The notes below the pieces were generated by a model. That model searched no databases, was not told where the DNA came from, and was given only the letters and a program-made list of their open reading frames with translations. A DNA stretch of 64,000 nt from Spinacia oleracea (lineage: Eukaryota > Streptophyta > Magnoliopsida > Caryophyllales > Amaranthaceae): the NCBI RefSeq assembly GCF_020520425.1, contig NC_079491.1, positions 40,228,027 through 40,292,026 on the forward strand, given 5' to 3'. A program made the translations under genes and the position numbers. Shown in pieces: positions 1-64,000 of the stretch. Each line of letters opens with the position of its first letter. The first letter of the stretch is position 1.

Positions 1-549
1 AACACGTCCCAAGTAATTTCAGCGCCCAGGGCTGGGCGCCGAAGATTTCGGTGCCCAGAGCCAGGCGTTGAAAATAGGGTCTGGGCCGTTTCTTTGTCAG
101 ATTCGGACTCTTAGAATCCGGAGTGTATGAGACTTAATCAAGTCTTTTAGTGCGTATTAATTTTATGACGGAATGCGTCTGGGCCCGTTACGAACTTTAG
201 GCTCGTTAGGATTTTAATTAATACGTAACTCTTATTTTCGAAGCATATTAGGAATAGGATTCTCTCGCGATTTCTATCTCATTTAGGATTTATGTTGGAG
301 TGCAACACCTAATTCTGACAGGTTTCTATCTTTTATGACTTGCCACTTTTAACAACTACCCATTACGGCAGTTACTACTTTTAGCAGGTTTCTATAAATA
401 GCTGGTTTCTATAAATAGCAGGTTTCGGGTGAAATGAAAAGGGTGATTGAGATTCGTTATTTTATAGGAGATGCGTTGTCAAGTGGAGATTTATGTTCTC
501 ATCATCGAACCTTCCCTTTCGGGAATGGGGACAAAAGTAGGTGTCTACA
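1..549. mobile_element. 3' part of an LTR retrotransposon LTR, truncated by the window edge
   Basis: The right edge ends in TGTCTACA, a typical LTR terminus. At 550 the sequence switches abruptly into the copia-1 LTR, at a point matching 13119 of the intact right LTR. The five bases AATGC at 550-554 are the likely target duplication, so this element inserted into the older copia-1 LTR. The segment has a GC-rich start with repeated GCGCC/GGCGCC and a duplicated TATA region. No coding sequence is visible, so the lineage (Ty3 or other) cannot be set; the rest lies left of the window. Confidence 0.65.
393..417 (+). promoter_or_regulatory. Tandem duplicated TATA box in the LTR
   Basis: Two copies of TATAAATA (393-400 and 410-417) lie 17 bp apart inside a short tandem duplication of a GGTTTCTATAAATAGC-like unit. 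They are about 150 bp before the LTR end, consistent with the U3 promoter of the element that ends at 549. Use of either box is inferred. Confidence 0.5.
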
Positions 550-1808
550 AATGCGTAGCTAGAGGCCGCTTCAGTTCAAGTGGAATTAATAATATTAATC
601 CACAGCTTACTCTTGACTGAACCCGTAAGGTCACACAAATAGTACGTAAACGGATCAAGTATTTAATGGCATTAAAGAACTCCATCTATGGATATTCGGA
701 ATCGACGGATCTTGGTTTCAGTGGGAGCTGAGATCGTCATGATATTGCCGGAAACGGAAATATGGATCGTATCGAAAATACAAATATTATCCAAGTCGTA
801 GATGTTGCGGGAAACGGAAACATGGTACGTATTGGAAAATATTATTGGAAATGGAAATATTACCGGAATCGGAAATATTGCCGGAAACGGAAATATTGTC
901 GGAATCGGAAATATTATCGGAATCGGAAAATAATTCCGGAAACGGAAATATTAAATATTTGTTCGAAACGGAAATAAATTCCGGAATCGGAAATATTAAA
1001 TATTGTTCGTATCGGAAATGAATTCCGGAACCGAGAATTTAATCGGAAGCACATCGTACGAATTAACATCGGACGAGGCTTGATAGACGAAGGCCCAGCA
1101 CGAAGCCAGGCCCGCGCCCAGCAAGCCGAGCGCCCAAACACGGAGCTGCCACAGCCTCGCCAGGCCAAGCGCAAGGCCAGGCCCAGCAAGGCCTTTGGCG
1201 CGCGCGCGCTGAGCGTGTTGTTGGGCTGCGAGCAGCGACTGCTCGTGTGGGCCGCAAGGCCTGCGCGGGTGGTGCGATGCTCGTGGCCATACGATGATCG
1301 TGTTCGTAACGAATCCTAATCCTATCGGAATTCGTGTATTGATTAAATCCTAATCCTAATAGATTAAATTTATTATTTAGAGTTCAAATAGGATTCTAAT
1401 TAATAAATCCACATCCTAGTAGGATTATAATTCCTTTTCCATAACTCTATAAATAGGTGCCTAGGGTCATAATTTATAGACACAATTGAAGTATTCAAAG
1501 GTAAGGTTTTTAAGCAAAATCAGCCAAACACTTGCACTATAATAGCCGAAATACCTAAGCAACCTTAAGGGCGATTCTAGTTGGTCAAGCTTAAGGCGGA
1601 TCCGGACATGCTGCGGACTATCTACGGAGGGACGACACTTGGAGTCCTAAAGACTTGTTCTTGTTCGGTTTCGGCGCAGCTAGGGAAGGCACGCTACAAA
1701 GTGTATGCATCTAAACTATGCTAAATGATTATGTGTAAATAATATGCTTCCTGGCTTTATGGTTTTTCCGCATGATTTATGATTTGTCATATGTATCATA
1801 ACCTAACA
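550..1808 (+). repeat. Copia-1 left LTR (5'-truncated)
   Basis: Aligns along its length with 13119-14407 and ends ...CCTAACA next to the primer site. Compared with the right LTR it lacks about 30 bp in the GGAATCGG repeat zone (near 740), carries one fewer 18-bp repeat unit, and has a short extra run in the GC-rich part (near 1165). A TATAAATA box lies at 1448-1455. Confidence 0.9.
1448..1455 (+). promoter_or_regulatory. TATA box of the copia-1 left LTR
   Basis: TATAAATA in the LTR, matched at 14047-14054 in the right LTR where the downstream G is changed to T. It follows the GC-rich part of the LTR and would drive the genomic transcript. Confidence 0.55.
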
Positions 1809-1809
1809 G

Positions 1810-1823
1810 TGGTATCACGAGCC
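1810..1823 (+). other. Copia-1 primer binding site
   Basis: TGGTATCACGAGCC begins one base after the LTR end. It resembles the usual plant initiator tRNA-Met primer site (TGGTATCAGAGC-like) with one extra or changed base. Copia-2 has TGGTATCATGAGCC at the same place. Confidence 0.75.
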
Positions 1824-3423
1824 TCTTATTATTTTCATAATCTAAATTGCATAAACATGGTTAAATATTACAAATTTGCAAGGAATTAAAAGGGGTGATT
1901 AATTTTCGTAATTGTTAATTAATTGCAAATTGCGTTTATTTAACTATATGTACGTAGTTTTTCGGCAGAATGTTCGTTACTCAACCAAATCGAGTGATTT
2001 TTGTGTCAATTCCGCATGTAAAAGACATTCTAAAATTTTGACAAAAATAGTCGTTTTCGCCGAAACCCAGAATTCCCAAATTCTAAGCCTAACTATGACT
2101 TTTCAGAGGTTTTAGTTTTTCGAACGCAAAAGTTTGTAAATTTAAGATGTTAAATTAAATATTTGCGATTCTTGTTGATAAATCTTGAATCTTTGATTGA
2201 CCTACTGTATATGTTTAACAAGTTTGAATGCCTAGCCTTGTTAATTATACAACCTAATTTGTAATTATGATTAATTTGTTGAAATTCGAATAATTTAGAA
2301 TTGATTTGATTTTCATAATTAATTAATAATTTAATTAGGTACCAATGATTAAAAACCACCATAAAAATTGTTAATTTGTGTTAAATTTTAAATTTTTATG
2401 ACCTAGATTTGAATCCATGTTAATCGGAAATTAATTGTTTAATAAATTTTCGATTTTTCGCCCTAAAATTATGAAATTAATATGATTTATTAATTTGTCA
2501 TTAATTTTGGAAATAAAAGTTTTAATTTTTTATGCGATTCGCTCATAAAACTTGCACGCACAAAGCAACGGACGCTACGTGTTACCCTTAAGGGGTGTTG
2601 TATAGTGCGGGCATGCGACGACGAGCAAGGGAGCTCGTCGCCCATGCGATACGAATGCAGCGAGCAAGGCGAGTGGCACGCGAGCACAAGGCAGTGGCCC
2701 TGCCTTGCGTCGAGTGCTGCGATGATGCATGGGCGGATGGGCGAAGAAGAACGGCGAGCGAGTGATGGCAAGCGCGCGCGCGGGCAGCGAGGGGTGCCTC
2801 GCAGCACGAGCGCTGCCTCGCCAAGCAGCTGCTGCGCTACGAAGCCAGCGAGCAATGCTGCGCGCAAGCGTGGCTTGGCTTGCTGCGTTTGCGCATGGCT
2901 GCTACTCGTGCCTTGCTGTGCGATCACTCGTGAGGGGCGATGCTGCCTCGTGGACTCGACGGGGCATGGGCGCAAGCCCATGGCCTCGTCTTGACCCGAT
3001 TGATGCGCTTTGAATTTAATTTTAATTTTCAGTTCGGAAACGATTTTAATTAATTTTAAAATTCGTAATTTAAATTATTTTCTCAGATTTTAATTTTGAA
3101 TATTATAATTATTATAAATTTTATGTATACTAATTATTTTACTAAAATTAAATCTTGAATTAATTAAATTCGTTTAATTCAACTGAAATAAATTAAATTA
3201 ATGGATTCGATTATAAATTTATATGAGCTTTAAATTTTAATTAAATTTGTATGTTTCCGGTTAGACTAGAAATACATTTTTATGTTTAAAATTAGTACAG
3301 CATATGAATTTATTGGTTTAAGTGGGAGCCTTTTAGTCATAAATTCTTGATTAGGTCTACAAATCCTTTAAGGTTAAACAACTTGATTAGAATTAATAAG
3401 GACTGAATAATTGGTAGATTATT
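1824..3423. other. Copia-1 5' leader, left part, with a GC-rich island
   Basis: Non-coding leader between primer site and gag. About 2590-3000 is strongly GC-rich inside otherwise AT-rich sequence, and its open frames exist on both strands because stop codons are rare in GC-rich DNA. Copia-2 has a comparable island at about 18690-19080. The rest is AT-rich with no gene-like feature. The text continues across CACTA-1 at 9699. Confidence 0.6.
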
Positions 3424-3444
3424 CACTAGTAGAAAAAACCCTTA

Positions 3445-3775
3445 TTGCAGCGGGCTTTTAGACCCCTGTTGCAGCGTACATCGTATGCTGCAACTGGGGG
3501 GCCTGCAACAAGTCTGAACTTGTTGCAGCGTACAATGTTCGCTGCTAAAAGGGGTTTTTTGCAGCGTACATATGTATGTACGCTGCAACAAGTGCCAAAA
3601 AATTGGCAAAAATTTGGACTTGTTGCAACGTACATATATATGTATGCTGCAAAAGACTCAACTTTTTGCAGCGTACATTTATTTGTACGCTGCAACAAGT
3701 CTGGAATTTTGCGAAATTTTTTTCCCTTGTTCCAGCGTACAATATATATGTACGCTGTAACAAAGCACTTTTGGC
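3445..3775. repeat. CACTA-1 left subterminal inverted repeats
   Basis: Multiple copies of GCAGCGTACA and its reverse complement TGTACGCTGC, often paired around short TA-rich spacers as hairpins (for example around 3560-3592). In CACTA elements such motifs bind the TNPA-type protein. The open frames across this stretch on both strands are a by-product of the repeats. Confidence 0.85.
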
Positions 3776-4199
3776 GGGAAAATTCTAATTTTGTTTAGGG
3801 ATACCTAGAGTGCCTTGCACCAAATATAGAAACCTGTCAAAACAATAATAGAATAACGCAACCTGTATAACAAATATAAAAACAACAACTGGAGTTTTGT
3901 ATACTATATATCCCAAAACCAAAGTGCACATATTACATTTAAATATATGTTCCAATTTCAACATAAACATACATTTTAATATAAAATTTATTCTATAACA
4001 ACTAAACCAACTCGATCAAGCGCGCTAAAGCCAATAATAAATACTTGCTGGTAAAAAACTTAGCCCATTGCTCACGAACCACATCAAATTCCTCGCATAA
4101 GGCGCAATCCTCGGAGTGTAGACCTTTACAAAAACAAAAATTTAAATTAAACATTAGATTAAATACAAATTAAATATCACATTTTAACATTCAAGAACC
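3776..4199. other. CACTA-1 interior, no recognisable feature
   Basis: AT-rich sequence between the subterminal repeats and the satellite. I see no motif or credible coding frame. Confidence 0.4.
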
Positions 4200-5725
4200 T
4201 AATGACAATGTCCTAATAGTCTAAAATGAGTCCTTAGGTTCTTTAGTTCAAAGTTGGGAGCGAAAATGTCATTTTAGCCTAAATATGACCTATAACGACC
4301 CAATGAGCCTATAGGTGCATAAATAGATTGGAACGAGTCTTAGATCGTTAAAATTATGCATATTAAACATGTAATAAGTTTTAAATGAGTCCTTAGGTTC
4401 TTTATTTTAAAGTTGGGAGCGAAAATGCCTTATTTTAGCCTAGATATGACCTATAACGATCAAACAAGCATTAAATGGGTATAAGTAGATTAGAATAAGT
4501 CCTAGAAACTCAAAACTAAGCTTATTAATCATATAATAATTTAAAAATGAGTCCTTAGGTTCTTAAGTTCAAAGTTGGGAGCGAAAATGTCATTTTAGCC
4601 TAAATATGACCTAAAACGACACAATGAGCCTTAAATGGGCATAAATGGATTGGAATGAGTCCTAGAAAGTTAAAACTAGAATATAAAACATTTAGTAGGT
4701 TTAAAATGAGTCCTTAGGTTCTTTAGTTCATAGTTGGGAGCGAAAATGTCATTTTAGCCTAAATATGACCTATAACGACCTAATGAGCCTTAAAGGTGCA
4801 TAAATAGATGTGAACGAGTCTTATAAAGTTAAAATTATGCATATTAAACATGTATTAAGTTTAAAATGAGTGCTTAGGTTCTTTATTTTAAAGTTAGGAG
4901 CGAAAATGCCTCATTTTAGCCTAAATATGACCTATAACTATCAAACAAGCATTAAATGTGCATAAATAGATTAGAATAAGTCTTAGAAACTTAAAACTAA
5001 GCATATTAATCATATAATAAGTTTAAAATGAGTCATTAGGTTCTTAAGTTCAAAGTTGGGAGCGAAAATGGCACTTTAGCCTAAATATGACCTATAACGA
5101 CCCAATGAGCCTTAAATATGCATAAATGGATTGGAATGAGTTCTAGAAAGTCAAAACTAAGCATATAAAACATTTAGTAAGTTTAAAATGAGTCCTTAGG
5201 TTCTTTAGTTCAAAGTTGGGAGCGAAAATGTCATTTTAGCCTAAATATGACCTATAACGACCCAATGAGCCTTAAATGTGCATACATAGATTGGAATGAG
5301 TTTTAGATAGTTAAAACTATGCGTATTAAACATGTTATAAGTATAAAATAGTTCTTAGGTTATTTAGTTCAAAGTTGGGTGCGAAAAGGTTATTTTAGCC
5401 TAAATATGACCTATAACGACCCAATGAGCATTAAATGTGTATAAGTAGATTGGAATGAGTCTTAAAAACTTAAAGTTAAGCATATTAATCATGTAAAAGG
5501 TTTAAAAAATGAATCCTTAGGTTCTGTTGCTCAAATTTGGGAGGGAAAATGTCATTTTTGCCTAAATAAAACCTACAACGACCCAATGAGCCTTAAATGT
5601 GCATAAATAGATTGGAATGAGTCTTAGAAAGTTAAAACTATGCATATTAAACATGTAATAAGTATAAAATGAGTCATTAGGTTCTTTAGTTCAAAGTTGG
5701 GAGCGAAAATGTCATTTTAGCCTAA
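4200..5725. repeat. Roughly 160-bp tandem satellite (about ten units) inside CACTA-1
   Basis: Units begin with variants of GAGTCCTTAGGTTCT at about 4227, 4386, 4549, 4707, 4868, 5030, 5190, 5349, 5510 and 5670, spaced 158-163 bp. The text after the start alternates TTTAGTTC, TTTATTTT, TTAAGTTC and then repeats, so units 1-7 follow a three-unit higher-order pattern of about 480 bp. The last units are more irregular. Confidence 0.9.
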
Positions 5726-7118
5726 AATGCTTCATGCTTAGGAAAAGAAGTGAGAAATCACAACAGACGGGAAAAACTAACCCCCATTATATTACCCAAG
5801 CTAAATTACCTGACTCAATCCGGAATTACATGAATCTATTTTTAACCAAATCGAAAAAGTCCAAACCTGAAAATGATCATGACTATTAACCAAAATATAA
5901 GCTAACTAAAACTGACCCAAACAAAACAGAATGAATCTGCATCCGAATGTCGCACACTCACATGAACCGAACCAATCTTAACTACAAAAATCACACCCTC
6001 AATGTAACCCCAAACGAAAAGCACCCCTGCAGTTAAGAGTAGTTAAAAATTTGACCTCATCCTTACAAACAGGAACTTCTTAAGTGCAGGCTCCTATTTG
6101 TACTGTATTTGTCCGCGCAATATTAGCAACAGGGCAGCATTCATGACATTGGTTAAGTAGTTTCTTAAATCTGCAAACTAATCAATATTAGTGTATAAGA
6201 CTGTTAAAATATCTTACTATCTTGCGTACTTCATGGTTTTATTGAGGGGCTAGATTGTTCTTTTACGAGTATAGTTAACAGAAGAACATTGAGGTACATA
6301 CACTAGAAGAGAACAAATTTATGCATGTCATATTGCCATGATAGAATAACTAAAAGAAGTCCACCACTCTGATATGATCAATTACAGAATCTAGAATGAT
6401 TGAGTTCTGCAATACTGTTAGATTTTTAGGAAGAAACTTTTAGCTGCAAGATTGTCTGTGCCTAATTTGAATTCTTTAATTCGATTTATGATCTGTCCCA
6501 GGCTGGTAATTTGCGTTATCAGCACAAATTCGGCATTTCTAACTTCTAACAAAAAGAAGTGTCTAGTTCTCAGAAACTTGAATAAGTAGTCAGACACAAG
6601 ATCTAGAATGCATTACAAGGTTACTATATCCAGATACATGAATCGTCAAATCCTTTCATGATCTATCAATTTTTAATAAACCTTTTCCTATTTTTGGTTT
6701 CTAACAATCAGTAGAAAGCAGCTCACATCCACTATGAAAGTTGTATAGTAATTCCATCAAGATGATGAAGAATAGCATGATATTTCTCTTTAGTTTGTAA
6801 TGACAATGAACACAAACAGAGAGAGCAGTGTGAAATTTTCAAGGATGGTCAGAAAGTAGATAGATCATACCTTCACTTTCTTTGAGTAAGGAATGATCTT
6901 TTACAATTTTGTTTTCTCCTTCTTCTGGCTTTTCTAAGGATTTCTGCAGTGTCTAGCTCCAATTCGTCCATAAAATTATTATCTGCATTTCGTGTGACAT
7001 AAAACAGTGAACTTAGTGGTTATGAATCAGTTTCTGTTTGTAAGGAACGCAAACAACCAACTATGAAAGATAATGAACATACTGCACCATCAAATAATTG
7101 TTATTCTAATCTTATCAA
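5726..7118. other. CACTA-1 interior, no gene seen
   Basis: AT-rich, no long frame and no clear repeat. It may include intron or flanking DNA of the gene captured just downstream, but nothing proves it. Confidence 0.35.
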
Positions 7119-7807
7119 TTGATCAATATGTGCCATGAAATTCCAGATCACATAATTCCACAGCCGACAAATGAGATTGCAATATCTAAATCAACTCCGG
7201 AATCGTCTGAAGACAGTTCAAGAATATTTACTAAGGTTGGCACACCTGAAAAACTTAGTATCCAGGATGAAGGAACTGGGACAAATTTTGAATTTCCTTC
7301 CCCATTTCCAACTGCAATTCTGAGGTCAGGCCTGATGGGAATATGGACACTATCCTCTCAGACAAAAAAAAGTACACAAACATGTGGAACCTGATACACG
7401 AACATGTCCTGTCAAATGAAGCAACAACAGCTAGAAAGCAAGAAGTCAAAGACGAGGAACAAGGTGATGACAATGACACAAACACATTCCAAACAATTAA
7501 TGCTTCAGATTCAACCCAGAGTACTGAACTGAAGAAATCCAAGGTAGACGAAGATAATCAAAGTCGAGCCTTTGATCAGTCGGCTGCTATAATTCTGGTG
7601 AAGGAAGCAATCGATGCAATCCTACAATGTCACAAGCAGACATCTGACCAACGATCCAGTCAAGACCATGGTAGAGGTGTTGATAGTGCTAAAATACTTT
7701 GTAACACAACTGCTCTAGCTTCCATACAAGAAAACTCTGAAGGGGAGAGAGTGGAAAAGAAAAGAAATTCAGAACCAAAACAAATATGGCTGATACTAAT
7801 CCAGTAA
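7119..7807 (+). pseudogene. Captured fragment of a plant calmodulin-binding-protein-like gene
   Basis: Two overlapping frames (7119-7394 and 7343-7807) join by a frameshift near 7320-7345. The second reads ...NMWNLIHEHVLSNE, then an acidic stretch, then ILVKEAIDAIL. This order (NMW-LI-HV motif, Asp/Glu-rich linker, LV-EAID-IL motif) is what I recall from the C-terminal half of PICBP-like calmodulin-binding proteins. The C-terminal calmodulin-binding helix itself is not visible. No start-to-stop gene remains. Its position inside CACTA-1 fits transposon gene capture. The family call comes from motif memory and could be wrong; that it derives from a host protein is more secure. Confidence 0.5.
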
Positions 7808-9009
7808 TCCCTACTGATTCATCAAAACTAGATACTCTAACTTGTAACTTTTCTACCATGATCACAAAGGCAAAATAACCCAAGAATAACCCCACGGCAT
7901 ACTGAACCTACTGAGTATTCGCAGCCATTTCAACAGCATACTGAGCCTACCATCTACATCTTGCTAGAGAATCCAATCCTCGGCCAGGTTCCTCCTTTTG
8001 CTCCTCGGTCTACCAATCAATAAATGGAATTCCTAATATATTCCCCTCTTTTCTAATAAACAGACCCCAACACCAAGAAACAACCACCAGCAGCACCAAA
8101 TTTTGATTAATTGACTATTCAAAATGGTTTCAGCTATTGCAAAACCATCCAACTCCCCAAAAAAGAAAATCCCGAAAACCCCAAAAGATCATTTCCCGAT
8201 ATGAGATGAACTTGAACAAGATTAAATCAACACTTTCAAACTACTAATTCAAAACAACAATAATAGCAAATTAAACTTAAAAGTATCATAATTTCAGAAG
8301 AAAGAAAGAATTACCAGTCTGTGAACTGAAGAGCAAGAACAGGAAAGAAACCAATCTGCATAATCGCATACCTCTGTAGAATAACATATCAAGTCTCACA
8401 AATTTGAAAATTTGAAAACCCAGAAATTGTTGTTATAATTACTGTTATTATAAATCTTGTTCATGAAACAAAATTTCAAAACCCCAGAAAAATATTTCAA
8501 CTTGAAATTGAAGATCCCATTGATAAATCTTAACTCTCAAAATAAATGCTCAAAATTCACTGAAAAATTTCCCAATAATTGAGCATAAAAAATTGAATCC
8601 CATAAATTTCTTACTGTAACTACTGTTTGAATTAGGTAGAGCTGCATCATTTCAGAGAAAAATGCATGACATGAGAAAGCATAACAGTACTCTCCCCTTT
8701 CATCCATATCAAGATTATTTTTAGACAATATCAATGAAATTCATGCACGTATTATCAAACCTGGATGAAAACATTTGATGATGCATACATAAAACATTTT
8801 TTTAGGAGAAAAAGGAATCATGAAAGACAAGTTTCCTCAAAGACCACAACTTCTCTCAAAGTAGCCCTTGAAAAATCACATTTCAATAGTACGTACAATG
8901 CAATTAACAACAGTCAACCCACCTCCCCTGCTCCACCCCACCACGACCGCCACCACCACCACCACCATTCTCTAATTCCAACACCGCCCCATCTTTATCT
9001 ATGAATAAA
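7808..9009. other. CACTA-1 interior, no confident gene
   Basis: AT-rich, intron-like text. A short frame at 8765-9004 ends in a His/Pro-rich run made by CCACCACCA-type low complexity, which I do not call as a gene. Confidence 0.35.
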
Positions 9010-9190
9010 CCCTAAAAACGAATTGAACAAACGAATTGAAAAAACCCTAAAAACGAATTGAACAAACGAATTGAACAAACCCTAAAAACGAATTGAACAA
9101 ACGAATTGAACCCTAAAAACGAATTTAACAAACGAATAGAACAAACCCTAAAACGAATTGAACAAACAAATTGAACAAAACCTAAAATGA
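9010..9190. repeat. Minisatellite of AACGAATTGAACAA-type units
   Basis: Short tandem units built on ACGAATTGAACAA, alternating with AACCCTAAA blocks. Copies are imperfect. It lies shortly before the right subterminal repeats of CACTA-1. Confidence 0.75.
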
Positions 9191-9449
9191 AGCATAGAAC
9201 TCAAAAAATGAATTGAACAAAACGGCACTTGCAGAGGAGGCGAGAAAAGAGACCCACCGGCGATTGGCGAGGAGGCCAGAACCACCAACGACTCGACGAG
9301 GAAGCTAGATTGATGACGCAGGAATGGTTTTTTTTTTGAGGGGGGCGACGCAGGGAAATCTAAGGGGAAGAAGAAGGGAGTTGAGCGCGAGAGCTGAAAT
9401 TTCGAGATGCTTAATTTGTTCGGAATTACTCCGTAGTATTCAACCAATA

Positions 9450-9680
9450 TTGCAGCGAATTTTTTTTTATCCGGGTTATTGCAGGGGGCTTTTAAATGTA
9501 CGCTGCAATAAAAACGGGCTATTGCAGGGGGCTTTTAAAATGTACGCTGCAACAAACACTTTTGCAGGGAACAATTAAATTGTACGCTGCAACAACCATT
9601 TAAATGGTTTGACCCGCGTTGGCCGACTAGGTTTTGAAGCGTATTAATACATGTACGCTGCAACAAGGGGGCTGCAACAG
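9450..9680. repeat. CACTA-1 right subterminal inverted repeats
   Basis: Copies of TTGCAGGGGGCTTTTAAA followed by TGTACGCTGCAA, sharing the TGTACGCTGC core with the left end. This supports both ends belonging to one element. Confidence 0.85.
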
Positions 9681-9701
9681 GGGTTTTTTCTACTAGTGAT
9701 T

Positions 9702-10748
9702 GGTGCCCTTAATTAATTGCTGCAAATATTTATGTGATGCATAACGTGTTTTACTAACCAGCTATGTGGGCCATTCATGATAATGAATGGGTGAACGGTA
9801 TATATTGTATATGTACTGTTTTGCAGGTTGTGGAGTGACTAGTATGGCCCAAATAGGATAGAAAATATGGTCTGCGTACCATTAATTTGAATGTAATTGG
9901 TCTAATGCACCAAATTTGTTTTTCAATTTAAATATGGTCTGCGTACCATCAAATAGTTGTAATTAGTTTAATTATAGCTTATCCTATTTGAAGAAAATAG
10001 CGCCTCCCACAGTGAAATTCAAGACGGAGTTTTCAATCCATTTTCATGACGGACTTTGAAGTTGAAGCTTCAAGATGAAGTCGGGCCATACTAGATCACA
10101 TTTATCTTATGCATGCTTTAAGTTATTTATTGCTTTAAATATGTCTTAATTATGCATGAGATTGTGGCCTAATTATGTTGCATGATTAAGGATTTTAGTT
10201 CACTTAAAATCTAACCAACATAGTAAGAGCCTTAAGTTCCAAACTTAAAAATTGAGTTAAAAGGTGCCATGCCAAAATAAACACTTACTTGGATATCCTT
10301 TACATCAATCTAGTAATAGTTTTCGCTCAGCGAGGTGTTACTTATTGGTCCTAAAGGGGCAAGGTACACAAATAATTGTGAGTACATGTTAGTTTTGGTG
10401 AAACTCAATGATATAAGTAAGGAGTCCTTTTATGTCGTGGCAAAATCGATAGGTTTACCTAATAAGTTCTTAGACGTGCCTATTAACCAAGAGTAGTTTC
10501 TAGACTATTAGCAAAAGGCTTTTGCTTACCTAAAAGATTTTAGAATTGAGTCTAAATACATAATGTGCTTAATTCTTCAATGGGTTTTAGGATCTTGGAA
10601 TCATTTTATTCACACCTGCCAGAACACATAACTTGAATAAAATGCTTAATGAACATTGAATTATGCATGTATGCTAGAATTTAAGTTTATTAAGAGAAGC
10701 TGTGAATGATTATTTATTTGTTTATTCTTTTCAATTGTAGTTTTAACT
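9702..10748. other. Copia-1 5' leader, right part
   Basis: Continues the leader interrupted at 3423. It shares with the copia-2 leader a GGGCCATTC...GAATGGGTGAA block and GGTCTGCG-ACC repeats (9870 and 9940 here). These conserved leader blocks may be packaging or translation signals. No coding frame precedes the gag start at 10749. Confidence 0.6.
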
Positions 10749-12865
10749 ATGGCAAACAACAATCAAAACATCATCATAGGTTCTGAGCTTATGGTCAAGC
10801 TGAACCTAACAAATTTTCTTGAATGGGAAGCTAAGCTAGTTGAAATAGTCAGACTCAATGGACTTGAGTATGTACTGTTACATCCCATGCCGAGCTACTA
10901 TGCCAAAGACATGACCCCTGAAAGATTTTCCGCCTGGGATGCGGATCTCAAAAAGGTTATGAGTCTCATGCTGAACAATATCCCTGATGAATGGGCTAGA
11001 AGGTTTGTAGCCTATGAACCTTTTACGCTCATCAAGAATATGAGGGATATCTGTCGTGGAAGCACGGAGGACAGGGACCTGAACGTCCATGAGTTGATAG
11101 AATCAATGTCTGGTCTAAAGGTTAGTTCTCCCAACACGTGTTATAGGATGGAAGTCCAAGAAACACATGTTCAGCTCCTTCGCACTAAACAAAGGGTAGG
11201 CGTCCCACTAAGGTTCCATGTGGATCTTATGCTTTCATATTTCGATCGCCTAAGTCTGCTAGGAACACCAATAAGCGAAAGGATGGAAGTCTCTATCTTA
11301 CTCAATTCACTGCACAGTGGGTTTGGTCGCTTCAAGCAACTATACCTAAGTGAACCAAGAGAAGAAACAGTTGCAGAGTTTGTTCACCTTGTCAGAAAGG
11401 CTGAGATAGTACTCGACTGTGAAGCCAAATATTTAATCAAGGCTAGGAGACCTTTCAAGAATGGTGGAAAGTCCAAGGGCAATGCTGAGTCAAGAAAGAA
11501 GACAAAGCAGAACAAGTCCACATCAAGCTGTCTTTATTGTGATGGAATAGGCCATTACAAGAAAGAATGTCCAAATCTTAGGGAAGATCAGAAGAACGGA
11601 ACAGTCGTTCCATCTTCAGGTATTTTCGTTATAGACTGTATACTTGCTAATTCAACTTCTTGGGTATTAGATACAGGTTGTGGCTCACACTTATGTTCCA
11701 ATTCACAGGGACTAAGAAGAAGTAGAAAGTGAACCAAGAGAAGAAACAGTTGCAGAATTTGTTCACCTTGTCAGAAAGGCTGAGATAATACCGGACTACG
11801 AAGCCAAAGATTTACTCAAGGCTAAAGGGAGACCGTTCAAGAAAAGTGGAAAGTCCAAGGGCAATGCTAAATCAAAGCAGGACAAGTCCACATCAAGCTG
11901 TCTTTATTGTGATGGAATAGGCCATTACAAAAGAGAATGTCCAAAGCTAAAGGAAGATCAGAAGAACGGAACAGTCGTTCCATCTTCAGGTATTTTCGTT
12001 ATAAACTGTATACTTGCTAATTCAACTTCTTGGGTATTAGATACAGGTTGTGGCTCACACTTATGTTCCAATCCACAGGGACTAAGAAGAAATAGAAAGT
12101 TAAGCAAGGGTGAAGTCGACCTAAGAGTGGGAAATGGAGCACGGATTGCTGCATTAGCTGTAGGAACTTATTATTTGTCGTTGCCCTCTGGGCTAGTTTT
12201 GGAACTGGAAGAGTGTTTCCATGTTCCAAGTCTTACTAAAAACATCATTTCTGTTTCTTGCTTAGATGCTAAGGGATTTTCCTTTTTAATAAAAGACAAT
12301 AGTTGTTCGTTTTATTTTAAAGAGATGTTTTATGGATCTGCTAGATTAGTCAATGGACTTTATTTATTAGATCACGACAAACAAGTTTATGACATCATTA
12401 CCAAAAGGCCAAAAAGGATGATTCAGATCTCACCTATCTGTGGCATTGTCGATTAGGCCATATTAACTTGAAACGCATGGAAAGACTTCAAAAAGAAGGA
12501 ATTCTAGAACCATTTGACTTAGAGGATTATGGTAAGTGCGAATCATGTTTACTTGGCAAAATGACAAAGCAACCTTTCTCTAAAGTTGGAGAAAGAGAAA
12601 ATGAACTATTGGGTTTAATCCATACAGATGTATGTGGACCAATGAGTACAAATGCTAGAGGTGGTTTCAGCTACTTTATCACTTTCACTGATGACTTCAG
12701 TAGATATGGTTATGTCTACCTAATGAAGCATAAGTCTGAATCCTTTGACAAATTCAAGGAATTTCAGAGTGAAGTAGAGAATCAATTAGGCAAGAAGATT
12801 AAAGCACTGCGGTCTGATTGAGGCGGTGAATATCTGAGCTATGAATTTGATGACCATCTGAGCTC
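10749..12865 (+). pseudogene. Copia-1 gag-protease-integrase, broken
   Basis: Gag starts at the ATG at 10749 and has a copia-type N-terminus (LNLTNFLEWE). A CCHC zinc knuckle (CLYCDGIGHYKKEC) lies near residue 260, followed by the protease motif DTGCGSH. The frame stops at 11730-11732, where a tandem duplication of the knuckle-protease segment begins. After the second copy, protease continues at 12127-12456, a frameshift near 12410 moves into the integrase zinc domain, and the catalytic core follows (IHTDVCGPMS, TFTDDFSRYG). A stop at 12819-12821 replaces the Arg codon of the GGEY region. Shortly after, near 12865, the text jumps to 3' untranslated sequence, removing the third catalytic residue, reverse transcriptase and RNase H. 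Non-functional. Confidence 0.92.
11350..12103 (+). repeat. Tandem duplication of the zinc knuckle-protease segment
   Basis: About 11351-11727 is repeated at 11728-12103. Both copies carry the run from AGTGAACCAAGAG through the CCHC knuckle and DTGCGSH to GGACTAAGAAGAA. The copies differ by substitutions and a short indel (the second lacks about 9 bp before AAGCAGGACAAG), so the duplication is not very young. The junction shares AGTGAACC-like text on both sides, consistent with unequal exchange or template switching. Confidence 0.88.
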
Positions 12866-13011
12866 TGTTTATTTGATCAGTTGAACTCTGAAACCGAGAA
12901 ACACCTCTAGACATAATAAGGATGACAACTCTTACCTTATGTTCAAGAGCAAGCATCGAGCGACAAAGGAATTAGGAAATGCACACTTGTCCCTAAGGAC
13001 AAGTGGGAGAC
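12866..13011 (+). other. Copia-1 3' untranslated remnant and polypurine tract
   Basis: Aligns with the copia-2 3' region (GTTGAACTCTG...CCGAGAAACAC...AATAAGGATG), which shows that everything between integrase and this point was deleted. AAGTGGGAGAC at 13001-13011 is the polypurine tract immediately before the right LTR. Confidence 0.75.
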
Positions 13012-14407
13012 TGAAGGAAATAATGCCCTTGGTCCAAGTATGCATATAATATTAAGTCTAATAAATGCGGTTCAGTATTAATTAACAAGTTAATAATTCA
13101 GTGAGATCAAGTGAGCTGAATGCCTAGCTAGAGGCCGCTTCAGTTCAAGTGGAATTAATAATATTAATCCACAGCTTACTCTTCACTGAACCCGTAAGGT
13201 CACACAAATAGTACGTAAACGGATCAAGTATTTAATGGCATTAAAAAACTCCATCTATGGATATTCGGAATCGACGGATCTTGGTTTCAGTGGGAGCTGA
13301 GATCGTCACAAGCAAGAAATGAATACTCCGGAAACGATGATATTGCCGGAAACGGAAATATGGATCGTATCGGAAATACAAATATTATCCAAGTCGTAGA
13401 TGTTTCCGGAAACGGAAACATGGTACGTATCGGAAAATATTATTGGAAATGGAAATATTACCGGAATCGGAAATATTTCCGGAAACGGAAATATTGTCGG
13501 AATCGGAAATATTGTCGGAATCGGAAATATTGTCGGAATCGGAAAATAATTCCGGAAACGGAAATATTAAATATTTGTTCGAAACGGAAATAAATTCCGG
13601 AATCGGAAATATTAAATATTGTTCGTATCGGAAATGAATTCCGGAACCGGGAATTTAATCGGAAGCGCATCGTACGAATTAGCATCGGACGAGGCTTGCT
13701 AGACGAAGGCCCAGCACGAAGCCAGGCCCGCGCCCAGCAAGCCGAGTGCCCAAACACGGAGCTGTCACAGCCTCGCCAGGCCCAGCAAGGCCTTTGGCGC
13801 GCGCGCGCTGAGCGTGCTGTTGGGCTGCGAGCAGCGACTGCTCGTGTGGGCCGCAAGGCCTGCGCGGGTGGTGCGATGCTCGTGGCCATACGATGATCGT
13901 GTTTGTAACGAATCCTAATCCTATCGGAATTCGTGTATTGATTAAATCCTAATCCTAATAGATTAAATTTATTATTTAGAGTTCAAATAGGATTCTAATT
14001 AATAAATCCACATCCTAGTAGGATTATAATTCCTTTTCCATAACTCTATAAATATGTGCCTAGGGTCATAATTTATAGACACAATTGAAGTATTCAAAGG
14101 TAAGGTTTTTAAGCAAAATCAGCCAAACACTTGCACTATAATAGCCGAAATTCCAAAGCAACCTTAAGGGCGATTCTAGTTGGTCAAGCTTAAGGCGGAT
14201 CCGGACGTGCTGTGGACTATCTACGGAGGGACGACACTTGGAGTCCTAAAGACTTGTTCTTGTTCGGTTCGGGCGCAGCTAGGGAAGGCACGCTACAAAG
14301 TGTATGCATCTAAAATATGCTAAATGATTATGTGTAAATAATATGCTTCCTGGCTTTATGGTTTTTCCGCATGATTTATGTTTTGTCATATGTATCATAA
14401 CCTAACA
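13012..14407 (+). repeat. Copia-1 right LTR, complete (1396 bp)
   Basis: Starts TGAAGGAAATAATG after the polypurine tract and ends ...CCTAACA, followed by GTTCT. Parts: AT-rich start, GGAATCGGAAATATT repeats (13320-13640), GC-rich block (13690-13890), TATA box at 14047-14054, transcribed end. It is the reference for the truncated left copy. Confidence 0.92.
13320..13640. repeat. 18-bp CCGGAA-rich minisatellite in the copia-1 LTR
   Basis: Repeated GGAATCGGAAATATTGTC-like units mixed with GGAAACGGAAATATT variants. Many contain TTCCGGAA-type palindromes. The left LTR (about 740-1025) has the same array with one unit fewer. Frames such as RNRKYCRNRKY result from the repeat and are not proteins. 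Confidence 0.85.
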
Positions 14408-14411
14408 GTTC

Positions 14412-14660
14412 TAGCATCCTTCATACAAGCAACTGAACTAAGATATCTTGCCAACCGCTAAGAGCAAAAGTACGAGAGAAAAAAAGATGAATGTTGGTTT
14501 CAGGGTCAATTCCACGCATGGGCCACAGAGGATCACAATTCACATTCCTAATAATCAATTTATCAGCTGTAATTAGTCTGTCTTGTTGAAAACTAGCGAA
14601 GTAATAAATACAATTTTTGGGGAAGCTCGATTGTTGCAAGTAATGCCGAAGAGTAACTCT
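14412..14660 (-). pseudogene. LINE (non-LTR) relic: reverse-transcriptase zinc-binding region
   Basis: The minus-strand frame 14639-14421 reads ...LITADKLIIRNVNCDP, then PMRGIDPETNIHLFF and ALSGWQDIL. This matches the pattern of the zf-RVT domain at the end of plant LINE/RVT proteins (T-D-L...C..C....E...HLFF.C...W). Two positions expected to be Cys read Trp and Arg here, so it is decayed. It abuts the copia-1 right LTR. Confidence 0.65.
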
Positions 14661-15577
14661 TTGAATAAACTAGTTTTTGGCCCGTTCGACGAACGGGCTG
14701 GTTATATGTTGGTCGGTAAGGGAATTTAGAAGTTATGTTGTTCTTAAGTAGGTGTTAGAAGGTGTTTAAACCAAATGACAATAATTAAAACTTTAACATA
14801 TGAAGTCTTGTCTTTTTAATCATTACATTTTTCTGCTTATGTTCATCTTCCCTGAAAAAATAGATCCACTTTAAATCACTTATTACCGCCAATAACATAT
14901 CATTTGTACAAAGACCAAACAAAATTGCAACTGTTACAGTTTACGACTATACTCATGTAATCCAATTAAGGGAAAGACTTAACAAAGTCTAACTATTGAA
15001 CTTACTGACAAAACTTTTCTTATAGGAGAACTAAAACTAATTGTAACTTACCTATCAAGAAAAATATACAAATAAAACCCACCTAAAAGTCTCAAAATGT
15101 CGATGGCGATTTACCCACCTTTAATCATTTGCATGGAAACCATACATTATAAGATTATTCTTCTCTGCAAAATGAATTGCAACTAATTAAGCAAGAAAAA
15201 TAAACAACATACTTCCAATGTGCTTAAGAAAAATAAAAAACAACGTGCTTAGAGAGAGAGAGAGAGATAAATGGGGGGGGGAGGTGGTATTACAGCTCGA
15301 ATTGCATGTACGAAAATAAACAATAGAAATGTTGAATTAAAGCACCATATAATCTCCTACCGTTTCAAAAGGGATCAGTCAAAAAGTCTATTAGTGTGGT
15401 TAAATTTTGAATTAATGCTACAGGAAAAGGGGAGAAGATTTGGGAATTGAATTAAATTTACATTGAAAATAATTAAGCTTGGAGAGTTAATGGGAAGGTG
15501 AAGAAGAATTGGGAAGATGAAGTAGGGGACGGTAGTTTAGGCATAATCAAGTTGGGTATTGATCCTAATTTTTGGTA
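14661..15577. other. Unassigned intergenic DNA
   Basis: AT-rich, no coding frame. A hairpin-forming GGCCCGTTCGACGAACGGGCT lies at 14679-14699, a style seen at termini of small plant transposons. A GA-repeat followed by a G-run lies at about 15252-15285. Nothing else recognised. Confidence 0.4.
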
Positions 15578-15860
15578 ATCCCCCCGTCCCGTTTTTGTAG
15601 TCCTGATTCTATTTTAAGCGTCCCAAAATTATAATCGTTTCTACTTCTGGCCATTAAGTTTTTCACATTCCCATGTACTATATTAATAAAAAAATGCACT
15701 GAAAACCCAACACAACTTCTCCATGTACTATATTCCTTTATCCATGTAATATATTTCATTTTCTCATACAAATCAATTATCAATGTACTATATTCTAAAT
15801 TTTCGTGTATTATATACACTTTTCTTAAAACCCGTTTTTTTAGTCAAATAATACTATAAA
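15578..15860. repeat. Possible small MITE-like repeat
   Basis: Begins with CCCCCCGTCCCGTTTTTGTAG, close to the CTCCCTCCGTCCC style of Stowaway-type ends, and contains repeated CCATGTACTATATT-like words (15671, 15720, 15782). A CCCGTTTTTTTAGTC block near 15830 repeats the left end in direct rather than inverted orientation, so the class is uncertain. Confidence 0.3.
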
Positions 15861-15917
15861 TATGGGATGGATGCAATACAATTTTAGTAAATTAAAGAGA
15901 TGGAGATTAGTAGTATA

Positions 15918-16252
15918 CTCCCTCTGTTCCTTTTTGTTCTTCCCGGTTGGGAAATGGTGTTAGAATTAAGAAAATTGAATCTTGTAATGATTGGGTGTAA
16001 GAGTAATGATTGAATGTAAGAGAAAGTAATAAAGTAGTAAAGGAAAGTAATAAAGAAATGAAGGAGAGAGAAGATATTTTTAATAAAGTAGTAAAAAATC
16101 ATAAAAGTGGGGTTGGGTGGGTGAATAGTGAAATGTGAATGAATTAAATAAGGGATGGTGGGGAATTTTATGGTAAAAAGTCATGTCCAAAAATAGAAAC
16201 GGGAAGAACATATAGGAACGCCCGAAAAAAAAATGGGAAGAACAAAAAGGAA
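15918..16252. mobile_element. Stowaway-like MITE with degraded right end
   Basis: The left end CTCCCTCTGTTCC follows a TA at 15916-15917. The core TTCCTTTTTGTTCTTCCC recurs inverted at about 16235-16252 (GGGAAGAACAAAAAGGAA). The outermost bases of the right end do not match (TCACAACTAC instead of a GGAGGGAG-type end), so that end is eroded or replaced by the next sequence. No coding capacity, about 335 bp. Confidence 0.65.
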
Positions 16253-16515
16253 TCACAACTACAAAATTGGGCAAAGAGACCCTAAATAAAAGACCTTATA
16301 GTTGAGATAACAGGTCTCTTTAATATTTGAAATCTAATATTAGAGATAACGAGTCTCTAATGTATACCTAGCCCCACGTACGCCACTAAGTCTTTAGGGA
16401 AGAGACCCCTTATGTTAGTCAGGGGTCTCTAGTTGTATAGTGGGCCCCTGTATCACACTACAATCGAAAGGGTAGAGACCCGTCACGTGACTCCACGGGT
16501 CTCTATTATTCTCCC
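16253..16515. repeat. Cluster of GAGACC/GGTCTC hairpins
   Basis: Four or more inverted pairs built on AGAGACC...GGTCTCT. The clearest are AGAGACCCCT...AGGGGTCTCT (16403-16432) and AGAGACCCGT...ACGGGTCTCT (16473-16504). The layout resembles CACTA subterminal regions, and the start CACAACTACAAAA (16253) is loosely like a CACTA end. No partner end was found, so it may be an end relic of another DNA transposon. Confidence 0.5.
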
Positions 16516-16900
16516 CCACCAAACGCCAGAATAAAAAGATAATGAAGTACATTACATGTCATTCTCTCCTTCCTTTTTCCTCCTATTATGTTCTAGCTTA
16601 CCATTGTCTCCTTCTTTTATCTTTCTAGATCTATTTTCCTAAAGTAGTCGGCGTTGGTGGTTTAGAATCAAGTCTGTAGATTTCTTATTTTTACGAATTC
16701 TTTTTCCTTAGAGTTGCGATTCCTACAAATATTCTGGAATTTCGGAGTTTAGGGTTTGAATTGCAAATGATGTCTTTCAGGATTCATGTAGAAGAGGGTA
16801 GTTATCGACTCAACACATGCCTCCACTGTTGTGAAGAAGCTCTCACTAGGAAAATCGATTTGGTTGTTTCTAGCCGAGAAGAAACTACTGGAGGAGTAGC
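16516..16900. other. Unassigned DNA with a short open frame, cut by copia-2
   Basis: Pyrimidine-rich, leader-like sequence leads to an ATG at 16770 with the frame MSFRIHVEEGSYRLN... It runs into the copia-2 left LTR at 16901. Past the right LTR the same frame meets a stop within a few codons, so it is not an obvious split gene. I do not recognise the peptide. Confidence 0.3.
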
Positions 16901-17903
16901 AGAAGGAAATATGTCCTTCACCCAAGGTGCATTAAATCTAATACCAAGGTTCAGATTAATTGCGAACAATTAATTCAATGAGATCAAGTGATCGGAACAG
17001 CTAGCTGGAGCAATGCTTCCGATCAGTGAGTTCTAATGAATATTAAGCTCACAACTTACTCTTGACTGAACCTACAAGGTCACACCAATAACACGTAACA
17101 GATCACCGGATTAAATGAATCGGAAATTCATTTAATAGCTTTTCGGGAATTAGTTGGAAAGCGTATTATACGATACGACCTTGCATCGGAATCGTATATC
17201 GTATCGCGAATATTCGTAAGCTGGGCGACACGAATAAATCGTATCGTACGACGGTGATTCGTCGTATACGAAACGATAAATAATATCCGGAACGATATTA
17301 AGTCGCGACTACGAGGAGTGGCCTACGAGCCGAGTGCGCGAAGCACTCAAGGCCCATGGGCGCTCGGCACGCAAGCAAGGCCACAACATGGCAACGCTGG
17401 CCCATGGCCGAGCGAGCTGCGCGTGTGTGCGCGCGGGCCAAGGCAACGACACAGCAGCTGCAGCGCGGCCCACGGCCCAGCACGCTGCGTGTGCTCGTGT
17501 GCTCTTGCGCGGGCTTGCTGGCCGATCTTGCCCTTGTGGCTTGGCTGGGTAGTAAGGTTATGTTAATAACCTTCTAACCCTTTTCCCAACATAATAATTC
17601 AGTCATACTCAAAACCCTAGAGACACAGAGAACCCTAATTTTCTCTGTGCCTCCAAAGTGAGTTCTTCCCAAAAGGCAAACTATCTTGATCAATTGTCTA
17701 AGCTACGATAATCAAGACGGATCTGATCGTGTCGGTGAACCAAGTGGAGGAACGACAAGTGGAGTTCTAAGTTCGTGTTCGTTGACAGATTTGTGGAAAA
17801 CACGCTTCAAACGTAAGTATGCTTAATCTGTGCTTTATACATGCTTCCTGGCTTTAGGGATTGTTTCCGCACATGTTATTATGTTTAAATGTGTTCCCCT
17901 ACA
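16901..17903 (+). repeat. Copia-2 left LTR
   Basis: 1003 bp, the same length as the right LTR. Contains an AT-rich start, a zone of CG-containing near-palindromes such as TCGTATCGTACGA (17150-17290), a GC-rich block (17310-17545) and a transcribed end with CCCTAGAGACACAGAG. Confidence 0.95.
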
Positions 17904-17904
17904 G

Positions 17905-17918
17905 TGGTATCATGAGCC
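17905..17918 (+). other. Copia-2 primer binding site
   Basis: TGGTATCATGAGCC one base after the LTR, a tRNA-Met-type primer site like that of copia-1. Confidence 0.75.
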
Positions 17919-19792
17919 TTATGTATTCAAAGCATTTTTAGCATGATTTATTTGTTTTTGCATCTGTCGAAAATTTGGAATTTTTTGTGAATTTTTCAAA
18001 TTTATTATGAATTTTTGGATGAATTGCGTAATAAAGTCTGATTTCAAAAAGATTCGCTTTTTTGATTTTTTAAACCCTAATCTGATTGAAAACGATTTTC
18101 TAAAATAACTCTTGAGAACGAAATCGCAAAAACAGGCCTCGAAGTGTCGTTTTTTGGGCGTTTTTGTTAATTTTTTAATAAAAATTAAAAGTGTCGGACA
18201 GTAATTCAATTAAAAGGTCGACTTAAACTACTCGGAATTGCTTGAAATTTTTACACATTGTTTCTGGGTATATTCTTGATCTATGGTAAAACATTCAGAT
18301 TTTTCCGATAATTAGGTATAATAATTCGGTTAATTGGGAAAGGGAATATAATTTCATGGGTCAGTGGCTAATTTTAAAATTTATTGGATTAAAATTTTGA
18401 ATGGTTTCGTTAATTTTAATCGCACTTAAACCTAATTATTGAAATCTGAAATTTAAATGTTAATGAACGATTTAAAGTTTTAGATTTTATTATTTAAAAA
18501 GTTCAAATTTTCAAGTTGATTCGTTCGTTCTTAAAAATTTGAATAATGTTAGCCTTGATTTAATAATTATACGAAATTGGATTGTCATTAAAGTTTATTA
18601 AATCGTTAAAATCATTGTTTTTCGAAAATAAAAATCGTAACTTTTTTTTTGAAAAATAACATTAATGCAAAGTTCGTGAAATTAAAATTTATTTTAATTG
18701 AGTTAGTCCGTAGGCACGAACCAAAGGCACGTACACGATGTGTGGTAGACGTATGGCTCGACGAGCCATGTGGGCTGCTGTACGAGTGATGAGCCGCAGC
18801 GACACAGGCAGTAGCAAGCGAGCTGCGTGCCTCGTGCGCGCTGGGTGGCGAGGAAAGGGCAAGAAAGGTTGTGCCTTGTCTTGCGAGTGCTGCGACGAAT
18901 CAAGGCGCAAGGCTTGCGACGTGCAGCGCAGCGATGGGTACAACGACGGGCGCGTAGGGGCAGCTAGCGCTGTGGGCACGCATGCTCGGCTGCGGGGTGT
19001 GCGAGCATTGCTCGTATGCCTCGTAGGCCACACACAAGGGGCAATGGGCTGGGCGCAAGCCTAGCCCAACCATGCACTTGGACTTTTTCGTTGAAAATTG
19101 TTTTTTTCGTTGGGCTTCGCATATTTGCATTAATTTGAGCTAACGGGATATTTAATTTAATATTTTATTTGTTTGGGCCGGGCCGCGAGTTTTAATTTAA
19201 TATTTCATAATTAATTATCCGGAATAATTATTGGTTTGAGTGGGAGCCGCTAAATGAAATTAAAATGAAATAATTAATTTTAATTATTTTCGTAGGTCGC
19301 ATTATTTTAATTAAATTCGATTTTAATTAGAATAAAGTCTAAGGATTAATAATTTGGAAATTGATTAATCTTTTAGGACGCGTTTATGTGAACGTGAATT
19401 TTAATTAATTCACGTAAATACTTGCATATTTATATGGGCCATTCGTTTTAGCATACGAATGGGTGAATGCATAGAATATATATATTTTATGTAATGTAGG
19501 TACTCCAAGTAACTAGTATGGCCATTTAGGATAGTTAAATACGGTCTGCGAACCGTTCTATCTTTTAATGTAAAGTTTTAGATATAGTCTGCGTACCATG
19601 GAAATTTTGATGTAATTTTATTATTTTCAAGTATTTCTAAGTTTAGAACTTTAAGTTAGCAAGTTTAGAACTTTAAGTTAGCATTTGAACGTAGATTCAA
19701 GACGATGCCAAGCTAACAAGGAGGTGATGAAGATTGGATGCTTCAAGACAAGATGTTTTGGGCCATACGAGATCACCATTTATTTATGCACT

Positions 19793-19891
<99 letters not shown>

Positions 19892-20470
19892 TATGCTTGA
19901 ATGTAAGGATGTATGTATGCTTTGCATGAATAGGTTGTTTCATATGACTCGATTAGATTAAGTTCACTAAATAATCGAACCAACTTAGAAACAACTAGGT
20001 CCAAAGTAATATTGAGTTAATTGCCTTCCAAATCAAGCACTTACAAAAATCTAAGGATCTAAGGTAGTAGGTTTACGCCAAAGCGAGGTGCTATTTTAGT
20101 TGACTTAGGTAGTAAGGCATCCCAAAGGAGCACGTTGATTGTGGTTTCAACTCAAACAACAATGGCATTATGTTGTGGCAATGGGATAAGTTATGGTATT
20201 AATTTATTAACCAAGAGTAATTTGGAGATTACTAGCAATAGGTTTTGCTTACCTAAAATCCTAAACTACTTAAGACATGCCAAAGCTGCTTAAGGATTTA
20301 GGACTTTGGGGGTCTTGGAATCGTTTCATTCTTTTTGGACCATGTTTTTGCTTTTTGCATGAATGAAATGTTTAATAGCTTTAATGATTGCATGCTAGCT
20401 TTTGCTTCAAAGTTATTAAAGTTTATGAATGGTTATTTATTGCAAATTCTTTTCGATTGTAGTAATCAAA
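17919..20470. other. Copia-2 5' leader (2.5 kb) with GC-rich island and (TA)n
   Basis: Non-coding leader. A GC-rich island at about 18690-19080 has open frames on both strands. GGTCTGCGAACC-like blocks occur at 19540-19600 and a GGGCCATTC...GAATGGGTGAA block at 19436-19472, both shared with copia-1. A (TA)n microsatellite of about 84 bp at 19796-19879 runs into (TG)6. Confidence 0.65.
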
Positions 20471-23400
20471 ATGGCCGCAATCGAAACACAACTCAAAGTA
20501 ACCGAAATTCTGGATGTAAAATTGAACCTATCAAACTTTCTTGATTGGGAGAGGAAGCTTCGGCAAGTCCTCAGGTGGAACAACATTGAATATGTAGTTG
20601 ACCATCCCATCCCCAGCTATTACTCAAAGAATATGACTCCAGAAAAGCACTGTGCGTGGGCGAACCACATGTCGCTAGTGATGGATCTTATTCTTGGCTC
20701 TATCCCCAAGGATTGGAGTTCAAGGTTCGTTGCATACGAGCCATGGGCACTCCTAATGCATCTTAGGGATATATGTCGTGGTAGATTCCAACATGGTGGT
20801 CAACATGTCGACCAAAATGTTTTTGAATTGGTAAATTCATTTGAGGATCTAAATCTTAATGCTCCACTGGGTTGTTGCTTTGACGTCGAAAGACAAAAAG
20901 CAAGGGAAAGGGTCATTGATCTTGAAATGACAGAACGGACGCCAATCAGAACTCATACAAAGAAAATGGTTGGGCTTCTCAACCGGCTTGAGTTACTTGG
21001 TGATCCATTCCCAGATTCTGCAGCTGCGGGAATACTTTTGAATTCTATTCACCCTGGCTATAAGAAACTCAAACTACTCAATTTCTCCAAGAAAAGGGAG
21101 AATACTCTTAGTGAACTAATTTACTTGCTTCATCAGTATGAATTGGACTTTGTAAGTGATAAGCAAGCATCGCTAAAAGTAAAGAGTAAGAAAATCAAGA
21201 AAAAGGTTCTGGGGAAGATCCAAAGCAAGGGTGCATCTCCATCTACTTCAGGAAGGCAAGTGGCGCCATCCAAGAAGAATATGAAGAAGGATCGTTCTCC
21301 ATCTACATCGCAATGCTTCAATTGTAGTGAAATTGGTCATTACAAGCGAGACTGGCCCAAACTAAAGGAAGAGAAGAAGGACGGAAACGTTGCTTCTCCT
21401 TCAGGTATGTATGTTATACATTGTAATCTTTCTAATTCTACTTCTTGGGTATTAGATACTGGTTGTGGCTCACACTTATGTTCCAATTCGCAGGGACTAA
21501 GGAGAAGTAGAAAGCTTGATAAAGGCGAGATGGATCTACGCGTGGGAAATGGAGCACGGATTGCTGCATTAGCCGTAGGATCTTATTTTATTTTTTTGCC
21601 TAGTGGTTTTGTTCTGGAACTAGAAAACTGTTACTACGTTCCTAGTATCACCAGAAACATTATTTCCGTTTCAAGTTTGGATTCTAAAGGTTTTAGTTTT
21701 CAATTAAAGACAATAGTTGTTCTTTTTCTTTGAATGGAATGTTTTATGGTTCAGCACAACAAGAAAACGGTCTACATGTGCTAGATACGAGGAAACACAT
21801 TTATAACATAAATACCAAAAAGGCAAAAACTGGTGATTCGAGTCTCACATTTCTGTGGCATTGTCGATTAGGCCATATAACCACAAAGCGCATGGAATTA
21901 CTTCAACGGAAAGGAATTCTAGAATCATTCGACTTAGAGAAGATTGATCAATGCGAAATCTTGTTTACTTGGCAAAATGACAAAGCAACCTTTCACAAAG
22001 GTGGGAGAAAGAGCAAGCGAACTACTAGGGCTAATACATACGGACGTATGTGGGCCTATGAGTACGAAAGCTAGAGGTGAGTTCAGCTATTTCATAACGT
22101 TTACAGACGACTTCAGTAGATATGGCTATATTTACTTAATGAAGCACAAGTCTGAATCGTTTGAGAAATTCCGAGAATTTCAAAATGAAGTAGAGAATCA
22201 ACATGGCAAGAAAATCAAAGCTCAAAGATCGGATCGAGGAGGTGAATATCTTAGCCACGAGTTTGATGACCATCTAAAAGAATGTGGTATTCTTTCTGAA
22301 TTGACTGCTCCGGGGACACCTCAATGGAATGGAGTGTCGGAACGGAGAAACAGGACCTTACTCGATATAGTCAGGTCAATGATGGGTCAGGCCGAACTTC
22401 CTTTACAGTTCTGGGGACATGCGTTGCAAACTGCAGCACTCACACTGAATCGTGCTCCGTCAAAAGCTGTTGAAAAGACTCCATACCAATTATGGACAGG
22501 GAAACTTCCAAAGTTGTCTTTTCTGAAGATTTGGGGTTGCGAAGAATATGTCAAGCGATTAATTTCGGACAAGCTCGAACCTAAATCTGACAAATGTTTC
22601 TTCGTTGGGTATCTAAAAGAAACAAAGGGGTATTATTTCTACAACAAGTCAGACAACAAGGTTTTCGTTGCTCGTGACGGTGTCTTTTTGGAAAGAAATC
22701 ATATTTCCAAATTGACAAGTGGGAGAATAATAGACCTCGAAGAGATTCGAGATGAACAACGAACTCAGAACTCTTTAGAAGCAGTTCAGGTTGATGAACC
22801 TCCAGGGTCTTTAGAAGAGCCAGTGGGAGTAGTTCCTCATAAAGTTGTTGCCCCTCGTAAGTCAAGTAGAACTATTTTTCAGCCGGACAGATGGACAGGC
22901 GTCCTCTTGATTGAGAACTTAGAGGCTCTCACATTAGATAGTGATGAACCTATGACTTACAAGCAATCTATGACGAGCCCAAGCTCCACCAAATGGTTAG
23001 AGACCATGAAATCTGAAATAGAATCCATGTCTGAGAATCAAGTCTGGGATTTGGTTGATTTGCTGGATGGGTTTACACCTATCGGATGCAAATAGGTGTT
23101 CAAGTTGAAGAAAGACAAAGATGGAATTGTATACATATACAAGGCTAGATTGGTAGCAAAAGGTTACATGCAAGTTCACGACGTTGACTACGATGAAACC
23201 TTTTCTCCAGTCGCGATGCTTAAGTCTATTCGGATAATCCTTGCGATTGCTGCTTTTCATGACTATGAAATATGGCAAATGGATGTCAAAACTGCCTTCT
23301 TGAATGGTGTTCTTGAAGAGACTGTGTTTATGACGCAGCCGGAGGGTTTTGTTGATCAAAAGAACCAAGGAAAGGTATGCAAGCTTAAGAAGTCCATCTA

Positions 23401-24523
23401 CGGACTAAAGCAAGCATCAAGGAGTTGGAATAAACGATTTGATGAAGCAGTCAATAAGTTTGGCTTCATCAAGAATCGGGACGAATCTTGTGTATACAAG
23501 AAGGTCAATGGGAGTAAAATTGCATTCCTAGTCTTGTATGTTAATGACATACTGCTTATAAGAAACGACATTCCTATGTTGGAGTCTGTAAAGACTTGGC
23601 TTAGAAAGTGTTTCTCAATGAAGGACTTAGGAGAGGCACAGTACATATTGGGCATCAAGATCTATAGGGATAGATCTAAGAGGATGATTGGACTAAGCCA
23701 AAGCACTTACATTGACAAAGTGCTAGCTAGGTTCAATATGGTGGAAGCCAAGAGAGGCCATCTACCCATGTCACATGGCACATATCTAAGCAAGAATCAG
23801 TGTCCTAAAACATCTGATAAGCGTAGAAAGATGAGTGGAATTCCATACGCTTCGGCTATTGGATCCATCATGTATGCTATGATTTGTACAAGGCTGGATG
23901 TTTCATTCGCACTCAGTGCAACGAGCAGGTACCAGTCAGAACCAGGTGAGGCACATTGGACTGCTGCCAAGAACATCCTAAAGTACCTGAAAAGGACTAA
24001 GGATCAGTTTCTTGTTTATGGTGGTACAGATGAGTTGATTGTTAAGGGCTATACGGATGCAAGCTTTCAAACCGAAAGAGATTATTTCATCACAGTCTGG
24101 GTTTGTGTTCTGCCTCAACGACGGAGCAGTAAGATGGAAAAGTGCTAAGCAAAGCACTATTGCGGATTCTACAACTGAAGCCGAGTACATTGCTGCCTCA
24201 GAAGCAGCAAAGGAAGCTGTTTGGATTCGGAAGTTCATCGAAGAACTTGGGGTTGTTCCCTCCATTAAAGGACCAATGGCTTTGTATTGCGACAATAGCG
24301 GAGCCATTTCCCAGGCAAAGGAGCCTAGGAGCCACCAGAGTCCAAGCACGTACTGCGGCGATTTCATATACTTCGAGAGATCGTTGAAAGAAAAGAAATC
24401 AAGATTTGCAAGGTTGGAACTGACGACAACGTCGCGGATCCATTGACTAAACCGTTGCCACAAGTGAAACACAACGCACATGTAGCAACCATGGGAATCA
24501 AGCATGTTGGAGAATGCCTTTGA
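20471..24523 (+). pseudogene. Copia-2 gag-pol polyprotein, near full length but disabled
   Basis: The ATG at 20471 starts gag (LNLSNFLDWE). The zinc knuckle reads CFNCSEIGHYKRDW, with the fourth Cys codon changed to Trp at 21353-21355. Protease DTGCGSH, then a one-base frameshift near 21710. Integrase zinc domain, with a second frameshift near 21955, then the core with all three acidic positions (HTDVCGP, TDDFSRY, WNGVSERRN). A stop at 23093-23095 replaces a conserved Trp before reverse transcriptase. In reverse transcriptase the catalytic YVDD reads YVND (Asn codon 23543-23545). Frameshifts near 24085 and 24335 interrupt RNase H, and the frame would end at 24521-24523. All copia domains are present in order, so loss of function is by point changes rather than deletion. 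Confidence 0.93.
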
Positions 24524-25365
24524 TTTTCTAAGTATTGTTTTAGAACATCTGTTAGATCTATGTTTAAAACAATTGGTTTAACCATTTCATATTTATGAAA
24601 TTTATTATTTCATATTCATTTAATTTTGGTTTAGTATTAAATGATAAGTCCATGTGATTCAAATCATTCAAATGGGATGTCAAGATGGATTCTTCGACAA
24701 AGAAACACCCATAAGTGAACTTGAATATTGAAGTCACAAAGGATCCCTAATCCAGGTCATTGAAAGGTGGAAGACCAATGACTAATGAAGATTAGATTGT
24801 AAGTAGATTACTTAGTTCTGTTCCTTGAACTAGAGTGACTGGATGTCAGAATCTTTTGCATAAATACTTATTGGATCTTGTATCGGATTGACCATGAGAA
24901 CACTTTAAGAGATTAAAGTCATGTCATAGGTAGTTCTCATTACTGGTGATTAGAAATCGTTCCTCAGAACATGAGCGATTATGTCTTCTCGTTTGAGAAT
25001 TAGTTCGCTTTGATGCTAGCTAAACGTCGCACCGTAAAAGGAGGCTATAAAAGCAGTATTGGATGTACTATGAATCAAAGTGAATGTTCATAGATTGCAA
25101 GAATGAATTGTCCTCCTATCTTTGATAGGATATGGTGTTGTTGTGTAACAAGGCCTCTCGGAGAGTTAGATATCGTAAAATGCATGGCCGTGCTCATAAT
25201 GGTTAAGGCTTAACCTTCTGCAAAAGTTTAACAGTTGAACTCTGTAATCCGAGAAACACTTCTGGACCTAATAAGGATGGCATGGATCTTACCTTATGTT
25301 CAGTAACTAACACTAAGTGACAAAGGAATGTGAATGCACACTTGTCTGAATGACAAGTGGGAGAC
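24524..25365. other. Copia-2 3' region and polypurine tract
   Basis: Non-coding region from the end of RNase H to the LTR. Its end aligns with the copia-1 remnant (ACAGTTGAACTCTG...GAGAAACACTTCTGG...AATAAGGATGG). It ends in AAGTGGGAGAC. Confidence 0.7.
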
Positions 25366-26368
25366 TAAAGGAAATACGTCCTTCACCCAAGTCGCATTAA
25401 GTCTAATACCAAGGTTCAGATTAATTGCGAACAAATAATTTAGTGAGATCAAGTGATCTGAACAGCTAGCTGGAGCAATGCTTCCGATCAGTGAGTTCTA
25501 ATGAATATTAAGCTCATAGCTTACTCTTGACTGAACCTACAAGGTCACACCAATGACACGTAACAGATCACCAGATTAAATGAATCGGAAATTCATTTAA
25601 TAGCTTTTCGGGAATTAGTTGGAAAACGTATTATACGATACGACCTTGCATCGGAATCGTATATCGTATCGCGAATATTCGTAAGCTGGGCGACACAAAT
25701 AAATCGTATCGTACGGTGGCGATTCGTCGTATACAAAACGATAAATAATATCCGGAACGATATTAAATCGCGACTACGAGGAGTGGCCCACGAGCCGAGT
25801 GCGCGAAGCACTCAAGGCCCATGGGCGCTCAGCACGCAAGCAAGGCCACAACACGGCAGCGCTGGCCCATGGCCGAGCGAGCTGCGCGTGTGTGCGCGCG
25901 GGCCAAGGAAACGACACAGCAGCTGCAGCGCGGCCCACGGCCCAGCATGCTGCGTGTGCTCATGTGCTCTTGCGCGGGCTTGCTGGCCGGTCTTGCCCTT
26001 GTGGCTTGGCCGGTTAGTAAGGTTATGTTAATAACCTTCTAACCCTTTTTCCAACATAATAATTCAGTCATACTCAAAACCCTAGAGACACAGAGAACCC
26101 TAATTCTCTCCGTGCCTCCAAAGTGAGTTCTTCCCAAAAGGCAAAATATCTTGATCAATTGTCTAAGCTACGATAATCAAGACGGATCTGATCGTGTCGG
26201 TGAACCAAGTAGAGGAACGACAAGTGGAGTTCTAAGTTCGTGTTCGTTGACAGATTTGTGGAAAACACGCTTCAAACGTAAGTATGCTTAATCTGTGCTT
26301 TATACATGCTTCCTGGCTTTGGGGATTGTTTTCGTACATGTTATTATGTTTAACTGTATTCCCCTACA
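25366..26368 (+). repeat. Copia-2 right LTR
   Basis: Starts TAAAGGAAATACG directly after the polypurine tract and ends ...CCCCTACA before the GTAGC target duplication. Same architecture as the left LTR. Confidence 0.95.
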
Positions 26369-26373
26369 GTAGC

Positions 26374-27553
26374 AACATAATTTCAAACTTGTAAACCCTA
26401 ACCAATTTCCTTTATTTCTACCCATTCAGGTAACTTTCTCATCGAATTTATTCACATCCCTTCGAATTTCACTTTGTGAATATATTTTGCATCAAAGCTT
26501 CGCAATAATTCATCAAGTATGTGTTTCACAAAGCATCGCCATGTTAATCTCTTTTTTATCGATTTTTTCCTGATTTTTATGATTTATTTTTGTCGATTGT
26601 TCTGAATTTCTTCCATATTTCTGTAGATTTGAAGTAGATTGCTTCATTTCTTCCTTGATTCGATCTCACTTTGAGTATTAATTCCATTGGATAATTTCCG
26701 TAAGCTAGGTTACAATTATTTGATTAATTTATGTGTTTTATTTTAAGACTTTGTTGTTGACTTATAGTATGGATTTTAGTTCCGAGTCTTTTTTTATTAT
26801 CTTTAGTAGAAATGTGTGGAAGTGTGTAAATTTAGAACAAAGATGACAAAATTTCAATTGCATTAAACTTGGTTGGGAGGATAAGATACACGGCCTCACT
26901 TTTCCTGTTGATGGACCATGTCATATACAAACTCTACATAAACCAATTGGTGTGGCAAGGCAGTTCCATGGAACTTTCCCCTTCTAACGTTTGCTTGGAA
27001 AGTTGGACCTATGTTAGCATGTGGTAACACAATTGTTATAATTAAAGATAGTAGAACATACTCCTTTGTCAGCCCTTTATGTTGCTAATTTATGTCATGA
27101 GGTACTTGATTATGTTTGCTTGTGGTAACTGTCCGAGAGAAAAATGTAAATATTGAAAGAGAGATTTAAAGAAAATGATAATCGATCGATATATCAACTA
27201 GTCTTAGACACAAAAATGCCTTGTCTTAGACAAAAAAAACCTCTGGATTTCCATTACCGAATGTTATTTACATGTTGACTACTTTGACAAATGCAGGCAG
27301 CAGCTGAAGAAAAATTCAAACTGTGCATTAACGCTTATAAATCATTGTGCAGTGCAGTGCAGTGCCGTAATTTATATGACCTTCGTTTTTTTTAAAAAAA
27401 GGGGGTTCTAGATTTATATTTAGTTGTTGTCAAAACTCAAACCCCGTTATACATTATTTTCTGTTATTGTATTATAAAAAAGATCTTTTGAACAATTTAT
27501 TTTCTGATATATTAGGTAAAGTAATTTTCATATGTATATCTCGACAAACTAGT
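26374..27553. other. Unassigned DNA between copia-2 and the TR-GAG element
   Basis: AT-rich, no coding frame of note. Its start continues 16900 once copia-2 and one GTAGC copy are removed. A CCCTAACC...TTCAG pyrimidine-rich opening looks leader- or intron-like. A GTGCAGTGCAGTGCAGTGC micro-repeat lies near 27346-27364. No family recognised. Confidence 0.4.
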
Positions 27554-27998
27554 TGTTTGGGAATACAAACGGCTCACAACACGTCGACACATGGGCCCTA
27601 CACAGTAGGCCCAGATGGACATTAACTTGAGTAAATTACGAATATTAGGGATGGCCCACGGAGGACGGCCCACAAGGGTCGGCCGACCCGTAGTCATTAA
27701 GGCCCTTCCAATCATACTCCGCATAATGGAGGGACTCACAGATCTGATAAAAGTCGGCTGGACAAAGAGTTCGTGTTGACTAAGGAATCATATTAGGGTT
27801 TCTATCCTATATTCCTATATATATACAGCACGGATACATGGAAGAAGGAACGTAATCAATAAATCTTAAACCTAATTCTGGAACTTAAGCCCAGAACCTT
27901 CGTCTAACTCCGGTCTAGGAAGAAGACTCTTGAAGACCTCTCGTCGTCTTTACCGTACGACTCATTAGTCAAGGATCCCCTGTATTTTTACCGAAACA
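27554..27998 (+). repeat. TR-GAG left LTR (445 bp)
   Basis: Begins TGTTTGGG, contains a TATATATATACAGC promoter-like run near 27818-27831, and ends CCGAAACA next to the primer site. Near-identical to 32445-32889. Confidence 0.95.
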
Positions 27999-28001
27999 AT
28001 T

Positions 28002-28019
28002 TGGCGCCGTCTGTGGGGA
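28002..28019 (+). other. TR-GAG primer binding site
   Basis: TGGCGCCGTCTGTGGGGA starts three bases after the LTR. TGGCGCC is the pattern expected for priming by tRNA-Asp-type ends, common in plant Ty3 elements. Confidence 0.7.
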
Positions 28020-28045
28020 TTCAAACAAAAAGCTAGCAAGAAACC

Positions 28046-29892
28046 ATGTCTAATGGAGATTACGATGGACGAGTCCGTACCAACTCTAAGGGATCTGGAG
28101 AGAACGGCTTCCACCAGGACCAACCCATGGATGACGCGGAACCCACAGGTCTCAATATGACCAACCGGGTATCCGACGATCGACCTAGGGTGGAAACCCC
28201 TGTTGTGGCCAAACTGATTGCTGAAAACCTTCCAGGATCCTCGAACGTTGCACCAATCACGCCGGAACAAGTGGCCGGCTGCATGAAATTGATGAAAAAC
28301 CTACTCGAGGCCTTCTCTCAGGCCGCGACGCCTCATCAGAACCAGCCTAGGGTGGAACCTATCCGCCAAGAGAATAGGGCAGAGCCCTCCAGGAAAACCC
28401 TAAGAAGGCAGAAGACCGGTGAGACAAGATCTCACCGCAGAAGTAACGTCTGGAGAAGAGAGGACGCCCCCAACCAAACAAGGAGACGTTCTCCCCCTAG
28501 AGGATCTGTGCGGACCCCTAGAAGTTGGGAACGTATGAGAACAGATTGGGAAGAAGAAGAGTGGAATAGCAAGAACGCCCAAGAAAGACACCCCTCGTGG
28601 TTCGTGGCCGAACAGGAAGAATCATCTGGGTCCTCTCGTTCTGAGTACGCTCCGAGACGACGAAGAAGGACACGGACACCACCTAAGAGGATTGAGAATG
28701 AGCAACCCCGCCTTCGATCCGGGGTGGTGCTCCCCCCACCCACGTCCCTCGAAGGACGATCCCCCACAAGGGCTCAATCACGGAGGTCGTCACCACACAA
28801 CGGAAGAGGTCGCTATCCCACTCGACCGTCGTTCGATCGATCACCTCTAAGGAGGGAAAGGTCTGGGCACGACGCCGGGGGGCACACCGGTCGACACCCC
28901 AGCGACATCATGATCCCAAAAGGTTCCCCTTTCACTCCAGGGATCCTTGAGGAACCTCTCCCAAGGATGAAGCTCCCTAGCCACATCAAGTATGACGGCT
29001 CCACAGATCACGACGATCACATAACTGCGTACGAAGGACATATGTACCTATACACCGCATCCTGGGCAGTATGGTGCAAGTGCTTCCCAGCTACGCTAAG
29101 CGGTTTGGCCCAAACCTGGTTCAAAAACATAAGGGCCGGATCCATCCGCAACTTCAGGCAGTTGTCGAAGCAATTATGTGAGCACTTTGTCAGCAACAAA
29201 CGTAGGGAGAAAACATCAGCCGAACTATGGAGCGTGAAGCAGCGAGGGGATGAAAGCCTAAGAGACTATCTTGGGCGATTCAACCGAGAAGTTGTGATGA
29301 TACCCGATATTAAGCCGGACGTCGCCATACTGGCTCTTACTCATGGCCTACGTAAAAGCAGGTATAGAGATTACCTAGCAAAGAAGAATGTCTCCAACCT
29401 AGGAGCTGCTCTTGAAAAGGCGGACAAATACATCAGGATTGAGGAATTTAATAGGACACTGGTCGTATCCAACCATGATGATTACGTCCATCCAACGATG
29501 ATAGACTCCAGGAAGGACGACAAAAGGGAGAAGGGTATTCAAAGAAGAAAGGACAACCGAGAAGACTGTGAGAACGACGAACGGAAAGATAAAAAGAAAG
29601 ACAAGTATGACAGTTACACACCTTTGCTCGTCCTCGATCACATATATTTGCCATGAACAAAACTGATGACAAATGGCAACGCCTTGGGAAGATGCACTTC
29701 AAAAATCGGGATCAGTCTAAATGGTGCGACTTTCATGACGACTATGGCCACACAACCGATGAGTGTCGAGATCTCAAAAAAAATGTGGAAGACCTGATTC
29801 GGCGAGGCTACTTTAAGCAATACAGGGCTCAAAGCCGAAATCAGGGGGACATGCAGGAAGATAGAAAGGAAGAGGAAGGTTCAACCTTTTAG
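28046..29892 (+). CDS. Gag polyprotein of the TR-GAG element (one frameshift)
   Basis: The ATG at 28046 opens 536 codons. The N-terminal half is rich in Arg, Ser and Pro and looks disordered. Residues about 330-470 form a retrotransposon gag domain (CFPATLSGLAQTWF, then FVSNKRREKTSAELW, then RQRGDESLRDYLGRFNRE-like text). A one-base loss near 29625 sends the frame to a stop at 29656. The next frame (29653-29892) carries the natural continuation with KWCDFHDDYGHTTDEC, the Cys/His zinc-knuckle-like motif of Ty3 gag proteins, and ends at 29892. The protein would form particles and bind RNA. The frameshift either inactivates the tail or, less likely, is a recoding site. No pol domain follows. Confidence 0.85.
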
Positions 29893-30320
29893 TGACAATG
29901 ATAAAACTCAAGGATTTATTGGAGTCTAGATGCAATCAACGTGGATGACCAAGAAGTCAGTGAGCCAACCGATGTTAAATTGGTTGTATTGTTGAAAAGA
30001 TTCCGACTAAGCGAAATTTTGGTATGTCAATTTTTAGTCAATTAATAAAATAAAGACCAACATTCTGGAATAGATGCATCCGTCTTTTAGTTGTTCTTAT
30101 TATTATTTCATGTAATCTACTGGTTTATTTATGATTAAAGCAATAAAACGAGCTCGCGTTCGATCGTTATGACTTTGACATTAATATTTTATTCCATGAG
30201 AAATATAGGGATGTAAACAATAAGTACAAATCTCTTAGTTTCTAAGTCAAGCCCTCAACAATATTTCATGTACATGACACCTTGCTTGATGGAAATAATG
30301 AAAAACATGAGGTAATTACT
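29893..30320. other. TR-GAG interior, no feature
   Basis: AT-rich sequence between gag and the tandem repeat. Contains GTGGATGACCAAGAAGTCAGTGAG-like text resembling decayed coding sequence, but no frame holds. Confidence 0.4.
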
Positions 30321-31070
30321 AAAACCTAAGCATCTTTCTTGTTCGTCCAACAGGACACAAACAATAAAGATTTAGGTGCTATCCTAACAATACCTACCCT
30401 CAAGATAATTGTGCGGGAAATCACAACACAATCATCAGTTTGGTGGAGTAATGGAAGTTAATATGAAAAAACCTAATCATCTTTCTTGTTCGTCCAATAG
30501 GACACAAACAATAAAGATTTAGGTGCTATCCTAACAAAACCTACCCTCAAGATAATTATGCGGGAAATCACCACACAATCATCAGTTAGGTGGAGTAATG
30601 GAAGTTAATATGAAAAAACCTAAGCATCTTTCTTGTTCGTCCAATAGGACACAAACAATAAAGATTTAGGTGCTATCCTAACAAAACCTACCCTCAAGAT
30701 AATTGTACGGCTGATCACCAAACAATTATCAGTTAGGTGGCGTAATGGAAGTTAATATACAATAAAACCTATGTGCTTTCTTAAAATGTCCAAAAGACAA
30801 GAAAGACTCAGGTACTATCCTAACAAAACCTACCCTTAAGATAATTGTACGGCTGATCACCGAACGTTTATCAGTTAGGTGGAGTAATGGAAGTTAATAC
30901 GGAGAATGAAATAAAAACTATTTAAATGTCCGACCGTCCAAGAGATAAGAAAGACCTAAGTGTTATCCTAATTGGGCCTAACTTATAAGATAATTGTTAG
31001 ACTAAAAGTCTAAAAGCACAATTAATCAATCATGATTCAAGTACCAATATTGGAAGTTAATAGAAATATA
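30321..31070. repeat. 147-bp tandem repeat in the TR-GAG interior (about four to five units)
   Basis: Units begin with ACCTAAGCATCTTTCTTG or variants at about 30324, 30471, 30618, 30766 and 30915, spaced 147-149 bp. The shared tail is AGTTAGGTGGAGTAATGG then AAGTTAATAT. The first three are very alike and the last two diverge. Confidence 0.9.
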
Positions 31071-31159
31071 CTACTGTGGGTAAGCTCAACATTTATGTTC
31101 ACTTATTCAAGACTTCAAGTACATTGAACTTCAACAAGATATAACAACAAATGTGGAGC

Positions 31160-31440
31160 AGTGCAGGTCATCCGATTTTATCCATCCGACCAAGGTAGCC
31201 GCCCGAAACCAGCCGGCCACCAGAAAAAGTCGGCCGGCCGGAATAACGTCCGTAGGCCACCGGAAATATTATTGGAAAGACGGTGAAATATGAACGAAAA
31301 ATCACCGGAACTCGCCGGAGTACTGTCGAAAGTCGCCAGAGACTTGCCGGAAAAGTCATGGAAAAACATACGAAGGTCGCCGGAGAGATGTGGGTCGACA
31401 TCGACATCTACAGCTAGCCTACCACCACCAATACAGCCAC
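31160..31440. other. GC-rich CCGG-dense stretch
   Basis: Dense in CGGCCGGC/GCCGG words, leading into the A-tract minisatellite. Open frames here and on the minus strand are compositional. Confidence 0.5.
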
Positions 31441-31880
31441 TGGCCGGCCGAACGAAAAAAAAAAAAAAAAAAAGTCGGCCACCACCTGTACAGGCGTACA
31501 ACCATTGGCCGGCCGACAAAAAAAATTAATAAATAAATAAATAAGTCAGCCACCACCGGTACAGGCGTACGGCCACTGGCCAGCCGACCGGAAAAAAAAA
31601 AAAAAGGAAATCGGCCACCACCATTACAGGCGTATGACCACTGGCCGGCCGACCCAAAAAAAAAAAAAGTAGTCGGCCACCACCGGTACAGGCGTACGGC
31701 CACTGGCCGGCCGATCGAAAAAGAAAAAGAAGAAAAAAAGTCGACTACCACCACGGACGGCGGCGGCCGACCGGCCACCACCATTACAGGTGGTCGAAAA
31801 AAAAAGGTTCGACCAACACCACCGACGTCGACGGCCGACCGACCATCACCAGCCGGCTAGGACCAGCCGACCACCACTGG
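31441..31880. repeat. Roughly 67-bp minisatellite: GCCGGCCGA plus A-tract
   Basis: Units GTCGGCCACCACC-GGTACAGGCGTA-CGGCCACTGGCCGGCCGA followed by 8-19 A residues. CCGGCCGA marks lie at about 31441, 31509, 31577, 31643 and 31705, then the array decays. The alternation of palindromic GC text and poly(A) is striking. It lies before the right LTR, with GC-rich decay continuing to about 32090. Confidence 0.85.
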
Positions 31881-32444
31881 TACAACCACTAGCCGGCTGA
31901 TCGAAAGAAAAACAATAATAATAATAAAAAGGGGCCATCTAGCCATACAGGCTGGCAGAGGAAGGAAACTAGTCACGACATCCAACCAACCAGCCGAACG
32001 ACCATCAAGCCCAGCCAGCCGGCCTCCGGACATGTCCAGCCATCCGGCTGACCACCACGCCCAGCCAGCCGGCCGACCACCAGGAGAGCCGCCCCATGAG
32101 TATTTAAAAAGAAAGAAGAAAAGAGGAAAGAATAAAGGAAAAATGAATGGTCAAATCTTCTCCTAGTTTTCAGAAACATGTTGGAGTTGGGAAAGCAAAT
32201 GCAATTAATGTTATGTGACTTGTCCACAAAGCCAAACAAGAAAAGTCTATCAAAATGCACAATATTGTTGTGCATACTTCTTATACGTGGATATTTTTGC
32301 CAAATATTTGTACTATTGGGAAGTACGTACGAAAGCTATGTTACATACGGATACGAAAATAGTTATAAAGAAAGAATATCTTATTATTGCACTTAGCCCA
32401 TAAATTTTGTAACTTACAAAATTATATGGGACTGGGGGGCAAGT
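31881..32444. other. TR-GAG 3' region up to the polypurine tract
   Basis: Decayed CCAGCC/CCGGC-rich sequence to about 32090, then AT-rich text, ending in GGGACTGGGGGGCAAGT (about 32428-32444), the likely polypurine tract. Confidence 0.55.
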
Positions 32445-32889
32445 TGTTTGGGAATACAAACGGCTCACAACACGTCGACACATGGGCCCTACACAGTAGG
32501 CCCAGACGGACATTAACTTGAGTAAAGTACGAATATTAGGGATGGCCCACGGAGGACGGCCCACAAGGGTCGGCCGACCCGTAGTCATTAAGGCCCTTCC
32601 AATCATACTCCGCATAATGGAGGGACTCACAGATCTGATAGAAGTCGGCTGGACAAAGAGTTCGTGTTGACTAAGGAATCATATTAGGGTTTCTATCCTA
32701 TATTCCTATATATATACAGCGCGGATACATGGCAGAAGGAACGTAATCAATAAATCTTAAACCTAATTCTGGAACTTAAGCCCAGAACCTCCGTCTAACT
32801 CCGGTCTAGGAAGAAGACTCTTGAAGACCTCTCGTCGTCTTTACCGTACGACTCATTAGTCAAGGATCCCCTGTATTTTTACCGAAACA
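32445..32889 (+). repeat. TR-GAG right LTR (445 bp)
   Basis: Same ends and length as the left LTR, followed by the CTAGT target duplication. Confidence 0.95.
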
Positions 32890-32990
32890 CTAGTTAATAA
32901 TATTTTTCCGCCAAACTTGAATGTCACCTATAAATTTTAATTGGACTATTTTATTTTAACATACTAATTTAAGTGATTGAAAATGAATTG

Positions 32991-32992
<2 letters not shown>

Positions 32993-33037
<45 letters not shown>
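32993..33037. repeat. (TA)n microsatellite left of element A
   Basis: About 45 bp of alternating TA abutting the left end of element A. Preceded by roughly 100 bp of AT-rich DNA after the TR-GAG element. Confidence 0.9.
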
Positions 33038-33040
<3 letters not shown>

Positions 33041-33055
33041 CGGGATCCGGTGAGA

Positions 33056-34449
33056 ACCACCCCTTAAGATGAGAACTGAGAACTAATCTCAGTTGTCGAT
33101 CAAATCAATCTAGCGGCTCATATTTCACCCGCTCAAATCATTCATTAAGGGTATTTTGGTAAATATACGGCGCTGAATGACCTCTTTTCTCTCTCCTTCT
33201 GCAAATCCTCTCTCATATCGGGCTTCATCTTCTTCAACTTCGTTGATTCTCGTTGTTCTTGCAAATAACTTCACCTTTTTTTGCGACTTTCTTCCAATTA
33301 ATTTGCCAGGTAAATATTCGATTTTTTGGATTTTGTTTAAGTTTTTGCTATTTTAATTTCTCTCTTCATTCAATTAGAATGCAGTTCTTCGATTTTGCTG
33401 ATTATTTGGTTGTTCTTCGATTTTTATGTTCATGTATTTGATTTGTGTTCAATTAGGTTTTTGAATAATGTTTTGTTCCCTTATTCATGTTCCTTATCTT
33501 CCGTTGACAATTTCGACTGATTTTACAAATTAGGGTTTTGAATTAGTGTTTGTTTGTTTAATTCCGTTAAATTAGTGTTTTCAATTGATTAAGTTTTGTA
33601 TTATTTAAATCTAATGTATATTCGTAAGAGAAATAATTGAGTCATCTTAGCACCACTCTAGAGCCAATGAAGATCTGATATTTAAAAAAGGGAGGATTTC
33701 TTGTATGTTTAAAACCATAAAGAATGGTATGTTTTACTTTGAGTTGGTTTGCTGGGGTCTTTTACATGTTCTTTCTACAGTATGGTTCAGGTAGGGTCTG
33801 CAAATGGTGTGCATTTCATGTTCTGTTGAGTGGCAGCTGCTGGTGGAACAAAAAGTTTTTGAAATCAAGGAAGACTTTGGAAGGGCTCGAGCCTATAAGC
33901 AATGTGGCATGTCTGATCTTGTTCAACAAGCAATATAGAGCTGGTATGGCCACTTTTAAAATGGCTCTGGTGTATTGATTAAAATGATCTTGTTCAACAA
34001 GCAATATAGAGCTAGTATGGCCACTTCACAGAGCTCTCGGTTACAACTCTATGACTTTTTAACTACTCTTCTCCTGCTCATACTTGCATATTACTACGGT
34101 TCTTTTGCTCTCTTTTTTTGGCTTTTGTGAGATTTGAAAGCTGATGTGATTCATACTAGATGCTGTGAATTGATATCTAGTGTAGCAGGTTTGATCAGTC
34201 TAGGTGTGTTGTTGCGTCTGTTTCTGTTCAGTTCAGTTGGCTTAAGAGAGTTATCAGATGTTGAATGTGATTCTTATCAGTTTTAGTTTTGGTATTGTGT
34301 TGGGGCTGGTGTAAACCTGGTTACTTGAGGTTGGTGATACTGATTCAGCAGGTGCTGTCTGGTTTGTTGTATTACCAAAGTTGACTCATTAACTTTGGTA
34401 ATATAAGATTGTGTTACTAATCAATTATTCTTAATTTATGGTCAACACT
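33056..34449. other. Element A left arm
   Basis: Resembles the element B left arm in its subterminal text, including AATGACCTC and TCTCTCTCCT-rich runs. A 40-bp stretch (CTTGTTCAACAAGCAATATAG and neighbours) is repeated in direct orientation at about 33918 and 33989. No convincing coding frame. Confidence 0.5.
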
Positions 34450-34520
34450 AGCCTACTAGCTCAATCGGTAGAGCATTGTGCAAAAGCACAAAAGATGTGG
34501 GTTCGAATCCCACGTAGGTT
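34450..34520 (+). ncRNA. tRNA-like sequence 1 (element A, left)
   Basis: Folds as a cloverleaf: acceptor AGCCTAC/GTAGGTT, D-stem GCTC/GAGC with loop AATCGGTA, anticodon stem TTGTG/CACAA, T-stem GTGGG/CCCAC with loop TTCGAAT. Pol III A box (TAGCTCAATCGG) and B box (GGTTCGAATCC) are intact. The anticodon loop has only 6 nt (CAAAAG) instead of 7, and its outer bases can also pair, leaving 4. The D and T arms look most like tRNA-Lys. TTTT runs follow from about 34549 as possible Pol III terminators. Probably a tRNA-derived module rather than a decoding tRNA. Confidence 0.75.
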
Positions 34521-35176
34521 CATATTTACTTTATGTATTATTGTATTTACTTTTAGGTTAAAAACCTTTACTTTTGACCAATATACTCCAACACTACATT
34601 ATATAAATCCTTTTTGAAAATTTTTTAATTAATTTACTTTTGAAATTTTCTAATTTACTTTTGGGATTTTTTGAATTACTTTTGGGATTTTTTGAGTTAC
34701 TTTTGAATATTTTCATTTACTTATATACTAGATAATGTAGTTCATATCTTAATCGAAACACAATGGTACTAATTCTAAATCGAACAAAACAATAAGAATG
34801 TTTACACGACCTTTAAAAAACAAACCATAACTAGTTTTCTATTTTCATTTACTTTTTGTATTGTTTTATTTACTTTTAACATGAAACCATTTACTTTGGC
34901 ATCCGCCCATATACTTCTAAGTACCAAAAGGAACATAAGGTATCCCGGAGTGAGGTAATGGTAAAATATGGAAAAGCACATAAAGCATCCCAAACTGGTA
35001 TGTGTATTATGGTTCTAGATCTTTATAGTTACTTCAACTTTCCTGATTGATAGTTATTTACTTTCCTGATCATCTAAGTGTTTCCAGTGGTCAAGATCAT
35101 GCTGATGTTGTCAAGGTGATGGATCATTTTCGTTTTCCATGTTCTGTTTGCTTGTGTTAAAGTTTTCGAGGATAAA
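34521..35176. repeat. TTTACTTTTGA-rich segment of element A
   Basis: Many imperfect copies of TTTACTTTTGA/TTTACTTTTGG in the same orientation, at irregular 20-60 bp spacing. The motif recurs at 35810-35960, 36285-36360 and 37480-38000 and throughout element B. Confidence 0.7.
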
Positions 35177-35565
35177 TTGGATGAATCCCAGATTAAAGAA
35201 ACTGAAGTAATGCAGCACAGGCAACTCACTTCCTTCAGATACTTTGCAGTACTCAATCTGTGGCCTTTCTTGACTCGGGTTTTGCTTAGTAGTCGTTGGA
35301 ATGAGCTTTACGAGATGAGGAACAAACAGAACGAGGTGTTGATTCCTAAGATTAGAGCAAGGAATAATGAGAACAACAACACCAACAGGTTGGTCATATG
35401 TTATGCTGATAGCTTGTTGACAGTGGAAATCCCAGATGGTAACAACAACCAGAGAAAGATAACTGAGGAGAAACTTTTGAGTTTTTGTTCTGAATTCCTC
35501 AATGCAGGAACTAATACCACCTTAACAGCATTACGGTGGATTATGGCCAATCTTGTCGAGCAAAA
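35177..35565 (+). pseudogene. Captured cytochrome P450 fragment, CYP89-like
   Basis: The frame 35177-35662 has MDESQIKETE...QHRQL, then LWPFLTRVLLSSRWNELYEMRNKQ, and VLIPKIRAR. LLSFCSEFLNAGTNTT and ALRWIMANLVEQ correspond to the P450 I-helix (A-G-x-x-T-T, here AGTNTT). This order and spacing match the central part of CYP89A-type P450s of about 510 residues. The N-terminal third, the ExxR helix and the heme-binding Cys loop are absent. After about 35565 the frame runs into a His/Gln-rich low-complexity tail. A transposon-carried gene fragment with no function as an enzyme. Confidence 0.75.
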
Positions 35566-35662
35566 GTTTGAAGATCAACAACACCAATGTGCAGATCAAC
35601 AGCACCAACAGAAAAACAACATCGTACAGATCAACGTTGAACAGAACAGACAGCAGCACTAA

Positions 35663-36372
35663 CTGAACAGCACAACAAAGCTTGAACACTCCGGAGCAGT
35701 TCAAACAACCTCACGACCAGGCAACCATGCAGCCGATATTGGTTCAAGAAGGAAGTTACTGCCAAAATCAAGTAGAACCGATATTGGTTCTATTGCTCGA
35801 TGGTTCTTTACTTTTGAAAAAAATTTATTTACTTTTACGAGTTATTTATCTACTTCTAAATTGTAAAGGAAAAGTATATTTTATTTTTATTTCAATTGAT
35901 GACAATGAAATAGAAAACAATTTTAATTTACTTTTGAATCGATTCTATTTACCTTTACGATAGTTTTTTTTGGGTATTCGGACTCGGCTTGCAAGCGGAG
36001 GCAATTGCGTGTCTTAAAGGCCTGAAATGGGTTGCGCTCTAACAGGAAAGTAGCTTCACTTAGGGTTCTTTCGGTCTCGTACCTGCTGGTGGAGATGCTA
36101 AGGGATGAAGGGCTAGTTGATATCAGGCTACTGCAGCATTACCAAAGTTCAAAGGGCTCCAGTACAACGGGCTCACTCTCTCACTACGACAACTTCTGCT
36201 ACTCTTGTTTCTTTTCTAATCCTTTGTAGTTTCTTGTTCTTTAAGCTAACAAAAAGAAACTCCAGTTTAATTTATAATTTGTTTATGAGTTTTTTAATTT
36301 ACTTTTCAGCTTTTTTAATTTACTTTTGAGTTTTTTTAATTTACTTTTTCTTTTTAATATACTTTCATAGAC
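35663..36372. other. Element A centre, no gene
   Basis: TTTACTTTT words, a GATATTGGTTC direct repeat near 35736 and 35779, and AT-rich filler between the P450 fragment and the second tRNA-like sequence. Confidence 0.45.
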
Positions 36373-36443
36373 AACCTATGTAGGAATCGAACCTACATCC
36401 CCTATGCATGTGCATAGTGCTCTACCATTTGAGCTAATAGGTT
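36373..36443 (-). ncRNA. tRNA-like sequence 2 (element A, right, inverted)
   Basis: On the minus strand: acceptor AACCTAT/ATAGGTT (perfect), D-stem GCTC/GAGC, anticodon stem CTATG/CATAG, T-stem GTAGG/CCTAC with loop TTCGATT. Anticodon loop again 6 nt (CACATG). It differs from sequence 1 at paired positions in all three variable stems while keeping pairing, so the fold has been maintained. A and B boxes are intact. It faces sequence 1 across about 1.9 kb. Confidence 0.75.
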
Positions 36444-38640
36444 TAAGAAACACTTAGTAAAGCTAATTAAACACACCTAAACTCCAACACAAAGTCTCGT
36501 CCCCGATTCATTTTGATTGACTCAACACAAAGCATGCGGAGAGCATTCAACACTTCAATATAGTGTCATTTGATTTCTCTTTGCTCTCTCACAAGCAGTT
36601 CTCAACCTCGCAAGTATTTCTTTGCTCTCTCACAAGCAGTTCTCAACCTCGCAAGTGTTTCTTTTCTCTCTCACAAGCTTCTCAACCTCGCAAGAGTGCC
36701 CTAAGATTTCTACAGCGTAGCTACTGCAGCTGCTATTGGCTCCTTTATATAATACAAATGACATTAAGGTATGTTATATCTCCTGCGTCTTTCGTTGTTT
36801 CCAACATGATGAGGCTTGACACCACCATGACTGCATGAACTACACGTTGCCAACAACTCTGAACCAGTCCTATAATTTTGCCAAGCCACCTACACTTAAC
36901 AAATTGCAGCCACAGCTGTTGTTGTCCTGCTGCTAAGTAGGAACAGACCCGCTCACAAAATCTGCACTGCAAACTCAAACCAGAAAAAGAAAAACCACAA
37001 CTCCTAGCCTACTGACATTACACATTGCTTTTGAGACCCAAAAAACATATTACATCAACCTCCTTCCACTTATCAACTTTTAGACAGGTTTTATTTACAT
37101 TGATAGAGATTTAGTTTACTTTATTAGTCATCCATAAAAATGCATAGTACAAACAATTTGTAGTAAGCACTAACAAAAGGAATCATCTAGAATAAATCAG
37201 CTGCCCAGCAGGAATCACAACTAAACACTAGAAGCATACCACCCATACCAACAACAAACTACTATCCAAACATGACGCAGACCGCTACAAAACAAAATAG
37301 CAAGCTACAATAGCTCTGCAACCATTGCAGACCAATAGCAAACTGTGCACCATCCCCTAGTCAACTAAGGTCAACAACTAGCAAGCAGCATGACTGAAAT
37401 CAAAACCAATAGCACAAAGTCAACCCTGGTCAACTTGCTTCACCTGACCTACAAATACCCACCACCAGAACCTGATTATATTTTATCTACTTTTGGATCA
37501 TTTCTATTTACTCTTTTTCAATTACTGAATTCCAACAACTTGTTAGGCTTGAAGCTCAAATTAAAATCACAACATTGAGTAACTAAATTATAAACATAAA
37601 ATGTAACTGAAATAAATTCACAACGTTCACTCATATTCACTTAATTCATTCGCAAAGTCACCAAAATTCAAAAAAAAAGCACAAAAAAATCCTCCACAAA
37701 ATTGACTAAAACCAATTCATTCAGAATTAGGCTACACATTAATCTGATTCACCCACAAAAATTCAAACAATTTGTTCACTTCAGTTTACTTTTAGCGATA
37801 ATGAGTTTACTTCTACCCAATTTTCGCTTACTTCAACACATTTTAATCTAGCTAAATTGATCCACTTCTATCAAGCTTAAATCGATCAGAAATTCAATCA
37901 GATCAATGTTTGAGAAACATATTACAGAAATTTAAAACATAGAAATCTAATTGAACTTTCCTAGATATGTTGTTTACTTTCATAGATATTTTGTTTACTT
38001 TGTAGAACAAATCAGCAGATCCAATCCAAAACCTAATCTAAGCATGATAGAAAATTAAATCAACGAATTTAAGTAGTATTCTAGGCTTTAATCTCAAAAT
38101 CAGTTCGCGAAGTTTCCAAATCCGCACAAAAAATCCGTCCACACAAATTTCTCATGAATTCAATCCAAAGTTCGTTCACACCATCTCTAAAATTCCGCAA
38201 ATTCGAGCTCCAAAATTTCTAAAACAATCAGACCTAGAAAATCAGGTAAAATTTTTCTGGCCTAATTTTAGCTAAAACATAAGAAATTGTGAGTAGTACC
38301 TGATTTAGACATCGAATTCGCAGATGAGGATATTTGAACGTTGCACATCATACTTCGAATTTTCTTCCACGAACTCTAAAATTTTATGAATATCTCGAGT
38401 ATAATTCGATTTTACGAATAATTCGAGTATAATTGCAGCATAAAATTGACAAATTCTACCTATTTTTATGACAGAATTTCTAAAATGTGAAGAAATTGGG
38501 TAGAAAGTTGCGAGAGAATGCAATTTTGTGGAAAGAGAAAGTTGGATACAGTATGAGGATTGAGGGGAGAGAAACATTTGTTTTTTTCAAAAAAAGAGAG
38601 CAGGTTGGATTGTTTTGAGATTTTAATCTCATCCGACGAT
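36444..38640. other. Element A right arm
   Basis: AT-rich, non-coding. A roughly 50-bp unit with TTTGCTCTCTCACAAGCAGTTCTCAACCTCGCAAG-type text (in pieces) is repeated about three times at 36580-36700. TTTACTTTT words continue. The end resembles the element B text around 43320-43560. Confidence 0.5.
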
Positions 38641-38702
38641 TTTTGTTAAATCTAACGGTTCACAAAGGTTCTCATTATAGAGAGGTTCTCACCAGAACCT
38701 GG

Positions 38703-38842
<140 letters not shown>

Positions 38843-38861
38843 CCAGGATCTGGTGAGAACC

Positions 38862-40442
38862 ACCCCTTAAGATGAGAACTGAGAACTAATCTCAGCCTTC
38901 GATCAATTCGATCCAACGGCCCAAGTTCTACCCGACATATGAAAATATTAAGGGTAAATTCGTAATTTTAAAGGTTTGAATGACCTCTCCCTTCTAACCT
39001 GATTCCAGATTTCTTCATCTCTCTTCCTACTATTTTCTCTCTCCTCCTGCAATTCCTTTGGGCTTTTCTCATCTTCCCTCGAGTTCACCGCGTCCTTCGC
39101 ATCCCAACCTTTGAATCTTCTCCTTTATTTAATTTTCGTCAAGTAAGTATTCAATTTATTTTATCTATTATACTTTTGATTCAATCATTTTCAGTTTCGA
39201 TTGTTGTAATTAGGGTTTCAAAAAAATTGTTTAACAATATTCGATTTTAGTGGCTAAAATTAGGGCTTTTCAAATTGCAAATGTTTCTTTAATTAGTTTT
39301 TAATTAATTTTTTTGCGTTTATTTGATTTTTTTTTTCCTCTGAGTTTGCTCGACTTTTGGGCGTTTTAGTTTGTATGTTGAAGAAAAAAATAATAAAATC
39401 TTTATTGTCTAAAATTTGTCGATTGAAGTTTATGCAGTTTATTCCAATTTTTCGAATTGATTTTCTCGAATTCGGGTTTTACTTTTGATTTTCTGGAATA
39501 TGCTTAATTTGCTAGAATTGAGTTGATTTGGTCAGTGGAACAAATTACTGTTAGTCTGTTACTGATTTGAATAAGAACTCGGATATTCTTAAGCTTACAT
39601 GTTCTTAGTTCTTACAGTTTATGATATAGTAGTATATTTTATGTTGGGTGCCTTGAAAATATTCAAACATTCTGATCCTTTTTGCATACATTCACTGTTT
39701 CTATCAGCTAAAATAGCAAATTCTCCCCCTGGTTCTAACTGATAGATATTTTGTGTTGAACCAAAAATCGAAATGATTAATGTAAAATCACCTTAGTAGT
39801 AAAGCTTATTCCTTTTACTTGGAGTAATGTTTAGTCACGAGTTTTGGTATTGTTCAACAAAATGTAGAGATGGATGATATATTTTATCACTTGAATAATT
39901 GATTCAAGCTTTTTGTCACCGGTTGTTTTTGGTTTCAGTCAGTCTGCTCTTCTTGACCATTGATCTTAGGTGACTAGGAGGACTTGTGTCGTTTGGTTGC
40001 AGTGATGGGTTGTATGGTGATTCTGGTCTGTTGATCTAGATGTCTGAATGTGCGTTGGGTCTGAGTTTTGGCCTGTTATTATGACGATTCTGGTCAGGTT
40101 ATTTGTGTTGTGTTTTCAAGTCCAACATTATAAGCTAGTATAGGTGTTGCACATATTGGGGTTAGTCTCAGGTGGCTGCAAGCTATTGTTGCGGGCTGTT
40201 TGTTTTTCAGGGAGGGATTGTTACAGACTTGCGGGTCAGTTAGGGGTGGTATGCTGCCAAGATTGACATCTTGGGCAGCTATTCTACTTTATTTGGTGCT
40301 GCTAAATCTTGTGTGTGTATAATTGCATCAATAACGTTACTGAGCTAATTTTCACAAGTTATTGGGGCCTTCACTTTTGAATTATTTTGATTTACTTTTT
40401 TGGGGTTTTGCTTTACTTTTATTTATTCTATTTAAAAACACT
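38862..40442. other. Element B left arm
   Basis: Shares the first 38+ bp of subterminal text with element A, then diverges. AT-rich with leader-like CT-rich runs, no coding frame. Confidence 0.5.
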
Positions 40443-40512
40443 AGCCTACTAGCTCAATTGGTAGAGCGTTGTGCAAATGCACAAAAGATGTGGGTCGAAT
40501 CCCACGTAGGTT
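40443..40512 (+). ncRNA. tRNA-like sequence 3 (element B, left)
   Basis: Counterpart of sequence 1: acceptor AGCCTAC/GTAGGTT, D-stem GCTC/GAGC with loop AATTGGTA, anticodon stem TTGTG/CACAA with loop CAAATG, T-stem GTGGG/CCCAC. One T is missing from the T-loop (TCGAAT), which also damages the B box. TTTACTTTGAAG and TTTTGAG follow downstream. Confidence 0.7.
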
Positions 40513-41892
40513 CGTTTACTTTGAAGTTTCCTTTATTTACTTTTGAGTCTATATTGTTTACTTTTGACTTTATATTATTTACTTCTTAGATTTTTCAAAT
40601 TACTTCAGAATATTATTGGTTTTTTTGGAGTTGTTTATATCATTTTTACAATTTAAGTTTATTATTTTGTTTGCTTTTAGAAGGATTTAGTTTACTTTTA
40701 GAGCGATTGAGTTTACTTTTGAGCAAACAACCCAGAGCACATATTCACAACATCAAATCACTGCAGCCAGCCACGAGGTTTTCCACCACAGACAATGTTT
40801 GCCACACAATTTCATTCAAGGACACCACCCGAACACAAAAACCTGATCTACTATAGGTTGTTTTATTTACTTTTGAATCAGTTTTATTTACTTTTACGAG
40901 TTCTTTATTTACTTTTGAATTGAACAAAAGGAAAATTGTGACAACCTATTTTAGCGCAAAAAATATTTATCTTTGAATCAAATCGATGAGAAGGAAAGTG
41001 AAAACAGTTTCAGTTTACTTTTGGAACAATAATTTTGTTCTGAGAAAGGTCATGTTGTATCTCTGCCTCTGAGACACAACCTTTGGGTAGAACTGTTGTC
41101 CTCCATTTAAAATACTTTAAGAACATGGTACTCGCCTTCTCCACATTTAGATCACGAGCTCTTAAGAATCTTCTCAATGCCAAGCCATTTACCTCCTGTC
41201 GCGTACATCAGAAACTTCCTTCAGTTCCTTGCAACACATTATTTTTGTGATCTTGATGAGTTATTTAGTTCGACTTAATAGATGTTTTTAGAAATTAAGA
41301 ATGACAATTAGCTAAAGCAGCAGATGCTTTAACGAAATGCTTATTAAAGTTCACGAACTCTTCCTAAGTTAATTTAATATGTGAAATCATGAGCAGTCAT
41401 TGATGTTGAGAAAAGATTAGAGTATGGAAGAGAGAACCTTAGAAGAGGGATCACGGCTTTCAACAAATGCTTGCATCAGGGCGAGTTTATGATGCTCTGT
41501 TGTGTTCTTGTTGTTTTGCGTGCCATTTCTGGCATGATTTGTTTCTGCCATCTTATGTATATGTACCTTTCTCTCTTGTGGGGTGTTCTCTCTGCTAGTC
41601 TGTTGCTGAATGTCAAGGACAACAACAAACCATAACACCAACAGAAGCAATCAAAGCACATGATAGAAACAGCAGCTTAGTAAGCAAATCTGGTTGCAAC
41701 TTCAGCTGATTGACTGTAGTACCAAGTCAATATGAGTCAACTTGTGCAATTGCAAGTTGCCAGAACAGTGCGAGATACTTTTATTTACTTTTGAATTTTT
41801 TTGTATTTTACTTTACTTTTATTTTATTCTTTTTACAAAACTTTACATAGAAATTATAAATGGTTATCCACCATTCTAGATTTAAATACTAT
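40513..41892. repeat. Element B centre with TTTACTTTTGA words
   Basis: Repeated TTTACTTTTGA (40520-40590, 40680-40725, 40865-41020, 41775-41830) around unassigned text. No coding frame recognised; 40725-40860 and 41040-41700 hold low-information, intron-like sequence. Confidence 0.6.
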
Positions 41893-41962
41893 GACCTATG
41901 TAGGATTTGAACCTACATCCATATGCAATTGCACATTGCTCTACCATTTGAGCTAATAGGTT
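41893..41962 (-). ncRNA. tRNA-like sequence 4 (element B, right, inverted)
   Basis: Counterpart of sequence 2 on the minus strand: acceptor AACCTAT/ATAGGTC, D-stem GCTC/GAGC with loop AAATGGTA, anticodon stem ATGTG/CATAT (one G-U pair), 6-nt loop CAATTG, T-stem GTAGG/CCTAC with loop TTCAAAT. The fold is kept despite changes relative to sequence 2. It faces sequence 3 across about 1.4 kb. Confidence 0.7.
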
Positions 41963-43847
41963 TTCACAAAATATTTAAGAGAAATGTATATTTGAAAGTT
42001 TCATTATTATTTAGTTCACTTTTAGAGATATTTTGTTTACTTTTGAGGAGATTTGGTCTACTTACGCACAATTTAGTTACTTTATTTATTTGTGTCAACT
42101 CACCATATTCATTATCAAAAATTAAAGGCAAAAACTCAGATCGCAACTACTAAAAACTTATTAGATAAAATCTCTGAGTGAATCACAAAAACGCATAATA
42201 CAAACAATTTATAGCAAGAACTATTTAAAGGTTTAATCATCTAGTGATTCTTTAAGAGATATTAAGTTTACTTTTGTACAATTTTCATTTACTTAAAGTC
42301 TATAATGTAGCACCCCTAACTGATTTAGTTTTCTTTTAAAGAAAATTAGTTTACTTTAAGAAAGATTCGTTTACTTTTGTACAATTTTCATTTACTTCAT
42401 GTCTATAATCTAGCAACCCCTAACTGACTTAGAGTTCTTTTGAAGAGAGTTAGTTCACTTTAAGAGATATTAAATTTACTTCTGTACAATTTTCATTTAC
42501 TTCGCTCTATAATATAGCTAGCAACCCCTAACTGGCTAACAACCTGCAACAACAACAACCCAATCACAACACCCTAAGACATACTGCAAGATTTGAACCT
42601 GAACCCTGCAGCAGACCAAGCCAAAACCAACTGCTAAAATGCATCAACATATTGTATACGACAACAGCCTGCATCACTCTCAAATGACTACAACAAGAAG
42701 GAGCTAGAACAAGCCTCTGAAATAGTTAGTTTACTTTAAGAGACATTAGGGTTACTTTTGTGCAATTTTTATTTACTTTAACACATTTTTAGTCTCTGTA
42801 ACAGTTAGTTTAATAATATAAATAAAAACAGGAAGCAGAAGCACCAATTCTTGTTTCTAGCAGGGTTAGCAATATGCTGCACAAATCATGGCATGTTTTA
42901 GAACTTAACCAACACAATATACAGATTATATTGTACAAGTAAATATAATTAAACATAAGCAAAGAGGATCTCAACAGACCTTGTATAGAGGAATTTCTTA
43001 ATAAGCTCTTCAAATAGCATGGCTGCCAAGACTGCATTTACGCTGCTTGCTATATTAATTCGCCTTAGGACGTGATCAAGTACAAAATTGACCAGATTGA
43101 AAGCTCTGATGAAGATTTATCCATGATGTGTCATCCTTCTCTCTACTAATATCTAGATGATAGGAATAATGTACTTTTTAGTTTACTTTAAGAAATTGGG
43201 AGTAAATTAACCAAATTAAGAAACGTATCCATGCTTAATTTGGACTGAATTTACAACATCAAGCCGAAATTGATTCAATCAATATGCAAAGATCAAAGCA
43301 AATTTATCAATGAAAATTAGAGAAATTAAAAACCTAGAAATCTAATTCAATCAAATTAGCAAGTAATACCTGCGTCCGAGATCAACTTCTCAGATCATGA
43401 AGAATTCAGCGCCGCCGCATAATTCGATTTTGCAAAAAATGCGACTGAATTTGTAACTTAATATATACAAAAATATCAAATTTGAGACCAAATTTCTGAA
43501 ATTATGAAGCAAAATGAAGAGTAAGAAATTGCAAACGAAGAGTGAGTAATTTGTAGGAATTTGAGCCAAATTCGCAGACAACTGAGTTTATTTTCAAGCA
43601 AATTCAACAAAAAATTCAATTAAAGGAACAAAATCAAAAGAAATCGAAAGAAGAATGTAAAATACCTCAAAATCTCTACAATCTTTGCGAAAATACGACA
43701 TAATTTGCGGTTTTTCAAGTGCATTTCAAGCAAATTCGTTGAGGAGGGAGATGAGGAGAGAGAAAATGTCAGTTCAATAAGGAGGGAGTGAGGGAACCGC
43801 ATCTAGTTCAATCAGGAGGGAGATTCATTTAATTCGCCAGATGTGAC
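41963..43847. other. Element B right arm
   Basis: TTTACTTTT/TCACTTTAAGAG words to about 42780, with a repeated block TTTGTACAATTTTCATTTACTT (in shorter words) at about 42270, 42376 and 42484. Then AT-rich text resembling the element A right arm. Interrupted at about 43848 by CACTA-2 and resuming at 63858. Confidence 0.5.
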
Positions 43848-44285
43848 GCTTTTTGGGACAAATTGTGACGCTCTACAGTGTCGCTATTTCACATAGCGAC
43901 GCTTTGGGAGAGGGTCGCTATTTTCATTGCCGCTATTTACCGACGCTTTAGAGCGTCACAATTTGCAAAATATCGACATATTTCTCCGTCGCTATTTGGG
44001 ATATAGTGACTCTATAGAGAGTCGCAATATTTAGACTGTATAAAGAGTCACTATTTGCACGTGTATAGACACATTTTTCCGCCACTATAAACCACATAGA
44101 GACGCTTTAGACACCCGAAATATATAGACTCTTATTAGAGTCACTATATGTTCACTTTCGTGCGAGGTCCCCCATTCCCTCCAAAATAATTTAGACCCTT
44201 TGGAGCGTCACAATTTGCATCATATTATTTTTCATATATACATAATAATTTAGACGCTTTGGAGCGTCACAATTTGCATCATATT
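43848..44285. repeat. CACTA-2 left subterminal inverted repeats
   Basis: Repeated GTCGCTATTT, GACGCTTTAGAGCGTCACAATTT-like (in shorter words) and AGAGTCACTAT motifs in both orientations. The same GACGCTTTAGA/GCGTCGCAATTT words occur at 63705-63830. A 63-bp stretch with TTTGGAGCGTCACAATTTGC is repeated at 44195 and 44255. Confidence 0.85.
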
Positions 44286-44287
44286 TT

Positions 44288-44330
<43 letters not shown>

Positions 44331-44910
44331 TAATCTAAAATCATGAATTATCTATAAAAATATATATCGACCATAGATAATTAATCATAATCAAATACAT
44401 TAACTTACTACGTACGTACACTATATATCTTAAAGCAACATATTAACTTGCTATGATTCATATATACTTAAGTAGTTAATTTAGGAAAAGTGATAAAAAT
44501 CATCTATACATTAAATTAATTCGCAGAGTCTAGTCAAACTGAAATAAAAGCGATATTTTAAAACAAAAACAACTTTCTAACTAGCATTATCATTTTTTCT
44601 ACAAGATAGTCCAAAACTAAATAAAAACAACTTCCTGACTACGAACAAGTAAACATATCGTTATGCTAGCTTAGCTTCAAGATAACTTGTTCATCTCTTG
44701 ATCTACATTTACTATTACCACTTGAATCATCAATAATCTGCAAAGAAAATTTAATGTCAAATATAGTATGATGAACATTCCATAATATCAAGGGAAAATT
44801 AACAGTAATCCTAACCAGCTTGATCCTAACTACTAGTCGTCTTCTCAAAATAATATCAACTATTAATCAAGGGAAAAATGCATGACTATTAGAAATATAG
44901 ACATGAACAA

Positions 44911-44980
<70 letters not shown>

Positions 44981-45264
44981 GTAAATTAGTTAACTTAATT
45001 ACCAAAGGTAGAAACCCAAACAACAACCAACAGAAAACAACAAGGGAAACAAAAGCTAAGGGAGCACAGCCCGCACCCAAGCAAAAACAAAAAACACTAA
45101 AACATTCTACAACGACACCAGCCAAACTCGCAAAATTTGAGTTATAAAAGGTCATTTTTTACAAATTTGCAATGCTTGTATAATAACACTTTAAACATTA
45201 ACATTTGATTTTTGCCTTGTTTTTTCCCTGTATGAATTAAAGGTTAGTTCCTACTTCCTAATCA
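44286..45264. other. CACTA-2 left interior with two (TA)n runs
   Basis: (TA)n at about 44296-44323 and 44914-44974. Otherwise AT-rich with no coding frame. Confidence 0.45.
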
Positions 45265-45603
45265 ATGGCGAAGAGACAAAAGTTAAAAGTGCTAAGTGTA
45301 CTTGACGTAGCAAAGACACAATGGTACCACTTGAAAGTTTTCATGATTCTTGGTATGGGCTTCTTTACTAATGTCTATGAGCTTTTCTCCATATCTGTGG
45401 TGACCAAAATCTTAGGCCGTCTCTATTACACTGAGCCAAATCCAACTAGCCCAGGGTTTATACCCATGAATGTGGCCTTGTGTGGTACCTTTGCTGGGCA
45501 ACTCATCTTTGGGTGGTTAGGTGACAAGTTAGGAAGGAAAAAGGTATATAGTCTTACCTTAGTCATAATGGCTTTCTTATCCTTAGCCTCTGATGTTCAT
45601 TAA
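45265..45603 (+). pseudogene. Captured 5' exon piece of a PHT1 phosphate transporter gene
   Basis: The ATG at 45265 opens 112 codons: [25 protein letters not shown], then [16 protein letters not shown]. These are the N-terminus and first two membrane segments of PHT1 proton/phosphate symporters, including the GDKLGR loop of the major facilitator family. In the family these motifs start near residue 10 and the protein is about 530 residues. Here it breaks off near residue 107 into unrelated CAG-rich sequence, and the usual acidic Asp of the FFTDAYDLF motif is Asn. A fragment carried by CACTA-2, antisense to its genes. Confidence 0.85.
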
Positions 45604-46179
45604 CTTGCTGCTTAAACTGTCACTTTCTTTAATTAGCAGGCTTGCCCATTTGAAAACCAAAAAAAAAAAAAAAACAAGACACCAGCCCAACAAGCTACAC
45701 AGCAGAACCAGACTGAACAACACAAGGTTTGCACAAAAGAACTGCACAACAGCAAGCCAGCCTGAGCAGAACAGTATGCCTGACTGACTGCAAACCTGCA
45801 AAACTATGCAACACCAAGACTGAGCAGTAGCAGCAGCTACAACAGCAGGACCTCAAGAACTTTCAGTTTTCAGATTCAGTAGCAGTAGCAGGACCTCAAC
45901 ATCAGGACCTCAACAACAGTAGCAGTAGCAGCAGATTCAGTTTTCTCATGTTATCAAAGCTGTAGATTCTTAATCTTTCGAGTTTAGTTCCTCTTGTCAG
46001 TTATAGATTTAGATTAAGACCCCAAGAACTTTCTTTTTTCCTTTGATATAATATTCAGGCGTGATGAGAAGCAAAGCAAGTGATGCTTACAAGTACAATA
46101 GCTAAAGAATTCGTACTTGGTATTCATTTATTGGTAATTGGTATTCATTTCTTATGATTTTCTTTTTACTGGTGATTTT
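45604..46179. other. CACTA-2 interior, CAG-rich then AT-rich
   Basis: Low-complexity AGCAGCAG/ACAACA text at about 45660-45940. No recognisable gene. Confidence 0.4.
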
Positions 46180-46611
46180 AGATGGATGAGGAAATGCTAG
46201 AGGAGGAAGTTGGGGAAACAGAAGAAGAGACAAGTACCAAGAATATGTGGGAAAGTGTGGAAACTCTCACTAAATATTATAAGGAGGCTGTTTAACTGGG
46301 GATTATCAGACCATTACAGAATAGAGATCGCTGTTTACCGACTAGAAACAGAAAAGAACGAGTTGGTTGAGAAATTATCAACTTTGACAGAAGAGATAAC
46401 TTCTGGAAAGGATAGATTTATCCGCCTGCAAGCTGACTTTGATAACTTTAGAAGGAGATCAGGTAAAGAGAGACTATCAGTTCGAAGCGATGCACAGGGA
46501 GAAGTAATTGAGAGTCTTCTTCCAATGGTGGACAACTTTGAGAGGGCGAAGCAACAGTTACAACCAGAAACGGATAAGGAAAAACAGATTGATACGATTT
46601 TTCTAAGATAG
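46180..46611 (+). pseudogene. Captured GrpE (organellar co-chaperone) gene fragment
   Basis: First an acidic stretch with ESVETLTKYYKEAV (about 46182-46295), then after a frameshift near 46295 the frame carries RLETEKNELVEKL, DRFIRLQADFDNFRRR and GEVIESLLPMVDNFERAKQQL. This is the long coiled-coil and dimer region of GrpE, the nucleotide exchange factor of Hsp70, in the form seen in plant chloroplast GrpE. The C-terminal beta domain is missing after about 46605. Fragment only, antisense to the CACTA-2 genes. Confidence 0.82.
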
Positions 46612-47244
46612 TACTATGAGTGAACAGACCAAAAACGAAACAGACTATAGAAGTCAATCAAACAGAAAACAAGCTTATACTATGAGCAATTTCTATGGAA
46701 ACTAAAACTTTTTATAGTAGTTGATTTCAGACTTATCTCTCACTCATGGTCAGAGTTCGAATGAGGTTTTATCAGGTGAGTAAGTCGGAGTCGCTGCTGT
46801 CTTGGATTGACATTTAACACTGTGTTTTCTTTACGCGTTACAGAAGGAGCATCATAAATTAACTAACAGAAACCATAGTTTGTTAACAACCCAGACCTAA
46901 CACCAAACTCGTGTTTCAGCTAATATCAACATAATACCTTATTATGATAATACTAAATCTAAACATCTACCTTCTAATCTCACCATCATCCATAAATAAT
47001 CGACAACTATAAAGCTTGTTTCAGCTATAAGTTTATCTATAAAGCATGAAATGCAGTTAATTAATTCCATATGAAATTACCTTGCATTTGGCAATAGTGT
47101 CAAAGTCTCATTTCTCGGCCTGGTTGTCACCATTGCCACCAGAATCATCAGTAATCTATAAAAAGCATTTTAATATGTAAATTAGATATGCCACATTTCA
47201 GGTAATGATACATGATGCTCAATCAGAATACTTTCCAGAAATAA
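46612..47244. other. CACTA-2 interior between the GrpE fragment and the TNPA-like gene
   Basis: AT-rich. May contain the 3' end of the TNPA-like transcript. No gene seen. Confidence 0.4.
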
Positions 47245-50200
47245 CTAACCATATTTATTGCTGATTCCGCACCATCTAAAAGGTTCGATGAAACATTCCC
47301 TTTGCGTACTTCCTTCAAAATTAACTTGTCCCAAAAAAGAAGCAATCATTTTAAATGATTGTGTTGTTTCTTCAAACTTGGTGTTTAGAACTTGATTTTG
47401 TTGCGCAAGGTCCTCATTTTGCTTCTTGACAACTGATATTTCACCTTTCATGTTCTCCACTTCCATAGCATTGTTGTTAACATAGCTTGACCCTTCTTTC
47501 CTCAGCAAACCTTCCACTCCAAAGATGTCGCTTTGCTTCACTCCAAATCCATAATTCAGAGGACGTTTAGGTACTTCACCTTTATACATGAGCTCATTAA
47601 AGACTGCATTCTCAATTTCAATTACGGGCTTTGAAGAAGAGGAACTCGCAAGATTTTCTTGGACCTTTTTGTTGGCATCCTCCTGTTATATAATATGAAA
47701 AGATCACTCAAAATCTATTAACCAAGAATACTATGTACAAGCAAAGAAAAAAATAAATAGACTTCAAGAGACAAGATTGATTTATAGAATTAGCTCAATG
47801 CAATGATACCACAAATTGATGAGGAAGTGTGCCCTCTTTAAAGCTTCCATCTTCTTTGGCGTAAACTGATTTGAAAAATGCCAATTCGCTAAACACTCCT
47901 TTCTTCTCTTTCTGCAATTTCAGGAAAAAAATAAATTGAAAACTGAAATTTTGAAGTTCTTAAACCGACTATCACTATATTTGTTTAACACTTTGAGTTG
48001 TTATCCCCGTAGTAGGGTTGCTGGGTGCAGTGCCACTTTGCAAGGGGTGACAGAGTCGGCAACAGAGGCAGTGACATCAGCAAGCTCTCTGCTAATTGTG
48101 TCAGGCTAAGGGGAATTAAGGAGTACGTTTCCTTGTAGATGCAGGGAAGATAATAAACAGAAGAAATATCAGCCAATAGTTGCTTTATACCTGTATTCAG
48201 TTTGTTTTGTTTCTGTAACAAGTGGCAAATATTAGTTCTAGTTATTAAGATATTAGGTAAATAAGTTTTTGCAAACTTGTTTGCAGGTACATTTTCTTTG
48301 CATTGTTTTTAGTTTATCTTACATGATCCAATAATTAAAATCAATATGGACATTGATGAATCCCATGATCCCAGCTGGCCTCTATGCTTTTGACAGAGGA
48401 CTAACAGATAATCTATCGATTCTTATAATCTGATAATGTAAACATTCACAGATAATTTGACTACTAAGTGAGTAAATAAAATGAAAACCCAGACCAATTG
48501 GACGACTTCGACGCTGTCCCACGGGCACCATAGGGTTCCGATTTCCCCTCATAAGAAGGAGAAGGAGAAGGAAAAGCCTAACTCTTTGAAGGTTGTGAGG
48601 GCAGAGCCGAAGGCAGAGTCGAATACCGATGCTAAGAGTGGAGTTCAGAAGTTTAGGGTCAAGCTGTTGCCTGAAAGTGGTGGCCAAGAGTGTCATGGAT
48701 GTTCTCTGTATGGTATGTTGTTCTTGCAGCCGTTTACATATGTTTTATTCTGTTATTGTTGTGTTTATTGATTTTGGCTTCTGTATATCCTTTAGCGAGC
48801 TTGGATTTCCTGTTGGTTTTCAGTTCTAGAACAATGTATTGTCATCATGAAGGGGATTAGAATTTCCTGGAACATATATGGTTTCCTGAATGAATACTTT
48901 ATTGGTTTCGAGTCAGATGTTTGGGAAAGAACTGGATTAGTTGGTTGTTAACTTTTTATGTCAGCTAGAATTTAGCTAAATTAGTGAGTTTTAGTGCTGA
49001 ATGGCTTGATCAATTATCAAAAGTTCTAGAACAATGTATGTCATCATGAAGGGGATTAGAATTTCCTGGAACATATATGGTTTGCTGAATGAATACTTAA
49101 TTGGTTTCGAGTGAGATGTTTAGGAAAGAACCATATTAGTTAGTTGGTTGTTAACTTTTGATGTCAGCTAGAATTTAGCTAAATTAGTGAGTTTTAGTGC
49201 TGAATGGCTTGACCAATTATCAAAAACTCATTTTAAAGGATCAAAGACATTATTTCGGGAATAAATTATATGGTGGACTGGTGGTGGTGAGGTGAAGCTT
49301 TGTTATTTTGGTTGAAATGTTAATAGAGAAAGGAATGTTGTTGGTTGTTTGTTGATTGGATAGGTTTGAATTTGTGTAATTGATTTACTCTTGAATTAGT
49401 CATGTTTAGGCTGTTGTGCTTGATTAATCTCAAATTAGAAATAATAATGGTGTTGATTTGCAACATTTGCAGCTCACAAGGCCGCACTTCACATCATCTC
49501 TAATTTTATTTACATTATGCTATGCTCTTATTAATGCTGGTTTTGATGTCTCGGCCTTACTTCAATAGCTGGGAATATCATCAACTGAAACAAGTGAGAA
49601 AGTTGGGACATTTTCACTTGCATATGCAGCTCACAAGGCCGCATCTCCGATAAAGTTTCTGCCTACAGTTGCCCTAACTCCATTGTTGCTTCCTGGATTT
49701 CAAGAAAGTAGATAAAGATAACTAATCCCAGAATATATGACTACTCTGTATATGACTTTTCTTCCATTTGTGTAATACCAGAATATGTTATTGGATACGT
49801 AGCAGAATCAACTCTTTGTCATTTCATTGTGAATTTGCATTTTAGTGTGTTCAGAGCAAATGCAAGAACCATTAATTGCTGGCCTATCTCAAACATAGAT
49901 CTCCATAATAATTTATCTGTTAATAGCTACTTACTTGATCTGTTCTCACTAAGACCAACAATGTAATTTACAGGCTACACCTACAGACTAACAGCTAAAC
50001 ATGTTTCGTTCACAATTAATTGATTATCATTGCAGGGTTTTTGTTGTAAAAATGCAGATCGAATAATGATTAGTTATGCTTAATTATGCATAATTTTTAT
50101 TCTTTGTTATTGACTTTTAGTTAGAACTTTGTGAACAATTTTTTATCGCCTGAAGTTTATGGGGATAATGTAATAGAATGAAATACTGCCTTTGTTGTTT

Positions 50201-52799
50201 AAATTGAATAGTTTTTGCAGCTTCATGCACTGCAGATGGACTTCATTGCCTCTGCTTTCTGATTTTTTCTACTTTAAACTTGGAGTAGCCACGCACACCC
50301 GCTCCCATCCCCAGACCACCCTCCAGAATCATACTTCTTAGTTCCTGTTAAAAGTTGACTCTATTTGACAGTAATAGTGTCAGGTAACCCCGTTTCCTGA
50401 TCCTAAAAGCTCTAAGTTCATGAGAATCTAGGACAACTATCTCCAAAACGTTTGAAGAGTCACATAATGTATACTTCTGCAACATGGTTTATAACAGAAA
50501 CGGAAAGTAGGAAGATTTTCCCAGCTGCTGCTTTCAATTCCATTTGCCCGCATAGCCAACTTTTCTACATTTCTCTACTTTAACATTAGAAAACTAAAGA
50601 ATGTCCTTATGTGTGAGATTAGATATGCATATACGAGTAAATATTACTCTTATTTGTTTATGAATTTTAGACTTTTATATCACTCTTATTTGTTTATGAA
50701 TTTTAGACTTAGCACCTATAGCAATTGAAATGCTACAAACCAAATAGCTAGGTTGAAAAGCATACCATATCAACTCTTCGATTAGCAAAGCTTGTAGCAC
50801 CACTGTTGTGCTTATTGCCTTGTAAAGCTCGAGCATTTTTTCCCATTTCAGATTTTTCCTAGTTTCATGAAACCAATGTTAGCATATATAGGTGAAACAA
50901 ATAAAACTTACTAAATTTAGGATATTTTGGGGTCACAAACCATGGCCTCTGGTAAAAGCCAATAATCTACCAATTCCGTCCAACTCCTAGTGGACACTCC
51001 ATCAGGCACGTTGGCATAGTTCTCTTCTCGAGATTTATTCACTGGATCGAAAAAATCCCTCTTCAATTTGTATCGATGATTGTTCCATGGTTTGTCAATA
51101 CGCATCACTAGTGCCTTGTTAACTAGAGGTCCATCAGGTAACACAAAATGTTTCTTCAAAAAAAAAAGGAAAAATTAAGTTACAATGTTAACAAAATAAT
51201 TTGCCTAGCTAGTTCTGATCAGATCAGATCAGACTGATCTGTCTGATCTGATCAGCACTGATCTGATCAGAACTAGCTAGGTGAACTTAGTGATTCTGCA
51301 GAAACTTAACCCGGGGTCGGAACCCCCATGACCAAATAAAAACCTGAAAAATGGGCAACTGATTGATGAACACAGATGGAAACAGAATAAATTTAAAGCT
51401 AATTACACAGTTAACCAAGCTAAAATAAAACTACAATTAACATAAGTGTTAAGAACAATAAATCCACATACCCGAATCATTGTAACAACATTAGTTTTTA
51501 ACTGATTGTTCACAGCACGCCAACTTGGGACTCCCACTGGACAAAGTGAATCATTTTTTGCAATATCTCCAAGGAAGCTCACAAGGATCTTCCCACCTTT
51601 TCGAATAGGTTGGTTGAATTCATTGAGCTTGACAATGTATCTGAACCCCTTTGCATCATGCCAAACGTCTCGAGGCAGAACTGGTCCCTTTACCAGATGT
51701 CGTATTCCATCAGCATCTGTCACAGGAGCTAAATCAGACTAAAAAATCACCAAGATCGATAATTTACAGTTTGCATATTTGATGTAGAGACATGTTTACC
51801 TATAGCTATAGCCTCCACCTTCTCATCAAACTCCCTCGATTCTGGCCAATTTGGAATAATGATTCGATGTCGAAGTGTTGCTTTCTTCACAGCAGTATCA
51901 CTTCCTTCTCCTTGATCAAATTCATTTTCACTCTCAGAAGCCGATTCTTCAAATTCGTCCCAGTTGTAGTTTGGCATAACTTCACTCTCAACCTGATTGG
52001 ATGGAGGAGATCGCAGAGGTTGAAATGCATTCTCACTCACATGCATGTATGTTGGAGGCAACTGACCTTCTTGCTTCCCGGTTCTCTTTTTCATTGCCAT
52101 GGTGTCTGGTGGTGTAGGAGATTGTGACATCACATGTTTTGTTGCTCCCAAAGGTGCAACAAATGCTCTTTTCTCTAAATGTGGTTTGACACTTGTAAAA
52201 GAAGATACCGGCTGTTGTGTAGCTTTTTGAGGCTGTTGTGTAGCTTTGTGAAGCTGATGGGTAGCTTTTTGAGGCTGATTGGTAGTTGTTTGAGGCTGTT
52301 GGGAAGCTTTGAAAGGCTGCAAAGAAGGCTGCAAGGTAGCTTTGAAAGGCTGCAACACAGGCTGCATAGTAGGCTGGTGTGGATTCGGTGTTGACGCTTT
52401 TTGTGTTGCAATTTCAGTCAGATTGGGAAACGTAGGTCCTTTATACCATCTACTTTGTGTTGTTCCTGTAAGAGTGGGCGGAATTGGTTGTTGTAATGGG
52501 TTAGAGGATGGTTTTGTCTGGGTAAAGGATGGTTTTGATAATGCCTTCAGTTGTGGCTTTGAAACCATGGAAGTAGGCCGAGGCAAGGATGATTGTGGTG
52601 CAACCATGGTTTTTTTAGCAGCTACTGGTTGCTTAATGGGTTGTGATACCGTCCCAAATGTCTGTGACACTCCAAGTGTTGGAGGACTGAACGGTCCCCA
52701 GTTTTGGGTGGATGGATCAGAAGATTTTGGGGACTTGGATGCAGCAATGCTCGACCCTTCGTCAATAGCTACCAATGTTCTTTTAGTCCTGTAACTCAT
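47245..52799 (-). CDS. CACTA TNPA-like second protein (Transposase_24 type), six predicted exons
   Basis: In CACTA elements this class of protein is thought to bind subterminal repeats and assist the TNP2 transposase. Predicted exons on the minus strand are 52799-51800, 51728-51472, 51153-50941, 50858-50766, 47911-47810 and 47682-47245. Introns have GT..AG ends and phase is kept throughout, giving 2103 bp and about 700 residues without an internal stop. Exon 1 is Pro/Gln/Thr/Lys-rich, with repeated KATQQPQKATQ units (about residues 150-215) and an acidic tail. Exons 2-4 hold the conserved core: LVKGPVLPRDVW, KHFVLPDGPLVNKALV, then GNKHNSGATSFANRR. The last exon has a coiled coil (EVENMKGEISVVKKQNEDL). 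Exons 4 and 5 are 2.85 kb apart because a DUF1279 gene piece sits in that intron. Lies downstream of TNP2 on the same strand. Confidence 0.82.
48481..49714 (+). pseudogene. Captured DUF1279 (FAM210-like) protein gene piece inside a TNPA intron
   Basis: The 3' exon at about 49472-49714 follows a TTTGCAG acceptor. It reads LTRPHFTSSLILFTLCYALINAGFDVSALLQ in part, then LGISSTETSEKVGTFSLAYAAH and KAASPIKFLPTVALTPLLL, and stops at 49712-49714. The pattern matches DUF1279 proteins, small organellar membrane proteins of uncertain role. An upstream Lys/Glu-rich frame at 48481-48710 ending at a GTATG donor may be the 5' exon; that link is inferred from position only. The sequence is antisense to the TNPA-like gene and would be removed with its intron. 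Confidence 0.6.
48823..49225. repeat. 200-bp tandem direct duplication
   Basis: The block starting GTTCTAGAACAATGTAT at 48823 and the next at 49023 are near-identical over about 200 bp, both ending GGCTTGA-CAATTATCAAAA. It lies in the captured intron between the two DUF1279-gene pieces. Confidence 0.88.
49715..50765. other. Remainder of the large TNPA-like intron
   Basis: AT-rich, no coding frame. Part may be 3' flanking sequence brought in with the DUF1279 gene piece. A direct repeat CACTCTTATTTGTTTATGAATTTTAGACTT (in shorter words) occurs at about 50646 and 50682. Confidence 0.4.
51210..51285. repeat. GATCAG palindrome cluster in a TNPA-like intron
   Basis: CTAGCTAGTTCTGATCAGATC...CTGATCAGAACTAGCTAG (quoted in parts) forms a long near-perfect hairpin between exons 2 and 3. 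The same CTGATCAG word is amplified at 60160-60420 and 61085-61225. Confidence 0.8.
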
Positions 52800-53564
52800 A
52801 TTTTAGTTCCTGTTCAGAAAGTAAGAAACACAATCAGCCATGAATAAAAAGGTCATTAAACCAACTCAATTGCTACAAGAATGAATCACTAAATAGGATA
52901 ATAGGTATTCACTCAAAGTGACAATCATACACGTTAAATCAGTTTAACATTTTCACATAAACAAGAATTACAATGAGCAGAAAACTCAGTAAATATAGAA
53001 GCAAAGTGCAAATCTGATTGAGAAAAAGAAATTCATCCTGGCTCTAATTGGTCGTTAGCTCACTGAGTGATCTAGAGTCTAGAATATACAAGTCATAGAC
53101 TCAAAAGTCTGAAACCTTCAAGGAACTTGAAAACTTTATATTGGAAGGCCTTTTGCTCCGTTCATCCCTTTATTAAGTTTCATTATAACCTGTCACATTA
53201 CAAGCATAAGCACGAAACAAGATAGAGAAGGCAAACCAGAAAGGAAACAACTAACGGAAATGCACTGAAGATATTATCAGAAAGTGAAGATATTAGCACT
53301 ATGGAAACAACCAACCTCCAGGTGGCTACCAAATCTCCCTGGAGGTCGAATTAGCACTATGGCCCCTACGAATGTGGATGCGAATGAGTGTGTAGCAGCT
53401 TGGTGGAATGAGGAGGGTGATGGATGGCATTTGGAGGGATTGATCTCACATCTTTGGGTGCAAGAACAGGAAGCTATCAAGATAATGAGGGTAGCAAGAA
53501 TTTTGTTTATCTCCCTTGAACTCAAATTATCCCTCTATTGGTTTTAACATGTATTTTGTTTCTG
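52800..53564. other. Upstream region of the TNPA-like gene
   Basis: AT-rich, probably promoter and leader of the TNPA-like gene unless the two CACTA-2 genes share a transcript. A frame at 53284-53547 is unrecognised; it may be part of the captured sequence next to the SART3-like exon. Confidence 0.4.
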
Positions 53565-53702
53565 CAGAGATACTTGAAATTTGAAGAATCTGCAGGTGAC
53601 CCTGCGCGTGTTCAGATTCTATATGAACGTGCTATCACTGAGTTTCCTATATCTAGTGATTTGTGGACTGACTATGCACGCTGTATAGAAAAGAAGCTCA
53701 AG
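53565..53702 (+). pseudogene. Captured exon of a SART3-like HAT-repeat splicing protein gene
   Basis: The exon is bounded by a TTTCTGCAG acceptor and an AAG|GTACTTTC donor and reads RYLKFEESAGDPARVQILYE, then RAITEFPISSDLWTDYAR. These are half-a-TPR (HAT) repeats as in SART3/Prp24-type U4/U6 recycling factors. Only one exon is present, with intron text on both sides, so genomic rather than reverse-transcribed sequence was captured. It lies antisense between the TNPA-like and TNP2 genes. Confidence 0.78.
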
Positions 53703-55251
53703 GTACTTTCTCAATTTCTGATTTTAACTGTTTTGGTTGAGAAATCTGCTAGCTAGCTTATTGTCAGTTGCCAAAAAACAATTTTTTCAGTTCTGATGGA
53801 TCAAAGAGATGATCTCATAGCTGGCACACTTCCTTTTTTTTGGGTGTAGTTTAGACTGAAGTTATAAGCAATATTTTAGTTGGCCTACACTCATTTACTA
53901 CACTTTTGCTCTACAGTTATGAGGGAAAGGGCAAGATGAACCTGCTACACCCTCCTTTTCTGAGATTCAGACTACAGTGAAAACTCTCAATTTTTATATT
54001 ATCATGGCACCAGGAAAAAGCTAAAGAACAATCTAAAACAAGTCATCAAACAAATCAGGAAGCTGTGAACCAGCAAAACAACATCAAGCAACAGTTGCAT
54101 GTCTGACATGTATTAACAAAATGATTTGGCTACCTTATTAGTTATTCCCCATTCTGTTTTGAAAAGAAAAGAGGGGAACCATACCTAGAATAAAGATCTT
54201 TGCTGCTTGATTCAGAGAGCCTAAATCAGTAATATCCTGAGCCTGTAGTTTTAAGAAAATGATTATCAAGAGAGTTATACATTCCATAGGAGAGAAAACA
54301 GGCGATAAAAGGATCAATATTACAATACAAATGAGCTTAGAGAAGCTTGAAAAAAGCTAGCTATAATTATATAAAGTCGGTGGTCACATATGATTCTCAA
54401 AGTCAAAAGACATAGAAAGAGGATCCAATGGGTGATCCAGCAGCTTAGTATAGTAGTAAATGGCAGCTTTGAAGAGGTGGATGCACATTGTTAATTGTTA
54501 ACATGAATGCAGAACACAAACATCTAAGGGAGAATCAAGCCTAAATTGCAGAACTCGAAACAGACAGAAACATAAATGAAGAAGTAAAGAGGTAACGTGT
54601 TGATACTTGTGTAATATTGGAAACTACTGGAGTGATGTTTACTGTTATAAACAATGAAATCTAGTGAATTGTTTTTAGCAATATTTTACATTGGAGTCAT
54701 TTCATGATTAACTCACAGCATTTCACTAATCTTACAGATTCAAAACCGGTTTGTCTGTGTGGTTCTCCTTAGATAGCCAGGCATGATATTTTGGCAACTC
54801 TGACAGATACGCTTTGTCAAAGGGGGGTAAAACTTTCAGAACCAAGACAGATGCATACAAACAAGAATCAATCTTTTCCCAATAAACCTTATTGTTTAGT
54901 TATAATGGACCAACCCACCCCTGACACACATTTTCTTGTGTACCACAGGCGCAACAAAAAAGGGAAGAAAAGCAACAGCAACACTGCAACAACAATGAAA
55001 CAAATCAAATACAAAATGGGGAAATCACAAAAAATAAAGATAAATTGCCCCCTTTTCACGGAATAACGGTATAAAAATATCTGTATCACCATCAAAGAAA
55101 CTAGTAGTAGGGTACTTGGACATTAGTAGACAATAAAATAAGTGAGTATAGATTAAGTATATAACTCATTATTCAACCAGATTAAACAATATGACTCACA
55201 ACGTCATGAACAAATACAAATCCAAAGCAAAACAATAAAAAATAAGCATGA
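53703..55251. other. Spacer between the TNPA-like gene and TNP2
   Basis: AT-rich, intron-like. Frames at 54791-55095 on both strands are low-complexity. No gene recognised. Confidence 0.4.
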
Positions 55252-58200
55252 TCAATTGGTCCCACCCTCTTCCTCTACTGGTAAAGAATCCCCTAAATCA
55301 AACACATCTCTAGGCTTGTTCTTAACAACATGCAACCATCCCTTTTGTATCTCATCTTCTATGTAAAAAACTTGTTTTGCTTGAGATGAGAATACAAATG
55401 GATCATCTTGCAACAATCGTCCAGAATGCATCAATTTAGAGAAATTGACACATACTCCGCCATTTGGATATGCTTTTACACCCCTATGAATGTCTACCCA
55501 ATCACAACGAAACAATACAACTTTGTAATCTCCGTAATAATCTAATTCATAGATATCTTTCACTTTTCCATAGTAGGCATCTCCATCCGCTTCGACCATA
55601 ATTCCAGAATTTTGTGTCAAAAGACGAGAATCGCGATCCGTGGAAAGGAATTTGTATCCATTGATTATGTATCCTTTTAATTTTCTACCATAAGAATGCA
55701 AACCACCCGCCAAAGATTTTCTTAGTTTCCCATCTTCGGTGGTTGCATCTATGTAATGTACCTACGATGATACATCATTAAATCAAATACATTTTTTTTA
55801 AAAGAAGTATGTATTCACATTAAAAGAACTTAAGTAACCTTATTTTGCAGCCACCCTCCAAACTCATTGATGATCCAGTTACTTTCATCACTCTCCGTGA
55901 CAGGATTTTGTAAGTTCATTTGACGTTTCTCGGTTAAAAATTCGCTTCATGGAAGAAGAACAAAATTAAAAATCATCTATTATAACAATTGATAATTCAA
56001 AAGAAAACCAACATAATACTTACTCCAGATCCCCTTTTATCTCATCAGAGTGAAGCAAAATGTAGCGATGAGCTTGTTTTAAGCTTTTGTCATCAAGGCG
56101 AATGCTGACCTCCTTCCCAATAACTCGACCACCAGAATTAAACAAGTAATCATTGGGATTTGGAATGTCATCATCCATCCTTTTAGGTATGTTGAAAATG
56201 GTCTTAACACCTTGAAGATATCTCGAACAAAACCTAATTGTCTCCTCTAAAAGGAAGCCTTCTGCAATAGATCCTTCAGGTTGGGCTTTATTGGTTACAT
56301 GTGATTTCAAATGGGACAAGTACCTTTCAAATAAAACATTTGTACTTAATATATGATAAATGTGAAATATTAAATAAAAAGAATATAATTTAGACGTGTA
56401 AGATATTAACCTTTCAATGGGATACATCCATCTGTATTGCACTGGTCCACCAAGTTTAACCTCCTCCACTAAGTGAATCAACAAATGGACCATGATTGTG
56501 AAAAATGAAGGCAGAAACTCCTTTTCCAACTCACAAAGAGTTAAAATAATTTCATTTTGAAGACCATCTAAATCATCTGGATCAATAGTTGTAGAGCACA
56601 ACTTCTTGAAAAAGGAAGACAATCTAGCCAACAAGTCAATTACTTTTGTAGCTTTAGAGGCCCTTAAGGCAACGGGAAGGATATCCTGCATTATAACATG
56701 GTTGTCATGACTTTTGAGGTTAATCAACTTCCTTTGCTTCATATTCACACAACTAGAAAGGTTGGATCCATATCCATCAGGAACTTTAATTTTCTGCAAA
56801 ACATTTAGGAACCTCTCCTTCTCCTCCGTAGACATAGAATAGGAAGCCGGAGGCATGCATTCACCTCCGTTAGGATTAGTACTCAGCCAAAGGTGAGACT
56901 TTATTCTCCATGCTTCAAGGGCTTCTCGATCATTCCTACTATCTCTACTCTTATCCATGCTAAGAAGAGTTCCCAAAATATTCTCAGACACGTTTTTCTC
57001 AATGTGCATCACATCTAAATTATGCCTTAGAAGATTATGCTCCCAATACACCAAATCAAAGAATATGCTTCTCTTGGTACCAAAGTCACTTTCATCTTGG
57101 ACATCATCGTCATCATCGTGTCCTCTTTGCCTCTTTTTCGGTGGTGCCTTCGACTTTCCGTAAACATGCTTCACCTTTTCTTGCTGCCTCAATATATCAG
57201 TGCCGCTAGGACGAGATGGGGCTTTACCCCACTCATTAGTTCTAAACTTCTCACAAAACTTGTCACCTTGACATCGATATGGGTGATCTGCAGGTAACCA
57301 TTTTCTATAGCTACAATAGCAAATCTTGCTCCCAAATCTATCAGAAGGCGTGGAATCTAAGCATATAGGACATGCATTGTAACCTTTTGTGCTCAAACCA
57401 GAGAGCATTGCATAGCCGGGAAAGTCATTAATAGTCCAAAGCAAAGCCGCACGCAAATTAAATTTCTCTCCGGCAAAAGCATCAAAAGCTTCAACCCCTG
57501 TCCACAGCAATTTCAATTCATGCACTAATGGCTGCAGATACACGTCAATATCATTTCCGGGACCTGATTTTCCAAGAATAAGTGTGGACAGAATGAAAGA
57601 AGACGGTTTCATACATAACCATGGTGGAAGATTATAAGGAATCAACATCACTGGCCACGTACTATAAGTGGTGTTCATTAAACGGTAAGGATTAAAACCA
57701 TCACTCGCAAGACCTAATCGAACACTACGAGGGTCTAATGCAAAATCACTGTGACGCTCATCAAATGCCTTCCATGCTAAGCCATCTGAAGGATGCCTTA
57801 AAATCTTCTTATCATCTTCACCCAATCGCTCTGTATCATGCCATCTCATATCTTCTGCTGTTGATGATGACATGTAGATTCTTTTTAGTCTCGGTATAAG
57901 AGGGAAATATCGCATTACCTTAGCTGGCACACCTTTCTTACAAGTATCCGTACCTTGATCACTTACAACGTTGCCCCTATCCTTAGTTTTCTTCCACCTC
58001 GATGTACCACAAACATGACACTTGTCTTTCTTTAAAAATTCACCCCAATACAACATGCAATTATTCGGACAAGCATCAATCTTTTCATACCCAAGTCCCA
58101 AGTCTTTTATCATTTTCTTACTGTAATAATAAGAAGAGGGAAAATCAAGTATTTGAGGAAATGCATCTAGAATTAGCTTCAACAACATATTGAAAGATTC

Positions 58201-58785
58201 TATGGACCAGTGATTCATACACTTCAAGTGAAACAAGTGTAACAGAAAAGATAACTTTGAAAAATTGATACACCCCTCGTACAATTTCTCCTCAGAAGCT
58301 TCAAGCAACTTCTTATATGTCACATCTTCTTCTATTGTAGAATAATCATATTCTACATCTGTGTCATAGGCCAAGGGCTCCTCAATCCATTCATCATCCT
58401 CTCGTGCTTCTAAATTTGGGCAATTGGGAGGCATATTAACACTAAATGCTGATCTTAATAGCCCTCCCATATTATCTCGACCTACAAACCCACTTTGGTT
58501 ATCAAGGGATCCTTCACTAGTAATCCCTCCATCACTCTCAAACATACGCTGAAACGTATCCCCTTTACCATGAAAAATCCAATCCTTATATGGCTTATAA
58601 AATCCCTTAAACAAAATATGCCTCTCCACTTCATTTACGGAGAACCATTTCTCTACCTTACAGTTCTTACATGGACATCTAATTTTTCCTTCGACTAGAT
58701 CTTGCTTGGCAAACTCAATAAATTCCATACAACCGTCGATATATTCATGATGACCAGTGGGTAGATCGATCCAACTTTTATCCAT
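55252..58785 (-). CDS. CACTA TNP2-type transposase
   Basis: The catalytic protein of CACTA-2, acting in the nucleus on the element ends. The ATG at 58785 opens a 921-codon frame. Residues about 3-75 are the transposase-associated domain with CPCKNC. About 330-560 are the tnp2 core (GLASDGFNPYRLMNTTYSTW, then PPWLCMKPS and GKSGPGNDIDVYLQPL, then GYAMLSGLSTKGYNACPIC). A DUF4218-type region follows (LPVALRASKAT, PVQYRWMYPIER). An 87-bp GT..AG intron at 56324-56410 happens to be open, but splicing restores PIER-YLSHLK. Further introns are predicted at about 56023-55945 and 55839-55762, leading to a DUF4216-type end (LKGYIINGYKF, YELDYYG-YKVVLFRCDW). The spliced product is about 1095 residues, within the usual range. 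No internal stop was seen; exon edges near 55840-55945 are approximate. Confidence 0.9.
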
Positions 58786-60160
58786 ATCTATACGAAATTA
58801 GTTGAGTAATTAGTAATATACTTCGGTCGCAGAATAGGAAATTTTTATATGTACTTATTAAAATATTATAATCATTCTTAGAACCTTGATATATCACACG
58901 AGATTAATTTAAGTCACATAACACCTCCGTACACAACTCTTCTTAATTCATACCATAACTTATGGTTTTTTGTTTAATCATTCTTCCTTAGTGACTAATA
59001 TTTGTGATCTATCTTCATCTTCTAAAAGTTATTACCCTATATCACTTCCATATTATATTTTCTTTTTGCGTACAAGATCATACTTTCAACTTCACATGAA
59101 TTTGCAAGGAAAATAAAGCATGTGATTTTAGCGCACAAGGTGATATTTTCAACTTCACACGAAGACAACAATATAAATCCATTTTTTAAAAAGAGTAAGA
59201 GTACCTTAAGTAACGTGGCATCACATAATCAGAATTTATGGTAAAATTTCTTGGATTAAATGTAATTAAGCTAAGCAAAATTATGTAGTGGGGATAATGT
59301 AATTAGACAAACAATACCAACACAAAATGCCAAAGCTAACAAAAATACGTACTTACAAATTTGAAGCTATTATATCAAAACATTTGAAATTAAATCAACA
59401 GGAATACAATAGAAAGATCCAACTTTTGCATGATTGACGTAAGTTATGATAGCACAATAAACGTCGGTATATGCTCATTGTATATATATTGGACATCGAG
59501 GAAATGTAAAGCCACGGAAATTATATTCTAACACTTAACAAACCTAACTTGCAGAGTTGTAGCCCACCCTTGTCCATACAAAATTAGGGAAATAACAATT
59601 GTCCAATAAAAAACCTAAAAGGGACTTTATAGTATACATACCTCTAGTATCAAAGAGCATATGCAACGTACGAACCGATGCACGAACCTACGAACAACGC
59701 TAAAGACTTGCAGGAAACCTTGAACCGGTGTAGCAACGCATGAACTGATGCACGAACCTACGAACAACGCTAAAGAATCACAGGAAACCTTGAACCGGTG
59801 TGGTCGGCGAAACCTGATAATGTTGATAAATTATGGTCAAAATATAAGGACAACAACATTATCAGGAATTTAAAATCTAAAAAATATAGTAGATGAAGTT
59901 ATCAACTTAAACAGAAAACACTACAAACATATCAATTCATGACCATGAATGCTCCATGAAAATGAACAAATGTAGGGAAGCAATGTGCTAAGCGCAGGTC
60001 AAAGAAGGGTGTTTTTTCTACATGGAAAGTAAAAGCAAATATTATCTGCAATCTACTCCGCGATAAGGGGATCAAGCAATTGAGTTTACGAAAGTCGTTA
60101 TTGTGGGGCGACAAAAATACCAGAGGAGAGAGAAAGGAGATAGTGGTGAACGTAGAGGGA
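58786..60160. other. Upstream region of TNP2
   Basis: Putative promoter and leader, AT-rich. A roughly 85-bp unit (GATGCACGAACCTACGAACAACGCTAAAGA in parts, ending CCTTGAACCGGTGT) is tandemly duplicated at about 59670-59800. No coding frame. Confidence 0.5.
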
Positions 60161-60420
60161 CAGGAGAAGAAGTGAACTGATCAGAAGTGAACTGATCAGA
60201 AGTGAACTGATCAGAAGTGAACTGATCAGAAGTGAACTGATCAGAAATGAACTGATCAGAAGTGAACTGATCAGAAGTGAACTGATCAAAAGTGAACTGA
60301 TCAGAAGTGAACTGATCAGGACTGATCAGGATTGATCAGTAAGGACTGTTCAGAACTGATCTGATCAGGACTGATCTGGACTGATCTGATCAGGACTGAT
60401 CTGATCAGGACTGATCTATT
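60160..60420. repeat. AGTGAACTGATCAGA minisatellite and CTGATCAG array
   Basis: About ten tandem 15-bp units AGAAGTGAACTGATC (60173-60320), passing into GGACTGATCTGATCA-type words to about 60420. Each unit holds the palindrome TGATCA. The minus-strand SSLLI repeat frame is an artefact. Confidence 0.92.
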
Positions 60421-61080
60421 TTCTATGTCGTCTGAGAGTGCAAGTGTCACAGTCCATAGAAAGCTAGCTATTCCATTTATTACTCAAAAGTGATCACCAT
60501 ACTCCGTATTAAGCAGCCATATTATCTCATATTCAAGGAAGTTGACAGAACACAACACATAATTAAAAAGACTCCCAAAAGTTTTATAATAATATTAATC
60601 CTACCTTGTTATGTCTAATCTAAATATTAGTCATTATAGATTACTCTTCTATTATGACTCATCAATTCCACGATCAATTATTTATAACTTGTACACCGTA
60701 GCAATCAGTATGTATTACTCCACTTCTTAAGCTCTTAGCTAGTGTTTGTTTGAATAATGAAATAAGAATAGTAATCACAATTTTGGATTAGATTCTATTA
60801 ATTTGTTAAGAATAGAGTTATTCAAATAGAACGATAATCTCATGATTGAGCTTGAACTGATTTAGTGAAACACTCCTATCCGGTGTAATTGCATAGCCTC
60901 TAAAACGTTTTCTGTTAATGTTTCCCATTTTTTCCCGGTTATGCGCAACACATGATGTATATAGTTAAGGTTCGATAGTTATATTAGCAACACCAACATA
61001 AATTGGGATGTTTTCCAATTCCAATTACATTATTTATGTGTGGGATAAAGTAATTAAACCTAAACAACACCAACACAAAT
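60421..61080. other. CACTA-2 interior, no feature
   Basis: AT-rich spacer between two GATCAG arrays. Confidence 0.4.
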
Positions 61081-61310
61081 CAGGAGAAGAAGTGAACTGA
61101 TCAGAAGTGAACTGATCAGAACTGATCAGGATGGATCAGTAAGGATTGATCAGGACTGATTTGATCAGGAATGATCCGATCAGGACTGATCTGATCAGGA
61201 TTGATCAGAGCAGGACTGATCTATTTTCTATGTCGTAAATAGCCTAGGACTGATCTATTGTCATGTAATGCATGATCTATTGTCTTGTAATGCATGATCT
61301 ATTTTCTAAA
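61080..61310. repeat. Second CTGATCAG array
   Basis: Starts with the same AGGAGAAGAAGTGAACTGATC text found near 60160 and continues in GATCAGGACTGATC words to about 61225, then ATGCATGATCTATTGTC-type repeats to about 61310. It looks like a diverged duplicate of the 60160-60420 array. Confidence 0.88.
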
Positions 61311-63690
61311 ATCAATAGAGATAAAAAGTTCAGGTATGTAATAAAAAATACTCTAAACAGCTCTATAGAGAAGCACTAAAAAAAGCTAGGTAACGACTCT
61401 TTACCATAATTCCATAAACCCTTACTCGCAAGTTCAAAATAATTCAACAGGAGAATACAATGTCGTTCTTTCTAACAATAGAACCTAAAGTGTAGCCAAA
61501 CCATCCATCTCAAAAATTTGCTACTGTTACTTTTAACTCGATACATGTTGAAACTAACTGATATGTTATTATCAAAGCTCGTAGTCATAAAAACCATTTA
61601 TGCATGCTGCAGTTTATTGGGGCAAAGATGGGGGCCTCAGGACTACAAATACAAACAGAAAGTGGCCTAATTAGCATCCCTAGTAATATCTGATGTGTTG
61701 TTGTGAAATATCTTCCTAGAGGTGCCCTAAAGAAATACCTCATTGATAATCGAAGGAAGAAGCTAGCTTTTAAGGTTGTCCACCAGTTGGCGCTTGATCT
61801 TTCTAGAGTGACAAATAATTTTGCAAACTCAGATAAATAATACCGGATGATAAGCTATAGTTCAAAGCTACTCTCAACTTGGCATGATAAACCCAGATAA
61901 ACAATAAGCTAGTGCTGATAAGATAATATTTGGTTAGCTATGACAGTTCAAAACCGGATGATAGAAACTCAGAAATGGTTATCTGAGTTTATCATCCCAG
62001 CTATGACAGTTCAAAAATCAAAACCGGATGTTCTATCCCTTAACTCAGTTAAGCTATAGTTCAAAGCTACTCTCACTTCTCTGTGTTTTGAACTGCATAT
62101 ATTCAGATTAGGGTGCTTACTGCATAGGTTTATTCCTTACTCCATACAACTGGTAGTCAAACCTATATTTGGTGCCAACTAAAGCAGGGAAAGGCAAAGA
62201 AATTTATAATAAAGACAAGCAAAGTGCTGATAAGATAAGATATTTAACACTGCGATACACTGCCACTACCTAATACTACAGTTATGACATATAGAAAGCA
62301 TGCAGTAGCTTAACATAACGATGACAGACAGACAATGAGCTTATCAGTTGCCTAATACTAAGTTCTGCTTTGTAAAGCTCAGTTCTGTTTTGTGCAAAGT
62401 TTGTTCAGTTCTTTTCTACTTACAGTCAGTCCATCGGTCACACATTTCACATAATCAGTCACAGAAAACAGTGTAGCCTCAAAAGAAGTTATAGATAACA
62501 GTAGAAAATGCTAAGTGAAAGGGTTCAAATAATTAGTATAAGTTCTATAGCGACAAATAATTTTGCAAACTCATCCAACATGCACATTTGATGCACCAAG
62601 TTTCTCACTAAAGACAACCTAAACTAACCAAGTACAGCTAGGTGTCTTAAAGATTGACAACAGATTTTTCATACTAAGTACCAGATATCTTGGTCAGAGA
62701 TTATCACCTAAATCTCACTAAATGTCTGTGTGTCTTTATACAAAGCATTGCCATGTATCCAAATTTCAAAGATTCTAGGCCAACTAAAAGTTGCAAATTT
62801 AAAACTATGGAATCACAAAAGTACAAAGTAATTCAAGAAAGATACCGCAGAAAATTAGAAATAGATAGACAATACCTACAGTAGTAACTACACGGAAGAA
62901 GAAGTCAGACGTTCGATCACCACTTTCCAACTATCGTCCAAATTACCAACTATCTGCAATTGAAAACTAAAATAAATGAAATAGCAAACACTCTGTAAGC
63001 GGTATATAGAAAATCACAGAAACTAAGAAGACCCATTCTAGTTTTTTTCTTGAATTAAGGATGCAATATAACATGGAAAACTTAAAGGCATATGATTGAC
63101 ATTAGAAATTGACATGAAAAAACGTGAATTAACAATATATGACGGAAATTAAAATAGTGAATCAAACCTAAATATTGTTATATGATAAAAATCAAATAGT
63201 GAAGGCGTGAAGCAGACCAAAAATACCTGGCGAATATATCCGGCAACACCGAGGATGAAGCAGCAATTAAGAAACCAGAGTATGCTTGAATTTCTCCAAT
63301 TAAAAACCAGAGAGAGCAACGAATTTATCTTGAATTTTTTGGGCGAATTGTGAATTCAATAATTGGGATTTTTCATGAATTTATAGGATGAGGAGTGAGA
63401 TAGCTTATAATGGGAGATTTGACTTTGCTAACGTAAAGGTTGAAGACGGAATTCATGGAATTCGTTAATGGCCGGTGCTGAAGGTGAGGAGGAGAGATAC
63501 GAATTCATCGGAAATCTGACGAGGGTGGTTAGTTTCCTAAAGCAGCAAGGTATGTCGGTGGGAGGAGGTTGAGAGAAACGTGGGAGGTGGGTTGAGAGTT
63601 AGGCGGGATTCTGCGAAAAAAACAGAGAGTTAGGCGGGATTTTTTGCCCAAAAATTCAGTTGCATTGCTGCCTCACAAACACGTGCAACA
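61311..63690. other. CACTA-2 5' region
   Basis: AT-rich. Repeated words include GCTATGACAGTTCAAAA (61937, 61990), AAGCTATAGTTCAAAGCTACTCTCA (61852, 62053; quoted word trimmed in use) and AGTTAGGCGGGATT (63597, 63627). No gene. Confidence 0.45.
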
Positions 63691-63699
63691 CACGTGTCT

Positions 63700-63857
63700 T
63701 TTTTTTGTAAGTAGCGACGCTTTAGAACGTCGAAATATTTTGCGGCTCTCTAAAGCGTCGCAATTTACAAATTAATATTCGCGCCCCAATTTCCTTGCGA
63801 CTCTTTGTTAGACCGTCACAATAATTCCGTCTCAATATGTACCTCTTTTTTGTAGTG
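63700..63857. repeat. CACTA-2 right terminus and subterminal repeats
   Basis: GTAGCGACGCTTTAGAACGTC, CTCTAAAGCGTCGCAATTT and further GCGAC words, closing with CCTCTTTTTTGTAGTG at 63842-63857. The next three bases, TCT, would be the target duplication; element B text resumes after them. Confidence 0.85.
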
Positions 63858-63952
63858 TCTCAACTGTCCATTTTGTTTTAATCTAACGACTATTAGAGGT
63901 TCTCATTATAAGGAGGTTCTTATCTTAAGGGAGGTTCTCACCAGAACCTGGT

Positions 63953-63965
63953 TATATATATATAT

Positions 63966-64000
<35 letters not shown>
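63953..64000. repeat. (TA)n microsatellite right of element B
   Basis: Alternating TA running to the window end, starting at the right end of element B, matching the (TA)n tracts on its left and around element A. Confidence 0.9.

What the first reader, a model, noticed from the sequence alone, without database searches (positions are those of the whole stretch)
34450..41962. Conserved convergent pairs of tRNA-like cloverleaves inside two DNA transposons
Elements A and B each hold one tRNA-like sequence on the left (+) and one on the right (-), facing each other across 1.4-1.9 kb. Left copies resemble left copies and right copies resemble right copies, so the pair predates the split of the two elements. 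Left and right types differ at paired positions in acceptor (C-G to T-A), T-stem (G-C to A-T) and anticodon stem, yet pairing is kept. That is covariation, which argues for selection on an RNA fold. A and B boxes of Pol III promoters are intact in three of the four. A TIR transposon with a built-in inward pair of Pol III modules is not a layout I know as a described system. Possible roles (inference): transcription of the interior from both sides, RNase P/Z cleavage sites that trim element transcripts, chromatin insulation, or mimicry that recruits tRNA-binding factors.
Basis: partly seen in the sequence, partly recalled or inferred. Interest (0 to 1): 0.88.

Follow-up and report, generated by a model that had tools for sequence, protein, structure and literature searches.

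The report
Paired tRNA mimics in plant transposons
A family of gene-carrying plant DNA transposons carries two inward-facing tRNA look-alikes that cannot read codons but whose RNA fold seems to have been kept by evolution, which suggests the mobile element uses the cell's tRNA machinery for something other than making protein.

Summary
Elements A (33038-38704) and B (38841 to about 63953, split by a nested transposon) each hold a left tRNA-like (+) and a right one (-) facing each other. The window lies in an 894-Mb plant genome (probably spinach, recalled), where this is a large family: 262 exact right-type cores (control 0), and opposed partners in 19 of 20 left-sampled and 20 of 26 right-sampled loci. 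Of 74 exact right TIRs, 28 have an exact right-type core inward in the correct orientation (0 inverted; 0.15 expected). The fold looks selected: eight two-sided pair-keeping changes on a tree versus about 0.9 expected (0 of 3000 nulls reach it), and pair-breaking changes sit mostly on terminal branches. The tRNA elbow bases are nearly invariant, but the anticodon arm is a 6-bp stem with a 4-nt loop, so they cannot decode. The hosts look like microsatellite-targeting, gene-capturing Mutator-like elements; that class is likely, not proven (no transposase of the family seen). Best mechanism (inferred): the mimics are processed like tRNAs out of inward transcripts, keeping convergent transcripts from overlapping. 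No expression data were available. It is a new variant of a known kind, with a module I did not find described.

The parts
33038..38704 (+). Element A (MULE-like Pack-type transposon), flanked by (TA)n/(AT)n
   Evidence: TIRs at both ends, (AT)n on both sides
33038..33058 (+). A left TIR, AATCGGGATCCGGTGAGAACC type
38684..38704 (-). A right TIR, GACCAGGTTCTGGTGAGAACC (157 exact copies in the genome)
34450..34521 (+). Left tRNA mimic L_A
36372..36443 (-). Right tRNA mimic R_A (R1 type)
34546..37793 (+). A: 13 TTTACTTTT words, partly in 21-bp tandem arrays, all on the + strand
35120..35662 (+). A cargo: ORF with a cytochrome P450 gene fragment, between the two mimics
   Evidence: Pfam PF00067 E 1.8e-12
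38841..63953 (+). Element B, interrupted from about 43.84 kb (judged by eye) to about 63.857 kb by a CACTA-type insertion
   Evidence: left TIR 38841; 63858-63952 resembles A's right end at 76-87%; sequence read; tnp2 transposase inside
38841..38861 (+). B left TIR
63933..63953 (-). B right TIR (1 mismatch), next to (TA)n
40443..40513 (+). Left tRNA mimic L_B (one T lost in the T loop; B box broken)
41892..41962 (-). Right tRNA mimic R_B
39478..42378 (+). B: 16 TTTACTTTT words, + strand only
41010..41207 (-). B cargo: ORF with a CRAL/TRIO N-terminal gene fragment, between the two mimics
   Evidence: Pfam PF03765 E 3.8e-5, 24.2 bits, cut-off 23
38705..38840 (.). (AT)68 tract between A and B (insertion target)

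Best explanation
SHOWN: a large family of TIR transposons, many at (AT)n microsatellites and several carrying host gene fragments, keeps two inward-facing tRNA mimics besides its ends. They have a cloverleaf, an intact elbow and mostly intact Pol III boxes, but no anticodon loop. The pattern of changes indicates selection on the RNA fold in the lineages that propagate. INFERRED (mechanism): each mimic lies in sense orientation to transcripts entering from its nearer end, whether made from its own A/B boxes by Pol III or read in from the terminal arm by Pol II, and is recognised and cut by the host tRNA enzymes (RNase P and RNase Z). Cutting both inward transcripts at L and at R before they reach each other separates the two arms' transcripts from the centre and limits double-stranded RNA and siRNA over the element. 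It therefore works like a tRNA-processing boundary. It is not a decoding tRNA.
For: Opposed partner in 19 of 20 L-sampled loci (18 full-length, 1 split by an insert) and in 20 of 26 R-sampled loci within about 2.3 kb (2 of them lacking the anticodon arm). 28 of 74 exact right TIRs have an exact R core inward on the same strand within 14 kb, 0 inward on the wrong strand, 0.15 expected. In partner copies not chosen by their own similarity (21 L, 19 R), in pairs with an alignable flank, mimic p-distance is 0.083 versus 0.210 upstream and 0.081 versus 0.219 downstream for L, 0.101 versus 0.250 and 0.095 versus 0.185 for R. 97.6% of 1258 pair cells are canonical in 58 distinct copies (shuffled 93.3), with 72 two-sided cells versus 23.9 shuffled. 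Eight two-sided pair-keeping events on the tree versus mean 0.92, max 5, in 3000 nulls; internal branches 6 two-sided, 7 one-sided kept, 4 broken; terminal 2, 17, 19; 7 events without my gap shift, 0 of 2000 nulls reach it. The pair at positions 2:71 is G.U in 25 of 58 distinct copies, a wobble that suits RNA better than DNA pairing. Elbow bases U8, A14, A15, G19, T55, C56, A58 in 90 of 90 copies, G18 in 88. T4 within 15 nt after L in 32 of 41 versus 0.31 control. Both terminal arms begin with pyrimidine-rich, leader-like sequence.
Against: No expression, Pol III or cleavage data exist here. Most R copies lack a near T4 terminator (13 of 49 within 15 nt, control 0.14; 28 of 49 beyond 100 nt, control 0.42), so independent Pol III genes are less likely on the right. 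Two R-sampled L copies lack the whole anticodon arm, and six rows carry U.U at pair 2:71. 1 of 20 L-sampled, 6 of 26 R-sampled and 2 of 4 TIR-sampled loci show no partner or mimic in the stretch read, and 46 of 74 exact right TIRs have no exact R core within 14 kb, so the pair may not be needed by every copy. The per-pair R-scape-like test gives only 2 of 22 pairs at E<0.05 and none after correction over all column pairs; one two-sided change on the tree breaks its pair. The 12 weakest of 102 model matches (under about 60 bits) were left out, which favours constraint.
Confidence: 0.35

Rival explanations
1. TFIIIC/Pol III DNA element: the A and B boxes act as promoter, roadblock or insulator (tDNA boundary); the RNA fold is secondary.
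For: A box in 85 of 90 and B box in 84 of 90 copies; T4 soon after L.
Against: Stem pairs outside the boxes (acceptor 1, 2, 4, 7; anticodon arm 27, 29) change on both sides and stay paired; box binding alone does not need that.
Confidence: 0.25
2. The mimics act in RNA in another way, e.g. as tRNA-like export or long-distance mobility signals, or as decoys for tRNA-binding enzymes.
For: Elbow and acceptor-T stack kept while the anticodon is lost; tRNA-like structures are named as mobile signals in plants (PMC8166872, start of abstract seen).
Against: No direct support; copy number and the two-sided, inward layout are not explained by export of one RNA.
Confidence: 0.15
3. DNA-level recombination or transposition signal: L and R are conserved junctions at which arms and centre are exchanged between copies.
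For: 97 of 485 alignment ends fall at a same-type mimic in both loci versus 14.9 by length; clear cases: L021 versus L024-L026 share the centre (98.4-98.8% over 431 bp) from 9 bp before L with unrelated left flanks; L019 versus L027 share 3117 bp at 97% that ends 26 bp past R.
Against: Counts are inflated by related loci and by the mimics simply being the most conserved stretch; intact elbow and wobble pairs point to RNA.
Confidence: 0.12
4. Passengers: a tRNA (pseudo)gene captured once, duplicated to both sides, and now neutral.
For: Gene capture occurs in these elements; extra interior copies are visibly decayed (28-46 bits).
Against: Partner copies differ about half as much as their flanks or less and are compensated on internal branches; the decayed interior copies show what neutrality looks like.
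Confidence: 0.08
5. SINE insertions (tRNA-derived retroposons) that landed in the elements.
For: A/B boxes.
Against: Facing pair in fixed order, full 3' acceptor strand, no shared body or tail behind it, flanks largely unrelated between copies.
Confidence: 0.01

Closest known systems
MuTAnT, TAFT and Micron: plant transposons targeting (TA)n microsatellites (PMC4486113, passages and outline seen)
   Same: Insertion inside long (TA)n tracts; TIRs of similar length (theirs 47 bp on average, here about 40 by eye); many non-autonomous copies
   Different: TIR sequence differs (their mask GGGGTTTGCTAGAACA); 90% of theirs are 200-300 bp; the word tRNA does not occur in the main text
Pack-MULEs / Pack-TYPE elements (PMC8903248, passages seen)
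   Same: Non-autonomous TIR elements carrying host gene fragments
   Different: 0 occurrences of tRNA in the main text; here two conserved mimics divide the element into left arm, centre and right arm
VANDAL MULEs and their VANC-bound motif arrays (PMC5735166 and PMC13317346, passages seen)
   Same: Dense short motifs in one orientation, in tandem repeats of non-coding sequence, as TTTACTTTT in A and B
   Different: VANDALs are called non-TIR MULEs; 0 occurrences of tRNA in either text; no binding tested here
tRNA genes and tRNA-derived SINEs
   Same: Cloverleaf, elbow, A and B boxes
   Different: No 7-nt anticodon loop; built into a TIR element as a facing pair
MALAT1/NEAT1 tRNA-like 3' ends (recalled)
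   Same: A non-decoding tRNA-like cut out of a longer transcript by RNase P and Z would be the same principle
   Different: Animal lncRNAs; no homology claimed

Membership tests
Mutator-like element (MULE) | Terminal inverted repeats | tested here: met
   Imperfect TIR of about 40 bp at both ends
Mutator-like element (MULE) | 9-11 bp target-site duplication | tested here: inconclusive
   Flanks are (AT)n, so a duplication cannot be read
Mutator-like element (MULE) | mudrA-type transposase in a related autonomous copy | tested here: inconclusive
   None recognised by eye among ORFs of 130 aa or more in 20 loci (no family scan of all); genome search with PF10551 did not complete. One TIR-sampled locus (L057) has a 279-aa ORF with a Plant mobile domain match below the cut-off (E 6.3e-4, 19.5 bits, cut-off 34.9)
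Pack-TYPE / Pack-MULE | Host gene fragments between TIRs, no transposase | tested here: met
   P450 fragment in A, CRAL_TRIO_N fragment in B; aspartyl-protease fragment in L019, receptor ligand-binding fragment in L020
(TA)n-targeting transposons | Insertion in (TA)n tracts | tested here: met
   A and B; several other loci, not all
Functional decoding tRNA gene | 7-nt anticodon loop with U33 and a triplet | tested here: not met
   Four letters in the loop columns of 88 of 90 copies, arm missing in 2 (alignment fitted to the model)
Functional decoding tRNA gene | Cloverleaf and elbow bases | tested here: met
SINE | tRNA head followed by body and tail, dispersed singly | tested here: not met
   Facing pair inside TIR elements; full acceptor stem; flanks largely unrelated
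VANDAL (VANC-responsive) | Non-TIR MULE with same-orientation motif arrays bound by VANC | tested here: inconclusive
   Arrays in A and B (29 + to 0 -) and + excess in 18 of 20 L-sampled loci, but TIRs exist, TIR-sampled loci are mixed and binding is not testable
RNase P/RNase Z substrate | Cleavage at the acceptor borders | not testable with these tools
   No RNA data

The most novel reading that the evidence does not exclude
A DNA transposon family has a pair of anticodon-less tRNA mimics as core cis elements: two host-processed RNA boundaries that split a copy into left arm, cargo and right arm, stop inward transcripts from overlapping (evading siRNA silencing), and at the same time act as fixed joints at which arms and cargo are exchanged between copies.
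Probability: 0.2. Interest if true: 0.92.

Novelty: new variant of a known kind. Interest (0 to 1): 0.78.

Why it matters
RNA-level selection on a cis element of a cut-and-paste transposon is unexpected, because such elements are thought to need only their ends. Here a fold that cannot decode is kept in a family of hundreds of copies while the sequence around it differs strongly between copies and includes captured genes. If the mimics are cut by RNase P and Z, this would be a host-powered way for a transposon to control its own convergent transcripts, directly testable with small-RNA and tRNA-seq data. It also warns that tRNA gene counts in this genome may be inflated by non-decoding calls (inference).

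Tried and rejected
SINE origin: rejected (no shared body or tail, facing pair, largely unrelated flanks). Chance tRNA hits: rejected. L and R as captures of two different tRNA genes: disfavoured, because both share the same shortened 16-nt anticodon arm. Independent Pol III genes with own terminators on both sides: supported for L (32 of 41 with T4 within 15 nt), weak for R (13 of 49) (types were called by acceptor letters, and about two L copies were counted as R). Mosaic-junction count (97 of 485 versus 14.9): kept only as support because related loci and short alignments inflate it. Per-pair R-scape-like covariation: underpowered (2 of 22). Strand polarity of TTTACTTTT as a rule of the family: not upheld in the TIR-sampled loci, where L055 has 5 + and 4 -, L057 4 and 4, and L056 15 on the strand opposite to the one expected. 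Search of viral contigs for a mimic core: 0. Literature: ten searches showed no described TIR transposon with built-in tRNA-like pairs in their listings; the listings were capped (for example 12 of 115 papers), and the library lacks most subscription journals and preprints.

Limits: the 20 L-sampled loci are ranks 2-21 of 40 listed matches (606 first-look candidates); the 26 R-sampled loci are 26 of 40 listed (932 candidates; left out were the window, two loci already fetched and the last 11 rows). Both sets are chosen for similarity. Some loci are near-identical copies (L024-L026; L030, L034, L037 and L043 share the R end). The 12 weakest of 102 model matches were dropped. In one search the last 26 of 100 listed TIRs were dropped because the R list ended at C3:102.6 Mb. 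Genome-wide counts of L, positions of the PMD-like protein and of PF10551 could not be obtained: four of the many genome-search requests were answered.
Full report
WHAT IS THERE. Four tRNA-likes lie at the stated coordinates and no others were found in the window. Each folds with four helices in cloverleaf order. All four have the same departure from a tRNA: the anticodon arm is a 6-bp stem with a 4-nt loop, so there is no anticodon. Element A runs from 33038 to 38704 between (TA)23 and (AT)68; B starts at 38841 right after the same (AT)68. B has no right end near its right mimic. A terminal piece resembling A's right end (76-87%) lies at 63858-63953, next to another (TA)n. Between them lies a CACTA-type insertion: its ORF at 56020-58797 is a tnp2 transposase (PF02992, E 1.4e-82), and the piece just before 63858 ends in TGTAGTG (CACTA ends recalled). 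That the terminal piece belongs to B is my inference. Between the mimics A carries a cytochrome P450 fragment and B a CRAL/TRIO fragment.

GENOME-WIDE. The window is G000:C5:40228027-40292026 of an 894-Mb genome with six large contigs among those seen; I take it to be spinach (recalled, not confirmed by a tool). A search with L gave 606 first-look candidates, 40 scored, 96-100% identical; a search with R gave 932, 40 scored. An exact R core occurs 262 times and an exact right TIR 157 times; reversed controls give 0. In 20 loci sampled by L, 18 have a full-length opposed R, one (L013) has an R split by an insert, one (L016) has none within about 8 kb; the gap between facing copies is 320-3710 bp. 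In 26 loci sampled by R, 20 have an opposed L within about 2.3 kb. In four loci sampled by the right TIR, two have a correctly oriented R within 3 kb. From positions alone, 28 of 74 right TIRs have an R core inward on the same strand within 14 kb (27 distinct R), none inward on the opposite strand, and 0.15 are expected. The arrangement is therefore a real, ordered part of the family, although not seen in every copy.

AGE AND SUBTYPES. Right copies fall into at least four types (R1-R4, my grouping) that differ at paired positions. L014 and L028, with R3, end at (AT)n with a visibly diverged terminal sequence, so the pair predates that split. Extra interior copies in several loci are decayed (28-46 bits) and serve as an internal contrast.

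SELECTION ON THE FOLD. In copies not chosen by their own similarity (21 L, 19 R), the mimic differs less than its flanks: L 0.083 versus 0.210 upstream and 0.081 versus 0.219 downstream; R 0.101 versus 0.250 and 0.095 versus 0.185 (pairs with an alignable flank). On the 90-copy alignment (58 distinct), 97.6% of pair cells are canonical against 93.3% in shuffles, 7 of 22 pairs have two-sided changes, and 72 cells have two-sided changes against 23.9. On a tree, eight two-sided changes keep a canonical pair; the null that moves substitutions among stem sites gives 0.92 on average and at most 5 in 3000 trials. One further two-sided change breaks its pair. Pair-breaking one-sided changes are few on internal branches (4, against 13 pair-keeping changes) and frequent on terminal branches (19 against 19), the pattern expected if the fold is selected in propagating lineages and decays after insertion. 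Without my one-column gap shift the count is 7 (null mean 0.83, max 5, 0 of 2000). Against this, the per-pair R-scape-like test finds only two of 22 pairs at E<0.05, and none after correction over all column pairs, because there are few independent events. The tree is built from 72 columns and is rough, the alignment was fitted to the structure, and the 12 weakest of 102 matches were left out. The G.U at pair 2:71 (25 of 58 distinct copies) and the near-invariant elbow bases point to RNA rather than a DNA hairpin.

OTHER ANATOMY. Both terminal arms start with a conserved TIR followed by pyrimidine-rich leader-like sequence, which suggests inward Pol II promoters (inference). The word TTTACTTTT occurs 29 times on the + strand of A and B, never on their - strand, and its complement once elsewhere in the window; 18 of 20 L-sampled loci also show an excess on the L strand, but the four TIR-sampled loci are mixed and one (L056) is opposite to expectation. 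Such arrays resemble the same-orientation motif arrays bound by VANC proteins in VANDAL transposons (PMC5735166, passages), which is a lead only. L is followed by a T4 within 15 nt in 32 of 41 copies (control 0.31), R in 13 of 49 (control 0.14). Captured gene pieces are not confined to the centre: L019 has an aspartyl-protease fragment in its left arm (PF14541 E 5.2e-21) and L020 a receptor ligand-binding fragment to the right of R (PF01094 E 4.8e-9).

MECHANISM. The fold, not only the Pol III boxes, is kept; the anticodon is lost while elbow and acceptor-T stack stay. That is the part of a tRNA read by RNase P, RNase Z and export factors (established knowledge, recalled). Each mimic lies in sense to transcripts entering from its nearer end. 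I therefore think the mimics are cut out of inward transcripts and so separate the two arms' transcripts from the centre. This step is inferred. TFIIIC-based boundary function is the main rival. Alignment ends gather at the mimics (97 of 485 versus 14.9) with two clear cases of arm exchange (L021 versus L024-L026 at L; L019 versus L027 at R), so the mimics may also serve as joints for module exchange.

CLASS. The host looks like a Pack-type, MULE-like, (TA)n-targeting element. TIR and captured genes are met; target duplication cannot be read in (AT)n; no transposase of the family was seen, and the search for one did not complete. A TIR-sampled locus (L057) encodes a 279-aa ORF with a Plant mobile domain match below the cut-off, a domain that I recall from MULE genes.

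NOVELTY. Ten literature searches in the open-access library (calls listed in Tried and rejected) returned no TIR transposon with built-in tRNA-like pairs in their capped listings; the word tRNA does not occur in the held main texts of the nearest papers (PMC4486113, PMC8903248, PMC13317346, PMC5735166), of which I saw passages. This is not proof of absence from the literature.

Noticed in passing
34546-42378: TTTACTTTT words, partly in 21-bp tandem arrays, on one strand only within A and B; resemble same-orientation VANC-binding motif arrays of VANDAL transposons; polarity is mixed in four TIR-sampled loci.
   Followed up: partly
43840-63857: CACTA-type transposon nested in element B; tnp2 transposase ORF at 56020-58797 - (PF02992 E 1.4e-82).
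   Followed up: partly
L057 (G000:C2:54811480-54814480): 279-aa ORF with a sub-threshold Plant mobile domain match just inside an exact right TIR; candidate gene of an autonomous relative.
   Followed up: partly
L033:1101-1160, L042:1109-1168, L058:2674-2733: Left mimics lacking the anticodon arm but keeping acceptor, D and T arms.
   Followed up: no
L019:8274-8735, L019:7199-7657, L020:3167-3586: Gene pieces in the left arm (aspartyl protease), the centre (no Pfam match) and to the right of R (receptor ligand-binding region): capture is not confined to one compartment.
   Followed up: partly
L056: Right-TIR locus with 15 TTTACTTTT words in about 440 bp, (AT)n at 896-943, no tRNA mimic in 3 kb: possible short derivative.
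   Followed up: no
4214-5726: Tandem array with a 160-bp unit (9.4 copies), unrelated to the finding.
   Followed up: no
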